From the NCBI RefSeq assembly GCF_011170125.1, contig NZ_BLLN01000006.1, positions 21,424-85,423 of the forward strand: a stretch of 64,000 nt of DNA. Direction: 5' to 3'. The translations under genes were made by a program, and so were the position numbers. The stretch is from Streptomyces diastaticus subsp. diastaticus (lineage in GTDB: Bacteria > Actinomycetota > Actinomycetes > Streptomycetales > Streptomycetaceae). Below, one piece after another: positions 1 through 64,000 of this stretch. Every line of letters starts with the position of its first letter. Position 1 is the first letter of the stretch. The notes below the pieces were generated by a model. It saw only the letters and a list, made by a program, of their open reading frames with translations. It made no database searches and was not told the DNA's origin.

Positions 1-33
1 TGCTTGAGGTTCCGAAGCGGAGCGTGCCGTCGC

Positions 34-324
34 CTACAGGATCAGGTCGCTGCGATGTGGGTGAGGTGCTGCCGCTCCGAGAGTTTGGACGGTTTCTGTG
101 CCTGAGGGGGGCAGTCGGTAGATCCGTACACTGTCGGTTTCGGTGTTGATCAGGTCCTCGATGTCGTATGTGAGCTGCAGCAGGGTTTGGTCGTCCGTGA
201 TGATCTCGAAGACGGATTTTTGCACGCGGATGCCGTGTCCCTCGCAGAGCTTGGCTACGCGGCGGAGTCTGCGGCGGCCTTCGGGCGTGGTGGTGTCGAC
301 GTCGTAGGTGAGGAGGAGTTCCAT
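34..324 (-). CDS. cas2: CRISPR-associated endonuclease Cas2
   Basis: Cas2 is the structural partner of Cas1 in the spacer-integration complex. The 96-residue product matches the family length, opens with the beta-strand and acidic residues LLLTYDVDT (Asp8 in the usual metal site) and has the family segment GIRVQKSVFE near residues 31-40. Its ATG overlaps the cas1 stop by one base (TGATG), so the two genes are translationally coupled. It is the last cas gene of the minus-strand operon; whether a second array lies downstream cannot be seen, because the window starts only 33 bases beyond the stop codon. Confidence 0.95.
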   Translation of the reverse strand: MELLLTYDVDTTTPEGRRRLRRVAKLCEGHGIRVQKSVFEIITDDQTLLQLTYDIEDLINTETDSVRIYRLPPSGTETVQTLGAAAPHPHRSDLIL

Positions 325-1358
325 CAGGCTGCGGCCCAGGGCAGGTAGGCGGGGAGGTCTCCTCGGAGGTGTCGGGCCAGGATGCGTGCTTGGACGACTG
401 GTAGGAGGCCGGCGGGGATGTCGCGGCCAACGATGGGGTGTTCCCAGGGCTGTGTCTTCCAGTCCTGCCAGGCTGTGATGACGGCTTTCCGGGCGTCGTC
501 GGTCAGGTGGACGGCGCCTCCGGGGTTGGTTTGGAAGTGGGTTGGGCGGAGTTGCCGGCGGTTGAGCAGGGTCAGGGCGAACCGGTCGGCCAGTGCGGGG
601 CGGAACTCTTCCATGAGGTCCAGGGCGAGAGCCGGTTTGGCAGGGCGGATTCCGTGAAGGAAGCCGATGTAGGGGTCAAGGCCGACTTGTTCGGCGGCTC
701 CGTGGACGAGTCCTCGGAGTAGTCCGTAGGTGTAGGAGAGCAGAGCGTTGACCGGGTCGGTGGGCGGCCGGCGGTTGCGATGAGAGAAGGCCGGAACTCC
801 GTCGGTGGGCCGGATGGCGAAGGCCAGGGCGGCGAAGTGGGTGCGGGCGGCGTTTCCTTCCACGCCCATAAGGATGTCGAGGGATTCAGCGGTGCTGGTG
901 GCCGCGATGCCCTCTGCCAGTGAGGCGGCTGCTTCGCGTAGGCGGGTTCTTGATGTGGGGGTGGCATCTCTGGCGGCTCGCAGAAGGACCCAGCGGCTGT
1001 TGCGGATCTTCCCGGCGACGAGGTTGCGGGCGATGCCGAGTCGGGCTTCGGCATCTGCGTGGCATTGGTGTTGGGCATGGCGGAGGAGAACGTTGCCGTG
1101 GATGGCTCCGTCGAGGCGAGCGAGGTAGCGGCCTCCTCTGGTCATCCAGGTGACCGGTCTGCGGTCTTGGGCGCAGCGGGTGATCAGTTCCGTGGAGAGG
1201 TTGATGTGGCCGTACAGGACGATGGCGTCGATGCGGCGCAGTGGAAGTATCTGGCGTCCGGGAGTGTCGGGTAGGTGGACGCGCAGGCTGTCCTGTTCGA
1301 GACGGAGGTCGGCACCCTGGGTCTGTACGTAGAGGGTGTTGAGGAGTTCGGTGGTCAC
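324..1358 (-). CDS. cas1: CRISPR integrase Cas1 (type I-C)
   Basis: Cas1 catalyses insertion of new spacers at the leader end of the array. The protein has 344 residues, the normal size for I-C Cas1. The metal-binding residues are visible: Glu167 in GVEGNAA, His235 in GFLHGIRP and Glu250/251 in LMEEFRP. The start is GTG, and the cas4 stop overlaps it as GTGA, showing tight coupling in the order cas4-cas1-cas2. Nothing suggests inactivation, so the adaptation module appears intact. Confidence 0.96.
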   Translation of the reverse strand: MTTELLNTLYVQTQGADLRLEQDSLRVHLPDTPGRQILPLRRIDAIVLYGHINLSTELITRCAQDRRPVTWMTRGGRYLARLDGAIHGNVLLRHAQHQCHADAEARLGIARNLVAGKIRNSRWVLLRAARDATPTSRTRLREAAASLAEGIAATSTAESLDILMGVEGNAARTHFAALAFAIRPTDGVPAFSHRNRRPPTDPVNALLSYTYGLLRGLVHGAAEQVGLDPYIGFLHGIRPAKPALALDLMEEFRPALADRFALTLLNRRQLRPTHFQTNPGGAVHLTDDARKAVITAWQDWKTQPWEHPIVGRDIPAGLLPVVQARILARHLRGDLPAYLPWAAA

Positions 1359-2020
1359 GCTGGGTTGTCCTGGTGGTCAGGGGTGTGGAGTGCGGTGAGA
1401 GCTTGTTGGTAGCGGCGGGTGTCGGCGAGGGCTTGGGGCATGCAGTGGGTGGCCATGGAGCAGCGTCGGCATCGGGTATCGGCTGCAGGGGCGGGGAGGT
1501 GGCCGCTGTCGAGGAGAGTTCGGACAGCATGTGCGGTGTGAAGGACGCGGCTTCGCAGGGTGTCGTCGATGGTGATGAGGTGGCGTCTGCGGTCGGCGGC
1601 GGAGAAGATGGCGGCCTCGGGGACGGGGCGCTGGAACATGGATTGCAGGCAGAGGGCCTGTGCTGCGGCTTGGACGTCGGCAGGGCCGCCGGGGATGTAG
1701 CGGCCGGACTTGTGTTCGATGGGCAGGATGCGGCCGTCGTGGTGCAGTTCGACGGTGTCGCATGTACCGGTGAGGCCGTAGTCGTCGTGCCAGACGGGCA
1801 GGGCGTGCAGGGTGCGGATGGTGCCGCGTCCTTTGTTGCCTGGGGTGTCGACGCGTTGGTGCAGGTGGGTGCCGCGGATCGTGGCGGCATCGTCGGTGAA
1901 GGCGTCTTCGAGCAGGATGAGGCCGCACTGGCGTGGGCAGTAGGCGTGGTGCTCCAGGGCGGAGAGCGTGATCTGGGTGGGTTCGCGCTCTCCGCCTGGG
2001 CTGGTGTGTGGGGTGGTCAT
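1355..2020 (-). CDS. cas4: CRISPR exonuclease Cas4
   Basis: Cas4 is a RecB-type Fe-S nuclease that trims prespacers and helps select PAM and orientation. I start it at the ATG at 2020 (MTTPHTSPGG), giving 221 residues, because that ATG overlaps the cas7 stop (ATGA); the reading frame stays open further upstream only inside cas7. The protein has an N-terminal Cys in YCPRQCGL, the nuclease motif Asp (TCDTVEL) followed by Glu-x-Lys in PIEHKSGR, and a C-terminal Cys cluster (CRRCSMATHC) for the Fe-S cluster. All catalytic elements are present. Confidence 0.94.
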   Translation of the reverse strand: MTTPHTSPGGEREPTQITLSALEHHAYCPRQCGLILLEDAFTDDAATIRGTHLHQRVDTPGNKGRGTIRTLHALPVWHDDYGLTGTCDTVELHHDGRILPIEHKSGRYIPGGPADVQAAAQALCLQSMFQRPVPEAAIFSAADRRRHLITIDDTLRSRVLHTAHAVRTLLDSGHLPAPAADTRCRRCSMATHCMPQALADTRRYQQALTALHTPDHQDNPA

Positions 2021-2940
2021 CCGGTGGTGCGCGGGAGGAGGGTGGTCAGGGTGATGCCGGGCGGGAGGTCGGTATCGCGGATTTCGACGGTTCCGTAGTC
2101 GGTGAAGGTTCGGGCGTTGACGTCGCCGCGAGCTTTGACGGTGATGCGGTCGAAGAGTTCGTGGGAGGGGGCGCGGCCGAAGGCGTCGTCGTGGGTGAAG
2201 ACGTACAGACCGCGCAGGGCGAGGTTGGCGCGGGCGGCGGCGCGGTCGTGTTCGAGCATGATCTCGAAGGCGCGCCAGAAGAGGGCGAGGTCGTCGCTGG
2301 TGACGCCGGTGCGGTGGGCGAGGGGGGCGCTGAAGTGTCCGGTGCCGCGGTAGAGGGCGTAGGGGACGACGTACTTGGAGCCCATCTCGGTCTCTTTGCC
2401 CTTGGCGTCGCTGTCGTCGGCTTTGCTGCGCTCGCGCCACGCCTTGGCGTCTTCTTCTTTGGTGGGGGTGACGCGGGTGATGCCGATGTCGAGGGGGGTG
2501 ATGGGGTCGATGGTGCGGGAGAAGCCGATCTGGACGGGGCCCTGGACGCGGCCGGCCTGCTTGGTGGGCTTGCCCGTGGTCATGACGGCGCCGAACATCC
2601 GCACGTCGAAGAAGTTGCGGCACATCCATTCCTGGGCGGACTTCTGGTCCGTGACCTGGCTGTCGGTGTAGGCGCGTTCGTGCTGGCTGTTGAGGGCGGT
2701 GCCGGCTTCGACGTAGATCTCGCGGCCTTCGCGCGGTTCGAGGGTGTTGATGAGGGCGACGGTGTTGCGGATCTTGCGCTTGATGGCGACGTCGGTGATC
2801 AGGCCTTGGCCGCTGACCAGGTCGGTGCGGGGCATGCCGGCGTTGTCGGGGTCGCCGTTGGGGTTGGAGTCGATGGCCTCGATGAGGAAGACGAAGTCGT
2901 GCTTGCGGGTGGGGTCCAGGTGAGCGTCGCTCATGGTCAT
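2017..2940 (-). CDS. cas7: Cascade backbone protein Cas7 (Csd2), type I-C
   Basis: Cas7 forms the filament that holds the crRNA in the I-C effector complex. The 307-residue protein has the I-C Csd2 signature NPNGDP at residues 26-31, directly after the first strand (DFVFLIEAID). Two ATGs lie six bases apart; the second (2934, MSDAHLDP) is an equally good start, and no strong ribosome site decides between them. It lies 44 bases after cas8c and overlaps cas4 by four bases. Confidence 0.95.
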   Translation of the reverse strand: MTMSDAHLDPTRKHDFVFLIEAIDSNPNGDPDNAGMPRTDLVSGQGLITDVAIKRKIRNTVALINTLEPREGREIYVEAGTALNSQHERAYTDSQVTDQKSAQEWMCRNFFDVRMFGAVMTTGKPTKQAGRVQGPVQIGFSRTIDPITPLDIGITRVTPTKEEDAKAWRERSKADDSDAKGKETEMGSKYVVPYALYRGTGHFSAPLAHRTGVTSDDLALFWRAFEIMLEHDRAAARANLALRGLYVFTHDDAFGRAPSHELFDRITVKARGDVNARTFTDYGTVEIRDTDLPPGITLTTLLPRTTG

Positions 2941-2984
2941 GATGTGACTTTCGTTGTGCTGTCGGGGTTGGTGGGTGTGGTGCG

Positions 2985-4811
2985 TCAGCTGGCGGACAGC
3001 TGCGGGGCGTCGGCCTGGGCGGGCACGTCGGCCGTCTTCGCCTCTCGCTGGGCCTTCTCCTTGGCCTCCTTGGCGGCCCGGCGTCGGGCCCGGTCCTCGG
3101 CGCGCTGGTGGGAGTAGCCGATGATGAAGCGGCCCTGCTGGACGTCGTCGAGGTGGCCGGGAAGGTCGTCGCAGACCTTCTCGTAGATCTCGTCCAGCCG
3201 GGCTTCCAGGGCGTGGGCGGCGGCGGGCTTGTCCCGGCGCAGGCGCTTGAGGTGGGCTCTGGCGTCCCTGTAGAGCCGGGGCATGGTGCTGGCGGGCGCG
3301 GTGGAGGCGGCGCTGAAGAACTTGTCGCGCAGCGTGGTGTTGATGTCCGGGAGCGCCTCGTACTGCACGGCTTCCAGGACGGCGAAGAGGCGGCCCCAGC
3401 GGTAGGCGGGGTCGGTGCTGTCCTTGTCGAGCTGGGGCATCAGGTGGTCCTGGGGGTTGTGGGAACGGTTGAGGAGCAGCCTCAGCAGGGCGAGGCGGGG
3501 CAGGTCGATGCGGCGGTCGGCGTGGACGCGCTGCAGCAGCAGAGGCAGGGCGCGGGCGGGCGGCCGGATCTGGTGCAGGGCGCTGCGGAGCAGCTCCGGC
3601 TCCAGGCCGTGGGGCGCGCTTTTAGGTGCGTAGCGCTCGCCGAGCCAGCGGCCGCAGGACAGGGCCATCTGCCACAGCGGGACGTAGCGGGTCCGGCCCT
3701 CCCAGCCGTCCCAGACGCCGTGGTCCTCGTACCAGGCCGCCAGGTTCCGGCGGGCGGCCGGCAGGGGGATGTCGATCCAGTCCCGTACGACCAGGCGGGC
3801 GTTGTTCAGGCCCAGGGACAGCGCGTAGAAGGCGTCCGTGTCCAGCCCGCCGCCGGCGGTGGGCGCGGGGCGGGTGTGGACGGAGTCGAGGAGGCGCTCG
3901 ACCTCGGCGGGGTCGGGCTGGTCGTCGAAGAACATGGCGAGCGCGGAGTCGTCCTGGCCGTGGCGGGTCCACCACAGCAGGACGCCGTCGTCGCGGAAGC
4001 GGCGCCGGTGCCGGTCCGAGGCGAGCAGGTGGTTGAGGACGGCCATGGACCGTCCGCCGCACTGGTGACACACCGGGGTGTTCACCAGCTGCGTGGCGCC
4101 GCCGCGGCCCTGGGCGGGGGCGTTGATGCTGATGAGCTGGCCCTCGTTGCTGCCGCCCGTTGTCGGGACGGCCCCCTTCTTGACCGGCTCCGGGATCGTC
4201 GCCAGCAGCGCACGGTGCTCGCCGCACACCAGGCACAGTCCGGACCGCTCCTCGGCACCTCCCTTGCGGGCGCGGACCTCCTGGGCCCACAGCCGCTGCG
4301 CCGAGTCCAGGTCGTGCAGCCAGCGCGTGCCGGCCATGACCGCGACCGTGTCCTTCGCCTCGACCTGCTTGGCGTCGACGCCCTCCGGCAAGGAGAACGT
4401 CACCGGCCCGGCCGAGAAGAACCGCTGCGCGGCCGCGGCTGAGGGCTCGTCCGAGGTGCCGGCCCAGCGCAGGACGAGTTCCCGGTACGCCTCGTGACGG
4501 CGTTCCGCCTCGTCCTTCGCCTTGTCCGTGACCTCGCCGTCCTTGTCCGCCTTCGCGATGCCGAGGGCGAACTCGGCCGTGTCCACCAGCAGGTAGGGCG
4601 GCACCTTCGTCCCCGAACGCTGCACGTAGGGGACGGGCTTGCTCACCACCTGGTCGCGCTGACGGCCCGACACCTTGCGGCGCAGGAGCCTTCCCTGCTG
4701 GCCGTCCTCGCCGATGTCCAGCACCCAGTGGATCTGCTTCTCCCGGTAGAACTCCGCCGGCAGCTTGCCGGCGATCCGCTCCCCGTACTCCGTCAGCCGT
4801 TGCAGCAGCAC
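2985..4811 (-). CDS. cas8c: Cascade large subunit Cas8c (Csd1)
   Basis: Cas8c recognises the PAM and positions the target DNA; in type I-C an internal start within this gene can also supply a Cas11-like small subunit. I place the start at GTG 4811 (VLLQRLTEYGER), the typical Csd1 N-terminus, one base after the cas5 stop; the frame is open 18 codons further but would overlap cas5. The product is about 608 residues. Two zinc-type pairs are visible, CLVCGEH and CHQCGGR. The C-terminal part is helical and charged and ends in an Arg/Lys/Ala-rich tail. Confidence 0.94.
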   Translation of the reverse strand: MLLQRLTEYGERIAGKLPAEFYREKQIHWVLDIGEDGQQGRLLRRKVSGRQRDQVVSKPVPYVQRSGTKVPPYLLVDTAEFALGIAKADKDGEVTDKAKDEAERRHEAYRELVLRWAGTSDEPSAAAAQRFFSAGPVTFSLPEGVDAKQVEAKDTVAVMAGTRWLHDLDSAQRLWAQEVRARKGGAEERSGLCLVCGEHRALLATIPEPVKKGAVPTTGGSNEGQLISINAPAQGRGGATQLVNTPVCHQCGGRSMAVLNHLLASDRHRRRFRDDGVLLWWTRHGQDDSALAMFFDDQPDPAEVERLLDSVHTRPAPTAGGGLDTDAFYALSLGLNNARLVVRDWIDIPLPAARRNLAAWYEDHGVWDGWEGRTRYVPLWQMALSCGRWLGERYAPKSAPHGLEPELLRSALHQIRPPARALPLLLQRVHADRRIDLPRLALLRLLLNRSHNPQDHLMPQLDKDSTDPAYRWGRLFAVLEAVQYEALPDINTTLRDKFFSAASTAPASTMPRLYRDARAHLKRLRRDKPAAAHALEARLDEIYEKVCDDLPGHLDDVQQGRFIIGYSHQRAEDRARRRAAKEAKEKAQREAKTADVPAQADAPQLSAS

Positions 4812-4812
4812 C

Positions 4813-5577
4813 TCAGCCCTCCGCCCCGTCCGCACGCCACCCGGGCGAGACGATCGCGACCGCACCCTCGGGCAACGGCTCCAGGGGGATCTCCATCACC
4901 CCGTCGGTGACCGAGGCGCGGAACCACCGGTACCGCTCCCCGCCGGGCCCGTACTCGATGGAGTGCAGCATCACCCCGAGCTCGTCGCTGAAGTCCACCG
5001 CCCGCTGCCCGGGGTCAGGCTTCCCGAACGACGCGGAGAACTCCCGGCACCCCAGGAACGGCTCCGAGAAACACGCCCCGCGCTCGACCCGGCGCCGCAA
5101 CTGCTCGCGGTACTTCTCCTCCGATGCCGGGGGGAACTTCGCCGACCCCGCCAGCGCCTCGGGCGACACCACGATCTGCGCGTGAATCCGGTAGCGGACA
5201 TCCCTCAACGCCAGCGTGCTGCGCTGGTCCCGGTCCGCCTCCACGTCGTACCGGTGCCGCCGGTCAGCCTGGAGCTTCTTCACCTCCTGGACGCTGATGA
5301 CCGACTTCACCTCGTTGCGGCGCACCCGCATCCAGCTCACCGGACGCAGCACCTCGATCTTCCGCACCACGTAGTGGAACTGCGGCTTCCAGAAGATCGC
5401 CTCCAGCACCCCACGAGCCGCCGACGGCGTCATCAACGGATAGCTCACCCGCTCCGTCTTCAGCTCCGGCCGCGTGAAGCAGGCAGCATCCCCCCACACT
5501 TCCACCACCAGGTCCGGAAACGCCCACCCCTCATTGCCCCGGGCCGCTCTACGCCTCGCCGGCACCGTCGCCCTCAT
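4813..5577 (-). CDS. cas5c: Cas5c (Cas5d), pre-crRNA processing endonuclease of type I-C
   Basis: In type I-C there is no Cas6; Cas5 cuts the repeat hairpin to give mature crRNA and caps its 5' handle. The family N-terminus PDLVVEVWGDAACFTRPE is followed by RVSYPLMTPSAARGVLEAIFW, both highly characteristic. I choose ATG 5577 (MRATVPARRR, 254 residues), since the 28 residues upstream are low-complexity and unlike the family; a start nearer the conserved block is possible. It lies between cas3, 197 bases upstream, and cas8c, with which it is nearly contiguous. Confidence 0.94.
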   Translation of the reverse strand: MRATVPARRRAARGNEGWAFPDLVVEVWGDAACFTRPELKTERVSYPLMTPSAARGVLEAIFWKPQFHYVVRKIEVLRPVSWMRVRRNEVKSVISVQEVKKLQADRRHRYDVEADRDQRSTLALRDVRYRIHAQIVVSPEALAGSAKFPPASEEKYREQLRRRVERGACFSEPFLGCREFSASFGKPDPGQRAVDFSDELGVMLHSIEYGPGGERYRWFRASVTDGVMEIPLEPLPEGAVAIVSPGWRADGAEG

Positions 5578-5774
5578 CACAACCGCTCTCTGCCGAGCAC
5601 CACCTCGTGCAGGGCCGCCGAAGGGCGGGCCCCGCACGGGCAGCACGGAACCACGAGACACGTCGTCACCGACTGTCCCCTACTGATCCCGCACTGTAGG
5701 CAGAGGCACTGACAATCAGCCCCCGGAACCCCCAACTCCGGTCCCCGCCACCTGGAACAGGCCCCCGCGGCGGC

Positions 5775-8027
5775 TCAGAGCACGAAACCGCCACGGTCCT
5801 CCGGACGGTCCGCATCCAGGCCCCGCACCGGGTCGTAGAACCCCCGCCACACCACCAGGTCACCCACGACCGGCTCGGCCAGCCCCGCCCCCAACGCCCG
5901 GGCAACCTCGTGGCGCGGCAACGTCGCCATGTGCGGCTGCAGCCGCCGCAACGGCTCCGGCCCACACGGATACGGCGACCGCAACGCAGCGATGTCCGCC
6001 TCGACCTCCGGCCTGCCCGGGCGGACCACGACGACCGACTGCGCGTACGCGTTGTCGATCATCTGGAACGCGTCCGCCACCGCCGGGAAGTCCCACCGCC
6101 GCCGCATCTCCTGAATCTCCTCCCCCATCGCCCTGCTGCCGGCCCCCTGCAAAGCCCACCGCTTCCGGTAGTAGGCCCCCAACGCCTCCAGGTCGTCCGG
6201 GAACTTCAGGCCTGGGCCGAAGAACTCGGCGGTGGCGTCCATCGCCGCCCGGTAGGACAGATCCTTCGGCATATGGCCGCCGGCCGGCCGGAACACCACC
6301 ACACGCCCCTCGCCCAGCCGGCCGTCGCGGTTGCAGCGGCCCGCCGCCTGCTGCAACGACTCCGCCGGAGCCCACGCCCGGTACACCCGCGGAAAGTCCA
6401 CATCGACCCCCGCCTCGATCAACGACGTCGACACCACATGAACCGGCCGCCCCGCCTTCAGCTCCCCACGCACATGCTCGATCACCTCACGCCGGTGCCC
6501 GGACGTCATCCGCGTCGACAGATGCCACACCGGCACCCCCACCCCCACCACGCCCGGCTCCTCACCCGTCAGCAACCGGTGCAGCCGCGCCGAATCCCGC
6601 GTCGTGTTCACCACCGCCAGAACCTGCTCCCCGCCCTCCTCCGCGATCTCGCGGGCCACGGACTCCCACGTCACCCCCTCCCCCATCCGCCACTCGTACC
6701 CGACCCGCCGCAACTCCTCGAACAGGTTCGACACGTCCCCCACCACCATCCGCCGTGGCACCCCCTCCAACTGCGACAACGACCAGAACGCCGGCTGCGT
6801 CGCCGACGCCAGCACCAACGACACCCCGAAGTGCTCCACCAGCTCCCGCAACACACTCAAGATCGGCACCAGCAACCGGTCCGGCAGCGCCTGCACCTCA
6901 TCCAGCACGATCACCGACCCCGCCAGCCGGTGCAGCTTCCGCATCGCCGACGGCTTCCGCGAGAACAGCGACTGGAACAACTGCACCGTCGTCGTCACCA
7001 CCACCGGTGCATCCCAGTTCTCCGCCGCCAGCCGACCCCACGCCCCCTCGGCGCCCTCGCCCTCCAGCTGCACCGCACTGTGATGCTCCAGCACCACCCC
7101 CAGCCCCTCCTCCGACCGCTCCTCCGGGTCGAGAAGGTCCCGGTACACCTGAGCCGTCTGCTCGGTCACGCTGATGAACGGAACAGCCACCACCACCCGC
7201 CGCAACCCGTGCCGCACCGCATGCCGCAAAGCGAACCCCGCCCCCGCCATCGTCTTCGCCCCACCCGTCGGCACATGCAGCACGTGCCACCCCCGCTCCC
7301 CCTCACCCGAAGCCACCGCCTCCTCGAACACCCGCCCCCGCACCCCATCCACCGGCGACACCCCCCGCGCCGCCAGCACCCCCTCCCGCCGCACCCGAAA
7401 CCGCTCCCACAACGCCCCCATGTCCACCGGCCCGGCCACCCGCGGCACTCCGCCGGCGAAGTGCGCCGCCGTATCCAGGTAATCGGCGTCCACCACACAG
7501 CTGAACACCATCCGCGTATACAGATCCAAGGCCTCAGCCCGACGCTCCGCCGACCCGACCCCCGCCAACCACGACGGCGGGGCAATCCGCTCCGCCCTCA
7601 CCGCCTCCGGCACCAGCCGCGCCACAGCCGCCGTCGCCTCCCGCGCCTGCTCAGCCACCACCGAGCTCCCCCGAAGCTCCGCCACCACCTCCTTGACCTT
7701 CACCTGATCCGGCAGACCCCCGTGATGCCCCTGCACCACTGCGGCCAACTGACGGCCCGCCACCCGAGCCGCCAGCACCGTCCCCGCCTCCTTGTGCGGC
7801 ACCCCCACCCGGCCACCCGAGCCCTCAACCACCCCCAACCGCTCCTGCCAGGCACAACACCCCTTCCCCACGTCATGCACCAACCCCAGAAACTCCGCCG
7901 CCTCCCCAGCCCCGAACACCTCACCGAACCCCCGCGCCAGAGCAGCCGAACCCCTCAGGTGATCCACCAGCAGATGCCGCACACCCCACGGATTCTGGCT
8001 GTGCGCGAACAACTCACGACCCGACAT
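5775..8027 (-). CDS. cas3: CRISPR helicase-nuclease Cas3
   Basis: Cas3 degrades target DNA after Cascade binding. The start at ATG 8027 (MSGRELFAHSQNPWG) gives 750 residues; the frame remains open upstream through the leader and array, but that part is only back-translation of repeats. The N-terminal HD nuclease has His51-Asp52 in LVHDVGKG and His101-His102. The SF2 helicase has Walker A PTGGAKT (residues 253-259), the DExx box as DEVQ (376-379), motif III SAT (408-410) and the C-terminal motif QAAGRCNRDGR. First gene of the cas operon. Confidence 0.95.
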   Translation of the reverse strand: MSGRELFAHSQNPWGVRHLLVDHLRGSAALARGFGEVFGAGEAAEFLGLVHDVGKGCCAWQERLGVVEGSGGRVGVPHKEAGTVLAARVAGRQLAAVVQGHHGGLPDQVKVKEVVAELRGSSVVAEQAREATAAVARLVPEAVRAERIAPPSWLAGVGSAERRAEALDLYTRMVFSCVVDADYLDTAAHFAGGVPRVAGPVDMGALWERFRVRREGVLAARGVSPVDGVRGRVFEEAVASGEGERGWHVLHVPTGGAKTMAGAGFALRHAVRHGLRRVVVAVPFISVTEQTAQVYRDLLDPEERSEEGLGVVLEHHSAVQLEGEGAEGAWGRLAAENWDAPVVVTTTVQLFQSLFSRKPSAMRKLHRLAGSVIVLDEVQALPDRLLVPILSVLRELVEHFGVSLVLASATQPAFWSLSQLEGVPRRMVVGDVSNLFEELRRVGYEWRMGEGVTWESVAREIAEEGGEQVLAVVNTTRDSARLHRLLTGEEPGVVGVGVPVWHLSTRMTSGHRREVIEHVRGELKAGRPVHVVSTSLIEAGVDVDFPRVYRAWAPAESLQQAAGRCNRDGRLGEGRVVVFRPAGGHMPKDLSYRAAMDATAEFFGPGLKFPDDLEALGAYYRKRWALQGAGSRAMGEEIQEMRRRWDFPAVADAFQMIDNAYAQSVVVVRPGRPEVEADIAALRSPYPCGPEPLRRLQPHMATLPRHEVARALGAGLAEPVVGDLVVWRGFYDPVRGLDADRPEDRGGFVL

Positions 8028-8256
8028 CCCGGCCCCCTCACCGATCGACCACCCACCGAAGGCAGCCACCGTAAAGTGGGCCACCGACACCACAACCCAG
8101 ACCACATCGAAGCGACCAGCCAGGCTGCTTCGGAACCTGAAGCGCACACACGACACGCCAATCACACCTAAGGAAAATGTCAGATTTGCTCGCAATTGGG
8201 CCTTGCTTAACTGGTGGTCGAGAGCACGCAGACAGACAAACCCCTGGCCAACCAGG
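8028..8256. promoter_or_regulatory. CRISPR leader and divergent cas promoter region
   Basis: These 229 bases separate the cas3 start (minus) from the first repeat (plus). They include the least GC-rich stretch of the locus, about 8167-8210. The position next to identical, unmutated repeats, with the degenerate repeats at the far end, identifies it as the leader. It must also hold the cas-operon promoter. I see no certain -35/-10 pair on either strand. Confidence 0.7.
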
Positions 8257-10559
<2,303 letters not shown>

Positions 10560-10577
<18 letters not shown>

Positions 10578-10805
10578 CCTCAGCTCGTCCTCGCCGGGCA
10601 CCCGGTCACCGACGTGGCTGCCCTGCTTCGCGACCACGCCGCGACCGCCACCAGCCCCGCCACCACCACGGCGTACCTGGCGGCGCTCACCGGGCACTGG
10701 CACCGCAACGCCCGGCGGCCGGCGGCTGCCGGCGCCCCTGGCCTGCGGACCTACCAGCACCGTGCCGCCGCAGCAGGTCTCGCCCTCCTCATGACCCGCC
10801 TCTGA
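10560..10805 (+). pseudogene. 3' remnant of an unidentified gene abutting the array
   Basis: Directly after the conserved first part of the last, decayed repeat an open frame reads DAASLAPQLVLAGHPVTDVA and continues to a TGA at 10805, about 80 residues, Ala-rich and with normal Streptomyces codon bias. It has no credible start codon with a ribosome site, so it looks like the C-terminal end of a gene whose 5' part has been lost or replaced by the array. I do not recognise the family. Confidence 0.4.
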
Positions 10806-10857
10806 CCACCGTCTCCGTGAACTCGCTCTCGGCGTGACCGGGTTCAGCCGAGATGGC

Positions 10858-10890
10858 GGCGAGGCGAGGAGGTACTTGCCTCGCCTCGCC
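10858..10890 (+). terminator. GC-rich hairpin
   Basis: A perfect 12-bp stem, GGCGAGGCGAGG / CCTCGCCTCGCC, encloses a 9-base loop, about 50 bases after the gene remnant. No T-tract follows, which is usual for Streptomyces terminators. Confidence 0.55.
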
Positions 10891-11412
10891 CGCGAAGGGG
10901 AACCAGCGCGCTCGTCGGAGGGCTCCGCTGGTCGAACCTTGTACGCCGCCTGACAGCGTCCGGCGGGCGGCACGCAGCCACCGCCGGGCCCTCGCCCGCG
11001 CCGCAACGAACGCGCACTGCTCGTCCCGGGGCACTTCGGCGGCCCGGTCGCGTTGGAGGTGCGCCGGGCGGGGCGGAGGTTTCGGGCTCGGCGCGTGGGC
11101 CGCCTTCGGCCCCGGCGCCGGGTGACGCTCACTCGCGCCTCAGGGCACGAGGCGTTCGACGCGACAGCGGTGCACGTACCGAAGGTGCGGCCTCGGCCTG
11201 GACCCGGACCGCGCCGGGTTCAGCACCAGTACCCGCAGGACCGCGGCTGGTACGTCCAGCACGGCATCCCACCGCACCCGGCCCTCCAGGCGACGCCTCC
11301 CTTCGATCGCTGGCCTGCATCGGTTTCAGAAACCGGAACTCGGCTGAGGCGCTGCCGGCGTAGGGCCCGGTACCGCGGCGTGCTGTCTGCGCCGGCTGCT
11401 CGTTGAGCGGGC
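10891..11412. other. Intergenic, nothing recognised
   Basis: About 520 bases of GC-rich sequence without a supported gene, repeat or RNA. Open frames on both strands have arginine-rich, low-complexity translations and no ribosome sites. Confidence 0.5.
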
Positions 11413-11859
11413 ATGAGCGACTTTGAGCAGTGGATGGCCGCCGTCACGGCGTCCCCCGGCCCCGGCGAGGACCGCCTCGACCTGCTGCGGGACGGCGAGG
11501 GCATCGAGGGCCTGGACGAGAGCGAGCAGGCGGCGTGGGTGCTGCGCGTGATGGTCGACTACACCCGCGAGCCCCAGGGCTGGCACACTCGCGTCCTGGT
11601 CGGCCGCGCCGGACCGGAGTGCGCGGGGCCGGCCACCGGCTTCGGCCGGTTCAATGACACCCTCGTCGCGGTGATGGACCAGGCGCAGGCCCTCGCCGAC
11701 GCCACCCGGCGACCGGTGAAGGTCATCCACGGCGTCAACGGCAGGCCGGACCGCTTCCTGCCCACCCTGGCCAAGCACGTCCCCGACCTGGGCGACGACA
11801 TCGACACGCCCGTGTGGGTCGCCTTCCCCGCACCCCTCACCGCCGCAGCGACGCCCTAG
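11413..11859 (+). CDS. Hypothetical protein, 148 residues
   Basis: An acidic, soluble protein beginning MSDFEQWMAAVTASPGP. It has no signal peptide or membrane segment and I recognise no family. Codon positions show normal third-position GC bias, and the gene ends just before a strong hairpin shared with the converging neighbour at 11905-12738, which supports it as a real transcription unit. The upstream GAGCGGG is a weak ribosome site. The function is unknown. Confidence 0.65.
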   Translation: MSDFEQWMAAVTASPGPGEDRLDLLRDGEGIEGLDESEQAAWVLRVMVDYTREPQGWHTRVLVGRAGPECAGPATGFGRFNDTLVAVMDQAQALADATRRPVKVIHGVNGRPDRFLPTLAKHVPDLGDDIDTPVWVAFPAPLTAAATP

Positions 11860-11862
11860 ACC

Positions 11863-11898
11863 GGGCCTGCCACCGGCCGGTGAGCCGGTGGCAGGCCC
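11863..11898. terminator. Bidirectional terminator between converging genes
   Basis: A perfect 15-bp stem, GGGCCTGCCACCGGC and its complement, with a 6-base loop, lies in the 45 bases between the stop codons of two converging genes. Confidence 0.85.
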
Positions 11899-11904
11899 CC
11901 CGGC

Positions 11905-12738
11905 TCACGAGTGGGGACTCGGGGTGGCGGACACGTTCCGCAGCAGTGCTGCGGTCATCGCCAAGAGCGTCTCCGCCTCGGCGCGGTCGTAGGCGAAGTC
12001 GGCGGTGACCGGGTCGTTGTGCATGGCTCCGGATGTTTGGCTGTAGAGGGCGTCCTGGATGCGCCACCAGCGCTCGGTCTGGTTGCACTGGGCGGCGAGC
12101 TTCTTCGACCCGGGCCTGTCCCAGTCCACGTGGTGCTGAATCCACTCCAGCGCCCGCCGGATCTCCAGGATCGACGCCCGGATCTCCCCCGTGGTCAGCA
12201 GCCGCTGGGCTTCCCGCAGCAGCAGGCCGACCTCGGCGCGCTGCGGGTCGCCGAGCGGGAAGGGCACGGCCATCTCGAAGGCCGCGGACGGTCCGAGCTG
12301 TGCGATCTGCTGTTCCCAGGTGCTCTTGGCGACGGTGATGTGTTCCCTGACCTGGGCGCACCCCGGGTATCCGGCCGCCTGCGGCAGGGTGGCGTCGAGG
12401 TCGATCTCGAACCGGACGTCCCCGGTGCGGGCCTCCTCGATCGCGTGGACCTGCAGCGATGTCAGCGGGAACACCAGGTTCACCCGGTGGACCGTCACGA
12501 GGGGGGTGTACGCGAGGTTCGCCGTGATGCGGCCAAGCCGGGACCGCTGCGCAGGAGCGGCGCCGAAGCCGAACAGCTCCGCCTCCAGGGCGAGGATCTT
12601 CCCGGCCTCGGCGAACGGCGAGACCCCGACGGCGAGCTGAACGCTCAGCTCGTGGCCGCCCAGCGTGCGGCGCAGCCACGTCTGGTCACCGTCGGCCGCC
12701 GTGGTGAACCGGATGTCGTCGAAGCGGAGTTCCTGCAT
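11905..12738 (-). CDS. Hypothetical protein with HEPN-like C-terminus
   Basis: The start at ATG 12738 (MQELRFDDIRFTT) has a strong GGGGGAG ribosome site and gives 277 residues; the frame is open upstream but unlike protein. The first 180 residues look beta-rich and compact. The C-terminal third is helical (LLLREAQRLLTTGEIRASI, then GAMHNDPVTADFAYDRAEAE and LLAMTAALL), an arrangement I associate with HEPN/abortive-infection-like proteins; this is by resemblance only. The strict R-x4-6-H ribonuclease motif is not clear, so any enzymatic role is uncertain. Confidence 0.7.
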   Translation of the reverse strand: MQELRFDDIRFTTAADGDQTWLRRTLGGHELSVQLAVGVSPFAEAGKILALEAELFGFGAAPAQRSRLGRITANLAYTPLVTVHRVNLVFPLTSLQVHAIEEARTGDVRFEIDLDATLPQAAGYPGCAQVREHITVAKSTWEQQIAQLGPSAAFEMAVPFPLGDPQRAEVGLLLREAQRLLTTGEIRASILEIRRALEWIQHHVDWDRPGSKKLAAQCNQTERWWRIQDALYSQTSGAMHNDPVTADFAYDRAEAETLLAMTAALLRNVSATPSPHS

Positions 12739-13313
12739 GGCTCCCCCAAGGGCGTGAACGAACCGCTGATTCTGCCGGGCCGAGCGCCGGCCCGCCGCCG
12801 GTTCTCCGTGGGACTCGTCTTGCGCGGCCTTCTCGGCGTCGTGCGGGGGGGGCGACCCGGGGTGAAGCCCGGGGGCGCTGCACCGCGGTGCAGCTCCTCC
12901 GTCCGCCACGCGGCCGCCGAACGCTGGCCGCGCGAGCTCGGCGAACTCCCCCGAACCGGACCGGCCGGGATCGTCCACCCGCTTGCCGTCGCCAAGGCGC
13001 GCGCCGGCGCCTCAGTCGAACAGGCGCTCACTTTCGCCCGGATTCGTTGCCAGTTTCCACGAGGCGTACGAGCCAGAGAGGGGCGCACGCTCGGGCGCGC
13101 CATGGGGTCGCACCGCCCGCCCCCAGGGAAGCCAGATTGAGTGATTCGACACCTGATGGGCGTATTGCCCTTTCATTTGCGACCGATTCCGCTCAAAACT
13201 GCACGGATCTCGCGGAAGCGTTCAACTCGCCGATCGGCGTTGACTGATGGGCATCGACGCCCGCACCGCTACGCACCGGCGTCGAGCGAGCGCGTTAGGT
13301 AGTACATTCCGAT
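12739..13313. other. Intergenic with probable promoter
   Basis: No supported gene lies here. Near the right end, GTTAGGTAGTACATTCC (about 13294-13310) could contain the -10 region of a promoter for the plus-strand genes that follow, just before the paired hairpins at 13314-13381. I cannot define a -35 box with confidence. Confidence 0.35.
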
Positions 13314-13381
13314 CCCCGGTTCTTCGCCGGGGAACGGCAAAGACCCCGGCTGCTCGTTGGCTGACTCGCTCACCGGGGTCT
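13314..13381 (+). promoter_or_regulatory. Two tandem hairpins in a 5' leader
   Basis: The first hairpin is CCCCGG-N7-CCGGGG (13314-13332); the second is AGACCCCGG-N23-CCGGGGTCT (13341-13381). They precede the small gene at 13432 by 50 bases. The second resembles the hairpin at 15519-15562 in front of the Abi-like gene. They may be an attenuator, a structured regulatory RNA or simply a terminator of upstream transcription. Confidence 0.5.
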
Positions 13382-13431
13382 CTTGTCGCTCTGCAACGCC
13401 AGCTCCAACCGAAGACCGAAAGAGGACCCTC

Positions 13432-13710
13432 ATGTTGCGCTGCCGTCTTGCCGGTCTCCTTGCACGCTCCGAAGTGCGTGCCGGGAAACTCAGCGGCGAA
13501 CGTATCATCCCTGCTCCGCGCGCAGTTCAAACGTCCCAGTGGGATGCCACGGCTGTCACGCTGCGCGGGAGCATGATCGTCGTCGCGCTTTTCGCGCCTC
13601 TTCTCGCCGCCGCGGACGCTCTCGGCCCCCGGGAGCTGCCCTACCTGACCCTGGGCGTGACAGCCGCGCACGGATCGTCGCTGGTCCACCGGCGGGTCCG
13701 CCGCCGCTGA
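13432..13710 (+). CDS. Small hypothetical membrane-associated protein
   Basis: ATG 13432 is preceded by GAAAGAGGA and gives 92 residues. The N-terminal half is basic; the segment around residues 47-62 (MIVVALFAPLLAAADAL) is a possible single membrane helix, followed by a basic tail ending HRRVRRR. A second in-frame ATG at the hydrophobic segment would give a 45-residue peptide. I recognise no family. The gene stands alone between the hairpin leader and the HTH regulators, and it may not be real. Confidence 0.45.
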   Translation: MLRCRLAGLLARSEVRAGKLSGERIIPAPRAVQTSQWDATAVTLRGSMIVVALFAPLLAAADALGPRELPYLTLGVTAAHGSSLVHRRVRRR

Positions 13711-13839
13711 CCCGCCAGGACGGGGTGGCGGGCCTTCCCGCCTCCCCCGCCAAGCCCCGGCCCCACCCCGGCTCCAGCACGCCGTCGCTGCCCGCTGGGC
13801 GGGCAAAGATGCCCGCCCAGCACCCCGAAAGAGGTCAAA

Positions 13840-14766
13840 GTGTCCACCCGTTCGCACCCCGAGCCCCAGCCGCCCCGGCCGGGACCCGCAGTCGACGGCG
13901 CCCGCGCCACCCGCTGCAAAGCGGCCCTCCGCGAGATCGCCGAGGACCACGCCGCACTCGGCGCCGAGCTCGCCCGCATGATGTCCATCGACGCCCCCAC
14001 CACCGACCAGGCCACCGTCGTCCTGGAGATGGAACGCCTCAGCCAGAAGGCTCTCGGCATCCTCGTGGTGCGCCAGCGCTCCGAGGGCAAGTCGCTCACC
14101 GAACTCGCGCCCCTCTTCGGGCTGAGCACCGACCGGCTCCGCAAGAAGTACAACCCCAGAACGGTCGACAAGAACCTCCAGTCCCACAAGCCCCGCCGCC
14201 GGAGGCCCACGAGTCCGCAGCCGACCACCGAGGAGCTGCCCGTCCCGGACAACCCGCTGTACCTGCCGCTTCAGCGCCTGGCCTCTGCCCTCACCCGCAT
14301 GAAAGCAGAGGCGGGCGTGTCCCAGCGGGAACTGGCCGCCGGCATGCACGTCCACCCCTCCTACGTTTCGCGCATGCTCTCCGGCAACCGCCAGCCCACC
14401 TGGCAGCACGTCCAGGTCATCGCGGGCCTGTGCGGTAAAGACCCGGCCCGGATCAGGCCGCTGTGGGACGCGGCCACCAGCACCCAGCCCCGCCACAAAG
14501 ACGCTGCTCTCTACCTGCGCACCTACCTGCAAGCCCTGCGGTACGCAGCCGGAGAGCCCACGATCGCCGACATCCTCAACTCCGCGGGGCAGTCCCTCAC
14601 CGAGCCCGAACTACGCCAGGCCCTGCACGGCCCCGGCGTCCCTTCGCGGAACGCCGTCAGCCGGGTCACCACGGTGCTCCACGGCCTCCCCGAGTTCGCG
14701 CTCCCGGTGTGGACCCGCGCACGCTCAGCCGGTGAAACCATGCTCTCCGCGGAGGCGTTCGGATGA
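13840..14766 (+). CDS. Two-HTH transcriptional regulator (sigma-like plus XRE)
   Basis: The GTG start with GAAAGAGGT gives 308 residues. Residues about 85-105 (GKSLTELAPLFGLSTDRLRK) form a helix-turn-helix like sigma region 4. Residues 147-203 (MKAEAGVSQRELAAGM, then HPSYVSRMLSGNRQPTW) form a typical XRE/Cro helix-turn-helix. The remaining C-terminal 100 residues are helical and of unknown role. It overlaps the next gene by four bases (ATGA), so both are expected to be co-produced. The combination suggests a DNA-binding regulator of this accessory region; its targets are unknown. Confidence 0.75.
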   Translation: MSTRSHPEPQPPRPGPAVDGARATRCKAALREIAEDHAALGAELARMMSIDAPTTDQATVVLEMERLSQKALGILVVRQRSEGKSLTELAPLFGLSTDRLRKKYNPRTVDKNLQSHKPRRRRPTSPQPTTEELPVPDNPLYLPLQRLASALTRMKAEAGVSQRELAAGMHVHPSYVSRMLSGNRQPTWQHVQVIAGLCGKDPARIRPLWDAATSTQPRHKDAALYLRTYLQALRYAAGEPTIADILNSAGQSLTEPELRQALHGPGVPSRNAVSRVTTVLHGLPEFALPVWTRARSAGETMLSAEAFG

Positions 14767-15242
14767 CCACCCCAGACAGGATCAAGTCCGTGAAGGTCCT
14801 CACCAACGGCTACTACGCCTTCTACGACCTTCACCGCCCCGTCTACCACGCCTACGCCGCCGCGCATCTGCCGCCCGAGGAAGCGCAGATCGCCGTCGGC
14901 ATGACCTTTGCCGTCGTCGTGGAGAACTGGACGAGCGTGGTCACCGAACGGCACCCGGCCCGCTGGGCGTGGAGCCACCACACTCGCACCGTCGCCCGCC
15001 GCTGCGGTCACACCCCCACCGCCATCGAGGTCACACGCCTCCTCCACGACGACCTGCACATGACCATCGACCAGATCGCCACCGTCACCGGAACAGACCG
15101 TGCGGCCGTCCTTGCGCACCTGGTCGCCGCCGACCGGGCGGTCGCGCCGCACAGGCGCCGTCCCCGGCCCCGCGCCCGACCGTCCGTCTCGCCGGAAGAG
15201 CGCTGGCGCAACGCATTCCGGCTTCGCACGGCCACAGCGTGA
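14763..15242 (+). CDS. Small HTH protein coupled to the XRE regulator
   Basis: 159 residues, translationally coupled to the gene before it. The N-terminal 75 residues are helical (ALL-alpha, with YYAFYDLHRPVYHAYAAAHL), reminiscent of sigma region 2. Residues 95-122 (MTIDQIATVTGTDRAAVLAH) are a sigma-region-4-like helix-turn-helix. The C-terminal tail is Arg/Pro-rich. It may be a small sigma-like or accessory DNA-binding factor. A strong terminator follows 5 bases after the stop. Confidence 0.7.
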   Translation: MTTPDRIKSVKVLTNGYYAFYDLHRPVYHAYAAAHLPPEEAQIAVGMTFAVVVENWTSVVTERHPARWAWSHHTRTVARRCGHTPTAIEVTRLLHDDLHMTIDQIATVTGTDRAAVLAHLVAADRAVAPHRRRPRPRARPSVSPEERWRNAFRLRTATA

Positions 15243-15247
15243 ACATC

Positions 15248-15281
15248 TGCCTCCCGTCAGCGGGCCCCCTGACGGGAGGCA
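15248..15281 (+). terminator. Strong intrinsic terminator
   Basis: A perfect 13-bp stem TGCCTCCCGTCAG / CTGACGGGAGGCA with an 8-base loop, immediately after the two-gene regulator operon. Confidence 0.9.
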
Positions 15282-15518
15282 GGCCAGCGCCTCGCCCGCG
15301 GTCTCACACCAAGGCTCCGCCGGTCGACGCGCTGGTCCCGGGCGGCCTGGGGGTCGGCCCGCGATGCGGACGTCGCGCGGTTGGGCGGGTAGCACGGCGG
15401 GTCAGGGGTCTCATGGTGTGTAAGAGCTTCGCCGTGGCGTCCACGGCCGCCACTTCGGCGGGGACGTTGGGTTTCTTGGCGGCGGGCGGTGGCCTGCACC
15501 GGGCCCGGAAAAAGTCTT
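15282..15518. other. Intergenic upstream of the Abi-like gene
   Basis: No supported gene. It presumably contains the promoter for the transcript that begins before the hairpin at 15519; I cannot identify clear promoter boxes. Confidence 0.35.
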
Positions 15519-15562
15519 AGCCCCGGCGACTTGACCACAAGGGTCAGCGGTCCACCGGGGCT
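15519..15562 (+). promoter_or_regulatory. Hairpin leader before the Abi-like gene
   Basis: Outer stem AGCCCCGG / CCGGGGCT (15519-15526 and 15555-15562) encloses an inner stem TGACC-acaa-GGGTCA. It ends 40 bases before the GTG start of the Abi-like gene. Structured RNAs upstream of Abi-family genes are known in other bacteria (the abiF RNA motif); whether this is such an RNA is inference. Confidence 0.5.
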
Positions 15563-15602
15563 TCTCACCGAGAACTATACCCGAATCCGAAGGAGGAACA
15601 AC

Positions 15603-16301
15603 GTGACGCACGTTTCCCCGGCCCCCGGCGCCGGCCCGTGGGTGGAGGCCTGGCTGAGCCCGGCCCGCTTCGGGGTGTACCTGTACGAGACCGGCGGCGA
15701 CCGCGCTCGGGCGCTGGAGCTCTACCAGTGGAACAGCGAGCTGTCGTGCGCGGTGCTTCGCGACCTCGGGCACTTCGAGGTGGCGCTGCGCAACGCCTAC
15801 GCCACGGCGCTGGACGCGACCTGGTCGGGGCCCTGGCACTGGCTCGACGACCCGGCGAGTCCGCTGCGGGCCCCGCTGCTGCGTACCAAGCGCGGCGGGC
15901 CGCGCGGTCCGCGGCAGGTCGACATCAACGACAAGCCCCGGCGGGCCATCGACGCCGCGCGCAGCCGGTACGGCGTCCAGGCGCTGCCGGGGAAGATCAT
16001 CGCGGATCTGTCGCTGGGCCTGTGGCGGTACCTGTCCTCCTCGGCTCACGAGAAGACGTTGTGGGTGCCGCACCTCCACCGGGCCTTCCCGGCGGGAACC
16101 AACCGCGCCACGGTCGACCGGAAGATCGGCGATCTGCACGGGCTGCGCAACCGTGCCGCGCACTGGGAGCCGCTGCTGGCGGCGCCGCTGGCCCGCCGTA
16201 TGGGGGACCTGGTGTGGGTGGCTGGGCTGCTCAGTCCGGAGCTGGCCGACTTCGTCCAGCATCACAGCGAGGTCGCCGTGTTGCTGGCGAAGCGCCCGTG
16301 A
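15603..16301 (+). CDS. Abi-family (HEPN) abortive-infection-like protein
   Basis: GTG 15603 follows GGAGGA at good spacing and gives 232 residues. The sequence WVEAWLSPARFGVYLYETGG and ALELYQWNSELSCAVLRDLG, then HFEVALRNAYATAL, is typical of the Abi_2/AbiD-F-like family, and HGLRNRAAHWE contains an R-x4-H HEPN motif (RNRAAH), the usual RNase active site. Such proteins can cut RNA upon phage infection and stop growth; here that is inferred from family. It is followed after about 200 bases by a Ser/Thr kinase gene on the same strand. Confidence 0.8.
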   Translation: MTHVSPAPGAGPWVEAWLSPARFGVYLYETGGDRARALELYQWNSELSCAVLRDLGHFEVALRNAYATALDATWSGPWHWLDDPASPLRAPLLRTKRGGPRGPRQVDINDKPRRAIDAARSRYGVQALPGKIIADLSLGLWRYLSSSAHEKTLWVPHLHRAFPAGTNRATVDRKIGDLHGLRNRAAHWEPLLAAPLARRMGDLVWVAGLLSPELADFVQHHSEVAVLLAKRP

Positions 16302-16501
16302 CGCTGGTCGGGCCGCTGTCCGGCGCGGAGCGCTCGGGCGCGGCCTCCTCCGGCGTCGCCGCACCGCGCGCCGGTTCCGTCCCAGGTCAGCGGGGGGCCG
16401 GGGGTGTTTTCGTAGGCTGTGCCCTGACGCCGGCCCGCTCGCGGTTCCGGCGCGTCGAGCGGACCGCCCCTTGCAGAGGGGTCGGCCGGAAGGAGGGCGT
16501 C

Positions 16502-18010
16502 ATGCACGGCACCACGCTCGCGGGCCGTTACCGGCTGGTCGGTCTCCTGGGCGCTGGCGGGATGGGCCAGGTCTGGCGGGCGGTCGACGAGCGTCTCGGC
16601 CGCACGGTGGCGGTGAAGGTGCTGGCCCGGCCCGAGGACGAGGCCCTGGTGCTGCGGCTGGACAGTGAAGCGCGGGCCGCGGCGGCCCTGAGCGATCCGC
16701 ATGTGGTGGCCGTCCACGATGTCGGCGAGGCGCCGGTGGACGGCAGCCGGGTCGTCTACCTGGTGATGGAGCTGGTCGAGGGACGTTCACTGGGCGAGGT
16801 CCTGGCCGAAGGCCTCCCGGCGGTCGGCGACGTCATGGCGTGGGGAGGGCAGATCTGCCGCGGCCTTCACGCCGCCCACCGGGCCGGGGTGGTGCACCGC
16901 GACATCAAGCCCGCGAACATCCTGCTCACCGCGGACGGGCGGGTGAAGGTCTGCGACTTCGGGATCGCGCGACGCGCCGACGCGCTCGGGCACCCGCTCA
17001 CCGGAACCGGCGCGGTGATCGGCACTCCCTCGTACATGTCTCCGGAGCAGGCCCGTGGCGACGCGGTGATCGGTGCGGGCAGCGACCTGTACTCGCTGGG
17101 GTGCCTGCTCTACGAGCTGCTGACTGGCGAGCCGCCGTTCCCCGGCGGCGGGTGGCCGGTGCTGGCGCAGCATCTGAATCAGGTCCCGGCCCCCGTCCGC
17201 TCCCGCCGGCCTGAAGTACCCGCCGAGCTCGACCGACTGGTGGCGGAGCTGCTGCGCAAGGACCCGCGGCGCCGGCCCGCGGACGCGTCCGAGGTCGCAC
17301 GGCGCCTTCACGCCCTGCGGACGCCAGCCGCCGCGGCCACCGTGCCGGCGACCGCCGTCGTGACGCCGCCCGCCCACCTCCGCACGGTCCCCGCCGCCAC
17401 CTCCCCGCCAGCGTCGACGGCGCCCTCCGCTGGTACGGAGAGTGCGGCCAGCGGGCCCGGGCGCTCGGCGGCCTGGCGGGCCGGGGCGCTGACCGGCGTC
17501 CTGGTCGGCGGGCAGCTGACGTTGCTCACCGCCGTTCCCGGCCTCCTCGCCGGTCTGCTGGGCCTGCTGGCCGGCGTATGCGTCGCGGTCGGCTCGCGTA
17601 TGGAGGCGCGGACATCCGACGGTGATCAGCCGGACGGGCAGGGAAGCGTCGTCGGGGTGTTCGCGGCGATGCTGATCGCCGCGGCCTTGATGGTCGCTCT
17701 GCTGGTGTGGAGCCCGGCGCCCTGGTGGGCGGCGGTGCTGGCCGGCACGGTGACCGGGCCAGTGATCGTGGCGGCCACGGCCGGCGTGCGGGCCCTGGTC
17801 GAGCAGGTGCTGCGCCGGGGTGGGGCGGAGGCAGAGCTCGCCGCCACCGCGGGCCTGTTCAGCGGCGCCGTGGGGTGCGCGCTGACCGCTGCCTCAGTGC
17901 ACGGGTCCGTCGCGGGCGCCGTCGCGATCGGGGCCGGTTCCTGGGTGGCGAGCAGCCTGGCCGTTGGAGCGCTCCTTCCCGCGCCCCACCCGCGCCCCCG
18001 GCACCTGTAG
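16502..18010 (+). CDS. Membrane Ser/Thr protein kinase (PknB-type)
   Basis: ATG 16502 has a strong GGAAGGAGG site and gives 502 residues. The kinase domain covers residues 10-275: glycine loop GAGGMGQVW, catalytic Lys39 (VAVKVL), HRDIKPAN (Asp134), DFG (152-154) and the APE equivalent SPEQAR. A Pro/Ala/Thr-rich linker (about 278-320) joins it to a C-terminal region with four or five hydrophobic helices (about 325-490), unlike the usual single helix plus PASTA repeats. It therefore signals from the membrane, but the sensed signal is unknown. A hairpin follows at 18054. Confidence 0.9.
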   Translation: MHGTTLAGRYRLVGLLGAGGMGQVWRAVDERLGRTVAVKVLARPEDEALVLRLDSEARAAAALSDPHVVAVHDVGEAPVDGSRVVYLVMELVEGRSLGEVLAEGLPAVGDVMAWGGQICRGLHAAHRAGVVHRDIKPANILLTADGRVKVCDFGIARRADALGHPLTGTGAVIGTPSYMSPEQARGDAVIGAGSDLYSLGCLLYELLTGEPPFPGGGWPVLAQHLNQVPAPVRSRRPEVPAELDRLVAELLRKDPRRRPADASEVARRLHALRTPAAAATVPATAVVTPPAHLRTVPAATSPPASTAPSAGTESAASGPGRSAAWRAGALTGVLVGGQLTLLTAVPGLLAGLLGLLAGVCVAVGSRMEARTSDGDQPDGQGSVVGVFAAMLIAAALMVALLVWSPAPWWAAVLAGTVTGPVIVAATAGVRALVEQVLRRGGAEAELAATAGLFSGAVGCALTAASVHGSVAGAVAIGAGSWVASSLAVGALLPAPHPRPRHL

Positions 18011-18053
18011 GCCGCGCCTCGACCAGTGCGCCAGTCATGTGCCGGAACTGGGT

Positions 18054-18099
18054 AAGACCGCGTTACCGCCGACCGTCCCTGGCGGAGGCTAGCGGTCTT
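18054..18099 (+). terminator. Hairpin after the kinase gene
   Basis: AAGACCGC (18054-18061) pairs with GCGGTCTT (18092-18099); an inner CCGCC/GGCGG pairing extends the structure. It lies 44 bases after the kinase stop. Confidence 0.6.
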
Positions 18100-18526
18100 C
18101 GTCGTCCGGAGTGTCGGGCTCCTCGTCCGAAGAGGCTTCCGCCGGGTCGATGCCCACCACAGGGCTCCCTCCGCCCACCGGCGCCTCGCAGCCAGCCACT
18201 TCCTGCGCGGCCTGCCCTACGGCGGCGGCCCCCTCGTCATCACCCTCCTCGGAGGCCGGGAGTGCCGAGCCGAACCCGGCTTGACCCGCGCCCTCTACTC
18301 GGCCAGGCGCCGACAGGGTGGTGTGCTGGGCCTCGGCGGGAGGGGTTTCCGCCGCGGCCTGGCGTACGGCGCCAGCACCCTCGTCATCACCCTCCTCGGC
18401 ATCTGGCTCCAGCGCTAACGGCGACCGCAGGCTGGGGGCCGGGAGCGCCGAGCCGGCTTGACCCGCGCCCTCTGCTCGGCCAGGCGGGGGCGTCGGCCTT
18501 GCTCTGCTCGCGGTGCGGGGTTCCTC
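18100..18526. repeat. Gene-free stretch with a duplicated segment
   Basis: Two related copies lie at about 18201-18309 and 18352-18486. Both contain CTCGTCATCACCCTCCTCGG and, after it, GGCTTGACCCGCGCCCTCT followed by CTCGGCCAGGCG. In one frame on the plus strand both read a short membrane-peptide-like motif (RGL-YG---LVITLLG), the second ending in IWLQR and a stop. No start codon is available in that frame, so I call it a decayed, duplicated small-gene tail. Confidence 0.5.
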
Positions 18527-19015
18527 TCAGTCGCGTGAGCCGGGACGGCGCGGGGGGTGACCGACATCGGTGCTCGTCCGTGTCGCCAGGGCGTCGGCGG
18601 GGCCGAAGTCGCCCAGCTCGATGGCCAGCAGTGCACGGACGAACGCGGTGGGAGTGATCCAGTCGGTGCGGGCCTGGAAGGTTCGGTAGACGTTGCCGAT
18701 GGAGTACCGGGCGCGGTGGGCGCAGCCCGCCAGGACGCATTTTCCTTCGGAGGCGAGCGCGAGCCGCTTGAAGGCTTCTTCCTTGGGCGGGGTCGTCTGG
18801 GCGTCGCAGCCGAGGTGGTCCAGGGTGATGTGGTGGTGAGCGGTGCTCGTCTCGATGGTGAGGCGGCCGCCGCCGGGAGTGATGTAGCGGCCCGGGGCCG
18901 CAGTGTCGTACGGGTGGATGCGAGGGAGGCTTAGTTCCCTGCGGTGCAGCGGCGGAAGGCCATCGAACCTTGTGTATGGGCCTGCCGCCCCGTGCGGGTT
19001 GTTCTCGGTGCTCAC
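18527..19015 (-). CDS. Hypothetical protein, 162 residues
   Basis: Soluble, begins MSTENNPHGAAGPYTRFDGL. It has a His-rich segment (TSTAHHHITLDHLGCD, about 57-72) and two cysteines followed by histidine (CVLAGCAHRARYS, near 93-105), which could bind metal. I recognise no family. It lies 137 bases downstream of the SWIM protein gene on the same strand and is probably in the same transcription unit. Confidence 0.6.
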   Translation of the reverse strand: MSTENNPHGAAGPYTRFDGLPPLHRRELSLPRIHPYDTAAPGRYITPGGGRLTIETSTAHHHITLDHLGCDAQTTPPKEEAFKRLALASEGKCVLAGCAHRARYSIGNVYRTFQARTDWITPTAFVRALLAIELGDFGPADALATRTSTDVGHPPRRPGSRD

Positions 19016-19152
19016 TGCGTCTCGTCCTTATTACGGTCTCGGGATCAGATGTCACGTTCGGCGGGCTGGCCAGCTGCGGCCCGTCGAGCAAGACCTGTCC
19101 GCGATCAGGTCGCGCGGCAGCCCAGGGGATGCTGGCGAGGGGGGACGGGTGT

Positions 19153-20352
19153 CTATCGGGTTCGGCGGTGAGGGCGGGCTGCGGCCCGGGCTGCCTGGTA
19201 GGCCAGTGCGGGGTCCGGGGATGGGCCGGGTGCTGGTTGCCACGTTCCGTACGGCGCGAAGTACGGGTGCCAGCGGCCGTCGGGTCCGTAGCGGAGCTGG
19301 ACGCCGGCGGCCTGGTCGGTGAGCCGGTTGTCCTCGCATTCGACGATGGCGGTGGGGGCCGGCCGCAGAGGCTGGATGGCGGCCTGGGCTCGGGCGAGGC
19401 CGTCGTGGTCGAGGTCGTAGCGATGGAGGTATGCGGCGGCTCCGGCGGTACCGCCGTGGGTGTGGGCGAGGGAGAGGTGTCCCATGGCGACGGTGTCGAG
19501 GCCGAGCTGTTCCATGGCGGCCTGGCGGTAGGGGGCGCCATGTTCGAGGGCGGTGAAGCGCGCGAGGTCGGTTCCTGCGTCGGGGCCGGCTGGCTGTTCG
19601 GAGCGGTCCAGGAGCGCCTGAGCGCGGTGAGCGGCGTCGTCGACCAGGGCGCCGAGGGCGGCAAGGCCGGGCAGCGGCGCGGGAGGCGGCGGTGGCCCGG
19701 CGGGCAAGACCGGGTGTGCGGCGGTGAGGTCGAGGTCGACGGGGTCGGGCATGGGCGTGCGGGGTTGCTGCTGTGCGGGGACGAGGACGGCCGGGGCGGG
19801 GGCAAGGTGGTTGGACTGCGGGTCCGCGCCCGGGGAGGCGGCGAGAAAGGCGTCGCCGGACTTGGCGGTGCGCACGGCCTTCCTGATGCGGTGGTAGGCG
19901 CGGCCGCGGAAGGTGAAGAGCGGTTCGACGGCCGAGCGGAGCCGTTCGGCGAGGAGGAGTCCGACGGCGACGGTGTGCGGGCACGGCCCGGTGGCTGGGG
20001 TGCAGGGGCAGGTGTGGGAGAAGTCCTGTGCTGAGGGGATCAGCGGGATGCCGGCGGTGTGGGCGGGGTCGGTGAGCTCGTCGCTGAGGCCGTGGTCGGA
20101 GGGGCGGGCGGCGAGGGCGGTTTCGATGCGCTTCCACTGCTCGGCGGAGAGTTCCTCGACGAGAAGGCGGGGGCGCACGGGCCGGCCGGTGGGCAGGTGG
20201 AACTTCGCGGTGGCGAAGCCCTGGTTGACGTTGAGCTGGGTGGCTTCTGCCGCGAGGAGGCGGCGCGCGGCGTGAACGGTCCCGGTGTCGGGGACGGTGG
20301 TGACGGCGGCGGTCAGGGCGCGGGCCCAGGCGTCGGTGGCGCGGGGGCTCAT
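19153..20352 (-). CDS. SWIM zinc-finger protein
   Basis: 399 residues. A SWIM-type zinc-binding motif is visible, C115-x-C117-x6-C124-x-H126 (TCPCTPATGPCPH), within a helical N-terminal domain; residues about 180-240 are a Pro/Ala-rich linker and the C-terminal 160 residues form a further conserved-looking domain. SWIM domains bind DNA or protein partners, and in Streptomyces stand-alone SWIM proteins often sit beside helicases, but no helicase is present here. Its ATG overlaps the end of a small upstream frame (ATGA). The function is unknown. Confidence 0.75.
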   Translation of the reverse strand: MSPRATDAWARALTAAVTTVPDTGTVHAARRLLAAEATQLNVNQGFATAKFHLPTGRPVRPRLLVEELSAEQWKRIETALAARPSDHGLSDELTDPAHTAGIPLIPSAQDFSHTCPCTPATGPCPHTVAVGLLLAERLRSAVEPLFTFRGRAYHRIRKAVRTAKSGDAFLAASPGADPQSNHLAPAPAVLVPAQQQPRTPMPDPVDLDLTAAHPVLPAGPPPPPAPLPGLAALGALVDDAAHRAQALLDRSEQPAGPDAGTDLARFTALEHGAPYRQAAMEQLGLDTVAMGHLSLAHTHGGTAGAAAYLHRYDLDHDGLARAQAAIQPLRPAPTAIVECEDNRLTDQAAGVQLRYGPDGRWHPYFAPYGTWQPAPGPSPDPALAYQAARAAARPHRRTR

Positions 20353-20463
20353 CGGTGGGCTCCGAGGGTGACGAGCTCGGCGAGTTCGCGGTCGGTGAGG
20401 TTGGCGAAGGCGCGGTCACCGCCGCCGCGGCGCGTATCGCCTCTTCCGAGACTTCAGCCATGA
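20349..20463 (-). pseudogene. Small frameshifted gene upstream of the SWIM gene
   Basis: An ATG at 20463 starts MAEVSEEAIRAAAAV, but that frame then becomes Pro/Ser-rich. In the adjacent frame the sequence continues AFANLTDRELAELVTLGAHR and stops at 20349 in an ATGA overlap with the SWIM start. The natural protein would be a helical peptide of about 37 residues joining both parts, so a one- or two-base indel in the GCGGCGGCGGTGACC run (real mutation or sequencing error) has probably split it. Confidence 0.4.
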
Positions 20464-20541
20464 GACAACTCCCGCATCCCAGACGCCCGCCGGTCACTCG
20501 GTTCGCATCGGCGAGCCCCTCAGTAGTGGAGACACCGTAGC

Positions 20542-21659
20542 GTGAGAATCTTCGTCAGCAGTGTTCGCAAGGGACTTGAAGAGGAGCGGGACGCGCTACT
20601 GGCCTCATTCGGGCGCTTGGGCATACCCCGGTGCGGTTCGAGGACTTCTCCGCGCAGCCCACGCCCAGCCGGGAAGCGTGCCTGGCAGCTCTCGACTCTG
20701 CAAATGTCTGCGTCTTCCTGCTCGGACCGTCCTACGGCCACGTCTTCCCCGAGACAGGGCAGTCGGCAACACACGACGAGTGGGTGGCGGCCAAGACGGC
20801 GGGTAAGCCACGCTGGGTCTATCGCAAGCTGGGCGTCACGTTCGAAGACGCCCAGCAGTCGTTCGCCCGGGACGTGGAGGCCTACGCCACCGGAGTGTTC
20901 CGTGACTCGTTCCAGGACACTGCCGAGCTGTTGACCAAGGTGGTGCGAAAAGTGAAGGAGCTGGAGGCGGGGCCGTCCTCGCTGTCCTTCGCACCGCTGA
21001 CACAACCCGTTTCGCTGCGTCGGAGCCTCGATGAAGGAGGTGTCCAAGGCGGCGTCAGCGTCCCTCTGCTGGAACTGCACGTTCTCCCAGTGGGATTCGC
21101 CGGCTACTCGGCCCGTCAGCTGGAGGAGCTCAGCACATCACTGGCGGACCGGATCCGCCGGTCCGGGGCGGTCAAGAGCGACACTGCTCTGACGGCGTCC
21201 AGTTCCCAGGCACATGCAATTGTCAGCATGCCCCTCAGTCGGCCTCCTCGGTGGGACGCCACCCGGCCTGGGGAACTGGTGGAAGTACGCCTACACAAGA
21301 CCGGACAGGTCTCCCTGCGGGCCACACTCCCCCGAGACGCCATGGGTTCCATCCTCGATCAGGACGCGCTGCCTCAGCAGATCACCGCCCTGCTGAGGCT
21401 CATCGGCGCGCTGAATCTGATCCAGCATGAACGCATCGTCGTGGCGGTCGGCGTCTCGGATCCCCAGCTGACCCAGATCGACAGGTTCAACCCGCACCAA
21501 TCGCGTACGCGTGCCGAACTCGGCGGCTTCATGCGCTCGTTCGCACTGCAAACCGAGCCGGACGAGTCCGCCAGCCTGGCTGCGCTGGACGCCGGTGCAG
21601 AGGAGGTCGCACGGACCCTCTCAAGAGTACTGATCAAGCAGCACCCCTCAGCCACCTGA
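20542..21659 (+). pseudogene. DUF4062 protein gene split by a frameshift
   Basis: The first frame from GTG 20542 gives the classic DUF4062 start MRIFVSSVRKGLEEERDALL; after GRLGIP the domain continues in another frame as VRFEDFSAQPTPSREACLAA and NVCVFLLGPSYG to a stop at 21659. One base is missing near 20618-20630. DUF4062 is a TIR-like Rossmann domain found in proteins with effector, kinase or NTPase domains in bacterial immune systems; the 240-residue C-terminal part here has no motif I recognise. With the shift repaired the protein would be about 371 residues. A sequencing error is possible. Confidence 0.7.
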
Positions 21660-22160
21660 GACGGTGCCGTCATGACAACGGTTCACGGTCACCCGGCGTG
21701 AGGCGCTGCGCTCTACCTCCGGAAGCCTCGCCTGGGATCCCTGACACCGTGGCTGCCGAACGGCGCGACCCAGGCGGTCGCTCGTAGGTCACCCACGTCC
21801 ATGGACTGGTTCGCCGGGTCCTCGGGATCTGCGATGCGGAACAAGCCTGCCCGACTAAGGGCCTCACACCTCTGACCAGCACAACCCCGCGCCAGCTATA
21901 GCAGTCGGCATGAGAATGACCTGGCCTTTCGCCACCCATGTCAGCAACAGGTGATCACCATCCGTCAGTACCCACTACCAGGTCACTGAGGCTGCGTCAC
22001 TGACATTCAGATGACGATGCCCAGCTGACACTTCCTTGCAGACTGTCACTTGGCAGTCCGGGCAGGTGCTCGTTCAGTCTGGTCGCGGAAGTGGGGGTTC
22101 TCGGCTGCTGCTGGCGGGGGGCTCCGTCCCGGGGTGGCCGGTGTGGAGGGAAGGGCGGGG
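21660..22160. other. Intergenic, nothing recognised
   Basis: 500 bases between converging genes. No supported open frame, RNA or repeat. GC content is somewhat lower than around it. Confidence 0.5.
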
Positions 22161-23201
22161 TCAGAGCATGAGGAGGACCCTGGTGTTCGTGAGGAGTTTG
22201 CGGTTCACGCTGGTGCTCTGGACGAAGATGGTGAAGTCGTCGTTGTGGTCGGGCTTGATGCGGATCTCGACGTCGGGCAGGCCGAGCAGGGCGCGGGCTT
22301 CGGGGCCGGTGTAGATGCGGTCGGTTGTCTTCTCCAGGACCGCGATCTGCTTGCGTGGCTGGATCTTCTCGGACTTGGTCAGCTGGTAGAAGGCGCCGCC
22401 GGTGCGGTAGGTGTGGCCGGATTCGGTGATCCAGTCGCGGATCGCGGCGTCACGTGTGACGGGGAGCAGTGCGTAGGAGGTGGGGTCGGCTGCTGTGAGG
22501 CCGGCTGCCTTGATGGTGTCCTTGTTGACTGCTTCGGCGCCCACGGAGAAGACCGCTCGGGAGCCGCGGATGCCCTTGGTGCGGCCCACCATGAATTTTT
22601 CGGTGGCTTCCTGGATGACTTGGCCGGCTTCGTGCAGGCCTTGGGTGCTGGTGGCGTCCCAGATGGCGATGTTGTCCTTGGGGAAGCCGTACTGCATGGC
22701 TTCGCGCTTGCCCATCTGGTCGGGGACGAGGACGGCCAGTGTCCAGTTGTCCTGCTGGGTCTCGATCATCTGGGCCACTGCCTTGACCAGTTCTGCGGGC
22801 TTCCTGGAGGGGGTGCCGGGGCAGCGGTGGCTGGCGTTCTCCTGGCCGTCGGTGAGGACGAACGTGAGGAAGCTGTGGTCTCCGTAGAGCTGGGCGGTCT
22901 GGGCGAGTTCGCGTTGCGAGGTGAGGGTGGCTGCCAGGAGGGCCGTCATGCCGCCGACTCGGTAGAGCTGCTTGAGGGAGGGCATGCGCAGGACGTCTTT
23001 GTCGTAGATGACGCACTCGACGTTGTTCGCGAAGACGTACACCGTGACGCGGGTTTCCTGGTCCAGTTCGCGTGACCGGCGGGCCAGGTAGGTGATCTGC
23101 TGGTCGGCGACTTCGATCACCTTGGCGCTCAGGCGGGACATGGAGGAACTTGCGTCCAGGACGAGCGCGACGTGGTTGATGTAGTTCTGGTTTCCGGACA
23201 T
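22161..23201 (-). CDS. von Willebrand factor A domain protein
   Basis: ATG 23201 has the ribosome site GGGGGAG and gives 346 residues. The vWA domain has a complete MIDAS: Asp16-x-Ser18-x-Ser20 in VLDASSSMS, a Thr in GGMTAL and Asp in FVLTDGQEN. No signal peptide, so it is cytoplasmic. The C-terminal 100 residues (from about 245) are a separate basic domain. Such single vWA proteins act as metal-dependent scaffolds in stress responses, tellurite-type operons or defence systems; no partner gene is adjacent, so its role stays open. Confidence 0.85.
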   Translation of the reverse strand: MSGNQNYINHVALVLDASSSMSRLSAKVIEVADQQITYLARRSRELDQETRVTVYVFANNVECVIYDKDVLRMPSLKQLYRVGGMTALLAATLTSQRELAQTAQLYGDHSFLTFVLTDGQENASHRCPGTPSRKPAELVKAVAQMIETQQDNWTLAVLVPDQMGKREAMQYGFPKDNIAIWDATSTQGLHEAGQVIQEATEKFMVGRTKGIRGSRAVFSVGAEAVNKDTIKAAGLTAADPTSYALLPVTRDAAIRDWITESGHTYRTGGAFYQLTKSEKIQPRKQIAVLEKTTDRIYTGPEARALLGLPDVEIRIKPDHNDDFTIFVQSTSVNRKLLTNTRVLLML

Positions 23202-23529
23202 GGGAACTCCCCCTCGTTTCCGACTCGGTGGCCCTACGTTCCCATCTGGCACTGACAATCGATCATGGTTCGTCGGGGGTGGGGCCACGTCGGGCTGGGG
23301 CCGGGCGGTCGGGGTCGTGCCATGTTGCGTTTTTTGCGTGGCCTGCCGGTACCGCGTCGGTTTTGTATGGGGGCGACTGGGTCGTGGAGGCGCTGGACGG
23401 GGGCTTCGCCGCCGGTTCCGTGCACCGTCACCGGTGACGGTGACGGTTTCGCGCTGCGTGGGGTGCCGGTGGTCGCGCTTTTCGTGTCTGCCCGCGGGCA
23501 GGTGTGGCTGTGTTGCGGGGGGGGCTGGT
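23202..23529. other. Intergenic with a 20-bp palindrome
   Basis: No gene supported. CACCGTCACC/GGTGACGGTG (23423-23442) is a perfect 20-bp palindrome about 90 bases downstream of the gntR stop; it could end the gntR transcript or be a protein-binding site. The rest is G-rich on the plus strand. Confidence 0.45.
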
Positions 23530-24288
23530 TCAGCGGCGCAGGAGGAGGGAGGTGACGCGTAGGCGGCCGCTGTGGATCCAGACGTCGGAGTATTCGACGG
23601 GGCGGCCGTCGTCGAGGTAGGTGACCTGTTGGAGGTACTGGACGGGGTCGCCCTGGCCGAGGTCGAGTTCGGTGGCGACGTCTGTGGTGGCTGCCTCGGC
23701 GCTGAAGGTCCGGCGGGCGGTGGCGATCTTGAGTCCGTAGGTGTCTTCCAGGACGCCGAAGAGGCTGGCTGTGGTGAAGTCGGTCTTCTCGATGCCGGGG
23801 GCGAGGTCGGTGCGGACGAAGTTGGAGAGGAGGGCGACGGGGCCTTGGTCGGTTCTGCGGACGCGGGTCAGGCGCAGGACGCGGGTGTCGGGTGTGACGT
23901 CGAGCAGGGCGGCGACGGGGCGGGGTGGGGCGATGAGTGTGCATTCGCCGACGGTGGTGGTGGTGACCACTCCTTGGCTGGCGAAGTCTTCGGAGAGGGT
24001 GCTGAGTTTTTGGGCGATCGCTGGTTCGATGGTGGTCGAGGTGACGAAGGTGCCGCGGCCGCGGACCTGTCGTAGGAGGCCTTCTTCGATGAGGGTGGTC
24101 AGGGCGCGGCGGAGGGTGCCGCGGCTGACGCCGTATTCCTGGGCGAGTTCGGGTTCGCTTTTGAGGCGGTAGTGGGCGGGCCAGGCGCCGCTGGCGATGC
24201 GCAGTCGGATGTGTTCCGAGATCTGGACGTGGATCGCCGTGGGGACGTCCCGCTTGATGTCCGGCAGGCCTGGCTTGTCGCCCGTCAC
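23530..24288 (-). CDS. GntR-family regulator (HutC/UTRA type)
   Basis: 252 residues. Residues about 15-80 hold the winged helix (IRLRIASGAWPAHYRLKSEP, SRGTLRRALTTLIEEGLL, GRGTFV) and residues about 95-245 a UTRA ligand domain. It is the last gene of a minus-strand sugar operon (105 bases after the deoC-like gene), so it probably represses the operon and responds to a sugar or sugar phosphate. The best candidate operator is the inverted repeat at 30618-30641. Ribose operons are usually controlled by LacI-type RbsR; a GntR regulator is a difference. Confidence 0.9.
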   Translation of the reverse strand: MTGDKPGLPDIKRDVPTAIHVQISEHIRLRIASGAWPAHYRLKSEPELAQEYGVSRGTLRRALTTLIEEGLLRQVRGRGTFVTSTTIEPAIAQKLSTLSEDFASQGVVTTTTVGECTLIAPPRPVAALLDVTPDTRVLRLTRVRRTDQGPVALLSNFVRTDLAPGIEKTDFTTASLFGVLEDTYGLKIATARRTFSAEAATTDVATELDLGQGDPVQYLQQVTYLDDGRPVEYSDVWIHSGRLRVTSLLLRR

Positions 24289-24393
24289 GGTGGTCTTGTC
24301 TCCTTGTGGTGGTCTTGCCGGAGGACGGGTGTCGTTCCGGCCCGGTGCCCGTGCCCCCGGGCGGGGCCGGGGGCATGGGCGCCGGTGGTGCTG

Positions 24394-25107
24394 TCAGTAG
24401 CTGGCGGTGGTTTCGTCGCCGGTGTCGGTGATGATCGACAGTCCGGCGCTGGTTCCCAGCAGGCTGGCTCCGGCGCGCAGGAGTTGCAGGGCCTGCCGGT
24501 AGGTCTTGATGGATCCGGAGGCCTTGACCTGGACGCCGTTGCGGGCCCGGTCAACAAGGTAGCGAACGCTTGCGGGGTGTGCGGTCTCGATCTGTCCGCT
24601 GCTGGCGTTCTTGAGGAAGGAGGCGCCTGCTTCGATGGCGAGTTCGACGGCTGTTTCGCGTTCGGTCTCGGTGAGGAGCGGCAGTTCCAGCATGACCTTG
24701 ACGGGGAGGCCGCTGGCTCGTACGACGCCGGCGATGTCTTCGCGGAAGTCGTCGTAGCGGCCGCTCTTGAGCCAGCCGATCTGGACGCCGATGTCGAGTT
24801 GGGTGGCGCCGAGGCGGGCTATTTCGGCGGCTTCGGCGGCCTTTCCGGCGCTGGTCATGACGCCGACGGTGGGGAAGTCGAGGGCGGAGGCGACTTCGAT
24901 TCCGGTGCCGCTGAGTTCGGTGACGACCTCGGGCAGCCAGGAGGCGGGCACCATGGCTGCGTTGAAGCCGTGTGTGGCGGCTTCCTGGGCGTGGGCGATG
25001 ATCTGCTCGCGGGTGGTGTCCGGGTCGATCCTGGTGTGCTGGATGTAGGGGGCGAGTTGGGCCGGGGTGAGGGTGAGTTCGGTGGCGGCGGTGGTGGTTT
25101 CGGACAC
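24394..25107 (-). CDS. deoC: Deoxyribose-phosphate aldolase (DeoC-like)
   Basis: DeoC splits 2-deoxyribose 5-phosphate into glyceraldehyde 3-phosphate and acetaldehyde. The 237-residue protein is a TIM-barrel of the right size, with the Schiff-base Lys region SFLKNASSG, the second active-site Lys in VKASGSIKT, and the strand ALDFPTVGV with the following acidic strand QLDIGVQIGWL. Motif spelling differs from the E. coli enzyme (KNASSG rather than KTSTG), so the substrate could be a related sugar phosphate. It lies 82 bases after rbsD in the same operon. Confidence 0.85.
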   Translation of the reverse strand: MSETTTAATELTLTPAQLAPYIQHTRIDPDTTREQIIAHAQEAATHGFNAAMVPASWLPEVVTELSGTGIEVASALDFPTVGVMTSAGKAAEAAEIARLGATQLDIGVQIGWLKSGRYDDFREDIAGVVRASGLPVKVMLELPLLTETERETAVELAIEAGASFLKNASSGQIETAHPASVRYLVDRARNGVQVKASGSIKTYRQALQLLRAGASLLGTSAGLSIITDTGDETTASY

Positions 25108-25189
25108 GGTGTGGTCTCCCTGGGAGGTGGTGTGGGGGTGTGGGCGGGTGGGCCGCCGGGGTGTTTTTCGGGTGCGGGGCGGGGTGGGG

Positions 25190-25645
25190 TCAGAGGCGGG
25201 AGGCGTACTCGGGTGGTGTGATGATGTCTTCGCCGCCGAACCAGTGGGGGGCGTCGACGCCGCAGTAGAGGCCGATGTTGCCCCAGGGTTCGAAGGCGCC
25301 GGTGCGGACGATGACCTTTGCCTGGCGGGCCAGGGCGCCGAGCATCTCGGTGTGGGGGCGGGTGGTGAACTCGGCGTCGGTGAAGCGCTCGTGGAGCCAG
25401 GTGTCCAGGCGGGGGTTGTTGTGGGGGACGTTCTCGGCGCGGACGACGCCTTCGACGACGAGTTCGTCGGCGATCAGTGTGAGTACCGTGCGCAGGTCGG
25501 GCAGGTTCTGGGCGAGGGCCAGGTCGATGCGGTGGGCGTCGCGGGGGATGGGGAAGCCGGCGTCGACGACGAGCAGCAGGTCGGTGTGGCCGAGGGTGGC
25601 GAGGGCGCCGCTCAGTTCGGCGTTGAGGATGCCGGAGCGTTTCAT
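25190..25645 (-). CDS. rbsD: D-ribose pyranase
   Basis: RbsD interconverts pyranose and furanose forms of ribose so that ribokinase can use it. The 151-residue sequence has the family features MKRSGILNAELSGALATLGH (catalytic His at the end), VVDAGFPIP, and the C-terminal RTGAFEPWGNIGLYCGV. It sits 58 bases after rbsA. All expected active-site parts are present. Confidence 0.95.
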   Translation of the reverse strand: MKRSGILNAELSGALATLGHTDLLLVVDAGFPIPRDAHRIDLALAQNLPDLRTVLTLIADELVVEGVVRAENVPHNNPRLDTWLHERFTDAEFTTRPHTEMLGALARQAKVIVRTGAFEPWGNIGLYCGVDAPHWFGGEDIITPPEYASRL

Positions 25646-25703
25646 GGTGGTTCCTTTCGTGGTGTGGGGGTGGGTGGGGGTGGGGCGGGGTTTGTGTGGT
25701 GCT

Positions 25704-27254
25704 TCAGGCGGCTGTGGGTTCTGTGCCGGTGGCGAGGGTCATGACGGATTCCTCGGTGGCGTCGGCGGAGTCGACGACCGCTGCGAGGCGTCCTTGGCTC
25801 ATCACCGCGATGCGGTCGGTCAGGGTGAGGAGTTCGGGCAGGTCGGAGGAGGAGCAGAGGATTGCCAGGCCTTGGTCGGCGAGGGTGGTGAGCTGGGCGT
25901 AGATTTCGGCTTTGGCGCCGATGTCCACGCCGCGGGTGGGTTCGTCGAGGATGAGGACCTGGGGGTTGATGGCGAGCCAGCGTGCCAGTACGGCTTTTTG
26001 CTGGTTGCCGCCGGAGAGGCTGGTGATGGGCTGGGTCATGGTGGCGGTCTTCACCCGGAGCTGTCGTGCCTGTGTGGTGGCGGCTTCGTTGAAGGGGCGG
26101 CGTCGGAGGAGGCCGAGGCGGCTGAAGGTGCGGGTGGTGAGGGCGCCGATGTTCTCGCCGACGCTCATCGTGGTCAGTAGTCCTTGGGCGCGGCGTTCGC
26201 CGGGGACGAACGCCAGCCGTCGTTCGACGCTGGTGATGGGGTTGCGTCGGTCGTAGGGTTCGCCGCCCAGTTCGACGGTGCCGCCGTTGCCGGGGTCGGC
26301 GCCGAAGATGTTGTGGAGGAGTTCGATGCGGCCGGAGTCGGGGAGTCCGGCGATGCCGAGGATCTCGCCGGGGCGTAGTTCGAGGGAGATGTCGTGGTGT
26401 CTGCGGCCGCTGAGTTGCCGGACGGTCAGGGCGGGGCGGGTGGCGGGTGGGGGTGTGTCGGTGGTGCGGCGGGTGAACTGGCCGAGTTCTCGGCCGACCA
26501 TGGCGGCGACTGCTTGCTCGGGTGTGGTTTCGTCGCGGCGCCAGGAGGCGACGTGGGCGCCGTCGCGCAGTACCTGGATGTGGTCGGCCAGGCGGAAGAC
26601 TTCGGGCATGCGGTGGGAGACGTAGAGCATGGTGGTGCCCTCGGTCTTGAGGTGGTCCATGAGGGTGAAGAGCCGGTCGGCCTCGGCGGGGGTGAGCATC
26701 GCGGTGGGTTCGTCGAGGATGAGGACGCGGCAGCCGCGGGCCAGGGAGCGGGCGACGACGATGAGTTGCTGGGTGGCCAGGTCCAGGGTGCGTACGGGGG
26801 CGTCGGGGTCGAGGTGGAGGTCGAGTCCGGCGAGGAGTTCGGTGGTGCGGTGGATCATCTGGCGGCGGGAGGGGAACCAGCGGTTGCCTGGTTCGACGCC
26901 GCTGAGGACGTTTTCGGCGACGGTGCGGTCGGGGAGCAGGGAGAGTTCCTGGGGGACGATCGCCACGCCGTGCCGGCTGAGCATGGTGGCCGGTTCGAAG
27001 GAGGTGACGTCTTGTCCGAAGACGGTGATGTCGCCGTCGCTGGGTGGCTGGAGGCCGGCGAGGATTTTCAGCAGGGTGGATTTTCCGGCGCCGTTCTCGC
27101 CGAGGAGGGCGGTGATCTCGCCTGCGGGGACGTCGAAGGAGACGTCGCGCAGGGCGCGGACCGGGCCGAAGTTGCGGGTGAGGTTGCGGACGCGTACGGC
27201 GGGTGTGGTGCCGGCCGGGCTGGGGGTGTCGGGGTGCGGGGGTGCGGGGGTCAT
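25704..27254 (-). CDS. rbsA: Ribose ABC transporter ATP-binding protein
   Basis: RbsA powers ribose import. The ATG at 27254 overlaps the rbsB stop (TGATG) and gives 516 residues; the frame is open further into rbsB but that is a shadow. Two nucleotide-binding domains are present: the first has Walker A GENGAGKST (52-60) and Walker B VLILDEPTAML; the second has the degenerate Walker A GLPDSGRIE usual for the sugar family, signature LSGGNQQK and Walker B LILDEPTRGVD. Membrane-peripheral. Confidence 0.95.
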   Translation of the reverse strand: MTPAPPHPDTPSPAGTTPAVRVRNLTRNFGPVRALRDVSFDVPAGEITALLGENGAGKSTLLKILAGLQPPSDGDITVFGQDVTSFEPATMLSRHGVAIVPQELSLLPDRTVAENVLSGVEPGNRWFPSRRQMIHRTTELLAGLDLHLDPDAPVRTLDLATQQLIVVARSLARGCRVLILDEPTAMLTPAEADRLFTLMDHLKTEGTTMLYVSHRMPEVFRLADHIQVLRDGAHVASWRRDETTPEQAVAAMVGRELGQFTRRTTDTPPPATRPALTVRQLSGRRHHDISLELRPGEILGIAGLPDSGRIELLHNIFGADPGNGGTVELGGEPYDRRNPITSVERRLAFVPGERRAQGLLTTMSVGENIGALTTRTFSRLGLLRRRPFNEAATTQARQLRVKTATMTQPITSLSGGNQQKAVLARWLAINPQVLILDEPTRGVDIGAKAEIYAQLTTLADQGLAILCSSSDLPELLTLTDRIAVMSQGRLAAVVDSADATEESVMTLATGTEPTAA

Positions 27255-28279
27255 CAGTCCTCCACGGTGGCGTCGGCGAGGTTGTCGCGGGTGATGATCT
27301 GGGCTCCAGTGTCGACGCCGGTGATCTTGGTTTCCTCGGTGAGGAAGTCGTGCAGTGTCTTGACGGCCTGGTAGCCCTGTTCGGCCGGGTTCTGGCTGAC
27401 GGTGAAGTCGAGGACGCCGCGGTCGATGTATTCGGAGGTCTGGGTGAGCAGGTCGAAGCCGCCCATGGCGATGGAGTCCTGTTTGCCGGACTGGGCGACC
27501 CATTTGGCGGCGGCGGTGGTGGAGCAGCAGTCCAGTCCGGCGACGGCGGCGACGTCGGGCTGGCCGGACATGGTGGATTCGACGGTGTTGTATGCGCTGT
27601 TGGGTTCGTTGCCGACGTTGACTGGTCCGACGATCTTCAGTCCGCTGTCCTTCATGCCTTTCTTGAAGCCGTTGAAGCGGTCGTGGGACCATCCGGCTCC
27701 GGTGTCGACGGAGAAGACGATGACGGATTTGCCGTTGGTGTCGCCCTTGATCTTCTTGCGTAGTTCCTTCGCCTGGTTTTTTCCGGAGGCTTCGAGGTCC
27801 TGGCCGACGAAGCCCATCTGCTGGGAGTCGGGGTTGTCGGTGTTGAAGGAGATGACGGGGATGCCGGCCTTGTAGGCCTGGCTGATGACGGGCTTGAGGG
27901 CGTCGCTGGAGGCGGAGGAGACGGCGAGGCCGTCCACGGCCTGCTGCTGGATGAGTGTCTGGATCTCGGAGACCTGTTTGCCGGCGTCGCCGCCGGTGGG
28001 TCCGATGAGGGAGACGTCGTCGCCGAGTTCCTTGCCGGCCTTCTTCATGCCGGAGCCGATCGGCTTGGCGAAGGCGAGGGAGGGGTCGTGGTAGCTGAGC
28101 TTGATGCGCAGCGGCTTGTCGTCGTCCAGCCGCTGCTGGATGTAGGGGGCGAGGGTGAAGGAGTCGTCGCCGGTGCCGTTGGTGCCGTCGGCGGTGATGG
28201 CGCCGCAGGCGCTGAGGGAGAGGGCGGCGACGGCCGTGGTGGCGGCGGTCAGGGTTCTCAGGTGGGTACGCGGGGACAT
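27254..28279 (-). CDS. rbsB: Ribose ABC transporter substrate-binding lipoprotein
   Basis: ATG 28279 follows AAGGAG and gives 341 residues. The N-terminus is a lipoprotein signal with lipobox LSAC (Cys25). The rest is a periplasmic-binding fold of the RbsB/Peripla_BP_4 type (IKLSYHDPSLAFAKPIGSGM, GIPVISFNTDNPDSQ, NPAEQGYQAVKTL). A 368-base gap with repeats separates it from rbsC, whereas it overlaps rbsA, suggesting that rbsB and rbsA are produced together, possibly more strongly than rbsC. Specificity for ribose is inferred from the neighbours rbsD and rbsK. Confidence 0.92.
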   Translation of the reverse strand: MSPRTHLRTLTAATTAVAALSLSACGAITADGTNGTGDDSFTLAPYIQQRLDDDKPLRIKLSYHDPSLAFAKPIGSGMKKAGKELGDDVSLIGPTGGDAGKQVSEIQTLIQQQAVDGLAVSSASSDALKPVISQAYKAGIPVISFNTDNPDSQQMGFVGQDLEASGKNQAKELRKKIKGDTNGKSVIVFSVDTGAGWSHDRFNGFKKGMKDSGLKIVGPVNVGNEPNSAYNTVESTMSGQPDVAAVAGLDCCSTTAAAKWVAQSGKQDSIAMGGFDLLTQTSEYIDRGVLDFTVSQNPAEQGYQAVKTLHDFLTEETKITGVDTGAQIITRDNLADATVED

Positions 28280-28647
28280 CGGGGGCTCCTTCGGCGGGTC
28301 CGCGGTTCTCGGGGACAGGGGGGCGGGTGGGGCCGGTGGGGCGGCGTGTGAGCGGTTCGCGGTGCGGCCGGTGGCCTGGGGTGGGCTGGTGTCCGTGTCC
28401 GCGAGGTGGCGGGGGTGGGGCCCGGGTCGGGTGCGGGTTCTGGGGCTTGCGCTGCCGGGTGCCGGGCCGCGGGCGACGGGGGGCGGGGGTGGCTGGTGGC
28501 GTGCGTGTGGCGGGCCGGGTGCGGGTCCTGGGGCTGGGCTGCCGGACTGGTTCCTGGGGTTGGGCTGACCGGGTGCGGGTCCTGGTTGGGCTGACCGGGT
28601 GCCGGGCCGTGGTGGTGGTGTCCGGGTCGGTGTCGTGGGCGGCCGGG
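28280..28647 (-). repeat. rbsC-rbsB spacer with imperfect GC-rich repeats
   Basis: On the plus strand GGGTGCGGGTTCTGGGGC (about 28427), GGGTGCGGGTCCTGGGGC (about 28517) and GGGTGCGGGTCCTGG (about 28571) recur, alternating with CTGCCGG or CTGACCGGGTGC. No gene. Such repeats can form mRNA structures between operon genes. The ribosome site for rbsB lies at the 3' end. Confidence 0.6.
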
Positions 28648-29688
28648 TCAGGCGCGGGTCTTGCGCTTGCGCTGCCAGGTGTCGGCGGCGACGGCGGCGA
28701 CGATGACCAGGCCGGTGACGACGGTCTGCCAGAAGGACGAGATGCCCTTGATGTTGAGGATGTTCTGGAGCAGGCCGATGAAGGCGACGCCGATGACGGT
28801 GCCCCACATGGTGCCGGAGCCGCCGAAGAGGGCGGCGCCGCCGATGATGACGGCTGAGATGACGGTGAGTTCGAGTCCCTGGCCCGTGACTCCCTGTACG
28901 TAGGAGAGGAAGGACAGGCCGAGGACGCCGGCGAGCCCGGCGGTGAATCCGGAGAGGACGAACGCGGTGAGTTTGACCCGCTTGACGTTGACGCCGACGA
29001 GCCGGGCGGCTTCCTGGTTGCCGCCGACCGCGTAGGTGTTGAAGCCGAAGCGGGAGCGGGCGAGCAGGACCACGCCGATGGCGGCGACGGCGGCGAAGAA
29101 GACGAACTGCATGGGGATCACGCCGAACAGCCGTCCCTGGCCCAGGAGGCTGAACTCGGCGACGCCCGGCTGGGAGGAGCTGAGTGAGATCGGGGCGCCG
29201 TCGGAGATGAGCAGGGCGATGCCGCGGAAGACGCTGAGGGTGCCGAGGGTGACGATGAAGGACGGTACGCCGAGCAGTACCACGGCCAGGCCGTTGAAGA
29301 GTCCGGCGAGGACGCCGACGGCCAGTCCCACGGCCATGGCCGCGGCCCAGCTCCAGCCGTCCGATATGAGCATGCCGGTGGAGATCGCGGACAGGGCGTA
29401 GGTGGAGCCGACGGAGAGGTCGATCTCGCCGTTGAGGATGACGAAGGTCGCTCCGACGGCCATGATGCCGAGCTGGGCGATCTGCTGGCCGACCGAGAGC
29501 AGGTTGCCGGACTGGGCGAAGGTCGGTGAGAGCACTGTGCCCAGCAGGAAGAGCAGGACGAGGGCGGCGAACACGCCGGCTTCCCGGGCGTGCAGCAGTC
29601 TGTGCAGCGTGAGTGGGAGCCGGCGGGAGGAGGCGTCGGGGGGTGCCGCCGGGGCGGTCTGCGGCTTGGGGGAGGTGGTCGGGGTCAC
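28648..29688 (-). CDS. rbsC: Ribose ABC transporter permease
   Basis: 346 residues with about eight to ten hydrophobic helices and the family motifs LNGEIDLSVGS (residues ~84-94) and NRLVG-like GGNQEAARLVGVNVKRVKL with the EAA-type coupling loop. Its ATG overlaps the ribokinase stop (ATGA), an unusual order, since rbsK normally ends rather than begins the operon. The N-terminal 25 residues are a Pro/Ala/Thr-rich cytoplasmic tail. Confidence 0.95.
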   Translation of the reverse strand: MTPTTSPKPQTAPAAPPDASSRRLPLTLHRLLHAREAGVFAALVLLFLLGTVLSPTFAQSGNLLSVGQQIAQLGIMAVGATFVILNGEIDLSVGSTYALSAISTGMLISDGWSWAAAMAVGLAVGVLAGLFNGLAVVLLGVPSFIVTLGTLSVFRGIALLISDGAPISLSSSQPGVAEFSLLGQGRLFGVIPMQFVFFAAVAAIGVVLLARSRFGFNTYAVGGNQEAARLVGVNVKRVKLTAFVLSGFTAGLAGVLGLSFLSYVQGVTGQGLELTVISAVIIGGAALFGGSGTMWGTVIGVAFIGLLQNILNIKGISSFWQTVVTGLVIVAAVAADTWQRKRKTRA

Positions 29689-30602
29689 GAGTCGTCTCCA
29701 ATCAGGGCGGTCAGCTGGGCTCTGGTGGGCAGGGCGGGGATGACGCCGGCGATCGACACCGTGTGGGAGCCGGCGGCGGCGGCGAACTCCACGGCCTGCT
29801 CGAGGGGGCGTTGCTCGGCCAGGGCGACGGCGAAGGCGGCGGTGAAGGAGTCACCGGCGCCGGTGGTGTCGACGACGGCCGGGGCCGGGTGCGGGTCGAC
29901 CTGGGTGACGCCGTGGGTGCCGGCGATCAGGGCGCCCTGTGCGCCGCGGGTGATGACGACCGTGCCTGCGGTGCGCTGCTGCAGGGCGCGGGCCAGTTCC
30001 TCCTCGCTCATGCCGTGCCCGTCGTCCAGGCCGAGGAGGACGGGGGCCTCGGTCTGGTTGGGGGTGAGGACGTCGATGAGGGGCCAGCTCTCCTGGGGCA
30101 GTGGGCGGGCGGGCGCGGGGTTGAGCAGCGTCCGGGTGCCCGTCTCACGGCCGGCTCGCAGGGCGGCGAGCACGGCCTCCTCGGGGATCTCCATGGAGAC
30201 GATCAGGATGTCGGCCGAGGCGATCTCGGCGCGGAAGGATGCCACCGCCGCCGCGTCCAGTTCGTCCAGCGCGCCCGGGGCGATGGCGATGCGGTTCTCA
30301 CCGGACGGTTCGACCAGGATGAAGCCCACCATCGTGGGTGCTCCGGCGGTCACCACGTGCTGGTGGGCGACGCCCTCGTGTTGCCACAGCTGTCGTGCGC
30401 GGCGTCCGAAGTCGTCGTTTCCGACGGCCGTCAGGAGAGAGACTTCGGCGCCCAGCCGGGCGGCGGCGACGGCCTGGTTGCTGCCTTTGCCGCCCGCTCC
30501 CGAGTGGAAACGGCCACCCGAGACGGTCTCCCCCGCGGCGGGCGCCTTGGGAATCCGCATGGTCAGACCGGCTCCATAGCTACCGACAACCGCGATCTTC
30601 AT
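29685..30602 (-). CDS. rbsK: Ribokinase
   Basis: RbsK phosphorylates ribose to ribose 5-phosphate. ATG 30602 (MKIAVVGSYGAGL) gives 305 residues; a TTG 13 codons upstream lies inside the putative operator and is unlikely. The PfkB motifs are present: GGKGSNQAVAAARLG near residues 38-52, LLNPAPARPLP, NQTEA, and the anion-hole motif DTTGAGDSFTAAFA with the catalytic Asp. First gene of the operon rbsKCBAD-deoC-gntR, directly behind a good promoter. Confidence 0.95.
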   Translation of the reverse strand: MKIAVVGSYGAGLTMRIPKAPAAGETVSGGRFHSGAGGKGSNQAVAAARLGAEVSLLTAVGNDDFGRRARQLWQHEGVAHQHVVTAGAPTMVGFILVEPSGENRIAIAPGALDELDAAAVASFRAEIASADILIVSMEIPEEAVLAALRAGRETGTRTLLNPAPARPLPQESWPLIDVLTPNQTEAPVLLGLDDGHGMSEEELARALQQRTAGTVVITRGAQGALIAGTHGVTQVDPHPAPAVVDTTGAGDSFTAAFAVALAEQRPLEQAVEFAAAAGSHTVSIAGVIPALPTRAQLTALIGDDS

Positions 30603-30617
30603 CGACCCACCACCGCT

Positions 30618-30675
30618 TTGTGTATGGACAACCATGAACAAGCGCGATCGTAGGTACAGGGATGTCCACAGTCAA
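30618..30675 (-). promoter_or_regulatory. rbs operon promoter and overlapping inverted repeat
   Basis: On the minus strand TTGACT (-35, 30675-30670) and TACGAT (-10, 30652-30647) are separated by exactly 17 bases. Just downstream, TTGTGTATGG-acaa-CCATGAACAA (30618-30641; 8 of 10 positions pair) covers the expected transcription start. It is the best candidate for the operator of the operon's GntR repressor. Confidence 0.7.
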
Positions 30676-30822
30676 TGGGTTGTTCACCCGCGTATGGCAC
30701 CACCCACCACAGACCAGAACGCGCGACACGCGTGCGGGGAACGCATACGGTGCCCGCCGCGCTCCTGGACCGCCCGCAGGCCCGGCCGGCCGGTCGGCAC
30801 CGCACCGCTCGCCGCCCGCCGC

Positions 30823-30881
30823 GCTCCCGCTTCCGCTCCCGCTCCCGCTCCCGCTCCCGCTCCCGCTCCCGCTCCCGCTCC
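30823..30881. repeat. Hexanucleotide tandem repeat (GCTCCC)n
   Basis: Nearly ten uninterrupted copies of GCTCCC, with one GCTTCC variant as the second unit, in a gene-free region upstream of the rbs operon. Confidence 0.95.
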
Positions 30882-30900
30882 ACGAAACCCTGACTCCGGA

Positions 30901-30929
30901 AGGCGCCTCCCGGGGAGGCGTCTCTTTCC
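30901..30929 (+). terminator. Hairpin followed by T-rich sequence
   Basis: AGGCGCCTC / GAGGCGTCT pairs around a short CCGGG loop and is followed by CTTTCCT. No gene with a matching orientation is evident upstream, so this may be a relic or a structural element. Confidence 0.4.
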
Positions 30930-31428
30930 TCAGGGTGCTCGCCGCCGCGCAAGCGGCCCCGCCCCTCCCCCGCCGAAGCCCGCCCAGCACCTGCGGCAGA
31001 CACCGCGCACCCAGGGCCCAGCCCGCTACACGCACACTCCGCCCGGCGCCTCCGGGAGCGGGAGAAGACAGGAGGCGGGCGTCCACGCCCCTCTCCGGCA
31101 TCCGGTGAAGCGTGAGCACGCACCGTACGGAGCCGGGAGCCAGGCGGTCTCCTCTGCATCCTCTGGCGAGGAGACGCGTGGCAACACTCCTGACCAGCCG
31201 CCAGAGACAGAGACAGAGACGCGCAACGAAACACCTGACCGGACACCAGGCGCGGGACGCGCGGCGAAACTCCTGACCACCCGACAGGCGACGTCCCCCG
31301 CACAGGCGTGTTCCTGATCAGCTGTCAGCAGTAGTGGCACTCGGCCGTACCATCGCCACGTTCCGCAAGCCGTCCAGGTCCCCGTACGCGACCCGGCCCT
31401 GACCCTCGCCGGCACGCGTGACGCCCCC

Positions 31429-31477
31429 GCTGTCCGCTGTCCGCTGTCCGCTGTCCGCTGTCCGCTGTCCGCTGTCC
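31429..31477. repeat. Heptanucleotide tandem repeat (GCTGTCC)7
   Basis: Seven perfect consecutive copies of GCTGTCC (49 bases). The frame on either strand cycles, giving repetitive translations such as ADSGQRT, so no coding role is indicated. Confidence 0.97.
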
Positions 31478-33026
31478 GGACGCTACGGCAACCTCCACGC
31501 CGCCCTCCACCCACTCGACATGCGGGTGGCCGGTGCTCTGGCGCATCGATGCCCCGGCAGCAGTCACCGGCCCGGCCGGCAGCCGGTGGAGCGGGGGCTC
31601 GGCCGCCCTCACGCCCGACGAACTTCTGGCACGGACTCCCGGGCCGGTGGCGCTGCGACGCCTTCCCCACGGCGAGCGTCAGGACATGTCCTGCCGGTGC
31701 CCCTCACCAGCCGCACCGCAGCTCTCCTGACCGATGAGCACACTCACGTGATGGACATCCGCGACTGCTACGCCTTTCCCCCAGGCGCGCCTGGCCGGAC
31801 ACGTCACCGGCCTCACCCGTTCCCGCGAAAGGCGTCACCACCACCCGGCACGCCCGCGGCCCGGCGGCACCCCTTCCCCGGCAGCCGGCCGCCCGCCCAC
31901 GCCCCGCGGCGCCACGCCCACGCCCGCACCCAGGCACAGCCCCCTCCCCGGACGAAGATCTGGCGGCACCCGGCACCACCCTCCCCGGACCCGCTGCCCC
32001 TCAAGGACCAGCCTGCGTGTCCGCAAGGGCCTGTCGCTCAAGGGCTGGTGGCGTCCGCTGGACCAGGCCGACAGGGCCGGAGGCCGGCGACGCGGCCGCC
32101 GGGCCATCCTGGCCCAGCGCATGGCACCGGCGCCGAGCCATGCTCCGCAGCCGTTCATCACCCAGCAGGGCGGGCACCGGACACAGGGGGCGTGCACCGC
32201 GGCTCCCGGAACACTCTCGCCTCCGTCGCCGTGCTGCCCTCTGCCGCCGGCACACACGGCAGGCGCGCCGGACGTCAGCCGGGCCCTCCCCCTCTCCCCC
32301 GCCGGCACAGCGCTGGAAGACCCGGACACGCCACGGCACCCGAACCGCGCAAGGCTCGCCCCCCGCTCCGCCGCGGCGAGCAGCGCCGGACCGAAGCGAC
32401 GCCGGGCAGCGGCCACCGCGGGAACGGTGACCGCCCGAACGCCGAGGACAAAGAGCAGGGGGACCGGCCCAGCCGCTGTCCCACCGGCACGGCGTGATCC
32501 CACGAGCTGCTCCCCCGCACCGGCTCCCCCGTGCCGCGATGCCCTCCCGACGCCCCTCGGGCACGGGAAACACGGCAGACGCCGGGCGCTGGGACCACCA
32601 AGCACGTCGAGACACCTCCCGGCCCGGGCGGCTCGGCCAGTACGGGCCGGGCGGCCCAGGCGGCCCGTGCGAGCCATGCAGCCCGTGCGAGCCACGCGGG
32701 CCGTGCAGCCCGTGCGAGCCGGGCGGGCCATGCGGCCATGCAGCCCGTGCGAGCTGTGCGAGCCGGAAGCTGCCGGTACGGGCAGAACTCACCGAGGTCA
32801 GCTCCCCACAGGCGGTCGGTGGAGTCCACTCCCGCTCCGGCGACGGGCTCCGGGAAGGGCGCACCGCCCGCCCGTCCCAGGGAAGAGCCCGTGCCCGGCC
32901 GGGCGGCGGAACCGGCTGGAGGAGGAGAGGGCCGGCGAAGGTGCCGGCACCGCCGCGCGGGCCGGCGAGGCGACACCCGGAGGGAGACGCTGCCCCCGAA
33001 GGCATGGCCGCGGACCGGATGCGGGC

Positions 33027-33062
33027 AGCCCCTCGTGGGGCCGGCAGGCCCCACGAGGGGCT
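33027..33062 (-). terminator. Strong intrinsic terminator
   Basis: A perfect 16-bp stem AGCCCCTCGTGGGGCC / GGCCCCACGAGGGGCT with a 4-base loop, 48 bases past the stop of the methyltransferase gene. Confidence 0.9.
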
Positions 33063-33109
33063 CACGGAAGGGCCGCCGGGAAGCACGGGGGCGGCGGGCT
33101 CTGCCCTTG

Positions 33110-33913
33110 TCAGCTGGGCTTGTAGGCGATGTAGCCCCACTGCTGGGTGTCCGGGCCGGGACCGGACGCGTCCGGGAGCCAGCGGCTGACCGGGCCCAGC
33201 CCCGGCTCCGCGATGGTCAGGCCCTCGGCCATCGCCAGCATCGTCTCCGCGCTGCTCGCCACGTACGGCTGGGTGCCGGAGTCCGCGTACGACCGGTTCG
33301 CCGCGTCGATCTCCGGCGAGGCCAGCGTCGTACACATCACCAGCGCGCTGCCCGGCGCCAGCCGGGAGGTGTAGTCCCGCACCAGGGCGACGGCCTCCGC
33401 CGGATCGGTCACATGCCCGATCACCGCCATCAGCATCAAGGCGACGGGCTGGTCGAGGTCGAGAGTCCGGGCAGCCTCGGCGACGATCTTGCCGGGGTCG
33501 TTGAGGTCACCGTCGATGTAGTCGGTGTCCCCCTCCGGCGTACTGGTCAGCAGAGCACGGGCATGTGCCAGGACGATGGGATCGTTGTCGACGTAGACGA
33601 TCCGGGCGTCCGGAGCCGCGCGCTGAGCCACCTCGTGCGTGTTGTCGGCAGTGGGCAGACCGGTGCCGATGTCGAGGAACTGCCGGTACCCCTTCTCGGC
33701 GGCCAGGTACCGCACCGACCGCCGCAGAAAACCCCGCGTGGCCAGAGCGAGCTCGACCGCCGCGGGAAACTCCCGCTTCATCCGCTCACCCAGCTCCTGG
33801 TCCGCCGGGTAGTTGTCCTTCCCCCCGAGCAGGTAGTTCCAGAACCTCGCCGAGTGAGGTTTGCTCGGCTGGAGATCGACGCCCAGGTTCGGGTACTGCG
33901 GGCCGGCATTCAT
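33110..33913 (-). CDS. SAM-dependent methyltransferase (Methyltransf_19/DUF574 family)
   Basis: ATG 33913 follows GGAAGGA and gives 267 residues; the frame is open 46 codons further but not protein-like. The start (GVDLQPSKPHSARFWNYLLG, GKDNYPADQ) is the hallmark of a large actinomycete family with a Rossmann methyltransferase core: motif I FLDIGTGLPT (~residues 100-109) and the acidic loop YVDNDPIVL. Paralogues are numerous in Streptomyces; substrates are unknown, and many sit beside regulatory genes. It is apparently monocistronic. Confidence 0.88.
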   Translation of the reverse strand: MNAGPQYPNLGVDLQPSKPHSARFWNYLLGGKDNYPADQELGERMKREFPAAVELALATRGFLRRSVRYLAAEKGYRQFLDIGTGLPTADNTHEVAQRAAPDARIVYVDNDPIVLAHARALLTSTPEGDTDYIDGDLNDPGKIVAEAARTLDLDQPVALMLMAVIGHVTDPAEAVALVRDYTSRLAPGSALVMCTTLASPEIDAANRSYADSGTQPYVASSAETMLAMAEGLTIAEPGLGPVSRWLPDASGPGPDTQQWGYIAYKPS

Positions 33914-34132
33914 CAGCGCGCTTCCTTCCAGGTGACAGGACAGGTCAGAGGCAGGCCCAAGGGGCGGGCGGCGGCCGGTGCCGCGGACCGGGACCAGACG
34001 CATGTCGTCCCCGCGGGCGGCCCGGACCGGCAGCGTATCGCTGTCAGGCATGAGACGCCGTCAGGTACGGCCCACGCGCAGGCGGCGCACCTGACACACC
34101 GCCACCACGAGACGCCTCCCGCCGGCACGGTC

Positions 34133-34813
34133 CTACTGGCGGGAGCCCGCCAGGCCGCACTCGTAGGCGACGATGACGGCCTGGACGCGGTCCCGCACGC
34201 CCAGCTTCGCGAGGATGTTGCCGACGTGGGTCTTGACCGTCGTCACCGACAGCACGAGACGCTCCGCGATCTCCACGTTGGACAGTCCCTGCGCCACCGC
34301 GCGCAGCACATCGGTCTCCCGCGGGGTGAGGGCACGCAGCCTCGGATCGAGGGCATCGTCGCGCGGCGGGTCCGCGTCCGGGCTGTGCGGAAGGTGGTGC
34401 GCGAAGAGATCGAGCATGCGCCGTACGACACGAGGCGCGACCACGGAGCTGCCCGAGGCGACGGTGCGGATCGCCTCGGCGAGTTCCTCGGGCCGGGCGC
34501 TCTTGAGGAGAAACCCGCTCGCGCCGCCGCGCAGCGCGGCGAACGCGTACTCGTCGACGTCGAACGTGGTCACCACCAGCACCCGGGCGGCGGGGTGCTC
34601 CGCGGCGATCCGGCGGGTGGCCTCGATACCGTCCATGCCCGGCATCCGCACGTCCATGACGACGACGTCCGGAGCGAGGGCGGCGACCTGTTCGAGCGCC
34701 ACCTTGCCGTCCGCGGCCTCGCCGACGACGGCAAGGTCCGGTTCGGAATCGATCGCGAGCCGGAACCCCATGCGCAGCAGCGCCTGGTCGTCCACGAGCA
34801 GGACCGTGATCAT
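34133..34813 (-). CDS. NarL/LuxR-type response regulator
   Basis: ATG 34813 overlaps the kinase stop (ATGA) and gives 226 residues. The receiver domain (1-120) has Asp9-Asp10, the phospho-acceptor Asp54 (VVMDVRMPG) and Lys104. The LuxR helix-turn-helix covers about 160-220 (LTPRETDVLRAVAQGLSNVE, IAERLVLSVTTVKTHVGNIL). It is paired with the kinase just upstream and probably controls the ABC exporter genes next to it, as is common for such trios. Confidence 0.95.
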   Translation of the reverse strand: MITVLLVDDQALLRMGFRLAIDSEPDLAVVGEAADGKVALEQVAALAPDVVVMDVRMPGMDGIEATRRIAAEHPAARVLVVTTFDVDEYAFAALRGGASGFLLKSARPEELAEAIRTVASGSSVVAPRVVRRMLDLFAHHLPHSPDADPPRDDALDPRLRALTPRETDVLRAVAQGLSNVEIAERLVLSVTTVKTHVGNILAKLGVRDRVQAVIVAYECGLAGSRQ

Positions 34814-36192
34814 CGGGGGCCCTCCTCCACGGCCGTACCGGACCCCGCGTCGGGGCACGGCAACGTCACCTGCACCTGCCAGCCGCCCCCGGCGCGCGGG
34901 CCCGCCATCATATGCCCGCCCAGCAGAGCCACCCGCTCCCGCATACCGACGATGCCGCGTTCCGTGCCACTGCCCGTGCCCGGACCGGTGCCGGCCTCGT
35001 TGACGACGGCGACCTCGACCGCCGGCCCGGTCCGCCGCACGACGACCGACACGGCAGACGTGCCAGGCGCGTGTCGCAGCACGTTCGTGAGCGCCTCCGT
35101 GACAATACGTTTCACCGCCAGCCGCAACGCCGTGTCCGGCGGCAGGGGCGTGTCCAGCCCGGCCGCCGACACGGGCATCCCCGCGGTGCGGAAGCGGCGC
35201 ACGACAGCGTCCAGGCCGGCCCCTTGCGGAGTGGCGTCCGCGGTGTCGAGCGCGCCGAGCACGCGTTGCATGTCGGCGAGGGCTTCACGGCCGGTGCGGG
35301 ACAGTTCACCCAGCGCCTCCCGTGAAGCGTCCGGGGCCCGGTCGAACGCGGCCGCCGCACCGTCGCAGAGCGCGATCATCACGGACACGGAGTGCGCCAC
35401 GACGTCATGCATCTCGCGGGCGAGGCGCTCGCGTTCCGCCGTACGCACGAGCGCCGCGGACGTGTCGCGTTCCCGGGCGACCGCCCGGTAACGCTCCTCG
35501 ATGTCGTGGGCATGCCGGCGGCGGTCCCGGGAGGCGAACCCGACCAGCACCCCGGCCAGCAGAGTACCCACCAGCAGAACGACCGACACGATCCGGCGCT
35601 CCGGCGAGAACGGCGGCTCCGTCAGATGCCAGTACGGCTCCTCGGCGTAGTAGCCGGTCCACAGCAGCATCTCGAGGATGCCGATCTGCTGGAACCACCA
35701 CATGGCCGCCGACACCGTCACAGCCGCAGCCGTCACCAGCAGCCAGGTGGAGCGGGCGTCCCGCGACGAGGCGACCGCGGCCGCCGCCATCCCCAGACAC
35801 AGGCCGAAAACGCCCGTGACGCCTCCCGTCATGAGCGAGGCCACAGCGCCGGCAGTCAGCACGGCCAGCACAACGACCGGCCAACGCCGCCGCACGAGCA
35901 GCGCCCCCGCTCCCAGAACAGCACCGGCGAGCCAGACCGACGGGACCACCCAGTGTTCGGCACCGCCGCGCGGATAGTAGCCCAGAGCGACGATGCCGTT
36001 GACGGTGTCCCTGACCACAGCAGCACCCACGACACCGAACGCCCCCACGACCACAACGACCAACGCCACGTCCCCGAGACGAGGATGCGCGGCCCAGAAC
36101 CTGCGCACCGGCCCGATCCGCCGCACCTGCACCCCACCCAGCAACCGGATGTCGTCCACAGCGGACGACGAGACCACCGACGACGTCACCAC
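34810..36192 (-). CDS. Sensor histidine kinase (HisKA_3 type)
   Basis: I start at GTG 36192, which has GGAGG seven bases upstream; the frame is open much further but through the minisatellite. About 460 residues. Five or six membrane helices fill residues ~45-235. The phospho-acceptor is in REMHDVVAHSVSVM; the ATPase domain has NVLRHA (N box) and GIVGMRERVALLGG (G box region). It overlaps its response-regulator gene. The short extracytoplasmic loops suggest an intramembrane or cell-envelope signal, as in sensors that detect antibiotics handled by adjacent exporters. Confidence 0.93.
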   Translation of the reverse strand: MVTSSVVSSSAVDDIRLLGGVQVRRIGPVRRFWAAHPRLGDVALVVVVVGAFGVVGAAVVRDTVNGIVALGYYPRGGAEHWVVPSVWLAGAVLGAGALLVRRRWPVVVLAVLTAGAVASLMTGGVTGVFGLCLGMAAAAVASSRDARSTWLLVTAAAVTVSAAMWWFQQIGILEMLLWTGYYAEEPYWHLTEPPFSPERRIVSVVLLVGTLLAGVLVGFASRDRRRHAHDIEERYRAVARERDTSAALVRTAERERLAREMHDVVAHSVSVMIALCDGAAAAFDRAPDASREALGELSRTGREALADMQRVLGALDTADATPQGAGLDAVVRRFRTAGMPVSAAGLDTPLPPDTALRLAVKRIVTEALTNVLRHAPGTSAVSVVVRRTGPAVEVAVVNEAGTGPGTGSGTERGIVGMRERVALLGGHMMAGPRAGGGWQVQVTLPCPDAGSGTAVEEGPR

Positions 36193-36214
36193 TGCCCCAC
36201 CTCCGCCCTCACCC

Positions 36215-37010
36215 GACACGCACCCGGCGCCTCCACCCGCACCCGGCGCTCTCTCGACGCATCCACCCGCACCCGATGTTCCCTCGACGCATCCGCCCGC
36301 ACGCCAGGCCCTCCCGGCGCACCTGCCGTCACGCGGTGTTCCCTCGTCACGTCTGCCTTCACCCGACGCTCCCTCGCCACGACCAGCCTCACGCGACATT
36401 CCCTCGACGCGTCTGCCTTCACCCGACGTTCCCTCGCCACGACTAGCCTCACGCGGTGTTCTTCTGGCGAAGGCGAGCCGCCGCCTCCACCGGCACGACC
36501 GTCGCCCACCCGGCCACCACGAACCCCACGACCCTGGCCTCCAACCCCCACTTCCGCCTTCACCCGGCATCTCCCCGACACCTCTGTCCACACCCAACGC
36601 GCACCCGGCCTCACCCGGTGTCCTCCCGACGCACCTGCCGTCACGCGACATTCCCTCGACGCGTCTGCCTTCACCCGATGTCCCCTCGACGCATCTAGCC
36701 TCACGCGGTGTTCCCCCGGCGAAGGCAAGCCGCCGCCCCCACCGGCACGACCGTCGCCCACCCGGCCACCACGAACCCCACGACCCTGGCCTCCAACCCC
36801 CACTTCCGCCTCCACCCGGCATCTCCCCGACACCTCTGCCCACACCCAACGCGCACCCGGCCTCCCGCGACGTCCTCCCGACACGTCTGGCCTCACCCGA
36901 TGTCCCCTCGACACGTCTGGCCTCACCCGATGTCCCCTCGACACGTCCGGCCTCACCCGATGTCCCCTCGACACGTCCGGCCTCACCCGATGTCCCCTCG
37001 ACGCAGACGA
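36215..37010. repeat. 30-bp minisatellite containing copies of the permease 3' end
   Basis: Four to five nearly identical 30-base units (GACACGTCTGGCCTCACCCG then ATGTCCCCTC) occupy about 36888-37008; more diverged units (GACGCATCTGCCTTCACCCG type) fill 36215-36442 and 36631-36694. Between them are two about 188-base direct copies, 36443-36630 and 36695-36882 (offset 252, roughly nine of ten bases equal). On the minus strand each copy encodes a relative of the permease C-terminus ending in a stop (VVAGWATVVPV...). The permease stop codon lies inside the first 30-base unit. Confidence 0.85.
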
Positions 37011-37768
37011 GTCGCCGCCGCCAGCAGCAGAGCTGTCGCCCACCCGGCCACCAGGAGCCCCACGGCCCAGGTCTCCAGGTGGGGTCCCGATGACGCGGCG
37101 TCGAGCGCGGCGAGCCGGCCGTCGCCGGTCAGCAGGCGTACCCCGGTACCGGGCAGGAACGCCCGCAAGGTGTCGGTGAACCTGCCGGGGTTCATGGCGA
37201 GGAACTGATCAAGCACGACCACCCCCACCACGGCGGTCACCAGCGCGCCCGCGGGGCGACGCAGCAGCGCCCCGAGTCCCAGACCCACCAACGCGATCGC
37301 CGTCTGGTACAGCACGAACCCGGCCAGCATCCGCACCGTCTCACCCTCGGCGAGATCCAGCGGAACCCCGAGGGCCTCACGTGGCCCCGACGTCACCGCG
37401 ACCGACGCTACCAGCGCGGCAACAGCAGCGACCAGTGCCACCACCGCCGTCACCACCACCTGGGCGGCGAGCACCGGAAGCCTGCGCGGCACGGCCGCGA
37501 ACGTCACGTACGCGAGCCGGGTACGGAACTCCTGCGATCCGGCCGTCACCCCCAGAGCGAGGAAACCCACCTGGGCCGGTACGTACCCCGCGACCGCCAG
37601 CGACGCAGCGCTCACCCCGCTGCCCGGCCGGGCGAACAGGCCCAGCCCGAAAGCCGTCCCCGCCGCCGCGGCCACACACCCCAGCACCGTCCACCACAGT
37701 GTCCGCACGCTGGTCGCCTTGTCGGCCTCCGAGGCGAGCACACGAAGGAAGGCCACGGAACTGTTCAC
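36983..37768 (-). CDS. ABC-2 type permease (second of two)
   Basis: GTG 37768 overlaps the stop of the upstream permease (GTGA) and gives 261 residues with about six hydrophobic segments. It is similar in layout to the preceding permease (both have GEF/GSQEF-type ETRTT-like cores: TAGSQEFRTRLAYVTFAAVP here). The C-terminus VGLLVAGWATALLLAAATRL-RRGDIG ends inside a minisatellite unit. Together with the other permease and the ATPase it forms an exporter, perhaps for a drug or lipid. Confidence 0.85.
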   Translation of the reverse strand: MNSSVAFLRVLASEADKATSVRTLWWTVLGCVAAAAGTAFGLGLFARPGSGVSAASLAVAGYVPAQVGFLALGVTAGSQEFRTRLAYVTFAAVPRRLPVLAAQVVVTAVVALVAAVAALVASVAVTSGPREALGVPLDLAEGETVRMLAGFVLYQTAIALVGLGLGALLRRPAGALVTAVVGVVVLDQFLAMNPGRFTDTLRAFLPGTGVRLLTGDGRLAALDAASSGPHLETWAVGLLVAGWATALLLAAATRLRRGDIG

Positions 37769-38592
37769 GTCACATCCCGCAGACGCAGACGCACCACGGC
37801 CGCACCGAACGGGACAAGAGCCCAGGCGGCGAACACCAGCCCGCCACCGACAGCACCAAGGTCCGGCCCGCCGGCCACCGGAAGGGCGTCGGACGGCATC
37901 ACCAACAGCCCGCCCGCACCCGAAGGCAGCAGCGTCATCACCGTGTTCGCCGCCCGCTCCTGCGGCGTGACCTCCCCCGCGAACGCGGCCCCGCCGGACT
38001 CGACAGCCAGCGTCAGCACCACGGGAAGCACCAGCGTCAGACAACAGACCACCACCAGCGCGGGAACCACACGACGCACCAGCGCCCCGACCGCGAACCC
38101 GAACAACGCCAGCCCCGTCAGGAACACCACCATCCCGGCCAGCTCCCACGGCACCGACCCCCCGCCCAGATCCACCGGCAGACCCCGCGACGACGCCGCC
38201 GGAAAGACCGCGAGAACAGCCGCGGCCACACACCCCACGGCCAGCGGCAACGCGAACCCGGCCACCGCGACCGCCTGAGCGGCCGGCACCAGCCAGCGCC
38301 TCGGCACAGCGACAAACGCCGAACGGAAACCACCCGTGCTGAACTCACCGGTCCCCACCAGAACACCGAGCACCAACGGCCCGAGCTGCGTCAGCACGAG
38401 CCCGGCCGTCAGATCACCCAACGGCTCATAGCCCGGATCCCCCGACGACGCCTCGGCCGACACATACGTCAGCGCCCCGGACACCACCACCGACACCAGC
38501 GCGGCCCACCACGTCGAACGCAGCCCCGTCAGCTTCCCCCACTCCCCAGCCACCACACCCGCGAACGTCACACCACGACCACGCCCGCTCAC
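37765..38592 (-). CDS. ABC-2 type permease (first of two)
   Basis: GTG 38592 overlaps the ATPase stop (GTGA). 275 residues with about six membrane helices; residues around 80-95 (GTGEFSTGGFRSAFVAVPRR) are the cytoplasmic motif shared with the second permease. It is part of the three-gene exporter operon ATPase-permease-permease. Confidence 0.88.
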   Translation of the reverse strand: MSGRGRGVTFAGVVAGEWGKLTGLRSTWWAALVSVVVSGALTYVSAEASSGDPGYEPLGDLTAGLVLTQLGPLVLGVLVGTGEFSTGGFRSAFVAVPRRWLVPAAQAVAVAGFALPLAVGCVAAAVLAVFPAASSRGLPVDLGGGSVPWELAGMVVFLTGLALFGFAVGALVRRVVPALVVVCCLTLVLPVVLTLAVESGGAAFAGEVTPQERAANTVMTLLPSGAGGLLVMPSDALPVAGGPDLGAVGGGLVFAAWALVPFGAAVVRLRLRDVT

Positions 38593-39326
38593 CGGACCCC
38601 TCCCCGCGCAGCACCGGACCGGAACTCCACCGAACCCGCCGTCAACCGCAGATAGGCATCCTCCAGCGACCCCTCGCCGAGCGCGGGATCACCCAGAGCC
38701 GCATCAGCGAGCAGCCGGCCCTTACCGATGACCACGACACGATCGGCACACAACGCCAACTCATGCACCAGATGCGAGGACAACAACACGGCACGGCCCT
38801 CGGCCGCCAACTCCCTGACAAGGTGACGCATCCACAACACACCATCCGGATCCAGACCGTTGACCGGCTCATCCAGAATCAACGTGCCCGGATCACCCAG
38901 CAGCGCACCAGCGATACCCAACCGCTGCCCCATACCCAGCGAAAACGTCCCCGCACGACGCCCGGCCACCGACTCCAGACCAGCCAGACCGATCACCTCC
39001 TGCACACGAGACCGCGGAATACCGTGCGTACGCGCCACCGCCATCAAATGCCGGAACGCCGTCCGCCCCGGATGGACCGAACGGGCATCGAGCATCGTCC
39101 CCACCGAACGCAACGGAGCACGCAGATCCGCGTAACGGACACCATCCACCATCGCCGTCCCCGACGCCGGCCGCTCCAACCCGACGATCAACCGCATCGT
39201 CGTCGACTTCCCAGCCCCATTCGGACCCAGAAACCCCGTCACCACCCCCGGCGGCGCCGTGAACGTCAGCCCGTCCACCACCACACGCCCCCCATAACAC
39301 TTCGTCAACTCCCGTACCTGAATCAC
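38589..39326 (-). CDS. ABC transporter ATP-binding protein (drug-export type)
   Basis: GTG 39326 has GGGAGGT upstream and gives 245 residues. Walker A is GPNGAGKST (34-42), the signature FSLGMGQRLG and Walker B TLILDEPVNGLD, followed by the His loop SSHLVHE. The signature has GMGQ in place of the common GMKQ/SGGQ, as in the DrrA/CcmA-type exporter subfamily. First gene of the exporter operon; the two-component system lies downstream on the same strand beyond the minisatellite. Confidence 0.93.
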   Translation of the reverse strand: MIQVRELTKCYGGRVVVDGLTFTAPPGVVTGFLGPNGAGKSTTMRLIVGLERPASGTAMVDGVRYADLRAPLRSVGTMLDARSVHPGRTAFRHLMAVARTHGIPRSRVQEVIGLAGLESVAGRRAGTFSLGMGQRLGIAGALLGDPGTLILDEPVNGLDPDGVLWMRHLVRELAAEGRAVLLSSHLVHELALCADRVVVIGKGRLLADAALGDPALGEGSLEDAYLRLTAGSVEFRSGAARGGVR

Positions 39327-39847
<521 letters not shown>

Positions 39848-39914
39848 GGGACTGCTGCACGGATAGGTGACACCTGACCTGGCTTGCTGAGAGGCGGCCT
39901 GGAAGGATGTTGCA

Positions 39915-40274
39915 GTGCCCAAGCCGTATCCCGAGGAGTTCCGCGAGGACGTCGTGCGGGTCGCGCGCAACCGCGAGCCCGGCGTCACGCTGGAACAGAT
40001 CGCCGCCGACTTCGGAGTCCACCCGGTCACGCTGTCGAAGTGGCTGCGCCGCGCCGAAACCGACGAGGGCGGCGCCAAGTCCGCAACGGCGTCGGGCGAG
40101 TCGGCCGAACTGCGCGAGGCCCGCAAGCACATCCGGCTCCTGGAGCAGGAGAACGAAGTACTGCGGAGGGCTGCGGCATATCTGTCGCAGGCGAACCTGC
40201 CGCCAAAATCATGTACCCGCTCGTCCGCTAGCTGGCCGCCGCCGATGCCCCTCACAGGGTGCCGGTGGCGGTGA
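39915..40274 (+). CDS. IS3-family transposase OrfA
   Basis: GTG start, 119 residues. Residues 1-55 form the Tnp_1 helix-turn-helix (YPEEFREDVVRVARNREPGV, TLEQIAADFGVHPVTLSKWL) and are followed by a leucine-zipper-like segment (RLLEQENEVLRRAAAYLSQ). In intact IS3 elements OrfB is made by a -1 frameshift near the end of orfA; the overlap zone here (40200-40274) is compatible with this. Confidence 0.85.
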   Translation: MPKPYPEEFREDVVRVARNREPGVTLEQIAADFGVHPVTLSKWLRRAETDEGGAKSATASGESAELREARKHIRLLEQENEVLRRAAAYLSQANLPPKSCTRSSASWPPPMPLTGCRWR

Positions 40275-41097
40275 CGTGCCGGGTGCTCGGGCTGACCCGC
40301 CAACCGTATAACCGGTGGCTGGTCTCACCGGTCACCGACGCGGAACTGACCGAGGCCCACCGGGCCAACGCCCTGTTCGAGGCCCACCGCGACGGTCCCG
40401 AGTTCGGCCACCGCTTCCTCGTCGACGAGGCCCCGGCTGCTGCCCAGGTGATGGCCGAGCGGGCCGGATGGAGAATCTGCCGCGACAACCGCTGGTGGAG
40501 CGTGTTCGGCAAACGCAAAGGCCGCGGCAAGAACGCCAAGGCGGGCCCGCCCGTCCACGACGATCGGGTCCGGCGGAACTTCACCGCCCCGGCGACGAAC
40601 CGGCTGTGGCTGACCGACATCACCGAACACGCCGCCGGCGAGGGCAAGCTCTACCTGTGCGCGGTCAAGGACGTGTACTCCGGCCGGATCGTGGGCTACT
40701 CCATCGACTCGAGGATGAAGTCCAGCCTCACGGTGTCCGCCCTGGAATCCGCCGTCGCCCGCCGCGGCCAGGTCGCCGGATGCATCGTCCACTCCGATCG
40801 CGGATCTCCATTCCGCGCAAGGAAGTACGTGGCCGTTCTCGCACGTCACAGCCTTGTCGGCTCGATGGACAGAGTCGGTCGGCAGGCGACAACGCGGCCA
40901 TGGAGAGCTTCTTCGCGCTGCTGCAGAAGAACGTCCTCGACCGCCGGAGCTGGGCCAACCACCAGGAGTTGCGGATCGCGATCGTGGCCTGGATCGAACG
41001 CACCTACCACCGTCGGCGCAGGCAAAGACGTCTGGCCAGACTGACCCCCGTCGACTACGAACCCATCATGACCCCACCCGCAGCACTCGCTACGTAA
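40211..41097 (+). pseudogene. IS3-family transposase OrfB, mutated
   Basis: The frame starts MYPLVR and then meets an in-frame TAG at 40229 where a Glu codon is expected; after it the DDE domain continues (LWLTDITEH with the first Asp; IVHSDRGSPF with the second). Near 40880 the frame shifts and DNAAMESFFALLQKNVLDRR with the catalytic Glu continues in another frame to 41097. One nonsense mutation and one indel therefore inactivate the gene. Confidence 0.85.
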
Positions 41098-41189
41098 ATC
41101 CCAACTGTCACCCGATCACGCAGCAGTCCCAGCCCATCCGGGGAAGCCCCTGCAGTTTCCCCGATCACGGTCGACCCGAGAACAACAGC

Positions 41190-41225
41190 GGCGGGGCCCG
41201 CCGGGAGCTTCCGGCGGGCCCCGCC
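41190..41225 (-). terminator. Terminator after the arsT gene
   Basis: Perfect 15-bp stem GGCGGGGCCCGCCGG with a 6-base loop, 12 bases past the stop codon of the thioredoxin reductase gene. Confidence 0.9.
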
Positions 41226-41237
41226 TGCGAGTGTTAC

Positions 41238-42212
41238 TCAGACCGGGACGGCAGCGGTCACTGGCTCGGTCTCTGTCGCACCCCGGGCGGCGAGGTAGCG
41301 CTCGGCGTCCAAGGCCGCGGCCGCACCTGTGCCGACGGCGGTGATGGCTTGGCGGTAGGTGTGGTCGACGACGTCGCCGGCGGCGAACACCCCGGGCAGG
41401 CTGGTTAGCGTCGTCGGGGCGGCGACGGTGATGTAGCCCTCGGTGTCGAGGTCGAGCTGACCGGTGAACAGCTCGGTGCGGGGGTCGTGGCCGATGGCGA
41501 TGAACAGACCCGTGACTTCCAGGTCGCGGGTGGCGCCGGTGAAGACGTCACGCAGAACGACGCCGCCGAGCATGCCGCCTGTTTCTTTGATCTCGGCGAT
41601 CTCGCTGTCGAAGGCGAAGGCGATCTTGTCGTCGGCGAAGGCCCGGTCCTGCACAACCTTGGAGGCGCGCAGGGTGGAGCGGCGGTGGACTACGGTGACG
41701 GAGCGGGCGAAGCGGGTGAGGAAGGTAGCTTCCTCCATGGCGGTGTCGCCGCCGCCGACCACGACGATGTCGCGGTCGCGGAAGAAGAGCCCGTCGCAGG
41801 TCGCGCACCAGGACACACCCCGGCCGGACAGCTCGTCCTCGTTCGGCAGGCCGAGCTTGCGGTAGCCGGAGCCGGTCGCGATGATCACCGCCTTCGCGCG
41901 GTGCACCGTGCCCGAGGAGTCGGTGAGGAACTTGATGTCGCCGGTGAGGTCCACTTCGACAATGTCGTCGTCGATCATCTCAGCGCCGAACTTCTCGGCC
42001 TGAGCCCGCATGTTCTCCATCAGGACGGGGCCGTCGACGCCCTCGGGGAAGCCGGGGAAGTTCTCCACCTCGGTGGTGGTCGTCAGCGAGCCGCCGACGA
42101 AGATGGAGCTGCCGAACAGCAGGGGCCTGAGCTGGGCGCGGGCGGTGTAGAGGGCGGCGGTGCATCCGGCGGGGCCGGAGCCGATGATGACGACCTCGCG
42201 TATCTCGCTCAC
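41238..42212 (-). CDS. arsT: Thioredoxin reductase of the ars cluster
   Basis: It recycles thioredoxin for ArsC-dependent arsenate reduction. GTG 42212 overlaps the arsC stop (GTGA); 324 residues. FAD-binding GSGPAG (near residue 11), the redox centre CATC (about residue 135), NADPH-binding GGGDTAMEEA and the C-terminal GVFAAGDVVDHTYRQA are all present, so it is a complete low-molecular-weight TrxB. The name follows the arsRBOCT cluster described on the Streptomyces linear plasmid pHZ227, where the same pair arsC-arsT occurs. Confidence 0.94.
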   Translation of the reverse strand: MSEIREVVIIGSGPAGCTAALYTARAQLRPLLFGSSIFVGGSLTTTTEVENFPGFPEGVDGPVLMENMRAQAEKFGAEMIDDDIVEVDLTGDIKFLTDSSGTVHRAKAVIIATGSGYRKLGLPNEDELSGRGVSWCATCDGLFFRDRDIVVVGGGDTAMEEATFLTRFARSVTVVHRRSTLRASKVVQDRAFADDKIAFAFDSEIAEIKETGGMLGGVVLRDVFTGATRDLEVTGLFIAIGHDPRTELFTGQLDLDTEGYITVAAPTTLTSLPGVFAAGDVVDHTYRQAITAVGTGAAAALDAERYLAARGATETEPVTAAVPV

Positions 42213-42631
42213 GCCGTCGCCTCCGGCTTCGCCGGGGCGATCTCGGCGATCAGGCCCTCGACGAGGGTCTTGATCTCGTCGCGGATGGGGCGAACGGCCT
42301 CGACGCCCTGGCCGGCCGGGTCCTCGGGCTTCCAGTCGAGGTAGCGCTTGCCGGGGAAGACGGGGCAGGTGTCGCCGCAGCCCATGGTGATGCAGACATC
42401 CGACTCGCGGACCGCGTCGATGGTGAGGATCTTCGGCGTCTCGGCGGAGATGTCGATGCCGACTTCGGCCATGGCCTCGACGGCGGCCGGGTTGACCTGG
42501 TCGCCAGGGTTGGAGCCGGCGGAGCGGACCTCGATGCGGTCGCCGGCCAGGTGGGTCAGCCAGGCGGCGGCCATCTGGGAGCGGCCGGCGTTGTGGACGC
42601 AGACGAACAGGACGGACGGCTTGTCGGCCAT
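42209..42631 (-). CDS. arsC: Arsenate reductase ArsC (thioredoxin-linked type)
   Basis: ArsC reduces As(V) to As(III) for export. 140 residues of the low-molecular-weight phosphatase fold: the P-loop CVHNAGRS (C-x5-R, near residues 11-18) and the two resolving cysteines in MGCGDTCPVFPG. These three cysteines indicate coupling to thioredoxin, in agreement with the overlapping arsT. It is divergent from arsR, 95 bases away. Confidence 0.95.
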   Translation of the reverse strand: MADKPSVLFVCVHNAGRSQMAAAWLTHLAGDRIEVRSAGSNPGDQVNPAAVEAMAEVGIDISAETPKILTIDAVRESDVCITMGCGDTCPVFPGKRYLDWKPEDPAGQGVEAVRPIRDEIKTLVEGLIAEIAPAKPEATA

Positions 42632-42692
42632 GGTGATTGTTCTTTCTCGTCGCAGGGCGGAACCCGGCCGCCAATGACTTCAGCCCCCGCTG

Positions 42693-42725
42693 GTATCAGC
42701 GAGCGATGATGTGACAGTATCAGCG
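42693..42725. promoter_or_regulatory. Direct repeat in the arsC/arsR intergenic region
   Basis: GTATCAGCG occurs at 42693-42701 and 42717-42725, 24 bases apart, the second ending directly before the arsR start codon. It is a candidate binding site for ArsR controlling both divergent transcripts. Confidence 0.5.
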
Positions 42726-42726
42726 C

Positions 42727-43035
42727 ATGCTGACTTCAGTCGATCCTGATCTGATCCGGGCGCTGGGCGATCCGCTCCGCCTGAAGATCGTGAACCTGCT
42801 GGCGCGCGAGACGCTGTGCACGACGCACCTGGTCGAGGAGACCGGAGCCAAGCAGACCAACCTGTCCAACCACATGAAGGTGCTGCGCGAGGCCGGGATC
42901 GTGGAGACCGAGCCCTGCGGCCGCTTCACCTACTACAAGCTCAAACCCGAGGTCCTGGCTGGCCTTTCCGAGCAGTTCGCCGAGCTGGCCGCCTCCGCCC
43001 GCACCGCTTCCGAGAACAAGAGGGCCTGCCCGTGA
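42727..43035 (+). CDS. arsR: Arsenic-responsive repressor ArsR
   Basis: 102 residues. Winged helix of the ArsR/SmtB type (DLIRALGDPLRLKIVNLLAR, TNLSNHMKVLREAGIVETEP, RFTYYKL). A cysteine lies at the start of the recognition region (ETLCTTHLVEE) and another pair possibility near CGRF; the classic CxC motif is absent, so the As(III) site must use other cysteines. It is coupled to the permease gene (GTGA) and starts the operon arsR-acr3-arsO. Confidence 0.93.
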   Translation: MLTSVDPDLIRALGDPLRLKIVNLLARETLCTTHLVEETGAKQTNLSNHMKVLREAGIVETEPCGRFTYYKLKPEVLAGLSEQFAELAASARTASENKRACP

Positions 43036-44150
43036 CCCCCACCGAGTCCACCGCCGCCCCCGCCGAAGGCGCCGGCCCGGCCAGGGACGACTCGATCGTC
43101 AAGAAGCTCTCCACCCTCGACCGCTATCTCGCGGTGTGGATCCTCATCGCCATGGTCGTCGGCCTCGGTCTGGGGCGCGCGATCCCCGGACTGAACGACG
43201 CGCTGGCGACGGTGGAGATCGGCGGGATCTCCCTGCCGATCGCGCTCGGCCTGCTGATCATGATGTACCCGGTCCTGGCCAAGGTCCACTACGACAAGCT
43301 GGACGCCGTCACCGGCGACCGCAGGCTGATGATCTCCTCGCTGGTCATCAACTGGATCCTCGGACCCGCGGTCATGTTCGCCCTGGCGTGGATTTTCCTG
43401 CCGGACCTGCCCGAGTACCGCACCGGACTGATCATCGTCGGCCTGGCCCGCTGCATCGCCATGGTCATCATCTGGAACGACCTCGCCCGCGGCGACCGCG
43501 AGGCTGCGGCCGTCCTCGTCGCCCTGAACTCCGTGTTCCAGGTGATCGCGTTCGGCCTGCTGGGCTGGTTCTACCTCGACCTGCTGCCCGGCTGGCTGGG
43601 CCTGGGCGATGGCGAGCACCTGGACATCTCCATGTGGGAGATCGCGCTGAACGTGGTCATCTTCCTCGGCGTCCCGCTGCTGGCCGGCTTCCTGACTCGC
43701 CGGGTCGGGGAGGCGAAGATGGGCCGTGAAGACTACGAGCAGCGCTTCCTGCCGAAGATCGGACCATGGGCCCTGTATGGGCTGCTGTTCACGATCGTCA
43801 TCCTCTTCGCCCTGCAGGGGAAGACGATCACCTCGCAGCCGCTGGACGTTGCCCGGATCGCGCTGCCGCTGCTGGTGTACTTCGCGGTCATGTTCTTCGG
43901 CACCTTCCTCCTCGGCAAGGGCCTGGGCCTGGCCTACGACCGCACCACGACCCTGGCGTTCACGGCGGCGGGCAACAACTTCGAGCTGGCCATCGCGGTC
44001 GCCATCGCCACCTTCGGCGTCACTTCCGGCCAGGCGCTGTCCGGTGTCGTCGGCCCGCTCATCGAAGTCCCGGTGCTGATCGGACTGGTCTACGTCGCGC
44101 TCGCCTGGCGAAGGAAGTTCGCCCCCGGCGCGGTGACGACGGCCCCGTGA
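43032..44150 (+). CDS. arsB: Arsenite efflux permease, Acr3 type
   Basis: It expels arsenite through the membrane. GTG 43032 overlaps arsR; 372 residues with ten hydrophobic helices. The Acr3 hallmark ARCIAMVIIWNDLARGD contains the conserved essential cysteine, and NSVFQV and AAGNNFELAIAVA are further family segments. It is listed as arsB after the naming of the pHZ227 cluster; by family it is Acr3. Confidence 0.95.
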   Translation: MTPTESTAAPAEGAGPARDDSIVKKLSTLDRYLAVWILIAMVVGLGLGRAIPGLNDALATVEIGGISLPIALGLLIMMYPVLAKVHYDKLDAVTGDRRLMISSLVINWILGPAVMFALAWIFLPDLPEYRTGLIIVGLARCIAMVIIWNDLARGDREAAAVLVALNSVFQVIAFGLLGWFYLDLLPGWLGLGDGEHLDISMWEIALNVVIFLGVPLLAGFLTRRVGEAKMGREDYEQRFLPKIGPWALYGLLFTIVILFALQGKTITSQPLDVARIALPLLVYFAVMFFGTFLLGKGLGLAYDRTTTLAFTAAGNNFELAIAVAIATFGVTSGQALSGVVGPLIEVPVLIGLVYVALAWRRKFAPGAVTTAP

Positions 44151-45205
44151 CACAGCGCACGGATGTGGTGGTGGTCGGCGGCGGCCAGGCAGGACTCGCC
44201 GCCGGCTACCACCTGCGCCGGCGCGGCCTCGACTTCGTGATCCTGGACTCCGATGCGGCGCCGGGCGGGTCCTGGCAGCACATGTGGGACTCCCTGCACC
44301 TGTTCTCCCCGGCGGATCACTCCTCGCTGCCCGGCCGGCTCATGCCCGCCCAGGCGGGCGAGACCTACCCGGACGCCGGGCATGTCGTCGAGTACCTCAC
44401 TGACTACGAGAAGCGCTACAACCTGCCCGTCCAACACGGAGCCCGCGTGGGTGCCGTGCACCGCGACGGCGAGAGGCTCCTGCTCGAGGCCGACTCGGGC
44501 ACCTGGCGGGCCCGCGCGGTCATCAGCGCCACCGGCACCTGGTCGCGGCCCTTCCTCCCCGCTGTCCACGGCCGCGGCCTCTTCACAGGACGCCAGTTCC
44601 ACACGGTGAACTACCGCTCCCCAGCCGACTTCGCCGGCCAGCGCGTGATCGTGGTCGGGGGCGGGAACTCCGGGGCTCAGCTTACCGCCGACCTCGCCCT
44701 GGACGGCAGTGTCCACGTGACGTGGGTGACCCAGCGCCCACCGCGCTTCCTGCCCGACGACATCGACGGCCGCGCCCTCTTCGATGTCGCCACCGCCCGC
44801 CGCCGCGCCCTCGACGCCGGCCTCGCCGACACCGGCGGCCTCGCCTCGCTCGGCGACATCGTCGCCGTCCCACCCGTGCGCGCCGCCCGCGGCGCCGGAC
44901 TCCTCACCGCGAAACCGATGTTCTCCCGGCTCACCGCCAGTGGTGTCCGGTGGGACGACGGCAGCCACACCGGCGCGGACGCGATCGTCTGGTGCACCGG
45001 CTTCCGCCCGGCACTGTCCCATCTCGCTCCGCTGAACCTACGCGGACCGCGCGGACACATCCCCACCGACGGCACCCGCGCTCTGGGCGAACCGCGGCTG
45101 CACCTGCTCGGCTACGGCGACTGGACCGGCCCGGCCTCCGCCACCCTCATCGGCGTCGGACGGCCGGCCCATGATGCCGCACGCGAGATCGCACAGCTGA
45201 ACTGA
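44147..45205 (+). CDS. arsO: Flavin-dependent monooxygenase-like protein ArsO
   Basis: GTG 44147 overlaps the acr3 stop; 352 residues. FAD-binding GGGQAGLAAGYHLRRRG at the N-terminus, a second nucleotide-binding GGGNSGAQL (near residue 170) and the C-terminal GYGDWTGPASATLIGVG. It belongs to the Trk/FMO-like group annotated ArsO in Streptomyces ars clusters; its precise reaction on arsenic compounds is not established. Last gene of the plus-strand ars operon. Confidence 0.9.
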   Translation: MTQRTDVVVVGGGQAGLAAGYHLRRRGLDFVILDSDAAPGGSWQHMWDSLHLFSPADHSSLPGRLMPAQAGETYPDAGHVVEYLTDYEKRYNLPVQHGARVGAVHRDGERLLLEADSGTWRARAVISATGTWSRPFLPAVHGRGLFTGRQFHTVNYRSPADFAGQRVIVVGGGNSGAQLTADLALDGSVHVTWVTQRPPRFLPDDIDGRALFDVATARRRALDAGLADTGGLASLGDIVAVPPVRAARGAGLLTAKPMFSRLTASGVRWDDGSHTGADAIVWCTGFRPALSHLAPLNLRGPRGHIPTDGTRALGEPRLHLLGYGDWTGPASATLIGVGRPAHDAAREIAQLN

Positions 45206-45208
45206 GAG

Positions 45209-45715
45209 TCAGGTGATGGCGGGGCTGCGGCGCTCGAGAAGGACGACGTCGCGCCAGACACCGTGATGGCGCCCGACTCGCTTCCGCGTGCCGATGACCC
45301 GGAAGCCCGCCCGCTTATGAACGGCCAGGCTGGCGGCGTTCTCGGGGAAGATCCCGGACTGGATGGTCCAGATCCCGGCCTGCTCGGTGGAGTCGATCAG
45401 CGCCTTGAGCAGGATGGAGGCGATGCCGCGGCCGCGGGCTGCGGAGCGGACGTAGACGGAGTGCTCGACCACGCCCTGGTACGCGCACCGGTCGGAGACT
45501 CGGCTCGCCGCAACCCACCCCAGCACCGTCCCGTTCTCATCGAGAGCGGAAAAACGATGCTCGGGCAGCTTCGCCGCATCGAACGCCTCCCACGTCGGGG
45601 CGACGGTCTCGAAGGTCGCGTTCCCCTCGTCGATCCCAGCCTGGTAGACCGCCAGCACCTGCTCGGCATGCTCCGCCGCCAGCGGCACCACCACCGCACT
45701 CAACGCCGCGCTCAC
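45209..45715 (-). CDS. arsN1: GNAT N-acetyltransferase, ArsN1-like
   Basis: GTG 45715, 168 residues. The acetyl-CoA-binding segment is SAARGRGIASILLKALIDST, followed by IWTIQSGIFPENAASLAVHK and FRVIGTRKRVGRHHGVWRDV, which are typical of phosphinothricin-acetyltransferase relatives. In ars clusters this subgroup (ArsN1) acetylates arsinothricin, an arsenic-containing antibiotic; that role here is inferred from sequence type and location. Resistance to phosphinothricin is an alternative. It follows the second arsR gene. Confidence 0.85.
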   Translation of the reverse strand: MSAALSAVVVPLAAEHAEQVLAVYQAGIDEGNATFETVAPTWEAFDAAKLPEHRFSALDENGTVLGWVAASRVSDRCAYQGVVEHSVYVRSAARGRGIASILLKALIDSTEQAGIWTIQSGIFPENAASLAVHKRAGFRVIGTRKRVGRHHGVWRDVVLLERRSPAIT

Positions 45716-45741
45716 CGCTTCCCCCTCATTCCGTCCGGTCG

Positions 45742-46116
45742 TCAGGCCGCGGCCGGCATGGCCAGGAGCTTGCCCATCGCGGCGAGCACCGACGGCTCGA
45801 CCCGGTAGTACACCCAGGTGCCGCGCCGCTCGGAGGTGAGCAGCCCGGCCTCCTTGAGCTTCTTCAGGTGGTGGGACACCGTGGGCTGGGAAACACCGAC
45901 GTCGGAGATGTCGCACACGCACGCCTCCCCGCCCTCGTGCGAGGCCACCGCGGAGAACAGCCGCAGACGCACCGGGTCGCCGAGCGCCTTGAACATCCGC
46001 GCCGCGGTCTCGGCCTCCTCGGCAGTCATCGGGCGCTCGGTCAGCGGCGGGCAGCACGGCGCCACACCCTGACCATCGGCGGGCTCGATCAGCGGCAGCA
46101 CCTTCGCATTCGACAT
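45742..46116 (-). CDS. arsR2: Second ArsR-family repressor
   Basis: ATG 46116 (MSNAKVLPLIEPADG) gives 124 residues. It has the classic arsenic-binding motif ACVCDISDVGVSQPTVSHHL, with the CxC pair in the alpha3 helix, plus an N-terminal cysteine pair (VAPCCPPL) that could give a second metal site. It differs clearly from the first ArsR, which lacks CxC. Putative operators with GTCTATGTTGAC lie directly upstream and again before the flavoprotein genes at 47.2 kb. Confidence 0.93.
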   Translation of the reverse strand: MSNAKVLPLIEPADGQGVAPCCPPLTERPMTAEEAETAARMFKALGDPVRLRLFSAVASHEGGEACVCDISDVGVSQPTVSHHLKKLKEAGLLTSERRGTWVYYRVEPSVLAAMGKLLAMPAAA

Positions 46117-46118
46117 AC

Positions 46119-46130
46119 GTCTATGTTGAC
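46119..46130. promoter_or_regulatory. Putative ArsR2 operator, copy 1
   Basis: GTCTATGTTGAC just upstream of the arsR2 start; the same 12 bases recur at 47248-47259. Confidence 0.5.
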
Positions 46131-46158
46131 ACACGTCGAACCAGAGCGGGGAGGTCCG

Positions 46159-47220
46159 TCACCGGCGCGCGAGATGGGCAACCAGGCGCCGGGCGATCCG
46201 CTCCGCGTCCCGGCCCACCCCGCGCAACGAGTTCGACGACAGGCTGCGCTGCCACTCCAGCCCGACGTACGCCAGACCCGGCACACCGGCGGCGAGACCC
46301 TCGCGGTGCCGCGGCTTCCCCTCGGCGTCCATGGCGCCGCCGAGGCCGGCGAGGTAGGGCAGGTCGGGTCGGTAGCCAGTGGCGAGCACAACTGCGTCGA
46401 CCTCCTCCCGCCGCCCGTCCGGCCAGACGAGCTTGGTCCCGTCGGCGCCGGTGAACAGCGGCCGCCGCTCGGGTCGTCCAGCAGCCAGGGCGGCCCGGTA
46501 GCGGCCGTCGTCGAGGACCGGTTGCGCCGGCGGCCGCGAAAGGAACCGGCCGAGGGGTGCGGTGTCCAGGCCGGTGCGGACTGTCCAGAAGTGCAGGTCG
46601 CGCCCGAGGATGCGCTGGGCTGCGAACTTCACCGGCCCGCGGGTGGCGAGCGTGACGCGGGCAGTGGTGGCGAGCTCGGCGGCGATCTGCACCGCGGAGT
46701 TCCCGGCCCCGACCACCACCAGCCGGCCGCCCGTGAAGGGGGCCGGGCTGCGGTAGTCGGCGGCGTGCAGAACCTGCCCGGTGAACTCCACCAGGCCCGG
46801 CAGCTCCGGCCGGTGCGGTCGGCCGAACGTCCCGGAAGCCGCGACGACGGCCCGCGCCCCGAGCCGGCCGCCGCCTTCGAGGACCACTTCGAATGCAGAC
46901 CCGTCTCGTCGCACGGAGGTGACGCGCTCACCGGTGCGGATATCGGCATCCAGGCGGTCGGCGTAGGCGGTGAGGTAGGCGGCGACCTCATCACGATGCG
47001 GGTATCGGCCGCTGTCGGCACGGGGGAACGGCATCCCGGGCAGGGAGCTGTACCGGGCGGGTGAGAACAGCGTGAGGCTGTCGTAGTAGCGCGGCCACGA
47101 ACCGGCCGTACGGTCGGACGCCTCCAGCACCACCGGCCGCAGCCCGCGGCGCAGCAACGCGTGGGCGGCGGCGAGTCCGGACTGGCCGCCGCCGATGACG
47201 GCGACGTCGATGTGCTCCAT
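46159..47220 (-). CDS. Flavoprotein monooxygenase of the ars island
   Basis: ATG 47220, 353 residues. FAD-binding GGGQSGLAAAHALLRRG at residue ~9, second nucleotide-binding GAGNSAVQIA (~165) and the C-terminal GLEWQRSLSSNSLRGVGRDA. It resembles ArsO in layout but is a distinct sequence, ending 42 bases before the arsR2 start region (both on the minus strand). Involvement in oxidation of organic or inorganic arsenic is inferred from the context and from the shared operator upstream. The substrate is unknown. Confidence 0.85.
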   Translation of the reverse strand: MEHIDVAVIGGGQSGLAAAHALLRRGLRPVVLEASDRTAGSWPRYYDSLTLFSPARYSSLPGMPFPRADSGRYPHRDEVAAYLTAYADRLDADIRTGERVTSVRRDGSAFEVVLEGGGRLGARAVVAASGTFGRPHRPELPGLVEFTGQVLHAADYRSPAPFTGGRLVVVGAGNSAVQIAAELATTARVTLATRGPVKFAAQRILGRDLHFWTVRTGLDTAPLGRFLSRPPAQPVLDDGRYRAALAAGRPERRPLFTGADGTKLVWPDGRREEVDAVVLATGYRPDLPYLAGLGGAMDAEGKPRHREGLAAGVPGLAYVGLEWQRSLSSNSLRGVGRDAERIARRLVAHLARR

Positions 47221-47247
47221 GAACAACCCCACACGGCTTCGATGAAT

Positions 47248-47312
47248 GTCTATGTTGACGCTCATCAATACAGGTGCCATGCTGGGCCGCGCAAGCCATC
47301 GACAGATGTCGA
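47248..47312. promoter_or_regulatory. Divergent regulatory region with two operator-like sites
   Basis: GTCTATGTTGAC (47248-47259) matches the site before arsR2 exactly, and TCGACAGATGTCGA (47299-47312) is a perfect 14-base palindrome. They lie between the divergent flavoprotein genes starting at 47220 (minus) and 47331 (plus), suggesting joint control by ArsR2. Confidence 0.5.
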
Positions 47313-47330
47313 ACCACGCAAGGAGTCGCC

Positions 47331-48734
47331 GTGAACGCGCCCGCCACCACCGAGCCGCCCGTCGTCGTGATCGGAGCCGGACCCGCCGGTCTGGCCGCCG
47401 CCGCCCACCTGCTTGACCAGGGCATCGAGCCCTTGGTCCTGGAAGCCGGTCAGAAGGCCGGCGCAGCGGTGCGCGAGTGGACGCACGTGCGCCTGTTCTC
47501 CACCTGGGGCGAGGTCGTAGACCCGGCCGCCGAGAAGCTCCTCGCTCCCACCGGCTGGACGCGGCCCGACCCGGCCACCTACCCCTCCGGCGGCGACTGG
47601 GCCGAGCAGTACCTGCAGCCGCTCGCCGACGTCCTCGGCGACCGTGTACGCCTCGGAGCGGCGGTCACCGGCGTCTCGCGCACCGGCCGGGATCGCATCG
47701 TCGACGCCGGCCGTGAGCAGCAGCCGTTCGTCGTGCACTTCACTCGCGCCGACGGCCGTGAGGAGCGCGTCTTCGCGCGCTCCGTCATCGACGCCTCCGG
47801 CACCTGGGCCACCCCGTCCCCCGCCGGCGGCAGCGGACTGCCCGCGCTCGGCGAGAGGGCCGCCGCGAACCGGATCACCTACCGTGTCCCGGACCTGAAG
47901 GACCCCGCCGTCCGCACCCGGTACGCGGGCAAGCGCACCGCCGTCATCGGCTCCGGCGCCTCCGCCTTCACCACCCTCGCCTACCTCGCCGACCTCGCCA
48001 AGTCCAAGAACGGCGCGGGAACGAAGGGCGTATGGATCCTGCGCCGCGGCATCTCCGGCTCCACCTTCGGCGGCGGCGAAGCCGACCAGCTCCCCGCCCG
48101 TGGCGCCCTGGGCCTGGCAGCGAAGGCTGCTGTCGACGAGGGCCACGCGGACGCGGTCACCGGCTTCCGCACCGAGGCGATCGAGCGCGACACCGACGAC
48201 CGCCTCGTCCTGGTCGGCGAGGACGGACGCCGCCTGGACGCGGTCGACGAAGTGATCGTGCTGACCGGCTTCCGCCCCGACCTGTCCTTCCTCGACGAGC
48301 TGCGCCTGGGCCTCGACGAGCGCCTCCAGGCCCCCGTCGAGCTCGCGCCGCTGATCGACCCCAACCAGCACTCCTGCGGCACCGTCTACCCCCACGGCCA
48401 CCGCGAGCTCTCCCACCCCGAACCGGGCGTGTACCTGGTCGGGATGAAGTCCTACGGCCGCGCACCGACGTTCCTGGCGATGACCGGCTACGAGCAGGTC
48501 CGCTCCGTAGCCGCCGCGATCGCCGGCGACCTCGCCTCCGCCGGCCGCGTGGAACTCACCCTGCCCGAGACCGGAGTCTGCGGCGGCGCCGGACTGTTCG
48601 ACGCCCCCGACGCCGCTGAGGCCGACGGCGGCGGCTGCTGCGCGCCCGTGCCGCAGCTCGTCCAGCTCAGTGCTCCCGCCGCGGCCGGGGCGTCCGCCGA
48701 GCAGAGCCCGGCGGGCGGTTGCTGCGGCTCGTGA
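47331..48734 (+). CDS. FAD-dependent oxidoreductase with cysteine-rich tail
   Basis: GTG 47331 follows AAGGAG; 467 residues. FAD-binding GAGPAGLAAAAHLLDQG at residue ~15, a second Rossmann motif GSGASAFTTLAYLA (~206) and the segment VILTGFRPDLSF. Beyond residue ~400 the C-terminus carries cysteines as CGG, GGGCCAP and a final GGCCGS, which could bind As(III) or another thiophilic metal. It belongs to flavoproteins found in actinobacterial ars clusters but of undefined function. A strong terminator follows. Confidence 0.88.
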   Translation: MNAPATTEPPVVVIGAGPAGLAAAAHLLDQGIEPLVLEAGQKAGAAVREWTHVRLFSTWGEVVDPAAEKLLAPTGWTRPDPATYPSGGDWAEQYLQPLADVLGDRVRLGAAVTGVSRTGRDRIVDAGREQQPFVVHFTRADGREERVFARSVIDASGTWATPSPAGGSGLPALGERAAANRITYRVPDLKDPAVRTRYAGKRTAVIGSGASAFTTLAYLADLAKSKNGAGTKGVWILRRGISGSTFGGGEADQLPARGALGLAAKAAVDEGHADAVTGFRTEAIERDTDDRLVLVGEDGRRLDAVDEVIVLTGFRPDLSFLDELRLGLDERLQAPVELAPLIDPNQHSCGTVYPHGHRELSHPEPGVYLVGMKSYGRAPTFLAMTGYEQVRSVAAAIAGDLASAGRVELTLPETGVCGGAGLFDAPDAAEADGGGCCAPVPQLVQLSAPAAAGASAEQSPAGGCCGS

Positions 48735-48755
48735 CCAGCCTGGGCACCCCCACAC

Positions 48756-48797
48756 GCGGGGCCGCGACCGGAACAAGGAGACCGGTCGCGGCCCCGC
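48756..48797 (+). terminator. Terminator closing the ars island
   Basis: Perfect 16-bp stem GCGGGGCCGCGACCGG with a 10-base loop, 22 bases after the stop codon. Confidence 0.92.
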
Positions 48798-48850
48798 ACC
48801 GCCCTGCCCGCCCTCTGCGCCACGCAGATCGTGAGCTGGGGCATCATCTA

Positions 48851-49894
48851 CTAACGAGCTGGTGCGTGATTGCGGTTGGGGAGGGGGTCGCGCCAGGGTG
48901 GGATGATCCAGTCCGTGGTGATCACGGTCGACCGGAACGTTCTCGCGCATCAGCTGTTCACCGGTGTCTTCCGGCAGCATCTGGCTTGCCTGGTCGAGGA
49001 GTTGGCTGGCCCGTGGCAGGCCATGATCGAGGGGCGTCGTCACGAGGCTCGCGGCGGGGCCAGGAAACGTGAGGCGGGGGCCGGTGCCCGGCATCGGCTG
49101 GTGTTCGTCGACCGGCTGGTCGTCACGCTGATTCACCTGCGGCACGATCTCCCGCACTCCGTCCTGGCTCTGTTGGCCGGTGTCGACCGTTCCACCGTTA
49201 CCCGCGCGATCGGAGAGATGCGCGGGCTCCTGGCCGAACGCGGATGCGCAGTCCCTGACCGTCCTGGCCTGCGGCTTCGGACCCTGGCGGATGTGTTCGC
49301 CTACGCCCAGGCCGAAGGCATCGAGCTGCGGCTGGATGCCACCGAGATCCAGGTCCGCCGGCCCGCAGCCGGCCGCGGCGGACGCCGGGCGTTCGTCTCG
49401 GGCAAGAAGAAGCAGAACACGATGAAGGCCACTATCGTCGCCGACCATCAGGGCCGCACTCTCTGGACCGACGCCCTGCGGCCAGGCCGGATGCCCGATG
49501 CGACCGCCCCACGCAACGAAGGTATCGGAATCTGTTTCCAGCACTTCCCGGACGTGGAAGTGCTTCTGGACGACGGCTACCTCGGTCTCCGGCGTGACCA
49601 CCCCGGCCAGGCGATCACACCGCCCAGAAAGCCAAACAAGATCGCTTTGCCGCACGTGCACGCCGCCAGAGACGAGGCCCGGCACCGACACTCATCGAAG
49701 CGCATCACTGTCGAGCACGCGCTTGCCGACCACAAGCGCTGGAAGCAGCTGTCCCGCTGGATGCACCGGCGAGAGGCCCTGCCCGACACCTACCGGGCCA
49801 TCGCCGGCCTCGTCTCCGACCGAACCGCCAACGCGTAACCACGACCCTGATCAGGCAAACACGCCTCAACCGCAATCACGCACCAGCTCGTTAG
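48851..49894 (+). mobile_element. IS5-family insertion sequence, apparently intact
   Basis: Perfect 28-bp terminal inverted repeats (CTAACGAGCTGGTGCGTGAT TGCGGTTG at 48851-48878; complement at 49867-49894) frame a single transposase gene, total 1,044 bases. Perfect ends and an uninterrupted gene indicate a recent arrival. No certain target duplication is visible. It lies at the 3' end of a small HTH gene. Confidence 0.93.
48903..49838 (+). CDS. IS5-family transposase (DDE_Tnp_4)
   Basis: ATG 48903 (MIQSVVITVDRNVLAHQLF) gives 311 residues. An N-terminal helix-turn-helix (HSVLALLAGVDRSTVTRAIG) is followed by the DDE nuclease: LRLDATEIQV (first Asp), VLLDDGYLGLRRD (second Asp) and ITVEHALADHKRWKQLSRW (Glu). 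Full length with no interruption, so probably functional. Confidence 0.92.
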   Translation: MIQSVVITVDRNVLAHQLFTGVFRQHLACLVEELAGPWQAMIEGRRHEARGGARKREAGAGARHRLVFVDRLVVTLIHLRHDLPHSVLALLAGVDRSTVTRAIGEMRGLLAERGCAVPDRPGLRLRTLADVFAYAQAEGIELRLDATEIQVRRPAAGRGGRRAFVSGKKKQNTMKATIVADHQGRTLWTDALRPGRMPDATAPRNEGIGICFQHFPDVEVLLDDGYLGLRRDHPGQAITPPRKPNKIALPHVHAARDEARHRHSSKRITVEHALADHKRWKQLSRWMHRREALPDTYRAIAGLVSDRTANA

Positions 49895-50360
49895 CGGCGC
49901 TTACCCAGCCCGGGGAGACCTCCCGAGACGACCCTGGGCCGCGGCGTGGTGCCCTCAGACCGCTTGATGGCAGCGAGGTTCTCGCCCACCCGCTCGGGCA
50001 AGGCCAGTGGCGGACTTGCCGCTGGCCGAGGCCGAGCGATCGCAGTCCGCTCGGACCGGGGCCTGGGGACCACCGGCGCCGCAGCATGTGGATGTGGTCC
50101 CTGGAGAAGCCGGTGATGTGCTGGATCTTCTTGTAGGAGACACTGGCCCTCAGCGCCTCACGCACGGCCTTCTCGAGGTTCTCCTCGGCGGCGGGTACGT
50201 CGGCGCCGCTCGCGCACTGGACACGGCGAGCGGCGATGTAGAGGCGGTCTATCGCCTCGTGTACTGGGGATGGCAACTGCGCCGAAGCACGATAGTTGTC
50301 ACCATCGGCAACCGCTGGCCTGCGGCTTCGGTAGGACAAAGCATCGTGGCTGTCACCCAT
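49866..50360 (-). CDS. Small HTH protein whose 3' end runs into the IS
   Basis: Begins MGDSHDALSYRSRRPAVADG; residues 30-95 are helical and include a helix-turn-helix, SVSYKKIQHITGFSRDHIHMLRRRW. After about residue 100 the frame turns Gly/Pro/Ser-rich, and the stop codon lies within the IS right terminal repeat, so the last codons come from the IS. An adjacent frame reads PRPAASPPLALPERVGENLA and GLPGLGKRR then stops before the IS, so an older frameshift is possible too. The N-terminal part is a real conserved-looking gene; the C-terminus is doubtful. Confidence 0.6.
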   Translation of the reverse strand: MGDSHDALSYRSRRPAVADGDNYRASAQLPSPVHEAIDRLYIAARRVQCASGADVPAAEENLEKAVREALRASVSYKKIQHITGFSRDHIHMLRRRWSPGPGPSGLRSLGLGQRQVRHWPCPSGWARTSLPSSGLRAPRRGPGSSREVSPGWVSAANELVRDCG

Positions 50361-50533
50361 GCGGCACGCTACCTGTCACCAGCAGCAAGTGAAGCAGGGG
50401 CGATGTCACCGCGTTCGGCTTCTGGTGGGCAGAGTTCCAAGCAGCGGCCCTCGGCGATCACGGGCCATATTTCACGCGCCCCACGCGAACCCCGTCTCCT
50501 AAGATGACCTGGTACGACTGCTGGGGGGCGGGA

Positions 50534-51949
50534 ATGCTTGAGGACATCGAGGACGGGGCAGCGACGCGGCTCGCGGGAGGCGCGCCGCTTCAGAGCACGC
50601 TTGATGTCGCCGACCCCGCTGACTGGCTCGCGCTGGACGCAGGAGTGCGTGAAGTGGCCTGGTATCGTCCGCAATTCCTGCCGGAGTGGGAACAATCCAC
50701 CCCACTGCCCGCCGAACTGACTCAGCTCGGCGAGTCTCGGCTCGCACTCGCCCTCTGCCACCGCAACGGGCGGATCCGTCAGGAGGCGGTGCGCCAGTCG
50801 GTCCGATACCCCGGCCTGCTGCCGTTGATCGTGATCCGCTGCGCCGATTGGGCCGGCCCAGTGCGCGAACACGCCCGGCAACTGCTGCGCGAGGCCCTGC
50901 ACGTGGACTCTGCCCTCGACCTCGCGCCACTCATCCTCCGCGTCGGCCGCCGCGACAGAGGGGCCTTCGGCGTCGATGTGCTCGGCCAGATCCTGCGCCA
51001 GGCATCCCACGAGCAGCTCGCTGCTCTCTTCGCTGACCCCGACCGCACCGTCCGGCGGTTCGCGTACCGGCTGGCCGTCGAGAGCGGACTGCTCCGTTCC
51101 GCTGAACTGGCCCGTGCGGCCGCCCAGGACGAGGACACCGTGGTCCAGGACCTGTGTACTACAGCGGCGCTCACGGTTCTTGGGGATGAGGAGGCCTACG
51201 AGGATGTACTGCCTCCACTGCTGTCCGCACGCAACCCGCGTACCCGTTCGGCCGGCGTCACCGCGCTGCGGCGGGCGGGGCGGTCAGAGCAGGCGGAGCC
51301 GTTTCTCAGCGACCGGTCCGCGCTCGTGCGTGCTTGCGCACGGTATGTCGTACGACAGCAGGGAGGTGATCCGGCCGCCTGGTACCGGGAGCGGTGCACG
51401 GCACCGGGCGACCCCGAATTGCCGCCCGGTGCGGTCATCGGGCTGGCCGAGTGCGGGAACCGCGCGGACGCAGGGCTGCTGCGGCCGATGCTCGCGCACC
51501 CGGCAGCCGGGGTGCGGGCGCGAGCGGTGGCAGGGCTGCGAGTACTGGACTGCGTGGATGTGAAGCGGCTGTGGCCGCTCCTCGACGACCCTGCCGCCGG
51601 GGTCGTCCGCGAGACCGTCGCCGCCCTGCTGCCCTCGGCCAAGGAATTGCCCGCCGGCTGGCTGTTGGAACGCACCAGTCCCGAGCAGCCGCGACACGTC
51701 CGCGTCGGCGCATTCCGGCTGCTCGACGCGCGCGGCGGCATCGCGGCGCTACGGGCGGCAGTCGGCCTGTTTGAGGACCCGGATATGAAGCTGCGCACGT
51801 GGGCCGGACAATCAGTGCAGCGCTGGCATCCGTTGCCGGACGGGCGGCGCGGCGACGCGGAGGTGGGCGAACTGCTCGACCGGGGCCGACACCTCTTCAG
51901 CGATTACGTGCTGCGCCGACGCAAGTGGGAAGCCGGGCTGGACAACTGA
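50534..51949 (+). CDS. HEAT-repeat protein
   Basis: ATG 50534 with GGGGGGCGGGA just upstream gives 471 residues; ATG 50504, ten codons further, is an alternative. The protein consists of repeated helical pairs with Arg/Val/Ala patterns typical of HEAT repeats (RIRQEAVRQSVRYPGLLPLI, RTVRRFAYRLAVESGLL, AGVRARAVAGLRVLD, AGVVRETVAALLPS, MKLRTWAGQSVQRW). Such solenoids bind protein or nucleic acid partners; no enzymatic domain is present. It has no obvious operon partner and lies beside the telomere genes. Confidence 0.8.
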   Translation: MLEDIEDGAATRLAGGAPLQSTLDVADPADWLALDAGVREVAWYRPQFLPEWEQSTPLPAELTQLGESRLALALCHRNGRIRQEAVRQSVRYPGLLPLIVIRCADWAGPVREHARQLLREALHVDSALDLAPLILRVGRRDRGAFGVDVLGQILRQASHEQLAALFADPDRTVRRFAYRLAVESGLLRSAELARAAAQDEDTVVQDLCTTAALTVLGDEEAYEDVLPPLLSARNPRTRSAGVTALRRAGRSEQAEPFLSDRSALVRACARYVVRQQGGDPAAWYRERCTAPGDPELPPGAVIGLAECGNRADAGLLRPMLAHPAAGVRARAVAGLRVLDCVDVKRLWPLLDDPAAGVVRETVAALLPSAKELPAGWLLERTSPEQPRHVRVGAFRLLDARGGIAALRAAVGLFEDPDMKLRTWAGQSVQRWHPLPDGRRGDAEVGELLDRGRHLFSDYVLRRRKWEAGLDN

Positions 51950-52250
51950 GACTGCGCAGCGGTCCAGAACTCCACTCGGGCACTTACCGTTCGGTGGCCC
52001 TGGTGACAGCACGCCCGCCTTGGTGACAACCATCGTGCTTCGGCTCAGCAACGAAGCGCCCCCTCTTCCCGATCGGTGAACCGTGCTCCCCCACGGGCTC
52101 CATAGCCCGACACAGCGGAATCCGATCAACAGATCAGAGTACCCTCCGTCACCGACAAAGCCGGGCGAAGTATGACTCGACAGCTACGCAGGGCTACGCC
52201 GCAGTGAGCACACCACAGCTCCCGGGCCGCCTGGAGCTGGTGCCGGCGTT
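51950..52250. other. Intergenic, nothing recognised
   Basis: About 300 bases between converging genes (HEAT protein and tpg). No clear terminator or open frame. Confidence 0.45.
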
Positions 52251-52805
52251 TCAGAACGCCACGTCCAGGTAGTCGATATTGGTCAGGCTCACCTCCAGGT
52301 TGCCGGCCCGGCTGCCGCCGTCCTTGAAGTACACCTCTTGCAGCCCCTGGGCGACGATGGCGCGCAGCTGGTCCTCGGTCGCGCCTTGGTCGCGGGCGTT
52401 GAACAGTGCCTGCGCGTATTCGGCAGGGAGGTGGACTGTGAGGCGGCGGAAGCGGCCGTCGTCGGTAGATCCGGCGGGCGCGGTGTAGCCGAAGCGGGCG
52501 CGGGTCTCGATTGTGATCCCGGTCGCGGCGGCGGCCTGCCGCCGGCGCCCGCCGCGTAGGCGGGGCTGCCACCGCCGCCGTACTGCGTCATCGATCTTCG
52601 CGGCGACGTCGGCGCGGGCGTGCTTACGGGCGCCGCGCCGGTAGCGGTTCACGGAGTCTGCGGTGACACCGATCTCCCGGGCGACAGCCTTCGCGCTGCC
52701 CAACTGCCTCAGCAGGTAGCGGATCTGGCCCTTGAGGGTCTTCGGCGGCTGCCGGGTGAACGCTTCCCGGTCGGCCCGCTCAATGGCTTCCTCGATCTCT
52801 CCCAC
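52251..52805 (-). CDS. tpg: Telomeric terminal protein Tpg
   Basis: Tpg is bound covalently to the 5' ends of linear Streptomyces replicons and primes end patching. The 184-residue protein has the family length and order: a start MGEIEEAIERADREAFTRQP, an HTH region LGSAKAVAREIGVTADSVNR, the basic stretch, ITIETRARFGYTAPAGSTDD, and the C-terminus GLQEVYFKDGGSRAGNLEVS ending DYLDVAF. It lies where tap-tpg operons place it, 225 bases after the tap stop. The partner gene is truncated, so function at a telomere would need another Tap. Confidence 0.93.
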   Translation of the reverse strand: MGEIEEAIERADREAFTRQPPKTLKGQIRYLLRQLGSAKAVAREIGVTADSVNRYRRGARKHARADVAAKIDDAVRRRWQPRLRGGRRRQAAAATGITIETRARFGYTAPAGSTDDGRFRRLTVHLPAEYAQALFNARDQGATEDQLRAIVAQGLQEVYFKDGGSRAGNLEVSLTNIDYLDVAF

Positions 52806-53030
52806 AGGGTCAGCCCTTCTTCAACGGTGGGGGTCCTGGCCGTCAAGGGCGGCCACCAGATCTCGTGCGTCTCGTGCAGCCACCCGTCGAAGCGGCGCGA
52901 GGTGGGCGGGCTCGCGGCGAGAACCGCGGGGCTCCTTGCGTGCCTGAAAGTGGTCCAGCGTCCGCGTCGTTTCGTTCGGCCTCCAGCGACGACGGCCGCG
53001 AGGTCGCTGCGGGTGCGGGTGGCCGTGGGT

Positions 53031-53676
53031 CTACTCGCCTTCGTCCAGGACGGCGTCGTGGCCGTCGCCCTTGATGTGACGGGCTGGGTTCAACCCCTTT
53101 TCCATCAAATCGACTGCCCACAGGAGTTCCTGTACTCCCTCCGTCTTCGCCAGGCCCGGCGTGGAGCCGAGGCGGAAGGCGCCCGGCTGGGGCCTTCCGG
53201 AGGCCGCGTAGGGGAGGAAGTCGAGCGGCGAGCCGCCCGGTGCGGGGTAGACGACACAGTCGGAGAGCACGGCGAGCGGGTACAGGCCCGTCATCGTCAC
53301 CATGTTGCGCAGCTTGCGGTGCATGTTGACCCGGGCCTTGGAGATAACAGCGGCTCGGATGTCGGGGCGCCAGGTCGGCCGCGTCAGGGCCGGCCACGGC
53401 TCGCCCTCCTTGTAGTGCTTACCCTGCGGGCGCTCGCGCAGCTTTCCGACACCGCCCTTCACCGTGGCCTTGATCGCGGACAGCACGGCGGCCAGGACCG
53501 GGTCGACCTGCTTGGGCCGCTCCATCGCCGCCAGGAACTCCGCGTCGGAGAGGTCCTTGGTGACGCCGAGGTCGGCGAGGGTGTCGACGTAGGCGGTCTT
53601 GAGGCGGTCGTGCCACGGATCAAGGTACGCGCCCTTCTCGCGGCGCAGGTACGCCTCGATCGGGTGGACGTCGTAG
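53031..53676 (-). pseudogene. tap: 3' part of the telomere-associated protein gene tap
   Basis: The frame reads [20 protein letters not shown], then [40 protein letters not shown] and a C-terminus ending GLNPARHIKG...DEGE. This is the conserved C-terminal third (about 215 residues) of Tap, which recruits Tpg to telomeres and normally has over 700 residues. Upstream of about 53,677 the similarity stops abruptly and the sequence becomes the adenylation-domain gene in a different frame. No start codon of its own is evident. Confidence 0.85.
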
Positions 53677-55039
53677 GCTCGCCGGTCGCGGTGGTGCAGA
53701 ACAGGACGAGTTCCCGGAGGTTGTCCGCCGCGTCCACCGCACGGACCACCGCACGGTTCACCAGTCCGGTCTCCTCGGCGGCGAGCTCCACCTCGCGCAG
53801 CTCGACCCTGAAGCCCCGGATCTTCACCATCTGGTCGGTCCGGCCCACGAGCACGACCTCGCCCTCCGGGGTCAGCCGGGCCATGTCGCCGGTCCGCAGC
53901 AGCCGGGTACCGGCGTGCTCGGGGAACTTCTCGGCGGTCAACTTCGGTTGCTCGAGGTAGCCGTGCGTCAGGCCGGCGCCGCTGAGGCACAGCTCGCCGA
54001 CCTCGCCGGGGTCGCAGGGCGCGAGGTCCGGCCGCAGCACGTGCAGGCCCACCCCGGGCAGCGGCCGGCCCACCGGGAAGACCTGGCGGCGGACGTCCTC
54101 CTCGGTGAGCGCGCGGACCGCTGTCAGCGCGGAGTTCTCCGTACAGCCGTACGCGTTGTGCACCGCGCCGCCGACGGCCCGCAGCGCCCGGGACAGGTGC
54201 TCGGGCGACGGGAAGTCGCCGCTGACGATCACCGAGCGCACCCCGTCCAGCGCCTCCGGGTGGCCGTCGACCAGCAGGTTGAACAGACCGCAGGGCAGAT
54301 TGAGGAAGGTGACCCCGTGTTCGGTGATCAGCCGGGCCAGCTCGGGGAGCGAGGGCAGCTGCGGCGGTGGGACGACCAGCCTCGCCCCGTGCAGCAGGCT
54401 CAGCCAGATCTCGGTGGTGGAGGCGGCGAAGGAGTAGGGGGAGGTCTGGAGGAAGCAGTCGTCGGGCAGCACCACGGCGTGCCCGTTGTGGTCGGCCACC
54501 CGGGCGATGGCCCGGTGGGGGATGAGCACGCCCTTGGGGCGGCCGGTGGATCCCGAGGTGAAGAGGATGAACGCGGTGCTCTTCGGGTCCACCGCCTCCG
54601 CCAGGTTCCCGTCCGGCAACGAGGCGCTCGCGGCGACGAGTTCGTGCACGTCGCGCTCGGCGGTGACCGAGCCGAGCCCGGCCGGCACGTCCCGGAGCGT
54701 CAGCACCGGCTGCGCCTCCTCGGCGGCGGAGCGCCGTACCGCCACCGGATGCGCCGGGTTCAGCGGTACGACCACGCCGCCGAGCTTCAGCACCGCGAGG
54801 AGCGCGACGTACAGCTCGACCGAGCGGGACATGTGGATCGCCACCCGGCTCCCCGCCGTGACGCCCTCCGACGACCGCAGCCGGCGGGCGAGGCGGTTGG
54901 CCGCCGCGTTCAACTCCCGGTAGGTCAGCACGCGCTTTCCGCACTCCAGGGCGGTCCGGTCGGCGGCCGCGGCGGCGGCGGCGGTCTCGAAGGCAGCGGG
55001 GAGAGCGGGTACGTCCTTCAGCTCATCGACGGCATACAC
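53677..55039 (-). pseudogene. Stand-alone NRPS-type adenylation domain, 3'-truncated
   Basis: GTG 55039 follows CAGGAG and opens [20 protein letters not shown]. Motifs: A3 [13 protein letters not shown] (~160-172), A4 [13 protein letters not shown] (~200), A5 [12 protein letters not shown] (~295), A7 [10 protein letters not shown] (~380), A8 [16 protein letters not shown] (~403-418). The A10 lysine motif and any carrier domain are missing because homology stops at about residue 454, where tap sequence begins; the frame runs on to 53459 as nonsense. The A4 Asp that usually binds an alpha-amino group is Ala (FAAS), suggesting an aryl acid or other substrate without alpha-amine. Confidence 0.85.
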
Positions 55040-55104
55040 GTGTAACTCCTGCGGCAGAGAGGAAAGTCGGGTGGGGTCCATGGAGGCGGGAGACGGACGT
55101 GGGA

Positions 55105-55138
55105 AGGCCCGGTGCACACACGTGTGTGCACCGGGCCT
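55105..55138 (-). terminator. 34-bp perfect palindrome
   Basis: AGGCCCGGTGCACACAC followed by its exact complement, 27 bases past the uvrA-like stop and upstream of the adenylation gene on the same strand; it probably ends the former transcript. Confidence 0.85.
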
Positions 55139-55165
55139 CCGCACGTTCCCGCGGCCTGGGTGGTG

Positions 55166-57490
55166 TCAGCCGCCGGCCCCCTCGGGCAGTGAGGAGCGGA
55201 GGAAGCGGGCGGTCGTGGTGTCCGAGCCTTCGACCATCTCGGCGGGGGTGCCGGTGAACACGACCCGGCCGCCGTGCTCACCGGCGCCGGGCCCGACGTC
55301 GATAATCCAGTCGGCGTGCTTGACCACGTCCAGGTCGTGCTCGATGGCGATGACGGTGTTGCCCGCGTCCACCAGCCGGTCGAGCAGGGCGAGCAGGTTG
55401 TCGATGTCGGCCATGTGCAGACCGGTGGTCGGTTCGTCGAACACGTAGACGCTGCCGTGCTCGTGGAGCCGGTTGGCGAGTTTCACCCGCTGGCGTTCGC
55501 CGCCGGAGAGCATGGACAGCGGGCGGCCCAGTGTCAGATAGCCCAGGCCGACCTCCTCCAGCGGCGCCAGGCGGCGCGCGATGGCCGGGTCGTCGAACGC
55601 GTCGCGAGCCTCGGCGACGGTGAGCTCCAGCACCTCCGCGATGTTGCGGCCGCCCAGCCGGTGGGCCAGGGCCTCCGGCCGGTAGCGGGAGCCGTCGCAG
55701 ACCTCGCAGACGGTGGTGACCGGGTCCATGAAGGCCAGGTCGGTGGTGATCGTGCCGCGCCCGCGACACTCGGTGCAGGCGCCCTTGGCGTTGAAGCTGA
55801 AGAGGCTCGGGTCCACCCCGTGCGCCTTCGCGAACAGCTTCCGCACGGTGTCCCAGATGCCGGTGTAGGTCGCCGGAGTGGAGCGGGGGTTCAGGCCCAC
55901 CGCCGACTGGTCGAGCACGATCGCCTTCGGATGCTGGGCGGTGAACACCCGGGAGACCAGCGTCGACTTGCCCGAGCCGGCCACCCCGGTGACCACGGTC
56001 AGCACTCCGGTCGGGAAGTCGACGTCGACGTCCCGCAGGTTGTGCAGTCGCGCGCCCCGCACCGGGAGTCGGCCGGTGGCCGTCCGGGGGTTCGGCTTCA
56101 GCCCGGGTTGGCTGCGGAAGTGCCGGCCCGTGAGCGTCCCGCTCGCGGCAAGCTTCTCGACCGTGCCGGTGAAGACGACCTCCCCGCCGGCGGCGCCCGC
56201 TCCCGGGCCGACGTCGATCACGTGGTCGGCGATCGCGATGACGTCCCGGTTGTGCTCGACGATGAGCACGGTGTTGCCCTTGTCCCGCAGGTCCTGCAGC
56301 AGGCGGTTGAGGCGGTCGACGTCGTGAGGGTGCAGACCCACGCTCGGCTCGTCGAAGATGTACGTCATCCCGGTCAGCGCCGACCCGAGGTGGCGTACGG
56401 TCTTCAGCCGCTGGCCCTCGCCGCCCGACAGGGTCCTGGTGGGCCGGTTGAGCGTGAGGTAGCCGAGGCCCACCGACTGGATGCGCCGCAGCGAGGACAG
56501 CGCGGCGGGCACCACAGGCCCCGCCCACCGGTCCGAGACCCGCTCCAGCTCGGCGACCAGGTCGCCGATCTCCATCTCGCAGTAGTCCGCGATGTTGCGG
56601 CCGTCGATCCTCGACTCCAGGGCCGCCCGCGAGAGCCGGGCGCCCCGGCACTCCTCGCAGGTCCGCTCGGTGACGACCTGCTCGGTGGCCTTGCGCTCCT
56701 TGTCCTTGAGCGACTCGAGCCCCGGCTTGATGAACCGCCGGGTCAGCCTCGGCACCACGCCCTCGTACTCGTTGATGGCGACGTTTCCGAAGTCGTCGGG
56801 GCGGATCGTCTCGAATCCCTCCCCCTGCAGCAGCAGGTCCATCTCCTCGTCCGAGTACTGACCGAGCGGCTTGTCCGGGTCGAAGACCGGCTCGAGGTCG
56901 GTGTCGCGCGCGCGGCCCTTCTCATAGCGGCTGATCTGCGCGTAGCGCTTCCAGTAGTTGGTGCCGACCGCGAAGTTGGCGTGCCGGATCGCGCCCTCGT
57001 TGAGGGACCTGTCGAGGTCCAGCAGCTTGTCCACGTCGAGTTGGAGGGTGGCGCCCAGGCCGTCGCAGGCCGGGCACATGCCGTGCGGGTCGTTGAAGGA
57101 GTAGAAGTTGGAAGGACCGGCGCTCGGCTCGCCGTAGCGGGACAACAGCACCCGCAGCACCGGGTTGACCTCGGTCATGGTGCCCACCGTCGAGCGGGTG
57201 CCGCCGCCCACCGGCTTCTGGTCCACGATGATCGCCGGCGCGAGGTTCTCGATCAGTTCGAACTCGGGCCGCTCGTAGCGGGGCAGCCGGTTGCGGATGA
57301 AGGCCGGGAAGACCTCGTTCAGTTGGCGCTGCGACTCCACGGCGATCGTGCCGAACACGATCGACGACTTGCCGGACCCGGAGACCCCGGTCACCACGAT
57401 CAGGACGCCCAGCGGGATCCGCAGGTTCACTCCCTTCAGGTTGTTGGTCCGGGCCCCCGTCACCACGATGTGCTGCCTGTCCTCGCCCAT
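55166..57490 (-). CDS. UvrA-like ABC ATPase (class II, DrrC-type self-resistance)
   Basis: 774 residues, near the length of UvrA2/DrrC proteins and shorter than housekeeping UvrA (about 950), since the UvrB-binding insertion is missing. Two ATPase modules: Walker A GVSGSGKSS (~35) and GVAGSGKST (~500), signatures TLSGGEGQRLK and MLSGGERQRVK, Walker B IFDEPSVGLH and VFDEPTTGLH, and CxxC zinc pairs (CPACDG, CEECRG, CTECRG, CEVCDG). Such proteins remove DNA-binding antibiotics from DNA in their producers. It is the only complete gene in a 4.2-kb block whose flanking genes are cut. Confidence 0.93.
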   Translation of the reverse strand: MGEDRQHIVVTGARTNNLKGVNLRIPLGVLIVVTGVSGSGKSSIVFGTIAVESQRQLNEVFPAFIRNRLPRYERPEFELIENLAPAIIVDQKPVGGGTRSTVGTMTEVNPVLRVLLSRYGEPSAGPSNFYSFNDPHGMCPACDGLGATLQLDVDKLLDLDRSLNEGAIRHANFAVGTNYWKRYAQISRYEKGRARDTDLEPVFDPDKPLGQYSDEEMDLLLQGEGFETIRPDDFGNVAINEYEGVVPRLTRRFIKPGLESLKDKERKATEQVVTERTCEECRGARLSRAALESRIDGRNIADYCEMEIGDLVAELERVSDRWAGPVVPAALSSLRRIQSVGLGYLTLNRPTRTLSGGEGQRLKTVRHLGSALTGMTYIFDEPSVGLHPHDVDRLNRLLQDLRDKGNTVLIVEHNRDVIAIADHVIDVGPGAGAAGGEVVFTGTVEKLAASGTLTGRHFRSQPGLKPNPRTATGRLPVRGARLHNLRDVDVDFPTGVLTVVTGVAGSGKSTLVSRVFTAQHPKAIVLDQSAVGLNPRSTPATYTGIWDTVRKLFAKAHGVDPSLFSFNAKGACTECRGRGTITTDLAFMDPVTTVCEVCDGSRYRPEALAHRLGGRNIAEVLELTVAEARDAFDDPAIARRLAPLEEVGLGYLTLGRPLSMLSGGERQRVKLANRLHEHGSVYVFDEPTTGLHMADIDNLLALLDRLVDAGNTVIAIEHDLDVVKHADWIIDVGPGAGEHGGRVVFTGTPAEMVEGSDTTTARFLRSSLPEGAGG

Positions 57491-57542
57491 GGCGGTCTTC
57501 GTCTCCTCGTACTCGCCGTCGTTCAGGTGCCGCTGCCGGGTT

Positions 57543-57880
57543 TCACCGGCCGCTCACCACTGTGCCCGCCGGCGCTCCACCGTCGGCGTCTGCCGTGAGG
57601 TCACCCATCGATATCCGGCCACCCCGGGTGACCAGGTCCACCAGGAACTCCTCCGGCGAACTCGGGCCCGCGTCGGCGAGCCCGGCGAACCAGTCGGCGC
57701 TCTCCCGGCCGATCCGCTGCGTGTGCTCCACCGCCGGTCGGCGGCCCGTCTCGTACGCCGCCAACGCGCCCGGCAGTGAGGGCTCGGCCCGCAGCGCAGC
57801 GGCCAGGGCGCGGGCGTCGTCCAGGGCCAGCCGGGTGCCGGAGCCGACCGAGTAGTGCGCCGTGTGCGCCGCGCTAACTT
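57543..57880 (-). pseudogene. 3' fragment of an FAD-dependent monooxygenase gene
   Basis: The frame reads AHYSVGSGTRLALDDARALA, LAAYETGRRPAVEHTQRIGR and GDLTADADGGAPAGTVVSGR then stops. The SVGSGTRLALDDARALA piece is the C-terminal FAD-contact motif of aromatic hydroxylases, and the context resembles the monooxygenase domain of anthraniloyl-CoA monooxygenase-type enzymes. Upstream of about 57,880 the homology stops, so the N-terminal 75% of the domain is missing. This is the right-hand breakpoint of the inserted block. Confidence 0.65.
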
Positions 57881-58056
57881 CGGCGCGCTCGCACGGTCAA
57901 CGCAGGAAATGCAGAGCAACGTCAGACAACGTCAACCCTTGGTGAGCTCCACTACAGGGGAAAGGGGAGCAGAGCGCGGCCCTCCGCCCGTCTCCCGGCC
58001 CCACCGCGGTTCACGACCAGCCGTTTCCCGCCGCCCGCCAACTCGTTGCCCTGGAC

Positions 58057-58866
58057 ATGGAAACCGAACCCACGCTGGTCCTGGGCGCGACCGGCTCGGT
58101 CGGCCGGCGGGTCGCCGCGCGGCTGGACGCTCTCGGGGCACACGTCCGTCCGGCCACCCGGAACTCCGCGACCCGCTTCGACTGGGATGACCAACGCACC
58201 TGGAAGCCGGCCCTCAACGGCGTCTCCCGACTGTTCCTGATGAGCCCCGACGGAGTCCCCGTGGCGCCGGGCTTTGTCCAGATGGCGGTGGAACTCGGCG
58301 TGGAGCGGATGGTGCTGCTGTCCAGCCGCGCCATCGAGACGATAGGGGACGAGCGGCTCCTCGACGCGGAGCGGCTGGTCAGGACGTCGGGGGCCGACTG
58401 GACGGTCGTACGCTCCGACTGGTTCGACCAGAACTTCGACGAGGGCCACTTCCGGACGGCCGTACGCGACGGCCGGCTGACGGTCCCGCTCGGAGACTGC
58501 CGGCAGGCGTTTGCCGACCTCGACGACGTGGCGGACGTGATCGCCCTCGCCCTGCGGGAGGACGGGCACACCGGCCGGACCTACGAGGTCACCGGGCCAC
58601 ACGCATTGTCCTTCGGCGAGGCGTGCGAGGTCATCAGCGCGCGCACCGGCCGGCCGCTCGAGTTCCGCGGCGAACCGGAGGACTACCGGGCGTTCATGAC
58701 CTCCCTCGGCCGGCCCGAGGAGGAGGTCGAGGGGGAGATCGCCGCCTTCGACGCCCTCCGCGCGCTCGGCGACGGCAAGCCCCTGGACACCGTCCCACGG
58801 CTGCTCGGACGTTCCGCCAGGAGCTTCGAGGAGTACGTCGCGAGCGTGCCCGCCGACCGCTGGTGA
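58057..58866 (+). CDS. NmrA/SDR-like NAD(P)-binding protein
   Basis: 269 residues with the N-terminal dinucleotide motif LVLGATGSVGRRVAARL (residues ~7-23), the NmrA-type segments VELGVERMVLLSSRAIET and DWTVVRSDWFDQNF, and a C-terminal substrate domain. The extended SDR catalytic YxxxK is lacking, as in NmrA-like redox sensors and quinone reductase (QorB) relatives. No ribosome site is obvious; the promoter must lie in the 170 bases after the truncated monooxygenase. Function unknown; a quinone or redox role is possible. Confidence 0.85.
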   Translation: METEPTLVLGATGSVGRRVAARLDALGAHVRPATRNSATRFDWDDQRTWKPALNGVSRLFLMSPDGVPVAPGFVQMAVELGVERMVLLSSRAIETIGDERLLDAERLVRTSGADWTVVRSDWFDQNFDEGHFRTAVRDGRLTVPLGDCRQAFADLDDVADVIALALREDGHTGRTYEVTGPHALSFGEACEVISARTGRPLEFRGEPEDYRAFMTSLGRPEEEVEGEIAAFDALRALGDGKPLDTVPRLLGRSARSFEEYVASVPADRW

Positions 58867-59052
58867 GGAGTTCCGTCAGAAACGGCACAGGCACCGCAAA
58901 TCCCGTACAAGGCTCACCGCCCGTCTCCTTCCCCGGGTGATCACCGCCCTACGCTCCGAGGTATCCGCCCCACCGGTGGCCCAACCGCCCCGAAGCGAGG
59001 GCGGATTCCCTCGCACCTCACAGCGTGCGGTCACTCCCGGTAAGCGACAGTA

Positions 59053-59920
59053 AGACCGTGTCCTATGTGGTGAGGTGGTCGTTGGGGTGATTATGGGGCG
59101 GGGTACATAGAGTTGGATTGTTCCGGACGGACTGTGGGAGATCGCGAAGCCGTTGATCCCGCCGTCGAAGGTGCGGCCGCAGGGTGGCGGCACGCAGGAC
59201 ACGCCTGATGAGACGGTGTTCGCGGCCGTCGTCTACGTGCTGGTCAGCGGCTGTGCCTGGCGCGCGTTGCCGCCATGCTTCGGGATATCGAAGTCGACGG
59301 CCCATCGCAGGTTCGTGATCTGGTCGCGGGCCGGCGTGTGGGGCCGACTGCACGAGGAGATCGTGCACCGGCTCTACGACGCCAGCCTGCTCGACCTGTC
59401 GCGTGCAGTCCTCGACTCCGCCCACGTGCGCGCTAAAAAGGGGGCGAACACACAGGTCCGAGCCCCGTGGACCGGGGCAAGCCGGGCTCCAAGATGCACG
59501 TCCTGTCGGATGCGAACGGACTGCCCCTGGTCGTCGGTGTCTCCGCTGCCAACGTCCACGACAGCCTCGCGTTGAAGCCCATGGTCGCCGCTCACCAAAC
59601 GAGACACGACCCACACCGCGGCCGGTACTTCAAGCCTCAGCGTCTTCACGCCGACAAGGCGTACGACGTTCCTCACCTGCGCAAATGGCTTCGCGGCAAG
59701 CGCATCGGCGTCCGCGTCGCACGCAAGGGCATCGAGTCCAGCGAACGACTCGGCCGCCGAAGGTGGGTCATCGAGCGCACCATGTCCTGGCTCACGGGCT
59801 ACCGTCGGCTCAACCACCGCTACGAACGAAACCCCCGAAACTACCTGGCCTTTCTCGGCCTCGCCGCCGCCCTCTGCTGCTACAAGCGACTCATCCGCCT
59901 CACCACGTAGGACACGGTCT
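59053..59920 (+). mobile_element. IS5-family (IS427-group) insertion sequence
   Basis: 26-base inverted repeats AGACCGTGTCCTAYGTGGTG AGGYGG (59053-59078; complement at 59895-59920, two mismatches) enclose a two-frame transposase. Flanking TA on both sides fits the TA-type target of this group. It splits or abuts a small gene fragment on its right side. Confidence 0.9.
59153..59910 (+). CDS. IS427-type transposase, expressed by frameshift
   Basis: Frame 1 (from TTG 59153, though the true start is probably upstream near 59117) gives the helix-turn-helix domain (DETVFAAVVYVLVSGCAWRA, FGISKSTAHRRFVIW, VLDSAHVRAKKG). At CTAAAAAGGGGG (about 59434) a -1 slip leads into frame 2, GEHTGPSPVDRGKPGSKMHV, with the rest of the DDE nuclease (LHADKAYDVPHL, RRWVIERTMSWLTGYRRL). 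The slippery site is typical of this IS group, so the two frames are one gene, not a pseudogene. Confidence 0.85.
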
Positions 59921-60104
59921 ATAAGGCGAGGGCGTCGGAGTTGGCGACAGGGTCGGCCGCGAGCTTGCGGCCAAAGGTGAGCCAGTCGACGCTGGCGAGC
60001 CGAAGGTCGATCGCGCCGGCGCGGCGCTTCGTGATGGCGGCGCGCACGGCCTTGGTAGGGCGGGCCACGGGCGGGGTCCTCCAGCGGTGCACCCCGCGCC
60101 CCAT
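59919..60104 (-). pseudogene. Small gene fragment cut by the IS
   Basis: 61 residues, MGRGVHRWRTPPVARPTKAV then TKRRAGAIDLRLASVDWLTF; the stop codon is formed at the IS edge. The central part looks like an N-terminal helix-turn-helix of a larger Streptomyces plasmid or phage protein that I cannot name. The remainder would lie on the other side of the IS, but 58867-59052 shows no clear continuation. Confidence 0.4.
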
Positions 60105-60657
60105 CAGATCCCACCCTTTCCAGCCCTCGTATATCCCAGACCACAGCGGTTAGTCGGTACGACCCATTACAGAATCTGGTGCATCAAGAATATAAGCACC
60201 CATCCCACAAACATGATGCAGACAAGGAAGGCCAGCACGACCGGCCCACGCCCAGGGCCTTCACGCCTTTCACTCATGAACCAATCACCGTACGTTTCCA
60301 CTCGTGCGAGATCTACGACGACCTACCGGGCACCACGGTAATCCCGCAGCTTGTTCCGCGTACCAGCCAATATTGTAACCTGCGCCAGAACACCCAGAGA
60401 TGGACTGCAAGCGTAGAGCCGACACGCCATCACCTCAGATCACCTAGACCTCGACGATGGCGGTCAGCTCCGCGACGAAAATGCATTCCCGATGGGACCA
60501 GCGCACCGCCATCAAGCAGCAAAGCGTGCACAAACCCTAACCAGGGCAGCTACACCAGGCTTAGATACATTCATCTGCGAACCCTGCCGTAGCATGCCCA
60601 GCCACCGACGTCCCGCCCATCTGGACAACCCTGAGCCGGAGCGGAAAGGACTAGATC
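60105..60657. other. Intergenic, lower-GC
   Basis: About 550 bases, visibly richer in A and T than the rest of the window (for example AAGAATATAAGCACCC). No supported gene or RNA was seen. Confidence 0.45.
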
Positions 60658-61032
60658 TTACGCGATCCTGTTAACCCACGAGTCACAGTCGTCCGGGTAC
60701 AAGGGCTGATCCTCACACGCTCGGAAGCTCACAGCCTCGTTCTCAGGGAAGTCGTGATTGAAGGTGTGGCAGGAGCCCGCACTCCCCGGGTTTACATCGC
60801 GATGGTCTCCCATATTGTCGTACCAGAAGTAGTCATTGTACGCAGCTGCTCCGTCTCTCTTAGTGTCGCAAACAGTGAACTTATCTCCGTAACTGATGAA
60901 ACGGACAGAGGCCCCATCGGTCTCCGACAATCCATCCGTTCCAGCCCATGCTGCCGAGGCAAAGCCGATCCCACAGATCAGCGACGCAGCACATACACTG
61001 GCCGCATTACGCAGGAGCTTCTTCATAACCAT
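60658..61032 (-). CDS. Secreted four-cysteine protein, paralogue A
   Basis: ATG 61032 has GGGAGG five bases upstream; 124 residues. Signal peptide MVMKKLLRNAASVCAASLIC with cleavage near ASAAWAG. The mature part of about 95 residues has cysteines in FTVCDTKRD, GSCHTFNHDF, RACEDQ and DDCDSW. It aligns over its full length with the protein at 61251-61676 (shared pattern SYGDK-x2-VCDT and HDF-x-E). Function unknown: candidates are a secreted binding protein, an enzyme inhibitor or a toxin-like protein. The pair is divergently transcribed, 218 bases apart. Confidence 0.8.
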   Translation of the reverse strand: MVMKKLLRNAASVCAASLICGIGFASAAWAGTDGLSETDGASVRFISYGDKFTVCDTKRDGAAAYNDYFWYDNMGDHRDVNPGSAGSCHTFNHDFPENEAVSFRACEDQPLYPDDCDSWVNRIA

Positions 61033-61250
61033 GCAGTCCTCCCGAGATTTGGATTTCTATGATCCTAAACCTTCACCGTTTGATTCGAACTGATCGTACG
61101 TAGATAACGGACAGTCACCCCGATCACGGTAAACAATCAACGCTGGACCTACGGGGAAACATGTTTCGTCCCCACAGAACGCAATGATAATGAACCCGCT
61201 TCATCAAAGTCATCATAGTTCCCGCACGATCAGTCAAGGGAGACACCGCG

Positions 61251-61676
61251 TTGAGGTTGACCGAAGCATCCAGGAAGCGGCTGCTGACCACAGGCCGCAG
61301 TGCAGCCAGCGCCACCGCATTCGCCGTCGTCCTGCTCGCTGCCGGCAGCACCATGAGTTGGGCAGCCGAATCGAGAGCCGCTAGCCGTGACGCCGTCTCG
61401 GAAGGCGGCGGTGGAAGAGTGACGTTCTACAGTTACGGCGACAAAATCGAGGTTTGCGACACGGCCACAGATGCCCAGGGCCCGTACGGGGTATACAAGT
61501 ACTACAAGTCCGAGGCCTCCCCCATCCAGGGGAGGCACAATCAAACACGCGGAAACGGCGCCTGCAACACGTGGGACCATGATTTCGCTGAAGGCAAGAC
61601 AATCCTGATCCGCAAGTGCCAAGACCTCCCCGTACTGCCGGACACGTGCTTGCCATGGAAGACTGGCATCGTGTAG
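61251..61676 (+). CDS. Secreted four-cysteine protein, paralogue B
   Basis: TTG 61251 follows AAGGGAG; 141 residues. Signal peptide with a twin-basic start and hydrophobic core (AFAVVLLAAGSTMSWA), cleaved after about residue 38. Mature part has the four cysteines of paralogue A in the same order: IEVCDTATD, GACNTWDHDF, RKCQDLP and DTCLPW. Probably two disulfides. The Lys/Tyr-rich middle (YGVYKYYKSEASP) is the least conserved. A terminator follows 22 bases past the stop. Not recognised as any named family. Confidence 0.8.
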   Translation: MRLTEASRKRLLTTGRSAASATAFAVVLLAAGSTMSWAAESRAASRDAVSEGGGGRVTFYSYGDKIEVCDTATDAQGPYGVYKYYKSEASPIQGRHNQTRGNGACNTWDHDFAEGKTILIRKCQDLPVLPDTCLPWKTGIV

Positions 61677-61697
61677 CCAAATCGCTTAGATCCATCG

Positions 61698-61726
61698 AGG
61701 GGCGGCGCTGAATCAGCGTCGCCCCT
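61698..61726 (+). terminator. Terminator after paralogue B
   Basis: AGGGGCGGCGCTG / CAGCGTCGCCCCT, 13 pairs with one wobble, 3-base loop. Confidence 0.88.
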
Positions 61727-62132
61727 CCTGGTGGTGTTGGCCTAGCCTCAAAGTTCATGGCGGCCCACACCGACGGAGTCGGCGGGCCGTGTTCGTGCCG
61801 CGAGGCGAGGACGGGCAGGCCGAGGGCCCCAATGTCGCCCCGGGGCGGCGCACCGGATTCAACTGCTCCGGTCACGGGCTGGTGCAGTAGGGGCGGGAAG
61901 GTCGCTAACCAGCCAAGCTTCGGCGGGGAATGCGAGCTGGTCGAGTGCTGCGGTGATGTAACTGGCCCAGGGTCAGTTCGGGCCAGGCGGAGGATTCGCT
62001 GGCGGCTGGGCGTCACGAGTTGGCCGACCACCAGCGCGCCTATCACCGACCTGAACTCCGAAACGGCTCCGCGGGGGGAACCGACCGGCCGTCAACAGAT
62101 CGAGTGGGTTTCCCGATGCACCGCGCGGTCAG
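61727..62132. other. Intergenic between converging genes
   Basis: 400 bases without a supported gene. Open frames on both strands lack ribosome sites and any recognisable domain. Confidence 0.45.
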
Positions 62133-63014
62133 TCATCCACGAATTGATTGGCCAAGTTCACTGAGACCTGGAACTTGCGATGGCGGAACTGTGCAGCCTG
62201 ACGACGGTTCAGGTAGAAGAGAAACAAGGCTGTCGTGATCAAGACTGTTGAGGATTGCGACCTGAATCCGTCTCAAGGTTATTGCGGGTTCCACGCCGGC
62301 ATATTCGATGAAGCGTAGACGCGAATCGCTATAGGTCAGCAACGCTTCCACCCGACGACCCGATGAATATAGGGCAATCATCAGTGAGGCTATCAGCCGT
62401 TCTCGAAACGGGTACAGGTGAACCAAGTGCAATAGCCGCGGTATCAGCGAGTGATGCCCTCTAGGAGAAGCCCGAAGACGCACTTCCGCCAGCGTCTCTT
62501 CGGCCTGCAATCGCAACTCTTGCAGGCGCTGCGCTTCTCCTTTCAGCAGGATCACATCTTGCACTTCGGGCATCGCAGTCTCTGACCGCCACATACCCAG
62601 TCCGGCCTCAAGTGAACATATTGCCTCCTGAGGATTTTTTTCACTCCTCAATGATTTTTGCGCGTTCCTGAGGCACGCTTCGAACAAGTAAGCATCGACA
62701 TCGTTTGAACTCAGGATCAGACGGTACCCGGTGGCCCTGTTATGAACTATTTGGACAGGAGTCGACCGCAGAGCCATCCTGAGAGTCATTACGTAGCTCC
62801 TGACCATTTGCAAGCCCGAAGCTGGCTGCGTTGAACCCCAGAGGTGATCGGCAATATTATAGGCATTCATGCCGATTTCAGCGCCAGCGGAAGTGAGCAC
62901 CGCCAGCACTTTTCTACTACTTAGGGTCAACTGCCCTCGCCATGATCCGTTGACCTGCACATTGCCAAGCAACTGAATCGCGGGCTGGACGTTTCGCCAT
63001 CGCGGATCGGACAT
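62133..63014 (-). CDS. SARP-like transcriptional activator (HTH plus BTAD)
   Basis: ATG 63014 follows AGGGGGAG; 293 residues. Residues about 8-95 form an OmpR-type winged helix (AIQLLGNVQVNGSWRGQLTL, WGSTQPASGLQMVRSYVMTL, IVHNRATGYRLIL); residues about 100-250 form the all-helical BTAD domain. SARPs activate antibiotic clusters in Streptomyces; none is complete nearby. The 40-residue tail is unusual. Codon use is less GC-biased than in the main body of the window, suggesting transfer or relaxed selection. Confidence 0.85.
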   Translation of the reverse strand: MSDPRWRNVQPAIQLLGNVQVNGSWRGQLTLSSRKVLAVLTSAGAEIGMNAYNIADHLWGSTQPASGLQMVRSYVMTLRMALRSTPVQIVHNRATGYRLILSSNDVDAYLFEACLRNAQKSLRSEKNPQEAICSLEAGLGMWRSETAMPEVQDVILLKGEAQRLQELRLQAEETLAEVRLRASPRGHHSLIPRLLHLVHLYPFRERLIASLMIALYSSGRRVEALLTYSDSRLRFIEYAGVEPAITLRRIQVAILNSLDHDSLVSLLPEPSSGCTVPPSQVPGLSELGQSIRG

Positions 63015-63099
63015 AGCAAACTCCCCCTGGATGACTCTGCGGGCTAAGCGAGTACCGTCCATCTAATTTTATCGCGATATGCACGGGCAAGGGCGGAAG

Positions 63100-63705
63100 C
63101 TACCGATCGTGCGATACGCCCTGCGCTGGGCCTACCCATGAACCGGCAGCCGTCCCCAGCACGAATATCGATATCGCTGCGTACCAAGCACCCGGATCCG
63201 AACCTTGTTCAATGGGCCACGCCCAAGATGCAGTCAATCCGCCATGAACATCACGGGGCGCGGTCAAATAGATGGTTGCGCCATAAATCAGTACAGGCAG
63301 CCATGCCAAGCGCGCCCCAATAAGGCAAGACGCTAGCGACGCCATTCCCGTGAAGCCCAGAATGTTGCGCACCATTGCAATTGCGCCAAAGGTGCCGGGA
63401 TCGAACATTACCGTGCCCCCGAGAACGACCGCATATACTGCTGTTGCAATCGCGAGGTGGCCGGCCCTCCATAGCCAGGGCCGCCGAGCAGCCGTCCCTT
63501 CGATCTCAGGACTGGAGGAATGTAGTGAGCCAACGATAGCTGCCGCAGAAAGCAATGGCGCCATAGCAATAACGGGGACTCGTGCCGATGCGCCGAATCG
63601 AGGGGTGTCAATCAACCACTCAGCAAACCACCAAGACGCCAACGCCGTGCCGATCAGTGTCGCAAGCACCGGCCCCAATCCTCGAGTGCGCGCGTACAGG
63701 ATCAT
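63100..63705 (-). CDS. Small integral membrane protein
   Basis: ATG 63705 overlaps the upstream stop (ATGA) and gives 201 residues with five or six hydrophobic helices (VLATLIGTALASWWFAEWLI, VPVIAMAPLLSAAAIVGSL, LAIATAVYAVVLGGTVMF, IYGATIYL, AAISIFVLGTAAGSWVG). It could be an ABC-2-like transmembrane subunit or a stand-alone protein; no motif decides. Coupled to the gene before it. Confidence 0.7.
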   Translation of the reverse strand: MILYARTRGLGPVLATLIGTALASWWFAEWLIDTPRFGASARVPVIAMAPLLSAAAIVGSLHSSSPEIEGTAARRPWLWRAGHLAIATAVYAVVLGGTVMFDPGTFGAIAMVRNILGFTGMASLASCLIGARLAWLPVLIYGATIYLTAPRDVHGGLTASWAWPIEQGSDPGAWYAAISIFVLGTAAGSWVGPAQGVSHDR

Positions 63706-64000
63706 GATGTTGGCACCTGCTTGGCGTCGCACTTTTCTACAGCATCGAAGTACTGATTGAGCCAGGCGTTACGCTCAGACTCAGATGTGCCTTCAAGCCA
63801 TGCAACCGTCAGGTCGATGCCTTTTGGTCGGGCTCCGTAGTATGTCACCGAGGTGTCTGGACTGCCGGCGAGCCACTCAACCACTGCCGAACTTTGTGGT
63901 GGGTATGTCCACTTCCCGCCTTGGCAATTTCCATACGCCAGTTCTTGTGCGATCTCTTGCAAATAGCGACCCGGTTCGGTGACTTCGCGCCCCATCGTGG
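63702..64000 (-). CDS. Partial hypothetical protein, runs off the window
   Basis: Visible part about 98 residues: a Tyr/Trp-rich soluble C-terminal piece (SVTYYGARPKGIDLTVAWLE, NAWLNQYFDAVEKCDAKQ) with two cysteines. The frame is still open at the edge; an ATG at 63995 may or may not be the start. It overlaps the membrane-protein gene and probably belongs to the same operon. The lower GC continues here. Not identifiable from this fragment. Confidence 0.65.
   Translation of the reverse strand, partial: TMGREVTEPGRYLQEIAQELAYGNCQGGKWTYPPQSSAVVEWLAGSPDTSVTYYGARPKGIDLTVAWLEGTSESERNAWLNQYFDAVEKCDAKQVPTS

Follow-up and report, generated by a model that had tools for sequence, protein, structure and literature searches.

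A truncated tap gene beside an intact tpg is joined to an apparent pyrrolobenzodiazepine cluster relic on a predicted linear plasmid of Streptomyces diastaticus

The stretch of DNA analysed here, which we call the window, comprises 64,000 nucleotides of the soil bacterium Streptomyces diastaticus subsp. diastaticus and covers positions 21,424 to 85,423 of contig C6, the length of which is 85,423 bp. It contains a full-length tpg gene, the 3′ part of the neighbouring tap gene and, directly joined to the latter, a block that consists of a truncated adenylation (A) domain gene, a UvrA-like gene and the 3′ end of an FAD monooxygenase gene, beyond which lie an NmrA-family gene, an IS5-type element and plasmid backbone (Table 1). 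All of the cut genes are on the minus strand, in line with a preliminary description of this DNA that had placed them on one strand.

Table 1. Positions of the features around the junctions, in window coordinates
Feature	Position	Strand	Description
Response-regulator-like gene	34,136-34,804		54% to a cluster-locus protein
Transposase gene	48,870-49,838		
HEAT-repeat gene adjoining tpg	50,504-51,949	plus	Pfam HEAT_2
tpg	52,251-52,805	minus	full-length terminal protein, 184 aa; NCBIfam NF047541
tap 3′ fragment	53,031-53,675	minus	codons about 490-692 of 695, with the native C-terminus
Junction 1	53,675-53,676		A-domain DNA joined to tap; 1 nt ambiguous
SibE-type adenylation domain	53,676-55,039	minus	AMP-binding; without A10 motif and carrier domain
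UvrA-like gene	55,166-57,490	minus	full length, 774 aa
FAD monooxygenase gene, 3′ end	57,543-57,873	minus	stop codon ends at 57,543
Junction 2	57,873-57,876		FAD gene cut
NmrA-family gene	58,057-58,866	plus	Pfam NmrA
IS5-type element	about 59,052-59,923	plus	transposase Pfam DDE_Tnp_1; inverted ends; at the plasmid-backbone boundary
Plasmid backbone	59,924-64,000		98.5% identity to the interior of four 170-172 kb S. albidoflavus linear plasmids

The window tpg matches the NF047541 Tpg model over profile positions 1-183 with 267.9 bits, against a cut-off of 90, and the earlier view that it is intact thus holds. Judged by position in the translation, it keeps T114 and D115; the importance of a priming Thr or Ser at 114 and of an acidic residue at 115 is known from PMC3572947. 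A second tpg copy, on contig C5, is 66% identical to that of the window. The dN/dS ratio of the window tpg was 0.26-0.28 against four plasmid tpgs and 0.35 against the C5 copy, but most of the divergence behind these values should predate the join, so that they say little about the present function of the gene. A consensus scan of 52,800-58,100 for sigma-70-like sites returned 0, and shuffled sequences also gave a mean of 0.0. The adjoining HEAT-repeat gene has an 84% homologue on a plasmid of Streptomyces sp. Alt3 (tblastn, L159), where it lies beside a tpg-like remnant in two pieces (47-48%).

The tap fragment matches the NF047542 Tap model only at profile positions 493-695, and its 360.7 bits remain below the cut-off of 600. 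It aligns to residues of about 490-692 (widest 484-693) of the 695-aa Tap encoded on C5 of the same genome, which corresponds to about 29% of the gene and thus to slightly less than the C-terminal third that had been described. A Pfam search of the fragment returned no family, and the N-terminal helix-turn-helix (HTH) domain is missing. With its start region, the HTH domain and about 70% of the codons gone, the window tap is a predicted pseudogene; its dN/dS against three other taps was 0.20-0.25. A whole-genome search with Tap residues 1-483 found the complete C5 copy and two matches that cover the HTH region only, and the 5′ part of tap is absent from contigs C4, C6 and C9. That conserved Tap motifs form a polymerase palm is at most a lead. 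A search of PDB sequences for relatives of Tap found none besides HTH-type matches, the best E value being 0.015, and with a mean pLDDT of 36.9 its AlphaFold model is of poor quality.

The limit between tap and the A-domain gene is sharp. The Tap homology, thought to stop at about 53,677, ends at 53,675/53,676: its onset falls within 53,674-53,678 in 16 of 19 tap loci from relatives and at 53,664, 53,633 and 53,541 in the other three. The A-domain gene, which likely starts with the GTG at 55,037-55,039, is in a frame other than that of tap, as had been proposed; its last own codon (Pro) occupies 53,675-53,677, while the tap codon TAC starts at 53,675. That its 3′ end is cut is also confirmed, since the gene ends at query residue 485 with nothing after it and the 631-aa homologue in genome G270 continues to a carrier domain. 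When the A domain of L051 was compared with the taps of L014 and L016, relatives that stand in for the true parents, one nucleotide (C) was assignable to either side, and homology at junction 1 is therefore as short as in an end-joining scar. No IS end was seen at 53,675.

An identical A-Tap join is present in protein P0002 of Streptomyces sp. DSM 41029 (668 aa, on a contig of 28,986 bases). P0002 begins with the same A domain, undergoes a change of frame within that domain and reaches Tap across the join. All 57 residues ahead of the join are identical to the window, and so are 211 of the 214 that follow; the protein carries substitutions of its own. Because P0002 comes from another strain and another contig, junction 1 is biological and common to two strains. 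A further truncated relative, P0014, lies on a contig of 237,606 bases. We found no report of such a join in the literature, as far as titles and the openings of abstracts go, with one of the searches being very thin.

P0001 of S. albidoflavus, which runs uncut through the A10 motif, matches the A domain with 98% identity over 450 aa. Because P0001 (551 aa, with only PF00501 listed) ends without a recognisable carrier domain, its source cluster may be damaged too. Another relative (69% over 441 aa) is P0016, named 3-hydroxy-4-methylanthranilate adenylyltransferase, of Streptosporangium sibiricum, which we take to be the sibiromycin enzyme SibE. Although truncated, the domain is recognisable as an anthranilate-activating one of the SibE/ORF21 type. 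Some A-domain match was found in 392 of 392 genomes, and among the matches listed only three besides its own exceed 70%; a scan of genome contigs found distant A domains only (9 loci, 21-38%). The gene of the window is, by its sequence, most simply read as dead.

The UvrA-like gene is the only complete-looking gene between both junctions. Its product reaches 711 bits with the UvrA equivalog model, just short of the cut-off of 729.8, and has both Walker A motifs. In a comparison that covered 392 genomes, 96 of them without a score, the gene showed 84% DNA identity to G270, G241 and G327, and it is probably the self-resistance gene of the cluster. The FAD monooxygenase tail is 75% identical to residues 258-362 of a 366-aa protein in G270. 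The order of FAD gene, UvrA-like gene and A domain is common to G270, G241 and G327, all of the same genus, at 77-84% DNA identity; in G270 the neighbours, read from translations, are an NRPS, a kynurenine-monooxygenase-like FAD protein, sugar-nucleotide genes and a glycosyltransferase.

We searched 75 proteins from seven such loci in five genomes (G270, G241, G327, G020 and G146) against C4, C6 and C9, and the only matches were the block, the NmrA gene, the response-regulator-like gene and transposases. A condensing NRPS with a terminal reductase and kynurenine-type genes gave no match on the three contigs in this search, and the best whole-genome match of the kynurenine-monooxygenase-like protein reached only 32%. 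The gene content points to the block as a relic of a pyrrolobenzodiazepine cluster. The porothramycin cluster encodes a UvrA-family protein (por3), an anthranilate-activating NRPS of the SibE/ORF21 type (por20) and an NmrA protein (por22), and the window resembles this cluster and those of anthramycin and sibiromycin in its SibE/ORF21-type A domain, UvrA-family and NmrA genes (PMC4194701). It differs from them as a relic, in which neither a condensing NRPS nor a kynurenine-3-monooxygenase-like gene was found.

At junction 2 the FAD-side homology ends at 57,873 in 14 of 14 rows listed and likewise in L050, L051 and L052. No IS end was seen at 57,873, and a search with 221 bp found no second copy of this junction. 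The NmrA gene beyond it is 67% and 60% identical at the amino acid level to genes in G020 and G146, at loci that likewise include a UvrA-like gene and a related A domain; a partial match was found in G205, and none in six other loci searched, including those of G270, G241 and G327. Because the NmrA gene is of cluster type, both sides of junction 2 most likely derive from cluster DNA. The FAD gene is thus cut close to the position of about 57,880 at which the block had been said to end, but cluster-type DNA continues past it. The idea of a foreign biosynthetic block fused to tap is supported in that the block replaces the 5′ part of tap, and is not supported at the second breakpoint.

The transposase of the IS5-type element (59,052-59,920) matches the IS5 model below its cut-off. 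In the S. albidoflavus plasmids NBC_01664 and NBC_01661 the same backbone boundary is occupied by IS112, to which, in the NBC_01664 copy, the window element has no blastn match; two different IS elements therefore occupy one plasmid site. Within the low-GC plasmid DNA that follows, two small secreted-looking paralogous proteins are encoded in inverted orientation at 60,658-61,032 (minus) and 61,251-61,676 (plus).

C6 overlaps contig C4 on its left by 1,677 bp (99.94%) and contig C9 on its right by 917 bp (100%). The sequence of C4 and C6 follows parts of the NBC_01331 plasmid collinearly, and that of C6 and C9 the S. albidoflavus NBC_01661 plasmid. Because of these overlaps and of the collinearity on both sides of each join, the locus is internal: it lies at least 35 kb and at least 115 kb from the ends of a C4-C6-C9 chain of about 152 kb. 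On these grounds we rejected the window as a replicon end, contrary to the preliminary description, which had suggested that it would record a rearranged end of a chromosome or plasmid. C4 encodes a TadA/VirB11-type ATPase (Pfam T2SSE; NCBIfam match below cut-off) and a weak ParB-like protein, and we read the chain as a predicted mosaic linear plasmid.

Other parts of the window and of the assembly are recorded here in their own right. Positions 44,000-48,854, near the tpg region, are 91.9% identical to a plasmid of Streptomyces sp. NBC_00984 with ArsO/ArsR-type genes and form an arsenic island. A long array of repeats spaced by about 73 bp (8,254-10,510) lies near a gene at 2,017-2,940 that we assume to be Cas7-type, and together they probably constitute a CRISPR-Cas locus. 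Most of the sequence in contigs C7 and C8 repeats, in inverted form, the same contig or the ends of C5, C1 and C3, in the manner of long-read palindrome artefacts.

Among PLSDB records, 343 match Tap and 254 of them cover at least 80% of it, with part of the low coverage being due to a divergent N-terminus. We sampled 60 of the Tap matches evenly for detail. The distance to a record end is within 10 kb in 15 of them, above 10 kb in 45 and above 30 kb in 31; for close, nearly complete matches in this sample, the count within 10 kb is 6 of 13. In three S. albidoflavus plasmids (NBC_01621, NBC_01661 and NBC_01627), an intact tap-tpg pair is located 3-9 kb from an end. Because only 15 of the 60 fall within 10 kb, an internal tap-tpg is common and by itself no sign of displacement, and we rejected the idea that an internal pair must be displaced; that the locus is a displaced telomere region is a possibility. 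The idea that the lost side of tap had faced the telomere was rejected as well, since it is tpg that lies towards the end in several plasmids. With many taps internal and tpg facing the nearer end in several relatives, the healing of a naked end is not indicated.

We consider it likely that a homology-free join brought a tap-tpg segment together with part of a pyrrolobenzodiazepine cluster, after which tpg, if used, would need a Tap supplied in trans. On a plasmid-like replicon related to the S. albidoflavus linear plasmids, the segment would have broken inside tap, and the broken end would have been joined without homology to a decaying cluster fragment that was cut inside its A-domain gene. 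Of the genes involved, tpg and the UvrA-like gene would have stayed open, with tap and the A-domain gene dead, and, provided that it is expressed, by read-through or from its own promoter, the C6 Tpg would depend on the one full-length Tap, that of C5. The sharp limit in relatives, the 1-nt microhomology and the lack of an IS at junction 1 fit end joining, which we infer as the mechanism along with this order of events. In S. ambofaciens, breaks are repaired by NHEJ with capture of DNA, and loss of tap-tpg leads to circularisation (PMC5869714). The proposal of illegitimate end joining agrees with junction 1; its placing near a telomere finds no support in the internal position of the locus.

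The rearrangement could instead have been mediated by IS elements, through adjacent deletion or recombination between copies. The IS5-type element at the backbone boundary, the other transposase gene of Table 1 and the presence of IS112 at the same boundary in NBC_01664 and NBC_01661 are compatible with this, but no IS end was seen at either junction, junction 2 is separated from the closest IS by about 1.2 kb and junction 1 from the closest transposase gene by about 3.8 kb, and we regard this route as unlikely. It is highly improbable that the cluster fragment simply inserted into tap and left the 5′ part on its far side; two sharp breakpoints do bound the block, but that 5′ part is missing from C4, C6 and C9 and, apart from the complete C5 copy, from the genome, and a cluster-type gene, NmrA, lies beyond junction 2.

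Still harder to credit is that the A-Tap fusion is a useful chimeric protein or that A domain and tap form a normal gene order. P0002 reads through from the A domain into Tap without a stop (668 aa), yet it enters the Tap frame by way of the frame change inside the A domain, the two frames mismatch in the window, and large parts are missing from both domains; among the rows listed for 100 genomes, the own genome included, only that of the window crosses junction 1, which speaks against a standard gene order. The least credible explanation, a chimera of the assembly at 53,675, could draw on the palindromic contigs C7 and C8 and on the unresolved overlaps but is contradicted, as is an assembly error at 53,677, by the same join with its own substitutions on another contig in DSM 41029. 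The reading that we retain is the homology-free join of a broken tap-tpg segment to a cluster fragment.

The search for another tap in the genome, which had been suggested, yielded one full-length copy in the assembly (C5:394,596-396,680, 695 aa), with 1123.6 bits on NF047542 and the HTH domain present. A 9.6-kb Tn7-like element (C5:385,016-394,597; L005:5017-14598) with genes for TnsA-like (NF033179), Mu/rve-type transposase, TniB and TniQ proteins lies between this tap and its tpg, which is thereby placed at a distance of about 10 kb. By our own reading, the element has the ends TGTAGGT...ACCTACA and a CGACG duplication and sits in the last codons of tap; the flanks of the insertion are adjacent in the window. 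A related element (TnsA 88%), observed at its tap-side end only, occupies the corresponding site in the tap of genome G019, and C5 and G019 are the only two of 30 fetched TnsA loci (flanks of about 1.5 kb) that show tap. The 3′ end of tap may be the attachment site of one Tn7-like subfamily; a term search of PMC10293859 found no mention of telomeres.

The C6 locus thus combines an intact tpg without a functional neighbouring tap and a full-length tap elsewhere, on C5. It would be a lone tpg which, if used, needs Tap in trans, as in SLP2. The suggestion that this tpg may depend on a Tap encoded elsewhere is borne out in that such a gene exists, and the dependence itself is argued by analogy. 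On SLP2 the lone tpg is functional but requires a tap located elsewhere, and three of five lone tpgs tested were pseudogenes (PMC3572947). In vitro, Tap and Tpg are sufficient for the synthesis of 13 nt from a protein primer (PMC4513846), and tap-tpg is supplied across replicons in S. rochei and S. clavuligerus (PMC6662830, PMC8743545).

The closest parallel, tpg-SLP2.19 (PMC3572947), shares with the window a linear-plasmid Tpg without an adjacent functional tap, T114 and a tap elsewhere; unlike SLP2, the window, known here from sequence alone, keeps a 5′-truncated tap with a foreign block in place of its 5′ part. In a forest-soil Streptomyces population, a C-terminal Tap remnant of 92 aa lies beside tpg, with a candidate Tap-alt gene immediately upstream where the window has the A domain (PMC7205883). 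S. rochei SRO_0241 is likewise a broken and fused telomere gene with tap-tpg coming from another replicon, but there it is tpg that is broken, and intact pairs are on plasmids (PMC6662830).

Broken taps were also found in three of the 60 sampled PLSDB rows, and two further rows were distant matches only (30-33%). In S. anthocyanicus (NBC_01636, plasmid NZ_CP109276), tap residues 565-695 are followed by an intact, full-length tpg (296.8 bits) in the interior of a linear plasmid, as in the window, with another breakpoint, other neighbours and a distant Tap (57%). S. zaomyceticus NZ_CP108231 retains tap residues 448-649 and has no tpg match within 4 kb. In S. rutgersensis NZ_CP045705, tap is in several pieces with no CDS listed, and tpg is intact; this plasmid has a second Tpg-family gene (L166:7016-7609, 205.3 bits) 1.3 kb from the first, beside the broken tap. 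Together with the remnant described in PMC7205883, these cases indicate that a damaged tap beside an intact tpg is recurrent, and the fusion to a cluster relic is a particular case of it.

The A-tap join is a well-documented scar and does not amount to a new system. It shows in resolved form how Streptomyces linear plasmids shuffle telomere genes with pieces of clusters: the kind of source and both cut points are known, as is, for junction 1, another strain that bears the same scar. The UvrA-like gene, apparently intact, is left cut off from the rest of its cluster. In a speculative and rather doubtful extension, both tap-tpg operons of this strain would be uncoupled, one Tap would serve the linear replicons together with two diverged Tpgs (66% identical), and the C6 tpg would be transcribed with the uvrA-like gene; if true, telomere priming would be tied to the regulation of a uvrA-like gene from a dead cluster for a DNA alkylator. 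The locus offers a natural test case for whether Tap from another locus can serve a Tpg, and the uncoupling of both tap-tpg loci in this strain is the part most worth an experiment.
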